Positions 1 through 29,942 of a stretch of 29,942 nt of DNA are shown one piece after another. The notes beneath the pieces were generated by a model. It saw nothing but the letters and a program-made list of their open reading frames with translations. It did no database searches and was not told where the DNA came from. The stretch comes from a virus. Location: IMG/VR virus record IMGVR_UViG_3300009160_000121, positions 1-29,942 of that record; one strand, 5' to 3'. Both the position numbers and the translations under genes were made by a program. The first letter of the stretch is position 1; each line of letters opens with the position of its first letter.

Positions 1-915
1 GAATACCGCCTTAATATTGGCTCTTATATTGTTTGTGCACGTTCAACCCGTCAAGAGATATTGATTTGGTCCGATTCGGCGCTTTATTCTATGCAGTACC
101 TTGGGCCTCCTTATGTTTGGGGTTTCCAGTTGTTGCAAGACAACATATCCATCATGGGGCCTAATGCTTCTATTACGGTTAACAACGTAACCTACTGGAT
201 GGGCACTGATAAGTTCTATCGTTACAATGGGCGTGTAGAAACTTTACCATCTTCATTGCGCCAATTTGTCTACCAAGATATTAACCAAGCACAGAACTTC
301 CAAGTATTTGCTGGGTCTATTGAGGGGTACAACGAGATTTGGTGGTTCTATTGCTCGGCTAACAGCAATATTATTGACCGCTATGTTATATACGACTACT
401 TAGACGATGCCTGGGCTTACGGTACTATGAGCCGCACTGCTTGGTTAGACTCTGGTTTACGCACATTCCCAATGGGTGCCGATACTGTTAACTACCGAAT
501 TCTTTACCACGAAAATGGTGTGGACGACGTATCAGGATTAACCCCAGTGCCTATTGTGTCGTATATACAATCTTCTGATTTTGATATTGGCGATGGATAT
601 AACTTTGGGTTTGTGTGGCGCATACTACCTGACTTAACTTTTAATGGTTCTAGTGCAAACTTACCAGAAGTTACTATGGTGGTGTTACCTCGTGTTAATT
701 CAGGAACAGCTTACGGCTCGCCCGATGCTCCGGGCGTAGCAAGTACACAAAACTACACAGCTCAAAAAACTTATGCGGTGCAACAATTTACTGGGCAGGT
801 CTATACCCGCATTAGGGGTAGGCAGATGGCGTATAGGATTGAGTCCACTGGGTTAGGTGTTGCTTGGCAGATGGGTTATCCACGTATTGATATAAGACCA
901 GACGGACGCAGATAA
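1..915 (+). CDS. Tail-hub / packaged-DNA stabilisation protein (P22 gp10-like), 5' truncated
   Basis: The reading frame is open from base 1, so the gene starts outside the window; the TTG at 61 is probably internal. About 304 residues of the C-terminal part are visible. They are rich in Trp, Tyr and Gly in short beta-strand-like runs (for example YLGPPYVWG, NNVTYWMGTDKFYRYNG, DDAWAYGTMSRTAW), the pattern of beta-propeller-like podovirus head-to-tail stabilisation proteins such as P22 gp10. In that family the protein plugs the portal or forms the tail hub after packaging. The stop overlaps the start of the next gene (TAATG at 913-917), consistent with translational coupling in a late virion operon. 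The family call is from pattern recognition, not a search; a T7 gp12-like nozzle is the alternative. Confidence 0.7.
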   Translation, partial: EYRLNIGSYIVCARSTRQEILIWSDSALYSMQYLGPPYVWGFQLLQDNISIMGPNASITVNNVTYWMGTDKFYRYNGRVETLPSSLRQFVYQDINQAQNFQVFAGSIEGYNEIWWFYCSANSNIIDRYVIYDYLDDAWAYGTMSRTAWLDSGLRTFPMGADTVNYRILYHENGVDDVSGLTPVPIVSYIQSSDFDIGDGYNFGFVWRILPDLTFNGSSANLPEVTMVVLPRVNSGTAYGSPDAPGVASTQNYTAQKTYAVQQFTGQVYTRIRGRQMAYRIESTGLGVAWQMGYPRIDIRPDGRR

Positions 916-1214
916 TGGCATATAACGCCCCACTACGTGCGCCAAAAGCGCCCAACTTACCCAACGCCCCAATACAGGGATATAACGCTAATTACTTTGA
1001 CCAGTATTCCAACGTGCTTCGTCTGTACTTTAACCAGATAGATAACTTTACCCAAGCAGCTGCTATTCCTCTTTATGGAACTACCGCAGAAAGACCTTTA
1101 AGTACCGTACAAGCGGCATTACCAATAGGACAAATTTACTACGACACCACGTTAGATAGACCCATTTGGTGGAATGGTACTGTATGGAAAAAAGCTGACG
1201 GAACAACTGTGTAA
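915..1214 (+). CDS. Small tail/virion protein, 99 aa
   Basis: The N-terminus is Pro/Ala/Asn-rich (APLRAPKAPNLPNAP). It is followed by a helical stretch and a C-terminal 'GTTAERP...IGQIYYDTTLDRPIWWNGTVWKKADG' type module, split here around residues 55-98. That C-terminal module (the YDT-PxWWNGT-W pattern) recurs in phage tail fibre and small structural proteins, where it forms a short beta-rich unit. The ATG overlaps the preceding tail-hub stop, so the two are coupled. Position after the hub and before internal proteins suggests a tail accessory or adaptor role; the exact function is unknown. Confidence 0.7.
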   Translation: MAYNAPLRAPKAPNLPNAPIQGYNANYFDQYSNVLRLYFNQIDNFTQAAAIPLYGTTAERPLSTVQAALPIGQIYYDTTLDRPIWWNGTVWKKADGTTV

Positions 1215-1252
1215 TATGATAAAATCAACCAATCTATCCCTAAGGGGCACGT

Positions 1253-2758
1253 ATGAGCCTTAAAATTGCTGCAGAACACCTAAAATCTAAGGGTCGTGGG
1301 CCCGACACCGAACTCATCCACATGACAAAGGGCGAGATTAAAGGCTTGCGTCAACTTGCTTTAGCCCATGGTGGAGACTTAACTATTAACCCAGAAACAG
1401 GTCTTCCAGAAGCCGGGTTTTTATCTAAAATTTTACCTATAGTAGCCGCTGGTGCACTTACTTATTTTACGGCTGGTGCCGCTGCCCCATTAATAGGAGA
1501 AGCTTTAGGTGTATCTGCTGCTACGTCGGGTCTTTTAGCTGGCGCTGGTGCTGGTGCACTTATTGGCGGAGCTTCTGCTGGTTTGCAAGGCGGAGATATA
1601 GGCAGAGGCGCTTTATTTGGCGGGCTTGGTGGGGCGTTGTCTGGTGGCCTAGGTGCTTATGATGCAGCCCCTGTTATTGATGCAGCAACTATAAACCCAG
1701 AAACGGGTGCAGAAATGCTTAAAACTATACCAAACCCAGATTACAACGCAGGCTTAGCGGGTACAACACAAACAATACCAAACCCATTAAATCCACCATT
1801 ACCACCACCTACAGCGGCAGGGATACAAGCGGCGGCACCAGGAATGTCCGAAGCGGCAAGAATTGAAGCCCTTAATAATTTAGCGCAAGGGCAAGGCGTG
1901 TTTGCTGAAGGCTCGGCAGCGTTGCCCGGTCAAACCCCAAATTTAACACCCCCACAATACTCTACAGCAGAACTTGCTAAATACGCAAAACCAGATTCTT
2001 ACTACAGTGGTTTAGGTTCAAGTATGACCGACATGGCTAAAAAAGCAGCTATACTCGGCGCCCCTGGAATTGGTGCCCAAATGGGTGTAGGTCCAGAAAA
2101 CTTAAAGACACCAGAAGAAGAAAAATCTAGACTAGGTAGAATTTCTCCAAACTTCCGTGCATCAGTACCAGGGCAACCAAACCCTTACTATACTGCACAA
2201 TACGAAGACTATAAGAAAAACCCGTACGGCATGGCTGATGGTGGTCCAGTAGCTTTTGCAAATAGAGGTATAGTTCAAGACCTCCCAAGAAGTTCTGGTG
2301 CTGATGTAGGTACTTATACCGACACCGACCCTAATACAAATAAACTAGATGCGTACAATGCAGCCCTATATACCATGAAAAAACGTGCTAGCAAAGCAGG
2401 AATGGGCAAAAACGCTGTGGCATTACCAGAAATTAAACAACTTGGTGATGTTGAAGAAGCTGCTAGTGGTGGAATAATGCGCGGTATAGGGGGTTACTCT
2501 GATGGTGGCAGAATGCTTAAAGGTCCTGGTGATGGTATGTCTGATTCTATTCCTGCCACTATTGGCAGTAAGCAGCCTGCTCGTTTGGCTGATGGGGAAT
2601 TTGTTGTTCCTGCGGATGTGGTTTCTCATCTCGGCAATGGCTCTACTGATGCTGGTGCTAAACGGCTTTACGGCATGATGGACAAGATTCGCCACGCAAG
2701 AACTGGTAAGAAAAAACAAGCGCCAGCAGTTAAAGCTAACAAATTTTTACCAGCATAA
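1253..2758 (+). CDS. Virion structural protein with Gly/Ala-rich hydrophobic core, 501 aa
   Basis: A start with AAGGGG upstream gives 501 residues. Residues about 60-145 are Ala/Gly-rich and hydrophobic with GAGAGALIGGASAG-like runs, which could insert in a membrane or pack inside the virion. Pro-rich linkers follow. The C-terminal third has short Gly-Asp motifs: MADGGPVAFANRG at residue 327, GGYSDGGRM near 415, and a conserved-looking 'GPGDGMSDSIPATI...ARLADGEFVVP' block with a Lys-rich tail. This C-terminal block is common in podovirus structural proteins of unknown role. The gene sits between tail and ejection proteins, so an internal or ejected virion protein is likely (inference). It shares the GG-FADG motif with the 799-aa protein downstream. 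Confidence 0.65.
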   Translation: MSLKIAAEHLKSKGRGPDTELIHMTKGEIKGLRQLALAHGGDLTINPETGLPEAGFLSKILPIVAAGALTYFTAGAAAPLIGEALGVSAATSGLLAGAGAGALIGGASAGLQGGDIGRGALFGGLGGALSGGLGAYDAAPVIDAATINPETGAEMLKTIPNPDYNAGLAGTTQTIPNPLNPPLPPPTAAGIQAAAPGMSEAARIEALNNLAQGQGVFAEGSAALPGQTPNLTPPQYSTAELAKYAKPDSYYSGLGSSMTDMAKKAAILGAPGIGAQMGVGPENLKTPEEEKSRLGRISPNFRASVPGQPNPYYTAQYEDYKKNPYGMADGGPVAFANRGIVQDLPRSSGADVGTYTDTDPNTNKLDAYNAALYTMKKRASKAGMGKNAVALPEIKQLGDVEEAASGGIMRGIGGYSDGGRMLKGPGDGMSDSIPATIGSKQPARLADGEFVVPADVVSHLGNGSTDAGAKRLYGMMDKIRHARTGKKKQAPAVKANKFLPA

Positions 2759-2766
2759 GGACAGAT

Positions 2767-3321
2767 ATGAGCGGAGGAGGAAGTTTAAGCCCAATAGCTA
2801 GCGTAGTAGGGCAAATTGGGCAGACACCAACATCAACACCATCAGCAGGAGCTGCGTATACTCCTGTTCAACAAGGGCCTGTGTATCGCCCACAATACCA
2901 AACGTATCAACCACAACAGCAACAATCACAATATCAACAGCAGCAGCAACAAATGCCTAACTATCAAAGTGGGCTACAAGCGGCTTTAATGCAAATGATG
3001 CAGCAATACAGTCGGCCAGCAATGAGAGTACCGTTACAGCAAGGAATATCCCCAAGTAACCCAATGGCGTATAGACCAAATATGCCTACCGACAATTTAA
3101 GAAGAATAGCGTCGCCCGTAACTTATGAGCAGATGCACCCGATTGTTTCCCCTGGCGGTGGTGGTTATGGTGGCGGTGGTGGTGGCGATGGTGGCGGGGC
3201 TGCTGCTGGAGATGGCGGAGCTGCTGGTGGCGATGGTGGTTCTGGTGGTGGCGACGGTGGCGGTGGTGGGGCGGGTGGAGAAAGAGCTGGTGGTTTACTT
3301 GCTATAAAGAGAGATAAATGA
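2767..3321 (+). CDS. Gln-rich then Gly-rich low-complexity virion protein, 184 aa
   Basis: The start is preceded by AAGGA. Residues about 35-80 are Gln/Tyr/Pro-rich with poly-Gln runs. Residues about 130-175 are nearly pure Gly with Asp and Ala in a GGxGG pattern, ending in a short basic tail. The Gly-rich segment is encoded by GGT/GGC-rich repeats at about 3,152-3,285. No catalytic motif is visible. Its last codon overlaps the next start (ATGA at 3318-3321). The position within the internal virion gene set suggests a flexible virion or scaffold-like component; no family is recognised. Confidence 0.6.
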   Translation: MSGGGSLSPIASVVGQIGQTPTSTPSAGAAYTPVQQGPVYRPQYQTYQPQQQQSQYQQQQQQMPNYQSGLQAALMQMMQQYSRPAMRVPLQQGISPSNPMAYRPNMPTDNLRRIASPVTYEQMHPIVSPGGGGYGGGGGGDGGGAAAGDGGAAGGDGGSGGGDGGGGGAGGERAGGLLAIKRDK

Positions 3322-3752
3322 ATTTAGATATTTCTTTAATACCAAACGGAAAAGTAAGTGAAACTATATCGGCATTATTCCCATACCTTAAAGAGTCTGA
3401 ATCTTGGACTAGGGGTCGTTCTAACGTTGACGATATAGTACGGTTTATTATTAACGGGCAGATGCAGTTGTGGGCGATTTTTTCCCCAGAAGAACAAAAA
3501 GCCTATGGGCATGTAATAACAGAAGTAAAGCAGTATCCGCAGTGTAAAATGTTAGTTATTCAGTATTGTGCTGGTGAGCATAATCACATGCAGTTTATAG
3601 AAGATAAAATGTACGACGTATTAGATAGCTTTGCTAAAAATACGCAGTGCGCAGGAATTGAATTAATTGGGCGCCCCGGTTGGGGCAAACACGTTAAAAA
3701 GCGTGGATATGAAGTACAAAGCGTAATGTACCAAAAGTTTTTTAAGGACTGA
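3318..3752 (+). CDS. GNAT-like acetyltransferase-fold protein, 144 aa
   Basis: The size and layout match compact GNAT-fold proteins: an N-terminal helix pair, a central beta strand pair (LWAIF...AYGHVITEV, residues about 52-70), a second strand (KMLVIQYCAG), a helix, and the typical C-terminal 'RPGWGKHVKKRGYEVQSVMYQK' shape, split here at residues about 119-141. The Q/RxxGxG/A acetyl-CoA loop is not clearly present, so activity is uncertain. GNAT-like genes are often found among podovirus structural genes with unknown targets. The start overlaps the preceding stop by an ATGA junction, and the next gene follows after 2 nt. Confidence is good that it is a gene and moderate for the fold. Confidence 0.65.
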   Translation: MNLDISLIPNGKVSETISALFPYLKESESWTRGRSNVDDIVRFIINGQMQLWAIFSPEEQKAYGHVITEVKQYPQCKMLVIQYCAGEHNHMQFIEDKMYDVLDSFAKNTQCAGIELIGRPGWGKHVKKRGYEVQSVMYQKFFKD

Positions 3753-3754
3753 AA

Positions 3755-6154
3755 ATGAGCATTTTAAGATATAAACAAAAAGTAATGTTTGCCGACGGTG
3801 GCGTCCTTAAAGATATGGGGGGTGGCGGTGGTGGCGGTCAACCTACTCAAACTACTGCATATAACACAAACGTTCCAGAATACGCTAAACCGTATGTGGA
3901 GAACATGCTTGAGTCTACACAAAAGCAGATTTATAACGACGACATGACGTCGTTTAGGCCTTACACACCGTATAGCAATGACGTTAATAATTACTTTGCA
4001 GACTTTTCTCCTGCTCAAAAATACGCCCAATCAGAAACTGCAAATATGCAAACCCCCGGAGGTTATGGTGCCGGCAGTGCAATGACTGGCATGGCTGGTC
4101 TTGGCTCTTTGGGTTTAGCTGGTCAAATGGCAGGTGCAGGTCAGCAATACAATCAGATGGCTCAAGACCCTAATTCTATGCAAGGGTTTATGTCTCCGTA
4201 TATGCAAAACGTAGTTGACTACCAAAAAGGTCAAGCAATACGTGACTATGGTATTGGTCAGCAAGGTTTAAAAGCACAAGCTTCTAGAGCTGGTGCGTTT
4301 GGTGGTAGTCGTCAAGCTATTCAAGAAGCAGAAGCGCAGCGTAGTTTAGGTAGTCAGTTACAAGGCATTACAGCGCAGGGCTCACAACAAGCATTCCAAA
4401 ATGCACAACAAGCCCAGCAGTTTGGCGCTAACTTAGGTCTACAAGGCCAACAAGCTGGATTGCAAGGCTTAGGTCAATTTGGTCAAATGGGCGGTCAAAT
4501 GGCGGCTATTGGTGGTCAACAACAAGCTTCTGATCTTGCACGTCTACAGGCACAACAAGCAGTCGGTCAGCAGCAGCAGACCATGGAACAAAACAAGATT
4601 AATCAATCTATTGCTAACTACGCTACGGCGCAACAGTATCCGTTTATGCAGTTGGGTATTATGAACTCTATGTTGCGTGGCTTGCCATTACAACAAACAA
4701 CAACGGCTACTTACCAACAGCAGCCAAGCACAGCTCAACAACTTACAGGTTTGGGTGGTGCGGCATTGTCATACTTCGGTGGTAAAAAAGAAGGCGGCGT
4801 TATTGAAATGAAAGAAGGCGGTACAGTGCCTGGGTTTAAATATGGTACTTTAGTTAATGACGCAGAGTTGCAAAGCATATCTAAGGATTTAAGCCCAGGC
4901 CAATTGCAAGGAGTTATAGCTGACCCACAAGTAACTCAAAATGAGCGTGGTATTTTTGATAACACCATGCGTGGAAATCAGTATATACAAAACAACCCAA
5001 TGGCTGCACAACAAATGGCGCAGATGTCTGCTCCTCCCCCACAGATGGCACAAGTTCCGTCTGAAGATGCAAGAATGGGTGGTATTGCTCAAGCTGGTGG
5101 CGATATGTTTAATACTATGGGCTATGCTGGTGGCGGCATTATTGCGTTTGCTGACGGAGACTTAGTAGAAGAACAACGTTTAAAAGCGGAGAAAGATGCT
5201 GCGGAACAAGATGCTGCTATTAAAGCTAAAAAAGCACCGGTTAAAACAACAGCAAAAGAAACAAATACTGCGCCAAAAGAAGCTGCTATGTCTCCTAGAG
5301 AAGCTTTTGCAAACGAGCAAAGAACCTTAATGGAAAAATACGGTATTAAATCTGGCGCTACTCCGGAAGAACAAGCTTTGGCCGCTATATATGCAAAAGA
5401 ACAAGCCGGTATGCCTGATACTTTTGATGCTAAACGGCGTACTAATATGGCATTAGCAGCGTTAAAGCTAGGCAAAAACCCTCGTGGCTTTGGTGCCGGG
5501 GCTATTGATGCTGCTGAGTCTTACCTTACAGGTGAAGGTGAAATTGCTTCAGCTCAAAAAGCTCAAGAACTTGCCATTGGTAAAGCTAACGCTGAACGTG
5601 CTGCTGGTATTCAAGCAAGGGCTAGAGGCGATATTGAAGCCGCTAACAAACACTTTGACAAAGAAGCTGAAATTAAAAAAGACCTTCAAGTTGCTGGTAT
5701 TAATGCTGCTGCCCACAGAGATTCTGCTGGCGCTACACAACGTTACTCAGAAGAACAAATTAAACGCATTCAAGCAGAGTACAAAGCTAAAACAGGCCAA
5801 GATTTATCTTATGAAGATGCTATCAAACGTAGAACAGAAGCTAGCACAACCGCTGCCGACACTGCAGAAGCACGTCTTAGAGGCGGCGCTGCTGGCAAGT
5901 TTTCCGATTGGCTTACTTCCGGCTCGTTAACCGACATGAAATATCAAGAATTGCTTAAGAGTGGTAATCAGGCAGCTATTGATAAATATTTAGAAGCTAA
6001 AAAACAGCAGATATATAATGCTTACGGCGTTTCCCCTTCTTCTGCTACTGCGGCAGCCCCTGCGGCATCTGGTAGCCCAATGTATGCAACTAATGGTAAA
6101 GAGCGTATAGTATCGACTGATGGTGGAAAAACTTGGAACCCTGTTAAAGGTTAA
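3755..6154 (+). CDS. Internal virion protein, Gln/Gly-rich, 799 aa
   Basis: The start is preceded by AAGGA. Residues about 5-35 carry MFADGGVLKDM and a poly-Gly run. Residues about 90-310 are Gly/Gln/Ala-rich with many 'QASRAGAFGGSRQAI'-type helices and GQQ repeats. EGGVIEMKEGG lies near residue 347 and AGGGIIAFADGD near 460. From about 465 to 710 the chain is Ala/Lys/Glu-rich and probably coiled. The end has a short 'STDGGKTWNPV' beta motif. This organisation is typical of podovirus internal proteins upstream of a giant ejection protein, where they coat or accompany the injected DNA. No enzyme motif is seen. Confidence 0.65.
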   Translation: MSILRYKQKVMFADGGVLKDMGGGGGGGQPTQTTAYNTNVPEYAKPYVENMLESTQKQIYNDDMTSFRPYTPYSNDVNNYFADFSPAQKYAQSETANMQTPGGYGAGSAMTGMAGLGSLGLAGQMAGAGQQYNQMAQDPNSMQGFMSPYMQNVVDYQKGQAIRDYGIGQQGLKAQASRAGAFGGSRQAIQEAEAQRSLGSQLQGITAQGSQQAFQNAQQAQQFGANLGLQGQQAGLQGLGQFGQMGGQMAAIGGQQQASDLARLQAQQAVGQQQQTMEQNKINQSIANYATAQQYPFMQLGIMNSMLRGLPLQQTTTATYQQQPSTAQQLTGLGGAALSYFGGKKEGGVIEMKEGGTVPGFKYGTLVNDAELQSISKDLSPGQLQGVIADPQVTQNERGIFDNTMRGNQYIQNNPMAAQQMAQMSAPPPQMAQVPSEDARMGGIAQAGGDMFNTMGYAGGGIIAFADGDLVEEQRLKAEKDAAEQDAAIKAKKAPVKTTAKETNTAPKEAAMSPREAFANEQRTLMEKYGIKSGATPEEQALAAIYAKEQAGMPDTFDAKRRTNMALAALKLGKNPRGFGAGAIDAAESYLTGEGEIASAQKAQELAIGKANAERAAGIQARARGDIEAANKHFDKEAEIKKDLQVAGINAAAHRDSAGATQRYSEEQIKRIQAEYKAKTGQDLSYEDAIKRRTEASTTAADTAEARLRGGAAGKFSDWLTSGSLTDMKYQELLKSGNQAAIDKYLEAKKQQIYNAYGVSPSSATAAAPAASGSPMYATNGKERIVSTDGGKTWNPVKG

Positions 6155-6157
6155 GCA

Positions 6158-9100
6158 ATGAATTTACCCGAAGGATTTACGCTCGAACAGCAAAAGCCGA
6201 GTCTGCCAGAAGGATTTAAACTTGAAGAGCAAAAATCAAATTTGCCAGAAGGCTTTAAGCTTGAAAAGCAACCCGATAGTTTAGGTAGGTTTATAGCCGA
6301 GCCTGAACAAGAAGCTAAAACTGCTAACCCGTTTAAGGGCTTGGTAGCTCGTGCATCTAGCTTAGCAGGTGAAGGTGTAGAAGCAGTTGCTCGGGTTGCA
6401 GAAAACCTTGGTGACAAACTAGAGACAGCGCTGCCTTTAACCAACTTAACTCCAGAACAAATTCAAAATGAACAACAACTAAAACCTATGTTCCAATGGG
6501 CTGATGCCTTGCGTAATTACGGTAAAGATATTGGCTACGCGCCATCTACGCAACTAGGTGAGATTCCTGGTAAACCCTTACTACTTGTGCCGTTTATTGC
6601 TGAGCGGGTTATTTCTTCTGCCCCAGATATGGCTGCGGCGGTGTTGGCTGCACCAGCCTACGTAATGGCAAGAACTAACGAGATTCTTAATGATCGTCTT
6701 ACTAACGACAAAAAAGAATTAAAAGATGCAACTGTTGCCGACGTTACTGCCGCTGTCGGCGCTGCTGTATTAGAAACCACACTTGAAAGATTTGCTACTA
6801 AAGGACTACTTAAAACTAAGTTTGGTGCAGAAGCATCTACGGGCGCACGTCGAATTGGTAAAGAAACCGCATTACAATCTGGCACAGAGGCGGTTGAAGA
6901 AGGTGTTGGTTATCTTGGCGGTACAGCAGGAACTCAAAAAGGCGTCGATGCTGCAGAGTTAGCGCAGAATATGCTTGAAGGTGCTATAGTCGGCGGAGGT
7001 TTGGGTGCAGGTGTTCAAGGCGGTAAAGAATACTTTAGTAAGAAAGAACGTGCTAAGCTAGAAGAAATTCTTGAGCCAGATTTAGAAGCTAAACTTGGAA
7101 GAAAGCCGACAGATGTAGAGCTTGGTGGGTTTGTAGATACATTCTTAAACGAAAGAAAACGTGCAAAAGATGCAGAAAAAGAGGTAAAAGATGAGCGAGA
7201 GATTGAAAGTAGAACTGACGCCGGAAGAGTTGAGCCAAGCATTCCTACATCTGAGCAACAACAAGCCGGTGAGCCCGCCACAGGAACTACAACACTTACC
7301 CCTGGAAGCTTGGGTGGAGATACAGGACTTGCTAATAAACCTGGAGTGGGAGAAGAAACACAGCCGGCTGCATTAACAGACGACGAAATAGTAGCAAAAG
7401 CTCAAGAGTTTCAAGATAAAAGAAAAGCTCTGCTAACCCCAACGGGGAGAATACCTTTAGCTAATTCTAAAAAAGGCAGGGAATATCAAGCCCTAGTAGT
7501 TGCCGAAGAAGATTTTGTTAGAAATGCAAACGCACAAAGACGCGCTGCTGCACCGCAAGAAGCAGATGTGACGCCAGAGATTACATCTGCTGAAGTTGAA
7601 AATCAAAACGTAATAAGTTTAGAAAAAGTAGCTAGAGAAAAATTTATTGCTGGTGCCGCTAAAGAATCTTTTGATGCGCAGTTATATACATTAAACAAAC
7701 TATACAACGAAGGTTTTGCTACTGACGAAGATTATCAAAAGTTTGAGGAAGCTATTAAAGATGCCCCAGATCAATTAATGGCTATTGCAAGAGGCACTAA
7801 AATTCTTTCTGCGGTTAAACAAAGAGCGCAATCAGCTACAGAACAAAGACTATCAACAGAAGCAGCTAACACAGAAACAAATGCTGCTACTGCTAAAGAG
7901 GGTGAAGTTGAGGTTGCCGAAGAAAATGCAGATAAGCCAGATTCCCCTGTTATTCAAGCACAGATAAGCACCGCACCGACTGAAACAACTCAGGCGGCAG
8001 AACCCCCAGCAGTAGTAGCCCCTGAGGTAAACCCTGTAGTAGAAGCGCTTAACGCCCTTAGCTCCCAAAGACAGATGGCTATGGACCAAGGAGATACAGT
8101 CGGCGCAAGACAATTACTACAGCAGATGGGTGCACTGCGTAAAGACCTACCAGAAGATCATCCGTTACATGTAACAACAGACAATAAAAAGAAAGTTGTG
8201 CTTACTAAAGCCCAACGTAAAGCTGCTGCTAAAAAAGCCCCTGAACCTAAGGCCGTAGCTAATTCTAGCCCCCGCGTTGAAGAAGTTAAAAACGATGTAA
8301 TGTTTAAGTCGGCACACCCAACTGTGCTGGACGCTATTAAAAACAATGATTTACAGTCGGCGCTTAAAGCCCTTAAAAATACAGGGGGTCAGTTCTTATC
8401 TAACTTTGCCGACCGACTAATGCAGCTTAACCTAGATACTAAAATCGGCTTTGACCTGCAGTATGGTTTGGTTGATAAGTATTTAAAGAATACAGAACAG
8501 CAGCGTATCCGTGTTTTGATGTTCTTGGAGATCTTTCACCCTGATATATTTAACGACCATTTCAACCAAAGAAAGATGCACACTCCCGTGATTCAAATGT
8601 CGGAGTCTTTCTATAAGCTAAAATCAGGTAAGTTTAACGTTGATATGCGCGGGTTTGAAGAAGATCTTAAAGATATAACAAAGGCATTTAGCAAAGGTTT
8701 GAGCGCTTTGGCTGCTCCCGGGATGTTCTATAACCGCACGGCATCCTTTAATACTGCACTAGGTACGCCAACAACTAACCATACTATTGTGCATGAGGTA
8801 ACTCACGCTGCTTCTCATTGGGCTATTTCTAACGAGCACTTATTAAACGCAACCCAAAAGAAAGCCCTTGCTAACTTAAAAGAACTATTTAATTACGCTA
8901 AAGAAAACGCTAAAGATCAAAGCGTTTACGGGTATACCGACTTGCATGAGTTTGTTTCAGAGGCATTTAGCAGTCCAAAATTCCAAAGAGAACTGCGTAG
9001 CATGCAACGCGCTATGGACTCTAACCAGTCTGCGTGGTCTAAGTTTATTCAGTTTGTATACGGTCTAGTTGGTGGCGATAACGTCTTATTCCATACTATG

Positions 9101-12100
9101 GCAAACGCTGATGTTTTATTCTCAGCTAATACAGATACAGACTCTAATATCAGTTCTCCAATGCTCGCTCCTGATAAATACAACGTCAGCAAAAACGGCA
9201 ACTTTAAGGTTAATACTAGCGAGCGCTTTAGTTTAGGCAATTTGTTTAAGGCTTTACGCGCCGGTAAACTTAGCTGGAAAGACATAAATAAAAAGAATTT
9301 ATCTAAGTTCTTAGATACAACTAACCAGCAATACCGCCGCTATTTACTAGGGGGTTTAACCCTTGACCAGCTTACAGATATAGTCGGCACAGAGTTACCA
9401 CAGTTCCAGCAATACGTCCGAGAAGTAGATGCGATGATAAACACCCGCAATCAAATCCTATCAGAGGGTGAAAGTGCGATTAGGGATTGGAGCCGACTCC
9501 AAGAAACAAACAAACCTAAAGCAGAGCAGCTTGCTAAGATGATGCTTGAAGCTACGCTTAACAAGATGGATCCAGATGTTATGGAGCCACAGCTAAAGAA
9601 CGTTTCTAAATCGGGATTAAGCGGACCTTTAAAAGAATACCACGACAATTCTGCTTTGCGTAAGGCTTGGCAAGATATGATTAACGGCCCTGATGGAGAT
9701 AAAGCTCTTTCTATTTACCAAGAAGTTAGAAAGTTCTATGAGCGTCGTGCCGAAGAATACGTAAACATCCAGCTAAATCGTTTGAGAGAACGTGAAGAGG
9801 CTAGAGGCACAGATAAAGCAGAAATAAAAACTAAAGTAGACGCTGAGCGTAAAGAATTAACTAAAGAAATGATCCAGCCTTACTTCCCAATCAAGCGTTT
9901 CGGCGACTATTGGTTGCAGATTGGTAAAGGCAAGAAGAAAATCTTTATGCAGTTTGAAGATGCTTGGTCTAGAGATATGGCTTTGGAAGAAAGAAGGCAA
10001 GAGCTTATTGATGGTGGTATGACTGAAGAGATGGCTGATAATGAACTAGATTCTGGTCAGGGCTTTAGCGAAGGTTTTGGTCAACGCCTAGCCGACGTTG
10101 AGCATTTGAAGAAACTAAAAGACCGTGTTGATGCTGAGTCTGATAACATTCTTGCAAGCACAGATCCGGCTGTTAAAGCCGACGAAGTTAACTCATTGCG
10201 TGATGCCTTGAAAGACGGCTTCGACCAGTATTATTTAGAGACGCTTCCAGCACAAAGTATTCAGAAGATGTTCCTGCATCGTAAGAATGTGGCGGGTGCA
10301 AGTATAGATATGCTCCGTGCGTTTGCAGTATCTCGTCAGCGTGTGGCTTATCAAAGAGCTCGTTTCCAGCACATGCCTGAGTTGTTTAATAAGATTGAAG
10401 GCGCACGTACGTTCTTAAAGACAGTCCCATTTGCTGAACGCAATCGGCTTAGAGATTATGTCAACGAGCTAGAGCTTAACCTTAAGAACGCTATCTTAGA
10501 ACCCCCTAAACAAAGTGGCTTAACCACAGGCTTAACTCAGTTTGGCTTTTTGCATTTCTTAACATCTCCGGCTTCTGCAATCGTAAATGCTTTGGCTATC
10601 CCTGGCATCTATATACCTAACGCTGCGCCTAAGTATGGTATGGCTAACACTACAAAGGCTTTGGCTAAATATAACCGCATGCTTGGTGGCACAGGTTGGA
10701 GAAACGACGAAAATGGTCGTGTTGAGTTCTTGTCTTTATCTCGTGCTGGTTTAGAAGACGTTAATTTTACCGGCACCGAAGACAATCAAATAGCCCTTCC
10801 AACAGGAAAAAGTTTAGCCGACGTATATAACGAAGGGGTTAGACGTGGGGTTATTGATACTACTTTGACCCATGAAGCTGCATCTATTGGTGAACAGCCG
10901 TCTAACGAATACACGGGAAAATGGCAGAAGTTTATGTACTACGCTAGCTTGCCATTCCACTCAGCTGAAAAATATAACCGTGAAACAGCGTTCATGTCTT
11001 CGTTTGAATTAGCATACAACAAGTATATGGCGCCAGTAAGCGAAGGCGGTAAAGGATACACAGCCGAGAAAGCCTATGATGCTGCTATACAGGATGCACG
11101 TGATCTTACACAAAAGACCATGTTTAACTACAACACAATTAACAAACCACGCTATTTCCGTGGGGACTTAAGGAACGTAATACTACAATTTAAGATGTAT
11201 CCTCAGCACATGACTGTTCTTATGTATAGGACTTTGCATCAAGCTATTGGTATTGGCCAGGATCTTGAATTAAAACAGTTTGAGGAAAGCTTAAAAACAG
11301 CCCCTGCTGCAGATAGAGATGCTGCAATTGCACAGAAAAAAGCTGAATTAAAATTAGAAAAGAACGAAGCTATTAAAGCGTTTACTGGCATGATGGCGTT
11401 TACATTTGCGTCGGCGGGCATTACTGGTTTACCTTTATTCTTTGTGTTCCAAGGCGTTGCGTCGGCTTTCCATGCCGCGTTTGGCGATGACGATGAGCCT
11501 TTTGATTCAGAGAACTGGTTCAAAAATTGGTGTAACAGAACCTTCGGCGGGTTTGCTGGGGACATTATGTCTCGTGGTATTGCATCTAAAGTTACTGGAA
11601 TTAACTTTGCCGACCGTATGGGTGTTAACTTAACCGACATGTGGTTCCCAGACGTTAGGAAGAGTCAGGATGAAGTGCAATACGTACAAAACTTAATGAC
11701 TAACTTACTTGGCCCAACTATGGGTGCGGGTATGGGGATTGTAAAAGCAATTAAAGATTACAGAGACGGTTACTCAGAACGTGCTATAGAAGGCATGATG
11801 CCTGCAGCTATTAAGAATGTAATGGTCGGTACTCGCTATCTTACCGAAGGTAAAGCAATGACCATGAAGGGCGCTACTTTAGATGAAAACGTTACTCCAG
11901 CAGAAGCATTAGCACAGATGTTAGGTTTCTCTCCAGAAGATACCGCCCAAAAACAAAAAGCTACTTTTGAAATGAAGAACACTAATGAAGTAATTATTAC
12001 ACGCCACAACGATTTACTAAATGCTTTCTTTATAGCAGTTGATGGTCACGATACAGTTATGATGGCTAAAGTATTAGAAAAAATTCAACGGTTTAATAAA

Positions 12101-12253
12101 GCAAATCCCGGGGTGGCTATTGATGGTAACTCTATAGTTAATTCTGTTCAACGTAAATATCAAGACCGTGCTTTGGCTAACCTTACAGGGGGCATGCCAA
12201 TCAATAAGAAACTTATTGGGCAACTTAATGGTATGAGGGATTACTCGCAATAA
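6158..12253 (+). CDS. Giant ejection / large polyvalent-type virion protein with HEVTH metallopeptidase motif, 2,031 aa
   Basis: The start lies 3 nt after the previous stop. The N-terminus has three 13-residue repeats of the form LPEGFxLExQ (starting at residues 3, 16 and 29). Ala/Gly-rich hydrophobic segments follow near 150-180 and 240-290, then a long charged linker (about 300-720). A zinc-protease signature HEVTH sits at 879-883 with HEFVSEA at 930-936, whose Glu935 may be the third ligand. The middle is helical and charged. The C-terminal third has a 'YFRGDLRNVILQFKMYP' type segment and a strongly hydrophobic stretch at about 1,741-1,772. Giant multidomain proteins of this type are packaged in podovirus heads and ejected with DNA. 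The protease-like part could open the cell wall or process virion proteins (inference). Confidence 0.75.
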   Translation: MNLPEGFTLEQQKPSLPEGFKLEEQKSNLPEGFKLEKQPDSLGRFIAEPEQEAKTANPFKGLVARASSLAGEGVEAVARVAENLGDKLETALPLTNLTPEQIQNEQQLKPMFQWADALRNYGKDIGYAPSTQLGEIPGKPLLLVPFIAERVISSAPDMAAAVLAAPAYVMARTNEILNDRLTNDKKELKDATVADVTAAVGAAVLETTLERFATKGLLKTKFGAEASTGARRIGKETALQSGTEAVEEGVGYLGGTAGTQKGVDAAELAQNMLEGAIVGGGLGAGVQGGKEYFSKKERAKLEEILEPDLEAKLGRKPTDVELGGFVDTFLNERKRAKDAEKEVKDEREIESRTDAGRVEPSIPTSEQQQAGEPATGTTTLTPGSLGGDTGLANKPGVGEETQPAALTDDEIVAKAQEFQDKRKALLTPTGRIPLANSKKGREYQALVVAEEDFVRNANAQRRAAAPQEADVTPEITSAEVENQNVISLEKVAREKFIAGAAKESFDAQLYTLNKLYNEGFATDEDYQKFEEAIKDAPDQLMAIARGTKILSAVKQRAQSATEQRLSTEAANTETNAATAKEGEVEVAEENADKPDSPVIQAQISTAPTETTQAAEPPAVVAPEVNPVVEALNALSSQRQMAMDQGDTVGARQLLQQMGALRKDLPEDHPLHVTTDNKKKVVLTKAQRKAAAKKAPEPKAVANSSPRVEEVKNDVMFKSAHPTVLDAIKNNDLQSALKALKNTGGQFLSNFADRLMQLNLDTKIGFDLQYGLVDKYLKNTEQQRIRVLMFLEIFHPDIFNDHFNQRKMHTPVIQMSESFYKLKSGKFNVDMRGFEEDLKDITKAFSKGLSALAAPGMFYNRTASFNTALGTPTTNHTIVHEVTHAASHWAISNEHLLNATQKKALANLKELFNYAKENAKDQSVYGYTDLHEFVSEAFSSPKFQRELRSMQRAMDSNQSAWSKFIQFVYGLVGGDNVLFHTMANADVLFSANTDTDSNISSPMLAPDKYNVSKNGNFKVNTSERFSLGNLFKALRAGKLSWKDINKKNLSKFLDTTNQQYRRYLLGGLTLDQLTDIVGTELPQFQQYVREVDAMINTRNQILSEGESAIRDWSRLQETNKPKAEQLAKMMLEATLNKMDPDVMEPQLKNVSKSGLSGPLKEYHDNSALRKAWQDMINGPDGDKALSIYQEVRKFYERRAEEYVNIQLNRLREREEARGTDKAEIKTKVDAERKELTKEMIQPYFPIKRFGDYWLQIGKGKKKIFMQFEDAWSRDMALEERRQELIDGGMTEEMADNELDSGQGFSEGFGQRLADVEHLKKLKDRVDAESDNILASTDPAVKADEVNSLRDALKDGFDQYYLETLPAQSIQKMFLHRKNVAGASIDMLRAFAVSRQRVAYQRARFQHMPELFNKIEGARTFLKTVPFAERNRLRDYVNELELNLKNAILEPPKQSGLTTGLTQFGFLHFLTSPASAIVNALAIPGIYIPNAAPKYGMANTTKALAKYNRMLGGTGWRNDENGRVEFLSLSRAGLEDVNFTGTEDNQIALPTGKSLADVYNEGVRRGVIDTTLTHEAASIGEQPSNEYTGKWQKFMYYASLPFHSAEKYNRETAFMSSFELAYNKYMAPVSEGGKGYTAEKAYDAAIQDARDLTQKTMFNYNTINKPRYFRGDLRNVILQFKMYPQHMTVLMYRTLHQAIGIGQDLELKQFEESLKTAPAADRDAAIAQKKAELKLEKNEAIKAFTGMMAFTFASAGITGLPLFFVFQGVASAFHAAFGDDDEPFDSENWFKNWCNRTFGGFAGDIMSRGIASKVTGINFADRMGVNLTDMWFPDVRKSQDEVQYVQNLMTNLLGPTMGAGMGIVKAIKDYRDGYSERAIEGMMPAAIKNVMVGTRYLTEGKAMTMKGATLDENVTPAEALAQMLGFSPEDTAQKQKATFEMKNTNEVIITRHNDLLNAFFIAVDGHDTVMMAKVLEKIQRFNKANPGVAIDGNSIVNSVQRKYQDRALANLTGGMPINKKLIGQLNGMRDYSQ

Positions 12254-12276
12254 AAAACCCCAGCACTAGGCTGGGG
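12251..12276 (-). terminator. Rho-independent terminator for the leftward transcript
   Basis: A 7-bp stem (CCCCAGC at 12,258-12,264 with GCTGGGG at 12,270-12,276) and 5-nt loop are preceded on the + strand by TAAAAAA. Read on the - strand this is a hairpin followed by TTTTTTA. The T-tract exists only for leftward transcription; on the + strand the stem is followed by TCAAGAAC. It overlaps the stop codon of the giant + strand gene. Confidence 0.85.
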
Positions 12277-12330
12277 TCAAGAACAACTGAAAGGAAGTAG
12301 CCGAAACCAAACGACTACAACCCGATAATA

Positions 12331-12528
12331 CTACTTAATCCGCCAAACACGCAAGCCTTGCACTCCTTTTTCTACTACTACGTGGGCTTTGATCCGGAAC
12401 TTTAACCTCTTAGTTGTTCTTTTTACTTGGATTAACGCCTCTTCCGTATCCAAACAGGGGATAAAAAAGGAAGCGCCAACCAAGAATTTACGCCAATTAA
12501 CGTGAAAGTGCAGTCTGTGGATCAACAT
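12331..12528 (-). CDS. Conserved small phage protein, 65 aa
   Basis: The protein is basic with alternating strands and a helix: the FLVGASFFIPCLDTEEA segment, an RTTKRLKFRIK segment and a VEKGVQGLRVWRI end. This pattern (SFFIPCLD ... VQGLRVWR) is familiar from small hypothetical proteins near phage replication genes. It overlaps the 3' end of the primase-helicase gene by 32 nt. No clear ribosome binding site precedes the ATG at 12,528, so the true start could be a nearby alternative codon within the overlap. It is the last gene before the leftward terminator. Function unknown. Confidence 0.65.
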   Translation of the reverse strand: MLIHRLHFHVNWRKFLVGASFFIPCLDTEEALIQVKRTTKRLKFRIKAHVVVEKGVQGLRVWRIK

Positions 12529-15310
12529 CTGGGGCGTTTATATAGGTCTCAGCATCTAAGAAGTGTTCATTATCAAGGTCAAATACGTGGGCATATACGG
12601 GTGGAGAAGCGAGTTTAGTGCCTTTGGATAAGCGCTTCTTAATCAAACCCTTATAGATACCATCTATTGCTAGACCTTTCAAAACCTCTTTAAGCGTGAT
12701 TTGGTTCTTAGCGCAGTATTCCCTAATTTGCTTGGCGTTAATAAACATCTTCTTATTGTCGGGCTCAATCCGCACAAACAGATCATTGAACTTAGGCTCT
12801 ACGATTGGCAACTGCTCCATACCATTACGAGAATCTACTTCGCCATTAATTACTAAAGTGGATGCACGGTGCTCATTCATAAACTCACCGATAACGCTGG
12901 CTTGGTTTGTAGCTGGTGCTTTAGCTTCTACACGCATTGTGGTTAGTTCTTTAACCATCCAACGGTATACCCTACCAATATCAAAGTCCTCAGGTAGCAC
13001 ACCTATATCCTTAGCAATCAAAGCCCCTGCAATATTACAAGCAGCTACGGCAGACCAGAATCGCTCTCGGTTAGTAAAGCCAATCTCACCATCTAGCTTT
13101 TGCTGAACCTGACCGACAGTATCAATAACTGACTCTAGGTTGGATACCAAGTACTTAGTGTATTCCAAACCAGCATGACCGTAATTAGAATAAAGACCAT
13201 TAAAAATCGCATCTGCTTCTTCTTTAGTTAAGTTGTTTGTCATCTCAATACGGTACTCAATCAAGCGCATGAACTCGCCATCAGGGGTAGACTTTAAAGC
13301 TGCTAGCTTATCTTGGAAGGAAGCATTAGAACTGCATAAAGCAATGGTTGCCCATTTGGTTGTGTTAATCCGCTCGGCATTGTCTTGAGACTTCATACGG
13401 TTCTTACCACGCCCTTGTGAAATACCGTAGGCTAGGTCTGAGAAGTGCTCTCCTGATAGCTTAGTAATCTCGTCAATAGTTACAGGCAGGTTGTTCATGA
13501 TACCGAGACGGTGGATCATAGCGTTCATAGTATCTTTCCATTGGAGCATCAACTCGTCAGGATGACCGTACACGCTGTTGCACATCTTAAGGATTGTAGA
13601 TTTACCTGTACCTGATGTGTTGTTAATCAAGTTGATAATTGCGCCCTTAAGATTTAAATGCTTTAGTAGGGGTGCCCCAAATGCCGTGAAGAAACCAAAC
13701 GCATGTGGCTCAAATCCTGGCTGGTTATAAACCGCAACAATTTCTTTCCAGTCATTTAAAGACCCAGTCGGCTGCATCCAGTTTGCTAAGTTACCAGTAT
13801 CGCTAGAAGGCGGGCTATATGTTGCACCATCCGCAGCTACTTCTTTATCACCAAGAATAAATTTGGAATTATCGTCTGTCCAACCAAATTGTGTTCTCAT
13901 AATTTCTACTCTTTCTCTGTATTGAAGATCTTTAATGAATGTCGTTATGTAATACATAATCCCTTCCATCTCTTTTTTGTGTGCCGCCACACCATGCCAC
14001 GCTAATTTCTCACGCAACTTATCAAATGTAAGTGCATCGGTTTGAGACATAGAGAATTCACGTACTCCGTCTTTAGGTAAGTGCAACCGAATCCATACGC
14101 AGTCGCCTTTACTCGGGTCTTTAAGGCGCTTAACAACATACAAGTCGTGCTCGTAAACTGTTATTGGTTCAGAATCTTCCTCTGCTGGCTGGCGATAGAC
14201 ACCACCGGTCTTGCCCCTAAAATACGGGAACGGAAACTCAGGTACTTTATACGAATGCTTAACACCGTCATCTGCTTCTACAACAATAGGAGCATCAGGC
14301 TCAGCTACAAGAATCTCATTACCTAACTGGATAGGGTTTTTAATCTTACCTAAATTGGTACAGCCCTTGCAGTGCCCAGGATTGTAATACTCCATCTTCT
14401 CGCAAGAGTATGGGTAAGGAACTTTATTAGCTTTGTTTTCTGTTTCTGCGTGAGAGTAGTCAGGGTGATCTTTACTTACTAAATGAATCGCCTCATCTCT
14501 ATCTACACAGTTTGCAGCAATACTAAGCACCGCTCTCCATCTTGGTTCGTCAAGAGTAGCTTGGTTCTCTACTAAATCCTTTAGCTGACTGCATCCAGTA
14601 CCATCAATGGTTTTAAGCATGATGGTTTTAAACCGACTAGTAATGTTCTTTTTGGTGTTTGTATCTTGATTGTACTGCCGTGGAATATAGTCGGGACCCA
14701 CAAGCACACCAAGTAGCTTTTTTATGTCTTCGTAGTTAGACTCGTCCGCCACGTCCAGTATTTCCACAGGAAGCGGTGGAGTTTGTTTATAGTTAAATGT
14801 CTCAGGTACTCTAAGAATAGAAGCACTCTCAGCAGTTCTAGAACCATCGGCTTTGAAGTCGTGCTCTTCACATAAGTATTTAATGCGGTCGGCGACGGGT
14901 TTCCATTGGTTGCGAGAAATGGTTTGAGTAAGTCTCCAGTATGCGTGGATACCACGCCCTGAATTGACGACCGTCGGCAAAGGTAGATGCACCTTCGCAC
15001 AGAATTCCTTGAGAGCCGATAAGCCCTCAACTTGGTCTGCATATGGCTTGCCCAAGCCACAATCGACGTCAATCCAAAATGATTTAAAGTAAGTGCTATT
15101 CTTCTGCGTACGTCCATCGACGTCGTTGCCATACTTGGCACAAGCAAAATAAACATCAAAACTTTTAGACAACAGATTGTTAATTTCATCTTGCGCTTCT
15201 ATAAGCGTCTCGACAAATACTTGTCTAGGAATACCCGCCTGTTTTAAACCGACAATGCAATACCACCCTTCTGTAGGCAGTACCGCTGTCAATAAGTCTG
15301 TTGTTGCCAT
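12497..15310 (-). CDS. Fused archaeo-eukaryotic-type primase and helicase/ATPase, 937 aa
   Basis: The N-terminal domain has the AEP primase motifs: IDVD at 80-83 (metal-binding DxD), NSGRGIH at 116-122 (the sGxGxH motif), and KADGSRTAESASILR around 153-167. Cys303, Cys314 and Cys317 form a likely zinc site linking the domains. The C-terminal half has a Walker A SGTGKST at about 566-572 and a Walker B-like VTIDE at 610-614, as in DUF927/SF3-like phage helicases. The product would make primers and unwind the fork, which fits the family A polymerase encoded upstream. A perfect-looking GAGGTGAT ribosome site directly precedes the ATG. The 5' leader contains a conspicuous nested hairpin. No separate DnaB or DnaG gene is seen. 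Confidence 0.85.
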   Translation of the reverse strand: MATTDLLTAVLPTEGWYCIVGLKQAGIPRQVFVETLIEAQDEINNLLSKSFDVYFACAKYGNDVDGRTQKNSTYFKSFWIDVDCGLGKPYADQVEGLSALKEFCAKVHLPLPTVVNSGRGIHAYWRLTQTISRNQWKPVADRIKYLCEEHDFKADGSRTAESASILRVPETFNYKQTPPLPVEILDVADESNYEDIKKLLGVLVGPDYIPRQYNQDTNTKKNITSRFKTIMLKTIDGTGCSQLKDLVENQATLDEPRWRAVLSIAANCVDRDEAIHLVSKDHPDYSHAETENKANKVPYPYSCEKMEYYNPGHCKGCTNLGKIKNPIQLGNEILVAEPDAPIVVEADDGVKHSYKVPEFPFPYFRGKTGGVYRQPAEEDSEPITVYEHDLYVVKRLKDPSKGDCVWIRLHLPKDGVREFSMSQTDALTFDKLREKLAWHGVAAHKKEMEGIMYYITTFIKDLQYRERVEIMRTQFGWTDDNSKFILGDKEVAADGATYSPPSSDTGNLANWMQPTGSLNDWKEIVAVYNQPGFEPHAFGFFTAFGAPLLKHLNLKGAIINLINNTSGTGKSTILKMCNSVYGHPDELMLQWKDTMNAMIHRLGIMNNLPVTIDEITKLSGEHFSDLAYGISQGRGKNRMKSQDNAERINTTKWATIALCSSNASFQDKLAALKSTPDGEFMRLIEYRIEMTNNLTKEEADAIFNGLYSNYGHAGLEYTKYLVSNLESVIDTVGQVQQKLDGEIGFTNRERFWSAVAACNIAGALIAKDIGVLPEDFDIGRVYRWMVKELTTMRVEAKAPATNQASVIGEFMNEHRASTLVINGEVDSRNGMEQLPIVEPKFNDLFVRIEPDNKKMFINAKQIREYCAKNQITLKEVLKGLAIDGIYKGLIKKRLSKGTKLASPPVYAHVFDLDNEHFLDAETYINAPDVDPQTALSR

Positions 15311-15335
15311 ATCACCTCAAAACCGAAAGAAAGGA

Positions 15336-15390
15336 AGGGCAGCAGGGGGGGTCGGCATCCCCCTTTTCGTTCCGTCAAACTAGCTGCCCT
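15336..15390 (-). promoter_or_regulatory. Nested hairpin in the leader of the primase-helicase gene
   Basis: An 8-bp perfect inverted repeat (AGGGCAGC at 15,336-15,343 and GCTGCCCT at 15,383-15,390) encloses a second hairpin, GGGGG/CCCCC at 15,347-15,351 and 15,359-15,363. On the - strand RNA the outer stem is followed by a pyrimidine-rich tract (TCCTTTCTTTCGGTTTT) and then by the GAGGTGAT ribosome site of the primase gene. It could be an attenuator, a weak terminator or a processing site. The structure is directly visible; the role is inferred. Confidence 0.55.
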
Positions 15391-15398
15391 GGGGTAGA

Positions 15399-15641
15399 CT
15401 ATGCGCTAAAGCAAGCCTTCTCTAGCATTGTTTTTATTTTTTCAGCCCTAGCTTTACTAGGTTTTGCAGCCCCAGTAAACCACTGATATATCGTCATGCG
15501 TGAGACGTTGAACTTGCCAGCAATCTGAACAACAGGGATATCTTTAGACATACAATACCGACCAAGCTGAACTCCCATTAATGCAGAGTCCGCTTCTTGG
15601 TTAGCTTTGTAAAGCCGAAGGCTGTAGCCCCTTAAACTCAT
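15399..15641 (-). CDS. Small helix-turn-helix DNA-binding protein, 80 aa
   Basis: The start is placed at the ATG at 15,641 because it forms an ATGA junction with the upstream SSB-like stop; a longer reading to 15,659 is possible. Residues about 33-70 have an XRE-like helix-turn-helix: DIPVVQIAGKFNVSRMTIYQWF followed, after a short loop, by a basic helix (KARAEKIKTML); the sequence is split here for brevity. It is a candidate phage transcription regulator, possibly one that binds the three palindromes further right (inference only). It lies inside the replication operon, between the SSB-like gene and the primase leader hairpin. Confidence 0.75.
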   Translation of the reverse strand: MSLRGYSLRLYKANQEADSALMGVQLGRYCMSKDIPVVQIAGKFNVSRMTIYQWFTGAAKPSKARAEKIKTMLEKACFSA

Positions 15642-16513
15642 GCTTCTTCTTGGCTCCATCCACTCATGATCGACTTAATGTCTTTCTTAGGTGTCGGCGC
15701 TTCAGCTTTTTTCTCAGGGCGCTTCTTCGGTTCAGCAATCGGCTCGGCTTCTTCTCTAGCTGCTGGCTTTGGTGCAGCCAACTTAGGAGCATTTGAATCG
15801 CCTTTAGGTACGCTCATCTCAATAGCTTTTAGTGCTGATGAAGACATACCTTGCTTCTTAGCTAATTCCCAATCTTCTTCAGACAAGAAATCTGTAGGCT
15901 TAAAGAACAACTTAGCGGTATCTGAATCTGGATCAAAGCGCATTTCAGTAATCATGTTGTTTAAGTTGTAGCCTTGTGAAGCTACGTAACTACCAAACTG
16001 CTCAAACGGCATGTGATCTAAATCGCCTTTACCAAAGATTGACTTAGAAGCTAGAGTCATCTGATAGACATCGCCACCGACATTATCTGCAAGAGCTACT
16101 GCAATACGACGGAAGTGACGGCAAGCACGACCACCACCTGCACTTGAGCCTTTAATATTCTGTGGGCACTCGTTACAATTATGGTGCTGAGGCTCATCAA
16201 TACTTGCATCAGGACGATCGCCATCATTAGACCAGCAGTCAGGAGGGGTAGCTTCAGCTTTAGGGTTATAAGCACCAGCATAGAATGTGCGGGATACTTT
16301 CTTAGCATTGTTTACTACAACAACACTCAGTGTCTCGCTATTGCTAGTCATTACTTCTTCGCCATTTACAACCATGCGGAACTTACCGCCACGCAAAGAA
16401 ATACGTTTGCTACCGCCACCACCACTACCCATAAGGGCTTTAGTAGCGTCATCTAATTCGACCTTTTTAAGATAGTCGGGTAAATCTTTTTTAAACAGAG
16501 CTAGTTCGCTCAT
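15638..16513 (-). CDS. Probable single-stranded DNA-binding protein with zinc-like Cys cluster, 291 aa
   Basis: A beta-rich core (residues about 37-200) follows a poly-Gly linker at 30-35. Cys93, His110/His111, Cys113, Cys116 and Cys131 look like a zinc site (PDCW ... HHNCNEC ... RACRHF). The C-terminal third (about 230-280) is Ala/Pro/Lys/Glu-rich and disordered, ending in an IKSIMSGWSQEEA tail. This layout is seen in phage SSB-like proteins beside replication genes, though the tail is not the usual SSB acidic tip. The ATG is preceded by AAGGAG inside the upstream gene and overlaps its stop (ATGA). It would protect and organise unwound DNA. The function is inferred from layout and context. 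Confidence 0.6.
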   Translation of the reverse strand: MSELALFKKDLPDYLKKVELDDATKALMGSGGGGSKRISLRGGKFRMVVNGEEVMTSNSETLSVVVVNNAKKVSRTFYAGAYNPKAEATPPDCWSNDGDRPDASIDEPQHHNCNECPQNIKGSSAGGGRACRHFRRIAVALADNVGGDVYQMTLASKSIFGKGDLDHMPFEQFGSYVASQGYNLNNMITEMRFDPDSDTAKLFFKPTDFLSEEDWELAKKQGMSSSALKAIEMSVPKGDSNAPKLAAPKPAAREEAEPIAEPKKRPEKKAEAPTPKKDIKSIMSGWSQEEA

Positions 16514-16908
16514 TTGCTTCTCCTTACAGTTATTGAGTATGCGCTATCCACATTTAGCCCCGCGGGTAGCAAATCGGGGTTTTCTTCTAGGAATTGTTTG
16601 ATATTTGTTTGATGAACTCTACGCTCTAATAACTCAGGCACTTGATGTTCAAAAATAAAATCGTAGAATCGTTCCCAATCATTAGTCCAGTATCTTGACT
16701 TAACTGTTCTGATAGCAGTGCCATGCGCAGTTTTAATACTGTCGGCGCCTGTCTCTTCACAGATCTGTAAGATTTGCTGGTTAATAATATCTAGCTGCTC
16801 TTCAAAGTCGGCTTCAATTCTATCCGCTTCTTTACGAGCAGTATCACGTGCGTCTCGTATTTTTATATATACGTTAACGAGTGCATCAACTGACGGTTTA
16901 TCGTCCAT
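16510..16908 (-). CDS. Conserved coiled-coil phage protein, 132 aa
   Basis: Residues about 8-55 form a charged helix or coiled coil (VYIKIRDARDTARKEADRIE). A compact C-terminal part follows with ADSIKTAHGTAIRTV, YWTNDWERFYDFI and an HQTNIKQFLEENPDLLPAGL segment. This pattern recurs in small phage proteins encoded immediately before SSB-like genes, but no function is established that I can name. It is the first gene after the strong promoter at 16,954-16,982, with AAGGAAG before the ATG, and its stop overlaps the SSB-like start. A replication or recombination accessory role is likely from context. Confidence 0.7.
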   Translation of the reverse strand: MDDKPSVDALVNVYIKIRDARDTARKEADRIEADFEEQLDIINQQILQICEETGADSIKTAHGTAIRTVKSRYWTNDWERFYDFIFEHQVPELLERRVHQTNIKQFLEENPDLLPAGLNVDSAYSITVRRSK

Positions 16909-16953
16909 GTACTTCCTTTCATAATTTATATTGGATCTTTGTCCATTTATGTA

Positions 16954-16982
16954 ATACTAAACCTAAAGCTATACCTTGTCAA
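16954..16982 (-). promoter_or_regulatory. Sigma70-type promoter for the SSB/primase operon
   Basis: On the - strand the consensus TTGACA (complement of 16,977-16,982) is separated by exactly 17 nt from TAGTAT (complement of 16,954-16,959). The expected transcript start is near 16,947, giving a leader of about 40 nt before the ATG at 16,908. The -35 box overlaps the stop codon of the helicase gene. Confidence 0.75.
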
Positions 16983-18361
16983 GTATTTTCTTCAACTTCA
17001 TTTTTATACAGGTCAATTAGTTTATCATGAACATCTAATTTCTTTTGTAGTAAGTTATACAATCTTCCTTCTACGGGAGAACCCTTAATATGCACGATGG
17101 TCATAGGATTCTTTTGCCCTTTTCTATCAATACGTGCGTTGGCTTGCAAATATGTTTCAATTGATGTAACAGGGGCGTACCAAATAATTACGTTAGCTGC
17201 AGTCAATGTAACACCATGCGCCGCTGCTTGTGGTTGAATTATAAGGACTCGTGGGTTCTCATCTTCTTGGAAGCGTTTAAATATGTCGTTGCGTTTAGTG
17301 ACTGGGACCGCACCGTTGATAACATCACAAGTATGTCCTGCTTTTGTTAGGTGAGCTTTTAATAACTCTATCGTGTGAGTGAACGGTACAAATACAAGAA
17401 CTTTGTGACTAGCTTCTTCGATAACTTCCTCGATAACTCGTAACCGATTAGAAACATCAAACTCAACAACGCTACCGTTGTCAGAATAAACAGCACCACC
17501 ACTAATTTGAAGCAGTTTATTAAGATTAACAGCGGCATTAACAGACGTAACCTCTTCCCCTGCAGCCACCATGAGCATTTCTTTTTTGAGGAGTTTGTAG
17601 TATTTTGCCTGTTGCGGAGTAAGGGGGGCGTCTCTGAAAACATGTGTCACCTCTGGTAAGTCTAAGCATTGTTCTTTAGTAAATCGGATTGCTGGTTGGA
17701 GCGCATCAAATACAATTTCATTAGCGTTTTCCCTAGGAACCCATCTATACCTACTAAGGTTTTCCATTGTCTGATCTCTAAACTTACCAAAGAATTTAGG
17801 CACTCGGTGAGCTACGCACATCTTAGCTAAGCCGTAAGCATCTGTTGGGTTTTGGGCGGCTGGTGTTCCCGTCATCATCCATAGCCATGTGTCTGGTGTT
17901 ATTAAAGAATTGAGTGTTTTCCAGCGCTGTGTAGTAATTGTCTTATAAGCATTCGCTTCGTCAACTACAATTAAATCAAAGCCGCCTTCAGCAATCTCGT
18001 TGCGTACAATCTCAATGCCGTCATAGTTAATAATGACAAACTCGGCACTGCCTCTGATAACTGCTTTGCGTTTCTCTCTATCTCCATACGCAATATTGAC
18101 TCGGCGATGAACTGCAAACTTAAACAAGTCGGCTTGCCATGCGGATTGCATAATAGATAGCGGGCAAATAATAAGAACTCGGTTTATAACTTCCTGTTCT
18201 AGTAGGCAGTCGGCTGCCCATATTGCTGATGCTGTTTTGCCTGTACCCTGCTCGTTAAAGCAGAAGGCTCTTTGATTTGTTGCTAAAAATATTGATGTTT
18301 CTTTTTGATGCTCCATTGGGGGGTATACCCCAGGCCACTTATATACATCATTTTTTGCCAT
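16979..18361 (-). CDS. SNF2/superfamily 2 DNA helicase, 460 aa
   Basis: The start is set at the ATG at 18,361, which overlaps the HNH gene stop; a longer in-frame reading to 18,490 would run inside the HNH gene. Motif I is QGTGKT near residues 38-43, motif II DEAN at 134-137, motif III TGTP at 164-167, and motif VI RIDRKGQ lies in the C-terminal third near residue 410. This is the compact SNF2-like helicase common in phages, about the usual 450-500 aa. It would remodel or unwind DNA during replication or recombination, together with the nucleases encoded just upstream. The following promoter's -35 box overlaps its stop, so a second transcript starts here. Confidence 0.85.
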   Translation of the reverse strand: MAKNDVYKWPGVYPPMEHQKETSIFLATNQRAFCFNEQGTGKTASAIWAADCLLEQEVINRVLIICPLSIMQSAWQADLFKFAVHRRVNIAYGDREKRKAVIRGSAEFVIINYDGIEIVRNEIAEGGFDLIVVDEANAYKTITTQRWKTLNSLITPDTWLWMMTGTPAAQNPTDAYGLAKMCVAHRVPKFFGKFRDQTMENLSRYRWVPRENANEIVFDALQPAIRFTKEQCLDLPEVTHVFRDAPLTPQQAKYYKLLKKEMLMVAAGEEVTSVNAAVNLNKLLQISGGAVYSDNGSVVEFDVSNRLRVIEEVIEEASHKVLVFVPFTHTIELLKAHLTKAGHTCDVINGAVPVTKRNDIFKRFQEDENPRVLIIQPQAAAHGVTLTAANVIIWYAPVTSIETYLQANARIDRKGQKNPMTIVHIKGSPVEGRLYNLLQKKLDVHDKLIDLYKNEVEENT

Positions 18362-18632
18362 TTTTTGGCTTATTTTGTTTGACTGTGTGGTCTGAGTTTC
18401 GGCTAAACGAACGGTTGGAGCTAGGCGACTTGAGTTTAAGGTTGCCTGCCGCATTTGTACCGCCTTTTGATAAGGGAATGACATGGTCAATATCCTTCCC
18501 CGTTCGGTCTATGCCCTTCTTGTCCATCGTATAGCGGGCTTTCTCCCGTGCGTTGCGGGCTGGCTGTTCCCCCCGAGCTTTTTGTTGCTGGTATTCTTTC
18601 TTGTACGGGCGTGGTTTGTTCACGTAAGGCAT
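18348..18632 (-). CDS. HNH endonuclease, 94 aa
   Basis: The ATG at 18,632 is chosen because AGAGGAAG lies about 7 nt upstream; an in-frame ATG at 18,671 is less well placed. The N-terminal half is Lys/Arg/Gln-rich (KPRPYKKEYQQQKARG). The HNH core is DIDHVIPLSKGG...NLKLKSPSSNRS, with His, Asn and Asn in the usual spacing. Phage HNH proteins of this size act in packaging-site cleavage, recombination or homing. The first half overlaps the end of the upstream gene in another frame by 146 nt, and its stop overlaps the helicase start. Such a long overlap is unusual here, where most junctions overlap by 1 to 14 nt. Confidence 0.75.
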   Translation of the reverse strand: MPYVNKPRPYKKEYQQQKARGEQPARNAREKARYTMDKKGIDRTGKDIDHVIPLSKGGTNAAGNLKLKSPSSNRSFSRNSDHTVKQNKPKNGKK

Positions 18633-18801
18633 AGCGGTCTTCCTCTTTATGGAAAATGTAGAGACTTCCATCTCCTAATACTATGTATTTTGGCATATTT
18701 TCGGGGTTTTTGCCGTACATTTCCGCAACAATAGCATCTAGATACGCTATCTCTGGGTCAGTTTCTACCATGCCTGCAAATGGGGTTGGTTCTAAAGACA
18801 T
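18487..18801 (-). CDS. Unknown protein, 104 aa, long overlap with HNH gene
   Basis: The ATG at 18,801 is favoured by AAGGAG 8 nt upstream and by a 10-nt overlap with the previous gene's end. The N-terminal 60 residues look folded: PEIAYLDAIVAEMYGKNPE helix, then KYIVLGDGSLYIFHKEEDRY strands. The last 48 residues are low-complexity, Gly/Pro/Glu-rich, and lie entirely within the HNH gene in another frame; they may be a non-conserved extension. No family is recognised. Confidence 0.55.
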   Translation of the reverse strand: MSLEPTPFAGMVETDPEIAYLDAIVAEMYGKNPENMPKYIVLGDGSLYIFHKEEDRYALREQTTPVQERIPATKSSGGTASPQRTGESPLYDGQEGHRPNGEGY

Positions 18802-19160
18802 GGAGGTGGCTCCTTCGGTTTGCCAGGGACGTGATCGTATGCGGGGGTTTCCCAAAACTTACTGTTGTTTGATATGCCTAGAATATCTGGTTCATCTAGA
18901 ATAGATCCTATTGGTTTGTCTCTCTTATGGGAGCTTTTCCATACTACAAATATAGTCTCAGGATGCTCACATCTTTTTTGTTTAAGCATCTCTATCTTAT
19001 ATTCACGAGTGCAGTCTAAGCAGTGGTTCATAGGATCATGTGGTTGGTTAGTCCTATGCGATTGCCACATATAGTCTTGATACTGAACTCTGCTTTCAAA
19101 GCACGGTGGATACCACTCAGGGTTGTATGGTTTGATTGTTATTACTCTTTTATCGCCCAC
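18792..19160 (-). CDS. Small Cys-rich (zinc-binding-like) phage protein, 122 aa
   Basis: The centre has HCLDC, a 14-residue spacer and then RCEHPETIFVVW, giving a C-x2-C-x14-C-x-H pattern around residues 47-66 that suggests one zinc site. This C-x2-C...CxHP arrangement recurs in small phage proteins of unknown function. The N-terminus is aromatic and Pro-rich (YNPEWYPPCF) and the C-terminus is Pro-rich. It overlaps the DUF3310 gene upstream and the 104-aa gene downstream by about 10 nt each, so it belongs to the same tightly packed operon. Confidence 0.65.
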   Translation of the reverse strand: MGDKRVITIKPYNPEWYPPCFESRVQYQDYMWQSHRTNQPHDPMNHCLDCTREYKIEMLKQKRCEHPETIFVVWKSSHKRDKPIGSILDEPDILGISNNSKFWETPAYDHVPGKPKEPPPCL

Positions 19161-19366
19161 TTTGTTTCTCCAATCTAGCTATCTCACGGTTGATGTACCA
19201 CACCGCTTTCTTTAAGTCTTCTAAATGCTTGCCCTTCAATCCAGCCCGCCACACATATTTAATGGCATTGCCAAGGTTGAAATTCATATGTTCAGTAATC
19301 TGTATGCACTCTATACCCGATGGGTGGTCGGTGTAGTGAACGGGGTGGTTTACTGGGTCTATCATT
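19150..19366 (-). CDS. DUF3310 family protein, 71 aa
   Basis: The ATG is at 19,365. The sequence matches the DUF3310 pattern closely: VNHPVHY at the start, SGIECIQITEHMNFNLGNAI, then KYVWRAGLKG and EDLKKAVWYINREI. DUF3310 proteins are small, common in phages near replication genes and sometimes called SaV-like; some are thought to be nucleotide-metabolism regulators, but the function is not settled. Its ATG overlaps the stop of a 51-aa gene (ATGA junction), and its end overlaps the Cys-rich protein gene by 11 nt. Confidence 0.85.
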
Positions 19367-19517
19367 TTTTCAATGCCTCGTTAAGACGTTGTGCTTGTGG
19401 GTGTGGCTGAGACACGTACGGTTTAAATACTGGAGGTATCTTGCTTTTAGCCATTTTAAATTCGTCTGGTTCTGGTCTGTAAGATACAAACTTTGCTTCG
19501 TATAATCTTGTTTTCAT
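19362..19517 (-). CDS. Small basic protein, 51 aa
   Basis: Read directly from the - strand: ATG at 19,517 with GAGG upstream, 51 codons, and a TGA stop overlapping the DUF3310 start in an ATGA junction. The protein begins MKTRLYEAKFVSYRPEPDEF, then a Lys/Pro-rich middle (KSKIPPVFKPYV) and a short helix (QAQRLNEALKK). Exact stop/start overlap on one side and a ribosome site on the other support a real gene. No family recognised. Confidence 0.6.
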   Translation of the reverse strand: MKTRLYEAKFVSYRPEPDEFKMAKSKIPPVFKPYVSQPHPQAQRLNEALKK

Positions 19518-19529
19518 ATCAGTGCATCC

Positions 19530-19787
19530 TCAAATTTTGATAAATCTACCAACTTCTTCTTCGAACGTAATTGTTTGAACGTCCACCCAACTCTCCCACT
19601 TACGAGCGCCCGTGCTTCTTCTCGCCTTGAGACCTGACGCATCAGCTCTTGGTTCTCGTCGTAAACTAGGTACAGGAGCATATTCAGTTAGCTTTCCAAA
19701 TTCAGTTACAGTCGGCGGCAGGTTTCTAAGTGTCTCTAATACTATCTCGTCAAAGCGTAGATACTTTCTTGGTCTACCTCTAGGCAC
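19530..19787 (-). CDS. Small basic protein, 85 aa, GTG start
   Basis: A GTG start at 19,787 is preferred because GAAGGAAGA directly precedes it and it overlaps the previous stop by 8 nt; an upstream TTG at 19,817 is possible but lacks this. The N-terminus is VPRGRPRKYLRF, an AT-hook-like basic motif, followed by a helix (DEIVLETLRNLPPTV). The C-terminal part is charged (ARRSTGARKWESWV ... ITFEEEVG). A DNA-associated role is plausible from the basic motif and position, but this is weak. Confidence 0.55.
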   Translation of the reverse strand: MPRGRPRKYLRFDEIVLETLRNLPPTVTEFGKLTEYAPVPSLRREPRADASGLKARRSTGARKWESWVDVQTITFEEEVGRFIKI

Positions 19788-19968
19788 TCTTCTTCCTTCT
19801 AGGTTTAGCTGCAACAATGCCTACTTCTTGTTTGTTTCTCTGTTCAATCATTGCTTCCGCTAAATCGTAAGACAAGCGGGGTATTTCTTCTTTGGTGTAG
19901 TCTCCGTTCATAGTCCACCCAAGCATAGCAAACATAGCAAAACAATCTCTCAAGTCTTCATCGTTCAT
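19780..19968 (-). CDS. Small unknown protein, 62 aa
   Basis: An acidic N-terminal helix (DEDLRDCFAMFAMLGWTM) is followed by an amphipathic helix (RLSYDLAEAMIEQRNKQ) and a basic tail (KPRRKKSA). Its ATG overlaps the stop of the Fe-S nuclease gene (ATGA at 19,965-19,968), so it is probably translated with it. It could be a partner of that nuclease, but nothing in the sequence proves this. Confidence 0.6.
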   Translation of the reverse strand: MNDEDLRDCFAMFAMLGWTMNGDYTKEEIPRLSYDLAEAMIEQRNKQEVGIVAAKPRRKKSA

Positions 19969-20636
19969 CTGTAATTCCCTTTTCCGTTATGCTCACATTC
20001 CATTACCGAGCAAAATTTCCTACAAGTAAAGTTAGGTTTTGGATTCCACAAATCATTCTCATACGCTTTTTCTAACTGATCTGTTTCCTGCTTCCAACGC
20101 AACCAATAAATACTTTCGTCCTTCTTGTTGTATTTAGCCTTAATAAAGTCGTTACATACTACAAACGCTAGACCCGCTTTTACTTTTTCAATATCAGGGA
20201 AGTGTTTGAACAACGCTAATGACATCAACTCCAACTGCTTAGTATCCGCATACTGACTAGACTTTCCTGTCTTGTAATCAACTACGTGGGCTAAGTCCCC
20301 CTCTACAATAACTAAATCTCCTACACCTCTGAACCAAACTTCCTTGTCAAAGAAACCACATGGCTCTAAATCCTTGGTCAATCCCATCTTATATTCGACT
20401 AGCTTCTCACCTGGTATAGCGTTAAGCACATCCAATATTGGAGTCATATAAGAAAACTTCTCAGGTATTGGTGTACCTTTTCCTATGTAATGCTCAGCCG
20501 CTTCGTGAACTGCCTTGCCATATATGATAGCTTCAGTTGTAGGCTCTTTGATATCCTTGATTACCCTTAGATGGTAGTATTTTTTAGGACATTGTTGAAA
20601 CAACCCAAGCGAGGAATATGACCAAGTAATACTCAT
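19965..20636 (-). CDS. Cas4/RecB-like PD-(D/E)XK nuclease with probable Fe-S cluster, 223 aa
   Basis: Motifs in order: Cys16 in LFQQCPKKYY; GKAVHEAAEH with His44; GVGDLVIV with Asp107; VVDYKTGK with Asp120 and Lys122; Gln134 in the QLELMSLALF helix; and Cys205, Cys209, Cys214 at the end (CRKFC, SVMEC). One N-terminal Cys plus three C-terminal Cys is the 4Fe-4S arrangement of Cas4, AddB and related exonucleases, and the Asp/Lys set matches the RecB active site. In phages such enzymes resect DNA ends for recombination or replication. No CRISPR array or Cas gene lies nearby, so a CRISPR role is not indicated. The start overlaps the stop of a 52-aa gene. Confidence 0.85.
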   Translation of the reverse strand: MSITWSYSSLGLFQQCPKKYYHLRVIKDIKEPTTEAIIYGKAVHEAAEHYIGKGTPIPEKFSYMTPILDVLNAIPGEKLVEYKMGLTKDLEPCGFFDKEVWFRGVGDLVIVEGDLAHVVDYKTGKSSQYADTKQLELMSLALFKHFPDIEKVKAGLAFVVCNDFIKAKYNKKDESIYWLRWKQETDQLEKAYENDLWNPKPNFTCRKFCSVMECEHNGKGNYR

Positions 20637-20791
20637 GAATTGCTTTCTTTAGCTATTAAACACAACAGTCGAGCTTCAACCAATGCGTACTCTGCATACA
20701 GTTGAGCATCTTTAAACTTTCTTTCTAACATACAATCTTCAAAATCTTTTAGGTTTTTGCGTATATCTAATAAGAACTCAGCATAGTCCAT
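20633..20791 (-). CDS. Small helical protein, 52 aa
   Basis: Read directly from the - strand: ATG at 20,791 overlapping the upstream TAA (TAATG), 52 codons, and TGA overlapping the nuclease ATG (ATGA). The protein is one long charged helix region (MDYAEFLLDIRKNLKDFEDC, ERKFKDAQLYAEYALVEARL). Junction overlaps on both sides make it very likely to be real. It could be a small coiled-coil partner of the Fe-S nuclease. Confidence 0.7.
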   Translation of the reverse strand: MDYAEFLLDIRKNLKDFEDCMLERKFKDAQLYAEYALVEARLLCLIAKESNS

Positions 20792-21030
20792 TAATGTTCC
20801 CATTCATCGTCGTCCAAGTCAGCGTGTTCAAGTATTGTTTTCTTAGCACGTTCTAATAGCCACACCATAAGCGCAGAGTCACCCGTGCTAGATACTAAAC
20901 GCTCAGCACCCATCTTAGTGTAGCCAACAATAACAACGCACTCATACTCACCTTTATTGTTTTCTAATACGGTGTCGGCGTCGATGTCTTCAGTTGTTTC
21001 GCCCGTAAAGGGCAGGATTTTAGCGGTCAT
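20791..21030 (-). CDS. Small acidic protein, 79 aa
   Basis: Beta strands (YECVVIVGYTKMGAERLVSS) precede an amphipathic helix (SALMVWLLERAKKTILEHAD) and an acidic end (DLDDDEWEH). This strand-strand-helix form with a 'WLLERAKK' helix recurs in small phage proteins of unknown function. It overlaps the gene upstream (ATGA) and the 52-aa gene downstream (TAATG). Confidence 0.65.
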   Translation of the reverse strand: MTAKILPFTGETTEDIDADTVLENNKGEYECVVIVGYTKMGAERLVSSTGDSALMVWLLERAKKTILEHADLDDDEWEH

Positions 21031-21314
21031 TTTTTACTCGCTTTCTTTTTTGCCACAGGCTTGGTTTTGGTTGGTCTAGTGCGCTTACTAACAGCTTTGC
21101 TACCTTCCTCGGGTCTAACTCGGTATTCATCAATTGCTGCGGCAAGCATAGCAACAATACCCCACTGTACAAGTGTTCCAAGTCCTTCTTTATTAAATTT
21201 AACCTGAGCATCGGCGGAGCCATCTTTGTTTTCCTTAATAATTTCTACGCTAATACCAAGCGTATCTTCAACAGTTGTTTTTCTTTTTGGTGTTAGTTTT
21301 GGTTTCACTGCCAT
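21027..21314 (-). CDS. Small protein with Lys-rich tail, 95 aa
   Basis: A short folded N-terminal part (VEDTLGISVEIIKENKDGSA, then strands QVKFN and helix LVQWGIVAMLAAAIDEY) is followed by a C-terminal Lys/Arg/Thr/Pro-rich tail from about residue 72 (KRTRPTKTKPVAKKKASKK). Such tails often bind nucleic acid. No family recognised. The stop overlaps the next ATG (ATGA), and the start overlaps the gene upstream by 10 nt. Confidence 0.65.
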   Translation of the reverse strand: MAVKPKLTPKRKTTVEDTLGISVEIIKENKDGSADAQVKFNKEGLGTLVQWGIVAMLAAAIDEYRVRPEEGSKAVSKRTRPTKTKPVAKKKASKK

Positions 21315-21484
21315 TTTTTTGCCTTTCTACACATTTCAATAACTTCTTTAGGTACATCAATCGCTACTGGGTAGCCAACTTCAGAACATGCGTATACTTT
21401 AGATTCATAACGACCATAAAACGCCGCTAAATAAACAATAAAGCATCCAGCAAGCACAATAAAGAGGGCTTCATAAATCTTCAT
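21305..21484 (-). CDS. Small single-pass membrane protein, 59 aa
   Basis: The ATG at 21,484 gives MKIYEALFIVLAGCFIVYLA, one hydrophobic helix from about residue 4 to 22, followed by YGRYESKVYACSEVGYPVAI and a basic end with a second Cys (EMCRKAKKW). The helix makes membrane association likely, with two Cys outside it. It overlaps the 55-aa gene before it by 14 nt and the Lys-tailed gene after it by 10 nt. Function unknown; a lysis or superinfection role is possible but unsupported. Confidence 0.6.
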   Translation of the reverse strand: MKIYEALFIVLAGCFIVYLAAFYGRYESKVYACSEVGYPVAIDVPKEVIEMCRKAKKWQ

Positions 21485-21638
21485 ACAAACTTCCAAGCGC
21501 AATAGCGTCGTAGACTTGCTTGGTTGCTTTTAAAACATACTCAATGTCGTTAGGGGTTAACTGCCCCATCAACTGCATTATCTTCATCACCGCAATATCG
21601 TTATCTAACGCTTGGGGTTCAATTAGTTTTTCAATCAT
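21471..21638 (-). CDS. Small helical protein after DNA polymerase, 55 aa
   Basis: Read directly from the - strand: ATG at 21,638 overlaps the polymerase stop (TGATG), 55 codons, TGA at 21,471. The protein is helical and amphipathic (KLIEPQALDNDIAVMKIMQL, then LTPNDIEYVLKATKQVYDAI). Coupling to the polymerase stop suggests stoichiometric expression with it. No family recognised. Confidence 0.65.
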   Translation of the reverse strand: MIEKLIEPQALDNDIAVMKIMQLMGQLTPNDIEYVLKATKQVYDAIALGSLYEDL

Positions 21639-23437
21639 CAACATTCTCCATAAGATTTACCAACACCTAGTTCACAAGCAAGAGGTAGTGTTAATGCCCA
21701 GGACGGCCGCCACTTCATGCACTCTTCTACATATGCTACCGCCTCTTCTTGCTCCTCTTCTTTTACTACAACCATGACCGCATCATGCACAGTCAAAGCA
21801 ACTTTATATTTCCTAGCCATACGCAACATCTGCTCACCAATAATGCACCGAGCAAGTGCTTGGCAAAGATTCTCTACTATCTTCCCACCGTAAATCTTAA
21901 TGCGACCCCGCCTACTTGCATAGCTATATTGGTCGTCGCTATCTTTCTGTAAATCACGGTAGTTTAGGTAAAGTCCACTAGGTAATAAAAAACCTGATTC
22001 CGTAAGGCTAAGTGCTTGGGGTTGACACCCGACAGGCGCAGTTTTCTTTTGTGTGAGCGCATCAAGGGCGCTATTAGCTTCTTTCCACAGTTGGGGTATG
22101 TGGGGGTAAGTGGCTCTGTAAACTGAGATAATTCTAGACGCTTCCTCATCCGCAATTTCCACGCCAAAAGTTTTGAGTTGTAGTGCAAATTTTTTACTGC
22201 CCATGCCATACCCCGCACCGAGAATCGTCGTCTTACCGACGAACCTTTCGCCCGAGTCGATTTCTTCTTCTGCCTTGTTATATATAGCTGACGCCATGAT
22301 CTTGTATACATCTTCTTTCCTTTCAAACGCTTCGATCAAATCCGTTTGACCCGACAACCATGCAACTGTTCGTGCTTCAATTTGTGAGGAGTCGGCGTCA
22401 ATTAAAACATATCCTTTAGGGGCAACAATAGAATCTTTGAGAAGAGATTTACGAGGTAGGTTTTGTAAATTGAGTTTGTCATCGCCTCCCCAACGACCAG
22501 TATGAGCAGCATAATAGCGAAGAGGTACTGGCATCCTTCCCCGTAGGGATATTTGGATAAATCTTTCTGTTCTAGTTTCTTCAAGTGTGCTTTTAGTTCC
22601 AAGTCGTGCGGCAACGATGGCTTGAACCCTCTCGTCAGGGTGTTCCATGAGTGCTTTAAATCCTTCGTCGTTCTTAGCAAAGGCATAAGTTTCCTTTCCG
22701 TTAGCAGGGCTTATCTTCATAGGTGGCTCAACCCCAAGAGATATAAGTAGTTCAGCCAGCTTTGGATTTGACATCAAGGTATCTTTATCTGATACGCAAG
22801 CATCAAGTAACTTTTCTTTGCGGGTCCGCACTTGCATTAAATGTTGTTCAAGTAGCGGTGTATTTAGTTGAAGCACAGGCTCAGAAAACATCTTGATCGT
22901 GAGGCTAATGAGTTGTAGTTCTGATTTTGAAAAGCGGTCGGCGAGGATAAAGAATAGCTTGTAGGTTAGTTCCACGTCGTTAATGCAATATTTACCATAC
23001 GCATTAAGTTCACTAGGAGAAAAATCTGACCTTCTCTTACCCAATGCGTCAAGGACTTCTGTTCCTTTTGCGCCAAGATTATATCGCCCCACAAGCTTAG
23101 CAAGGGAATTTCCAGCTTCCAAACCATCTGTCGAACGTGCCATGCTAAGCGTGTCCAACCAAGCCATCGGTTTAATACCAAACCCCCAAGTAAGAATAGC
23201 GGAATCAAACATAGCATTATGGGCAAGAGCAAAAGAGTTATCCCAATCGTATTTATGAAGGAAGTCAGAAACTTGCCCGTGTGTCCCACTAAACCAAACT
23301 GCATCATTGTCGTTCTCCTTAACGGCTACACCTATGACCTCAAACATATCCGAACGGACATATTCCTCTGTTGTGACTTTAGTAAGACTGAACTCTCTAC
23401 TGTAATAGGTTTCAAAGTCTAGGGTAATTATGTTCAT
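21638..23437 (-). CDS. Family A DNA polymerase with 3'-5' exonuclease, 599 aa
   Basis: Exonuclease motifs: LDFET (Asp7, Glu9), AHNAMFD (Asp78) and YCIND (Tyr150-Asp154). Polymerase motif A is DADSSQIEAR at 347-356; the motif B region is RFVGKTTILGAGYGMG at 398-413; motif C is TVHDAV at 549-554. All three pieces place it with the compact phage family A enzymes of about 600 aa. In motif C the usual HDE is HDA (Ala553); the catalytic Asp552 is kept, and this variant is known among phage polymerases. The enzyme copies the phage genome with the primase-helicase. The start overlaps the previous stop (ATGA), and a 55-aa gene starts on its stop. Confidence 0.9.
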   Translation of the reverse strand: MNIITLDFETYYSREFSLTKVTTEEYVRSDMFEVIGVAVKENDNDAVWFSGTHGQVSDFLHKYDWDNSFALAHNAMFDSAILTWGFGIKPMAWLDTLSMARSTDGLEAGNSLAKLVGRYNLGAKGTEVLDALGKRRSDFSPSELNAYGKYCINDVELTYKLFFILADRFSKSELQLISLTIKMFSEPVLQLNTPLLEQHLMQVRTRKEKLLDACVSDKDTLMSNPKLAELLISLGVEPPMKISPANGKETYAFAKNDEGFKALMEHPDERVQAIVAARLGTKSTLEETRTERFIQISLRGRMPVPLRYYAAHTGRWGGDDKLNLQNLPRKSLLKDSIVAPKGYVLIDADSSQIEARTVAWLSGQTDLIEAFERKEDVYKIMASAIYNKAEEEIDSGERFVGKTTILGAGYGMGSKKFALQLKTFGVEIADEEASRIISVYRATYPHIPQLWKEANSALDALTQKKTAPVGCQPQALSLTESGFLLPSGLYLNYRDLQKDSDDQYSYASRRGRIKIYGGKIVENLCQALARCIIGEQMLRMARKYKVALTVHDAVMVVVKEEEQEEAVAYVEECMKWRPSWALTLPLACELGVGKSYGEC

Positions 23438-23811
23438 AGGGTTTGTGTTACTCCAGCAATAGGAGTTTGCCCTAAAGCCTTTAAGTGGGCTTCTAAATGT
23501 TTGCTTTGTTCAATAGTTATAGAAGGTATTGGTGGAATTTGCGCCGCTAAAGCCCTTTTGCGTTGTGTAAACATATTCCCCAACTTTTTTACATTACTTT
23601 CTTCTGTTGGGTCAACGAGTTCCTCCAATACTTTTTCGGTAAAGCGTTGTTGCATAAGTTTGTTTATTCCGTCGGTAAGGGCTTGGCGGTCTTCTACCTC
23701 TAAAAAGTCTTTATGTTCGCCAATTACACCAGCCCATTTACTTCCAAAATCAAAAAACTCCTCAGGGTGGGTCTGCATCCGTTCAAGCAAAATTTTTACG
23801 CCATCATTCAT
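23434..23811 (-). CDS. Unknown protein upstream of DNA polymerase, 125 aa
   Basis: The ATG at 23,811 (MNDGVKILLERM) is chosen because it starts a compact helical protein after the nuclease gene ends at 23,843; a longer reading to 23,925 would overlap that gene with low-quality sequence. The visible protein has HPEEFFDFGSKW, a helix around LTDGINKLMQQRFTEKVLEEL and a Pro-rich linker. Proteins with this 'MNDGVKILLERM...PEEFF' start are common in podovirus replication regions with unknown role. The stop overlaps the polymerase ATG. Confidence 0.65.
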   Translation of the reverse strand: MNDGVKILLERMQTHPEEFFDFGSKWAGVIGEHKDFLEVEDRQALTDGINKLMQQRFTEKVLEELVDPTEESNVKKLGNMFTQRKRALAAQIPPIPSITIEQSKHLEAHLKALGQTPIAGVTQTL

Positions 23812-23842
23812 GTTTTTGTTTATCCTAGAGTGAGGGAACTGG

Positions 23843-24151
23843 TTAGCATCGACCGTCGTCAAGGTCAAACCTATGGAAATAAGATTCAAAGAAAGAAATG
23901 TTTTCTTCGTTCGCAACAAACGCATGACCGCCCGCAGTCATAATCTTTTTTAATTCTTTTTGTTGTAACGCAGTCGGCTTGTTATCGCCAGCCTTGCACT
24001 CAATTCCAACGAACTGACCACGAAAGCAAGCTATAATATCAGGGACGCCCGAGCGACCAAAGCCGCCAGTAGCGGGAAAGAAGTAGTAGACATCGTGCTT
24101 CTTTAGTATCTTGACGATAGAAGCTTTTACCTTAGACTCAGGTGTTGCCAT
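23843..24151 (-). CDS. VRR-NUC domain nuclease, 102 aa
   Basis: The full VRR-NUC/PD-(D/E)XK signature is visible: Glu5 in PESKVK, GRSGVPDII with Asp38, GIECKAG with Glu51 and Lys53, and TALQQ with Gln63-Gln64. Standalone VRR-NUC proteins of about 100 aa cut branched DNA such as Holliday junctions or flaps; in phages they serve replication intermediates and packaging-ready DNA. It is the first gene of the polymerase operon, with a promoter at 24,182-24,210 just upstream. Confidence 0.85.
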   Translation of the reverse strand: MATPESKVKASIVKILKKHDVYYFFPATGGFGRSGVPDIIACFRGQFVGIECKAGDNKPTALQQKELKKIMTAGGHAFVANEENISFFESYFHRFDLDDGRC

Positions 24152-24181
24152 TTGGTTTCGGTTTCCTTATAGTATTGACAG

Positions 24182-24210
24182 AGTATACCAATAAGTCTAG
24201 CCATGTGCAA
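24182..24210 (-). promoter_or_regulatory. Probable sigma70 promoter of the polymerase operon
   Basis: On the - strand TTGCAC (complement of 24,205-24,210) and TATACT (complement of 24,182-24,187) are 17 nt apart. The -10 box is near consensus; the -35 is weak (TTG kept). A 29-bp palindrome lies about 27 bp upstream of the -35 box, in a position where an activator could help a weak -35. Confidence 0.55.
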
Positions 24211-24236
24211 GATATATTTGTAGGGATTTACCCTTA

Positions 24237-24265
24237 GGACAAACTGACATAATGTCATACTGTCC
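24237..24265. promoter_or_regulatory. 29-bp palindromic operator, copy 1
   Basis: GGACA-AAC-TGACAT-A-ATGTCA-TAC-TGTCC: both arms are perfectly complementary apart from the two 3-nt spacers, with an odd centre. The half GGACAAACTGACAT is identical in all three copies. It sits between the terminator of the VWA-side genes (24,281-24,306) and the polymerase-operon promoter. Confidence 0.75.
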
Positions 24266-24280
24266 TGTACTAGAAAAGGG

Positions 24281-24306
24281 CAAAAGAAAACCCCGCCGAA
24301 GCGGGG
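24281..24306 (-). terminator. Rho-independent terminator with UUCG-type loop
   Basis: CCCCGC at 24,291-24,296, loop CGAA and GCGGGG at 24,301-24,306. On the - strand the stem closes a TTCG tetraloop and is followed by TTTTCTTTTG, a clear intrinsic terminator. It ends the leftward transcript that contains the two unknown genes at 24,437-26,218. The 130 nt between it and the stop at 24,437 hold no gene that I can support. Confidence 0.85.
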
Positions 24307-24436
24307 TCGTAGGTGAAGTAGATTATGCCCTAGTGCATTTATGGGTTACATCAACTTAAGTCACATATACCAGATGAGTTAAGCCAACCCCGTGAAAGGA
24401 AATTACCAACGAAGGCAACCTCCCCCTGATTATACA

Positions 24437-25309
24437 TCAGACACTCGGGATAAAGAAATAGCCTTCACGGTATTTGCAACCAAACTGTGCGATAGGCTCA
24501 TCCTCTTTAAGAACTTTAAACATAGCAAACTTAGTAGCTATACTCTCGGGCAACTCATCAAACGATTTGTATTTAACAACAGCGTCGACTTCTAAGTCAT
24601 AGCAAACCAAACTGTTATCGTCGTTAGCTTTAATAGCGTAGCCTTTCTTAGCATCGTACGCCATCTCCAAAGCACCAGCACTTTTAAGAACCTCACAATG
24701 CCCTAGCCATTTATCTTTATCGTTTGTTGTTGTCGGTATTGATGGTAGTTTGACTGTATCTTCCCCCCTTAAGTACGCATCATGCCCTAGCATTGCATAG
24801 AATACCAACTCATCTTCTTGGTCACACATCCAACGCACCTGACTCTTTGCAGAAGAAAAGGTTTGCTTGACAAGGTTTCTAACTGTATTGCCAATTAACT
24901 CTTTTAGTTCTTCATCTGCTCTAGAATGAAATACCTTCTTGGCATGGCGTAGTGCTACCTTGATGTCTTTAGAGAATGTCCCGTTGGAGTTACCCCTTTC
25001 TTTACGAATACGAAAGCTCTCGACCATATAAACTAACTCTAAATCCCCACGATGGTGTCGGCGGTCAGTCGCAATACTGCCTAGGTATTCCCCATTTTCA
25101 TAGACCTTCAAACTCTTGATGAAGTGGCTCGGCTTAGTTTGTTTCTCTTCATCGGTGCGATACCACATCTGATTTACACACTCGTCGTCTACTTTAAAAT
25201 CAAGTAAAGGTTTAGCGAGCCTAATGAAGTGGGCAAACTTCTCCAACTCCTCAAAGAATGGCACATCCCTGTGCTTTAAATTAACTGCTGACTTATCTAT
25301 TGCTAACAT
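24437..25309 (-). CDS. Unknown protein of the MoxR/VWA cassette, 290 aa
   Basis: The ATG at 25,309 is preceded by AGGAGAAAGT. The protein is mixed alpha/beta: an acidic helical N-terminus, a strand pair around ENGEYLGSIATD, a charged Arg/Lys-rich helix region (about 105-150), and a C-terminal beta part ending YREGYFFIPSV. No catalytic motif or known family is recognised. It follows the 299-aa gene at 10 nt spacing, so the two are co-transcribed from palindrome copy 2 and end at the UUCG-type terminator. Association with the MoxR and VWA genes suggests a substrate or accessory protein. Confidence 0.65.
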   Translation of the reverse strand: MLAIDKSAVNLKHRDVPFFEELEKFAHFIRLAKPLLDFKVDDECVNQMWYRTDEEKQTKPSHFIKSLKVYENGEYLGSIATDRRHHRGDLELVYMVESFRIRKERGNSNGTFSKDIKVALRHAKKVFHSRADEELKELIGNTVRNLVKQTFSSAKSQVRWMCDQEDELVFYAMLGHDAYLRGEDTVKLPSIPTTTNDKDKWLGHCEVLKSAGALEMAYDAKKGYAIKANDDNSLVCYDLEVDAVVKYKSFDELPESIATKFAMFKVLKEDEPIAQFGCKYREGYFFIPSV

Positions 25310-25318
25310 ACTTTCTCC

Positions 25319-26218
25319 TTAAAATGAAAACTTGCCGAGTATTGCATCGACCTTGTTCTTAACTGCTTCTCTCGCTATGAAGTTTTCTCGGAGGTCGTCG
25401 GCATCGTGGTTCATAATTGCAGTAGCCAAGTCCCTTCGGGCTTGCTCCATAGAGGGGTCGCCTGTAAGGTTAAAATGTTTCAGGAGATCTACTAACTCCA
25501 CAGCATTTTCTAGCAGGCTGTCTCTAAATACTCGAGGTTTCATTACTTGTCCGTGACTCTCAGGCACATCACTGTCTACTACATCAACCCCAAGCCTGTC
25601 ACTCATGCGGGTTAGACAATCATGCAACCTAGACCAAGCATCACGCATTGCATTATCAAGGCGTTCTTTATATAGTCCTTCGCAACTCGCAATGATCTCA
25701 GCCTTTGCTTCTTCGTTGATGTCTACTCTAAAATCCCCTGCCATTGGCACAGGCAAGTAGTTCACATTAAACTTAAACTTTCTTGCTATGGTGTCGGCTT
25801 CGGGGTACTCGCTTCGGTCAAACAAATTACCTAACTGAAACGCTGCGGCATTGACCAAGTTAGGGTAGGCAATCACAAACTTATCGACTAGGTTTTCATA
25901 GTTAGTCTCAAGCGTATGCAACTGCTTTTTATAATCCATGAAGTTAGACATAGGCAGTAAGCGTAGTCCGTTGTCAGACCAAGGTAAGGTTTGAGATAGA
26001 TGCCATGCCCTTGCGTTCGCAGCATACTTCGTTATGCTATCAAGAAACCCCGTGCCTGCGAGTAGGTTCTTGTTGTAGTTGCCTGCCCTAGTCTTAGCGT
26101 TCTGATCTAAGTCAACTTGAGTTGATACCTTCTTATCTAGTTTCCTAGCAGTCCATGTGCTAATAGATAACTCCACTAACATGGCTGATGATGCGATTGA
26201 TATACTATTGTCTTGCAT
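25319..26218 (-). CDS. Unknown MoxR/VWA-associated phage protein, 299 aa (DUF3150-like?)
   Basis: The start is at 26,218 (MQDNSIS) because AAAGGAAATCAA directly precedes it; an in-frame ATG at 26,239 lacks this and lies next to the palindrome. The protein is almost wholly helical. Marks are SISTWTARKLDKKVS near residue 18, TLPWSDNGLRLLP near 80, and a long amphipathic helical region to the end. Proteins of this shape accompany MoxR- and VWA-type genes in other phages; DUF3150 is my tentative family, recalled and not searched. Palindrome copy 2 lies 15 nt upstream of the start. Confidence 0.6.
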   Translation of the reverse strand: MQDNSISIASSAMLVELSISTWTARKLDKKVSTQVDLDQNAKTRAGNYNKNLLAGTGFLDSITKYAANARAWHLSQTLPWSDNGLRLLPMSNFMDYKKQLHTLETNYENLVDKFVIAYPNLVNAAAFQLGNLFDRSEYPEADTIARKFKFNVNYLPVPMAGDFRVDINEEAKAEIIASCEGLYKERLDNAMRDAWSRLHDCLTRMSDRLGVDVVDSDVPESHGQVMKPRVFRDSLLENAVELVDLLKHFNLTGDPSMEQARRDLATAIMNHDADDLRENFIAREAVKNKVDAILGKFSF

Positions 26219-26233
26219 TTGATTTCCTTTCGT

Positions 26234-26262
26234 GGACAAACTGACATAATGTCAGAATGTCC
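26234..26262. promoter_or_regulatory. 29-bp palindromic operator, copy 2
   Basis: GGACA-AAC-TGACAT-A-ATGTCA-GAA-TGTCC. Same orientation as copy 1, in the 54-nt gap between the VWA gene stop (26,273) and the 299-aa gene start (26,218). No convincing sigma70 promoter is visible in this gap. Confidence 0.75.
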
Positions 26263-26272
26263 TTTGGTTTAA

Positions 26273-27460
26273 CTACTCAACATGAACGATCTTACCGACC
26301 ACAGTATCGGAATTGAATCGGCTATTACCTTTGATGCACCACATGACAGGCATAGTGACTGAAGTCCAATTAGCTTTATCAGAACCAAGATAGCCGTCGG
26401 TCAGCATGATTACACACTCGGGCTTTAGATCTTCCTTCTTCATATAAGCTGGCACACAGTCAGGATCAGTACCGCCCCCGCCTTTGGCTTGAGTTGATTC
26501 CACAAGGCTTGCTAACTCAGAACCCTGATAGGTTTCATGTCCTGCTACTCTAGTATCCCAATAGAGTAAGTCAATCTTCTCGGGACTAACCTCATCACAG
26601 ATAGACTTCACCTCACCCAAGAATTGTGCGAGTTCTTCTCCGCCAATAGAGCCTGATGTATCTACACCTACCACGATAGAGCCGACCTTCTCGTCATAGC
26701 TACTCGGCATAATGATATCCATACCGATATAGCGTTTGTGCAATCGCTTCCATGTGGTTTGATCTTTGCCTTGCGTTGTGGTCTTAACAAAATCACGCAA
26801 TGCTTCCTTCCAATCAACCTTCGGGGTAAGCAAGTCTTGCAGTTCTCTAGAAACATTACCGCCCATCTTGCCTGCAAGAATAGAACCTTGCCTTAACGCT
26901 GACTCGATTTCCTTGGCAACCTTTTCCTTTTCTTCAGCAGTAGCTTCCTTTGCACCATCCCAATCATGGTCATCGAAACCTTTACCACCGCTACCACCCC
27001 CGCCGTTTTCTTCGTATATCAATTTGAATACTTGGGCTGAGTCCATACCACGATACTTCTCGTCAATCAAACCCATGACTTCGCCGTTCTCATCAACAGG
27101 CATCTCGGTCATCTCATGGTTAGGATCGTAGTCTGCAATCTGTAAGTTAATCACATAATCACATGCTGCGTTAGCAACCTGTGCGTTCTTTCTATGTAGT
27201 GATTCCCATACAACTAGATGTCGATACGCTTTGTGCATAGTTTCGTGCAAGATTAAGAAAGCTAATTGCTTGTCATTCAACCTATCGACAAACTGTCTGC
27301 CGTATCTCACATCAACACCATTAGTGCAAGCGGTTTCCAAGTCGTCATCAACGCTGACTTTACCCACCATGAATAAACCTGAGAACAAGCAGAAGTTCTT
27401 GTGCTTCATCAGCTGCACATGAGTCCTCTCTATTCTCTGTTCTGCCGTCATCTTAGCCAT
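26273..27460 (-). CDS. DUF2201-like metallopeptidase fused to VWA domain, 395 aa
   Basis: The N-terminal domain has HETMH at residues 72-76, a zinc HExxH motif, followed by NAACDYVINLQI with Asp101 as a likely third ligand. An acidic, Gly-rich linker (about 150-180) follows. The C-terminal VWA-like domain has the MIDAS set DTSGS at 267-271, TD at 331-332 and TDG at 354-356. This is the DUF2201 arrangement, often labelled CobT-like in phages. VWA proteins with MIDAS sites pair with MoxR-type AAA+ ATPases, one of which is encoded just upstream. The role in phages is unknown; protein remodelling or metal-centre maturation are options. AAGGAACAAATAG precedes the ATG. Confidence 0.8.
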   Translation of the reverse strand: MAKMTAEQRIERTHVQLMKHKNFCLFSGLFMVGKVSVDDDLETACTNGVDVRYGRQFVDRLNDKQLAFLILHETMHKAYRHLVVWESLHRKNAQVANAACDYVINLQIADYDPNHEMTEMPVDENGEVMGLIDEKYRGMDSAQVFKLIYEENGGGGSGGKGFDDHDWDGAKEATAEEKEKVAKEIESALRQGSILAGKMGGNVSRELQDLLTPKVDWKEALRDFVKTTTQGKDQTTWKRLHKRYIGMDIIMPSSYDEKVGSIVVGVDTSGSIGGEELAQFLGEVKSICDEVSPEKIDLLYWDTRVAGHETYQGSELASLVESTQAKGGGGTDPDCVPAYMKKEDLKPECVIMLTDGYLGSDKANWTSVTMPVMWCIKGNSRFNSDTVVGKIVHVE

Positions 27461-27662
27461 CTATTTGTTCCTTTCTATAAGCAGGCATGTGTCCCATTGC
27501 CATTAAGTAACCATCAAAAAATGTAGGTAGGTTTGTTTTAAGTGCTTCTTCTTGTGGCATACCTACTGCTACTGCAAGCTGAACAAACTCTAGACTAATA
27601 GCTTTTGCTTCTGCTTTATTACGGCGATTCTTTGCCAATATGTCTGCCATTACTTCTTTCAT
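27453..27662 (-). CDS. Small helical protein, 69 aa
   Basis: GGGAG lies 7 nt before the ATG, whose A overlaps the stop of the 30-aa gene (TAATG). The protein is a basic helix (DILAKNRRNKAEAKAISLEF), a helix (VQLAVAVGMPQEEALKTNLP), and a short end (GYLMAMGHMPAYRKE). Its stop overlaps the VWA start by 8 nt, so it is translated immediately before it. It may be a partner of the VWA protein; no family recognised. Confidence 0.65.
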   Translation of the reverse strand: MKEVMADILAKNRRNKAEAKAISLEFVQLAVAVGMPQEEALKTNLPTFFDGYLMAMGHMPAYRKEQIDG

Positions 27663-27754
27663 TATTTACTCCCTATAAAAGCAATTAAAAATCCAGCTAC
27701 CATACCTAAACAAAAAGCGGTTAGCGACCACACAAATATAGATAAACCTATCAT
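27662..27754 (-). CDS. 30-aa single-pass membrane peptide
   Basis: Read directly from the - strand: AAGGAGA 9 nt before the ATG at 27,754, 30 codons, and a TAA that overlaps the next ATG. The peptide is almost entirely hydrophobic (IGLSIFVWSLTAFCLGMVAG, then FLIAFIGSK), one membrane helix. The ATG overlaps the upstream TGA (ATGA). Strong ribosome site and junctions on both sides make it a likely real gene. It places a membrane peptide inside the MoxR/VWA cassette. Confidence 0.65.
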   Translation of the reverse strand: MIGLSIFVWSLTAFCLGMVAGFLIAFIGSK

Positions 27755-27915
27755 GATTTAGTTCTCCTTAATAAATCCTGTGCTTCGTCTAATGCTTGCA
27801 CTAACCCATCAACCCATTCATTAAACGGCTCATCAGGGTCAGCACACATCTCACCAACACGCACTAAGTTAACCAATGCTTCTCTCAACTGTTTAGCTTC
27901 TTCTTCATATGTCAT
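27751..27915 (-). CDS. Small acidic helical protein, 54 aa
   Basis: Read directly from the - strand: AAGGAGAAGCC precedes the ATG at 27,915; 54 codons; TGA overlaps the start of the 30-aa gene. The protein is helical and acidic (YEEEAKQLREALVNLVRVGE, then DPDEPFNEWVDGLVQALDEA). It lies 9 nt after the MoxR gene stop. No family recognised; the ribosome site and junctions support it. Confidence 0.65.
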   Translation of the reverse strand: MTYEEEAKQLREALVNLVRVGEMCADPDEPFNEWVDGLVQALDEAQDLLRRTKS

Positions 27916-27924
27916 GGCTTCTCC

Positions 27925-29019
27925 TTAGAATAAATACTGATTAGTACGCATCCAATCAACAAACGATTGGCTTGTCAAAAAGAGTTTCTTCTTCTCGTCG
28001 TTCTTCATACCAGTCAAGCAGAATACAGACTGCAATTCTTTCGGTGTACGCTTGAGGTATTCAAAGAACTTACTGATGGTTTCACGATCTACCTTTTGTA
28101 CTGCTGAGAAAGCAAGTAAGCATAACGCAGCGGGTGAGTTCGGAACTTGAGCAGTTTGCGGTGATTTGCATATAGCTTCCCAAGTCGGTAGCGAGTCGGC
28201 GACTTCCACGAACGCCATCAGATCTCGTGCTGCTGGAGCACCAATCGTTCCTTCTAACGCACAAACAGTTGCGTTGGTTGTGACTCCCGCTCTTGCCTTA
28301 AGAATACTTGATGCTCTAGCAAGGGAACGAGGACTAACAAAAGACTTCTGTGCTTCTTTAGGGTTGAAGATATACTTGTTGCCGTTCTGTGCAGGGTCTA
28401 GGTATGAGGCTAAGCAATGCGGGGTATCTTTAACCCATGCTAGAACCTCAGGTGCTATCTCGTTATCAATCGCCCATGAACCCCATGAATCAGCATCAAT
28501 AGAGCCATCGGGATTAAAGCCTGCGTGTGGTTTTTTAACTGCGACCACCGAGATACGATTACGACTGTGTGCCATCATGTTATCGCCAACGCCATCGCCT
28601 GTGTAGTTGCCTGCCGTTACGACAATATCTTCGGGGTGTAGTGGAACTCCCATAATCATGCGTGGCTCATTAAGCATTGGGTGCAACATATTCTTTACTG
28701 CGGTGTGTGCTTTTGTGAACTCGTCAATGAAGATAACTTTTGGCTCGTTAAGATGGAAACCCCATTGTTCGTTGGGATAGATCCGCGTCGTTTTAGTTGA
28801 ATGGTCAGGAATTGGGATGCCTAGTTCGCCAAGTTCGATGTTTGGTGCGTCGATGTAAATGCCTTTTTTACCAGTTCTCTTAACAATATTTTTGAACATG
28901 GATGTCTTGCCTACCCCCGGCTCACCCATAAGATGAACTGTTCCGTTAGAACCAAGAGATACGATTAGGTCTTCTGCTTCTTTGAGGGTTGCTACTTTGT
29001 TTAAAAATACTTCAGACAT
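27925..29019 (-). CDS. MoxR-type AAA+ ATPase (CobS-like in phage annotation), 364 aa
   Basis: Walker A GEPGVGKT at 32-39, Walker B VIFIDE at 95-100, sensor 1 TAGN at 135-138, arginine-finger candidates in HSRNRI at 151-156, and a sensor-2-like SPRSLARA further on. Lengths and motifs fit MoxR/CobS-class AAA+ proteins, which form hexamers and act with VWA-domain partners to remodel or load metals into client proteins. A VWA/metallopeptidase gene lies 465 bp downstream, after three very small genes. AAAGGAAATCAAA precedes the ATG, nearly the same leader as the 299-aa gene, and palindrome copy 3 lies 28 nt upstream. Confidence 0.85.
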   Translation of the reverse strand: MSEVFLNKVATLKEAEDLIVSLGSNGTVHLMGEPGVGKTSMFKNIVKRTGKKGIYIDAPNIELGELGIPIPDHSTKTTRIYPNEQWGFHLNEPKVIFIDEFTKAHTAVKNMLHPMLNEPRMIMGVPLHPEDIVVTAGNYTGDGVGDNMMAHSRNRISVVAVKKPHAGFNPDGSIDADSWGSWAIDNEIAPEVLAWVKDTPHCLASYLDPAQNGNKYIFNPKEAQKSFVSPRSLARASSILKARAGVTTNATVCALEGTIGAPAARDLMAFVEVADSLPTWEAICKSPQTAQVPNSPAALCLLAFSAVQKVDRETISKFFEYLKRTPKELQSVFCLTGMKNDEKKKLFLTSQSFVDWMRTNQYLF

Positions 29020-29047
29020 TTTGATTTCCTTTTACAGTTTTAGTTAT

Positions 29048-29076
29048 GGACATTATGACTAGATGTCAGTTTGTCC
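29048..29076. promoter_or_regulatory. 29-bp palindromic operator, copy 3 (inverted)
   Basis: GGACA-TTA-TGACTA-G-ATGTCA-GTT-TGTCC. The conserved half (ATGTCAGTTTGTCC on the + strand) is reversed relative to copies 1 and 2, and the other arm has two mismatches. It lies between the unknown gene stop (29,078) and the MoxR start (29,019). Confidence 0.7.
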
Positions 29077-29077
29077 T

Positions 29078-29942
29078 TTAGTAATAAAAATACTTCTTGT
29101 TTACATCATGAAACGGAACACCTACTTCTTGTGCTTCTTTAACAAACACTTCATCTCTGAAGCTGTACTTCAACATCTCTTTGAAACCACGCTTAAACTT
29201 ATCGGGTGTGCAATGAGTCAGGTTGGCACGATACTGCCAACGACCAAAGCAAATCGCCATATAACAAGCTAACTCGTAAGCTAAACCTAGATCGCCCGTA
29301 GCCGTAAACTTATCTATATACTTAAGCATCTTTGCTCGGTTCTCTCCCGATACTTTGTCCCCTCGCCATCTATTATCAGGAATAATGTCAGGAGATTTAA
29401 AGTCAATACCTTGCACAAACTCAGCCATCTCTAGCCGTGTGACATTGGGTTCAATCAAAAGCATCTGCGTCGCATAGTCTACGAACAACTTGTACTTCTT
29501 TGCTATTGCGTTCATAGCTTTGCGGTCAACTCTATGCTTATGCTCTTGCTTTATATCTATCGGTTCATACACCCCATCTTTATTGTGTAGCGGTAGTTCG
29601 CCATGAAACACATAGCACTTGCCTGCCTTGTTTGTGAAATACCACTTGCCCCTCTCGCTAAACACCGACCCGAATGATGCCGTTGAATAATATAAGACTG
29701 ACATCGTAGTCGGCGATGCCCACTTGCTTGTGCGTAGCGTGATGTTGCCGTCGGCGTGGAACTCCACTAAATCAGAGCCGTATACTTTAATACCATACGA
29801 CTCTACCCACCTACCTACTGGGCTACCATCTTCTACTGACTTCATGTTCTTCTCGATGGTGTACCAACTAAAGCGTCGATTACTGCCTGCGGGTCTGACT
29901 ACTTGACTTCTCCCACGAATCGGAACGACTGATTCGTAATGC
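29078..29942 (-). CDS. Unknown phage protein, 5' truncated at window edge
   Basis: The frame stays open from the ATG at 29,845 to the window edge, and the upstream codons read as good protein (PIRGRSQVVRPAGSNRRFSW, then YTIEKN), so the true start lies beyond 29,942. About 287 residues are visible: a beta-rich N-terminal half with SYGIKVYGSDLVEF, GNITLRTSKW and KWYFTNKAGKCYVF, then a helical part (RKAMNAIAKKYKLFVDYATQ) and a helical end. No family or catalytic motif is recognised. It lies upstream of the MoxR gene and probably belongs to the same functional set. Confidence 0.7.
   Translation of the reverse strand, partial: HYESVVPIRGRSQVVRPAGSNRRFSWYTIEKNMKSVEDGSPVGRWVESYGIKVYGSDLVEFHADGNITLRTSKWASPTTMSVLYYSTASFGSVFSERGKWYFTNKAGKCYVFHGELPLHNKDGVYEPIDIKQEHKHRVDRKAMNAIAKKYKLFVDYATQMLLIEPNVTRLEMAEFVQGIDFKSPDIIPDNRWRGDKVSGENRAKMLKYIDKFTATGDLGLAYELACYMAICFGRWQYRANLTHCTPDKFKRGFKEMLKYSFRDEVFVKEAQEVGVPFHDVNKKYFYY

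Follow-up and report, generated by a model that had tools for sequence, protein, structure and literature searches.

The window analysed here, a 29,942-base fragment of a virus record, carries a series of leftward genes for a MoxR-like AAA ATPase, a DUF2201 metallopeptidase/VWA protein and a DUF3150-like protein, and an operon with a Hjc-like nuclease and DNA polymerase A (Table 1). The gaps in front of the MoxR, DUF3150-like and Hjc-like genes contain three copies of a 29 bp palindrome, searched for as GGACA-N3-TGACAT-N-ATGTCA-N3-TGTCC. Copies 1 and 2 match this pattern exactly, copy 3 with two mismatches, and 100 dinucleotide shuffles of the window yielded no match. The half GGACAAACTGACAT is common to all three copies; copy 3 carries it inverted. 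Copies 2 and 3 are located in gaps of about 55 bp without a strong promoter nearby, and copy 1 precedes the Hjc-like/DNA polymerase A operon by 85 bp. The three copies, the shared half with its inversion in copy 3 and the lack of a good promoter near copies 2 and 3 had been claimed in the original prediction and were borne out. Copy 1 is flanked by an intrinsic terminator on one side and a sigma70-like promoter on the other. The order terminator-then-operator is kept in 22 relatives, and the promoter on the Hjc side is retained as TTGCnn...TATACT. For the DUF3150-like gene the listed reading frame starts with a TTG at 26239; we preferred the ATG at 26218, which has a ribosome-binding site (RBS). 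No Rfam family matched at the three sites.

Table 1. Features around the palindromes in the window, and the R genes of the same phage in an overlapping contig (strand: -, leftward;., not assigned).
Feature	Position	Strand	Remarks
Operator copy 1, GGACAAACTGACATAATGTCATACTGTCC	24237..24265	.	upstream of Hjc-like/DNA polymerase A operon; syntenic site in ~25 relatives
Operator copy 2, GGACAAACTGACATAATGTCAGAATGTCC	26234..26262	.	15 bp upstream of likely ATG (26218) of DUF3150-like gene
Operator copy 3, GGACATTATGACTAGATGTCAGTTTGTCC	29048..29076	.	opposite polarity; 28 bp upstream of MoxR ATG (29019)
Intrinsic terminator ending block, ACCCCGCTTCGGCGGGGT then TTTTCTTTT, leftward	24282..24307	-	sequence; 16 bp before copy 1
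Sigma70-like promoter TTGCAC-17-TATACT	24182..24210	-	sequence; between copy 1 and Hjc-like gene
TAGGGATTTACCCTTA / TAGGGnnnnnCCCTA element	24221..24236	.	abuts operator copy 1; sequence constant across phages, unlike operator
Hjc-like nuclease gene	23843..24151	-	first gene downstream of operator copy 1
Gene after Hjc-like gene	23434..23925		
DNA polymerase A gene	21638..23437		follows preceding gene
DUF3150-like gene	25319..26218	-	downstream of operator copy 2
DUF2201 metallopeptidase/VWA gene	26273..27460	-	
MoxR-like AAA ATPase gene	27925..29019	-	downstream of operator copy 3
R1 gene	8081..8737 in IMGVR_UViG_3300009152_000153		outside window
R2 gene	9540..10133 in IMGVR_UViG_3300009152_000153		outside window

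The contig IMGVR_UViG_3300009152_000153 overlaps the right 16.7 kb of the window at 99.92% identity and extends 12.7 kb beyond. It contains eight copies of the palindrome, from 9061 to 18436, all within 10 kb. The three copies in the window are thus only the end of a larger set. About 60 related contigs were gathered from IMG/VR with the MoxR and VWA proteins. Nearly all MoxR relatives have a 28-31 bp palindrome in two tiers immediately before the MoxR start (outer arm 5, spacer 3, inner arm 4-5, loop), the letters of which are often wholly different. Within one genome or contig the copies are nearly constant; between genomes the arms can be unrelated. The motif types of individual contigs comprise GGACAnnnTGACA, GGACAnnCTTAG, GGACAnnGTTAC, GGACAnnGTGTC, GAACAnnnCCAT, GCACAnnTCAAG, TCACAnnTCGAA, GAACAnnCCGAC, CACYAnnTGACA, TACTTnGCGAC and GAACAnnCTAAC, among others. 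A matrix scan of 33 non-duplicate contigs identified 240 sites; one shuffled copy of each contig gave none. Per related contig 3-11 sites were present (about 35 contigs, 230-240 sites in all, the totals varying with the scan threshold). The contigs are fragments, several of them from the same lakes, and near-duplicates were excluded from the statistics; gene starts are our own calls. In the longest contigs (55-67 kb) every site is located within a single block of about 10 kb. Among relatives the sites are syntenic, i.e. they occupy short intergenic gaps at the same places, which supports the proposed regulon of MoxR/VWA genes and polymerase operon. By its own criterion, the original prediction would have been refuted by relatives that lose the palindrome while keeping the length of the gap. 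The relatives examined retain a palindrome there, with an altered sequence.

At the upstream end of the same 10 kb block all 27 contigs that reach far enough encode a protein of 190-240 amino acids, here termed R, in one or two copies per phage; contigs without R end at most 1.3 kb from the first site. The R genes have operators in front of them. Searches of Pfam, PHROG and NCBIfam gave no consistent match across the family, only scattered single-member hits, and profile and fold searches against the PDB gave none; no recognisable DNA-binding domain or helix-turn-helix (HTH) was detected. The best Foldseek hits were unrelated folds (E 0.73 and 1.2), and Cre appeared only at E 3.4 and 6.1. In the confident AlphaFold model of R1, four helices form an N-terminal domain and a long helical tail comes after it; pLDDT is 91.5 over the chain and 89.0 for the domain on its own. 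Because R lacks a database or PDB match, contact between R and DNA is something we infer. A tblastn search with R against cultured phages had no match. The cultured phages HTVC027P, DSL-LC04 and 023Pt_psg01 have the nearest terminases (52-59% identity), and the portions of them examined contained no copy of the sites and no R. Most of the distant VWA relatives (43-51% identity) have no such sites. Two of these, L042 and L052, have repeated palindromes of their own (CGACCTAAC...GTTAGGTCG; CTAAGTTAG...CTAACTTAG) and no R homologue. A search of GTDB genomes with a MoxR profile identified no prophage or host.

Many phages have two R genes (R1, R2), others a single one. GGACA outer arms are present in every two-R phage, but also in G027 and G049 with one R; an R1/R2 heterodimer is possible. 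The gap between R1 and R2 (L113, 9090-9489; L118, 4991-5450) consists of about 400 bp of non-coding DNA with 10-13 GAACA/TGTTC repeats. It is rich in these repeats in four two-R phages, the genome average being 2-3 per kb. Possibly the gap is iteron-like and serves as a replication origin or as a second operator array. A separate observation concerns a small CXXC protein (L113, 10431-10697, and orthologues). Its C-terminal half exists in a few sharply different versions that are shuffled among phages, e.g. APMNKSNY...LKQLNP vs PYSKGAYQYIHNP...TNP.

The switch of the operator sequence is most evident between close relatives. In the phages G010 and G011 the MoxR proteins are 97% identical and the VWA and DUF3150 proteins 93-94%. 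The flanks of the MoxR-side palindrome are 92% identical, yet the arms agree at only 6 of 18 positions. R lies past the contig ends in this pair, for which the operators alone were seen. In a second pair, G021 and G022, MoxR is 92% and R 20% identical; the arms have 6 and 8 of 18 positions in common and the flanks are about 70% identical. In motif-switched pairs arm agreement can be as low as 3-6 of 18, with flanks 64-92% identical, whereas same-motif pairs retain 17-18 of the 18, with flanks 74-93% identical. Within a type, then, no DNA is better conserved than the arms, and between types none is conserved worse. Exchange of the entire block would not account for this, as the intervening genes were retained. 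Most likely, the specificity of R shifts jointly with that of all its operators, and the genes in between remain the same.

Which protein tracks the motif was examined by comparing, for each gene family, protein similarity with motif similarity in Mantel tests. The two R-gene families came out at the top of all gene families tested. For R, rho was 0.71 (Mantel p 0.001, 25 genomes); in the same 25 genomes MoxR had a rho of 0.03 and VWA of 0.11 (0.1-0.2 overall). Motif similarity was at least 0.92 in each of the 25 pairs with 50% or more R identity, and at most 0.68 in each of the 179 pairs with less than 25%. When only pairs with less than 50% R identity were considered rho was still 0.62, compared with -0.08 for MoxR. 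The observation that the palindromes change in step with R suggests a new phage gene switch with a shifting DNA address.

An 86-amino-acid HTH protein encoded in the window had been proposed as the binder. It is widespread in these phages. We rejected this candidate because its similarity does not follow the motif (rho -0.04 in its own 18 genomes) and its recognition helix, SRMTIYxWF, is nearly unchanged among phages with unrelated palindromes. The TAGGGnnnnnCCCTA element next to operator copy 1, which recurs in the Hjc promoter region of relatives (48 matches vs 14 in shuffled contigs), could be the site of this invariant protein. Between the gene of the HTH protein and that of the primase, an int-alpA RNA (RF02996) was matched with 53.1 bits against a cut-off of 35.8 (window 15322-15390, minus strand), in a phage where no integrase was found.

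The position of the sites relative to transcription signals bears on their function. A strong sigma70-like start is located 23-70 bp upstream of 41 of 230 sites, mostly at 23-44 bp (3.1 expected; 13 in a mirrored control). An RBS and start codon follow within 50 nt downstream of 152 of the 230 sites, often in operon gaps without a promoter; the median distance from the palindrome end to the start codon is 24 nt. Directly behind an intrinsic terminator are 24 sites in 22 genomes; the polymerase operon's promoter then follows downstream, as at copy 1 of the window. It had been suggested that the site itself recruits a phage promoter factor. This was not supported, as the sites are downstream of ordinary sigma70-like promoters or too near to start codons to position a promoter. 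A sigma70-independent phage promoter would call for a phage RNA polymerase or a constant sequence. The sequence of the sites varies among phages. A search for a T7-type single-subunit RNA polymerase found none, and the control search was likewise empty.

We consider it probable that the palindromes are DNA operators of a phage-encoded dimeric regulator, R, and that the bound dimer obstructs RNA polymerase arriving from upstream. The computed multiplicity, synteny and within-genome constancy of the sites, their switching between genomes, their association with R and their placement with respect to promoters, terminators and RBSs jointly suggest that R binds the sites, presumably as a dimer, and may act as a roadblock. 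An R dimer seated on its operator would stop the polymerase just past strong sigma70-like promoters, in operon gaps, and behind the terminator between the block and the replication operon. Through the operators in front of its own genes R would also control itself. An obstacle made of protein suits the promoter, the RBS/gap and the terminator positions alike and has an analogy in the stoperators of cluster A phages (see below); for these reasons a roadblock repressor is favoured. An activator suits at most the terminator-side position, and an RNA switch suits the RBS positions and part of the promoter ones.

R might bind the palindromes on DNA for a different end, i.e. activation, looping, segregation or organisation of the genome, or control of replication. 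Most genomes have one site upstream of the Hjc promoter, some sites are in the non-coding gap rich in GAACA/TGTTC repeats, and the long helical tail of R would be suited to oligomerisation. We regard such a role as unlikely: the placement of the sites goes with transcription features (24 are behind terminators, 41 at +23 to +70 of strong promoters, and the majority precede an RBS), an activator of a sigma70 promoter would have too little room at the sites only 15-30 bp away from a start codon, and no partition ATPase was noted near R.

The palindromes could also act in the transcript, as a two-tier hairpin before the RBS which is bound by R or another protein and controls translation or mRNA processing. 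Most sites are in the transcript between its start and the RBS, and the proximity of about two thirds of them to an RBS and start codon is predicted by a translational mechanism as well. Here we compared the arms of one copy with arms drawn from different copies in the same genome. Real copies had 1876 Watson-Crick pairs, fewer than the 1901 ± 6.5 after re-pairing of the halves, and G-U pairs were not enriched (48 observed vs 47.7). Complementarity in the spacer was avoided (412 vs 484.6 ± 9.4), AA in one half corresponding to TT in the other; this resembles an internal loop. Both polarities of the palindrome occur in 22 of 31 genomes, which fits recognition of two half-sites on DNA. Overall, the A bias of the spacer is on the sense strand by 96 to 44. 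This counts against the operator reading, since a purely symmetric DNA site would not need such a bias; as a guess, the bias may keep the transcript from forming a perfect hairpin. Sites behind terminators and upstream of promoters would hardly be transcribed. As changes in the arms are non-compensatory and G-U pairs are not enriched, the palindrome is a DNA site. The RNA hairpin was rejected on these grounds, and we give an RNA element little chance; the preference for a dimeric DNA-binding protein, already voiced in the original prediction, was upheld.

Since the link between R and the motif is a correlation, the binder could be a partner always travelling with R, such as another protein of the block or a regulator of different hosts. 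Two other proteins do correlate with the motif: one of 132 amino acids from the block, with rho 0.65 over 11 genomes, and a giant virion protein, with rho 0.61 over 13 genomes. This explanation is very improbable, because on shared genomes R correlates better (0.81 against 0.78 for the 132-amino-acid protein, 0.93 against 0.76 for the virion protein), R alone among these proteins is present in every long-enough contig, and a host factor would not switch between phages with other genes 90-97% identical unless the host had changed.

With R as the regulator and the palindromes as its operators, a wider proposal can be made, to which we give slightly less than an even chance. R would found a new family of sequence-specific DNA-binding proteins that paces or silences one early block via palindromic stoperators, with no sign of lysogeny. 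Turnover would be fast, five to eleven dispersed operators being rewritten together while the intervening proteins are 90-97% identical. No tyrosine or serine recombinase/integrase was found in 18 records, several of 55-67 kb. Consequently, lysogen immunity, the usual purpose of such systems, is without support in the contigs searched; instead of lysogeny, the system may serve to time the early block or to let co-infecting phages interfere with each other. The phages provide a natural series of matched regulator/operator pairs, with at least 11 distinct site types, each accompanied by the protein where the contig is long enough. These pairs make it testable how a regulator and many dispersed sites shift specificity together, and why heteroimmune-like specificities would be needed in phages without an integrase, for which competition during co-infection may be a reason. 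If the proposal is true, it adds a DNA-binding family that current databases fail to recognise, and gives synthetic biology orthogonal repressor/operator pairs.

In open-access papers we found no description of such a system. The closest relative in function is the stoperator system of cluster A mycobacteriophages such as L5 and Bxb1 (PMC6550527, PMC9283540). There, one repressor has many dispersed sites, mostly in gaps and not at promoters, and the motif differs between related phages and follows the distance of the repressor sequences. Likewise, we observed a repeated motif in short gaps that differs among relatives and tracks a protein. Stoperators are asymmetric sites of about 13 bp, 20-30 per genome and mostly in one orientation, in temperate phages, and the repressor binds as a monomer with an HTH and a second (stoperator) domain (PMC6550527, PMC9283540). 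By contrast, the sites described here, 5-11 in number, are 28-31 bp palindromes in either orientation and confined to one 10 kb block; no HTH was detected in R, and the contigs searched yielded no integrase. The block of elongation by bound repressor was established experimentally in L5 (PMC6550527, PMC9283540), while here it is predicted from the position of the sites (transcription start 23-44 bp upstream, adjacent terminators). The system works like stoperators, but with its palindromic site, both polarities and an R without detected HTH it is not a member of that family. A second parallel is MrpR (YopR) of phage SPbeta. Its SPBRE repeat is intergenic, was found in silico and later turned out to be bound by an unusual phage master repressor (PMC10516654). 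The element described here is also a repeated intergenic one recognised in silico. SPBRE is a 15 bp motif in promoter regions and MrpR has a tyrosine-recombinase fold (PMC10516654); R has no significant structural match to MrpR or any PDB entry. Operators downstream of a promoter that block elongation are known from Lac repressor O3 autoregulation and the Kpn2I C protein (PMC3711431, PMC6237814). Those share the placement downstream of a promoter but consist of one or few sites for known HTH proteins, as opposed to a co-evolving set across a gene block. Thus, the kind of system is known; the protein family, the design of the site and the speed of switching appear to be new against the libraries searched.
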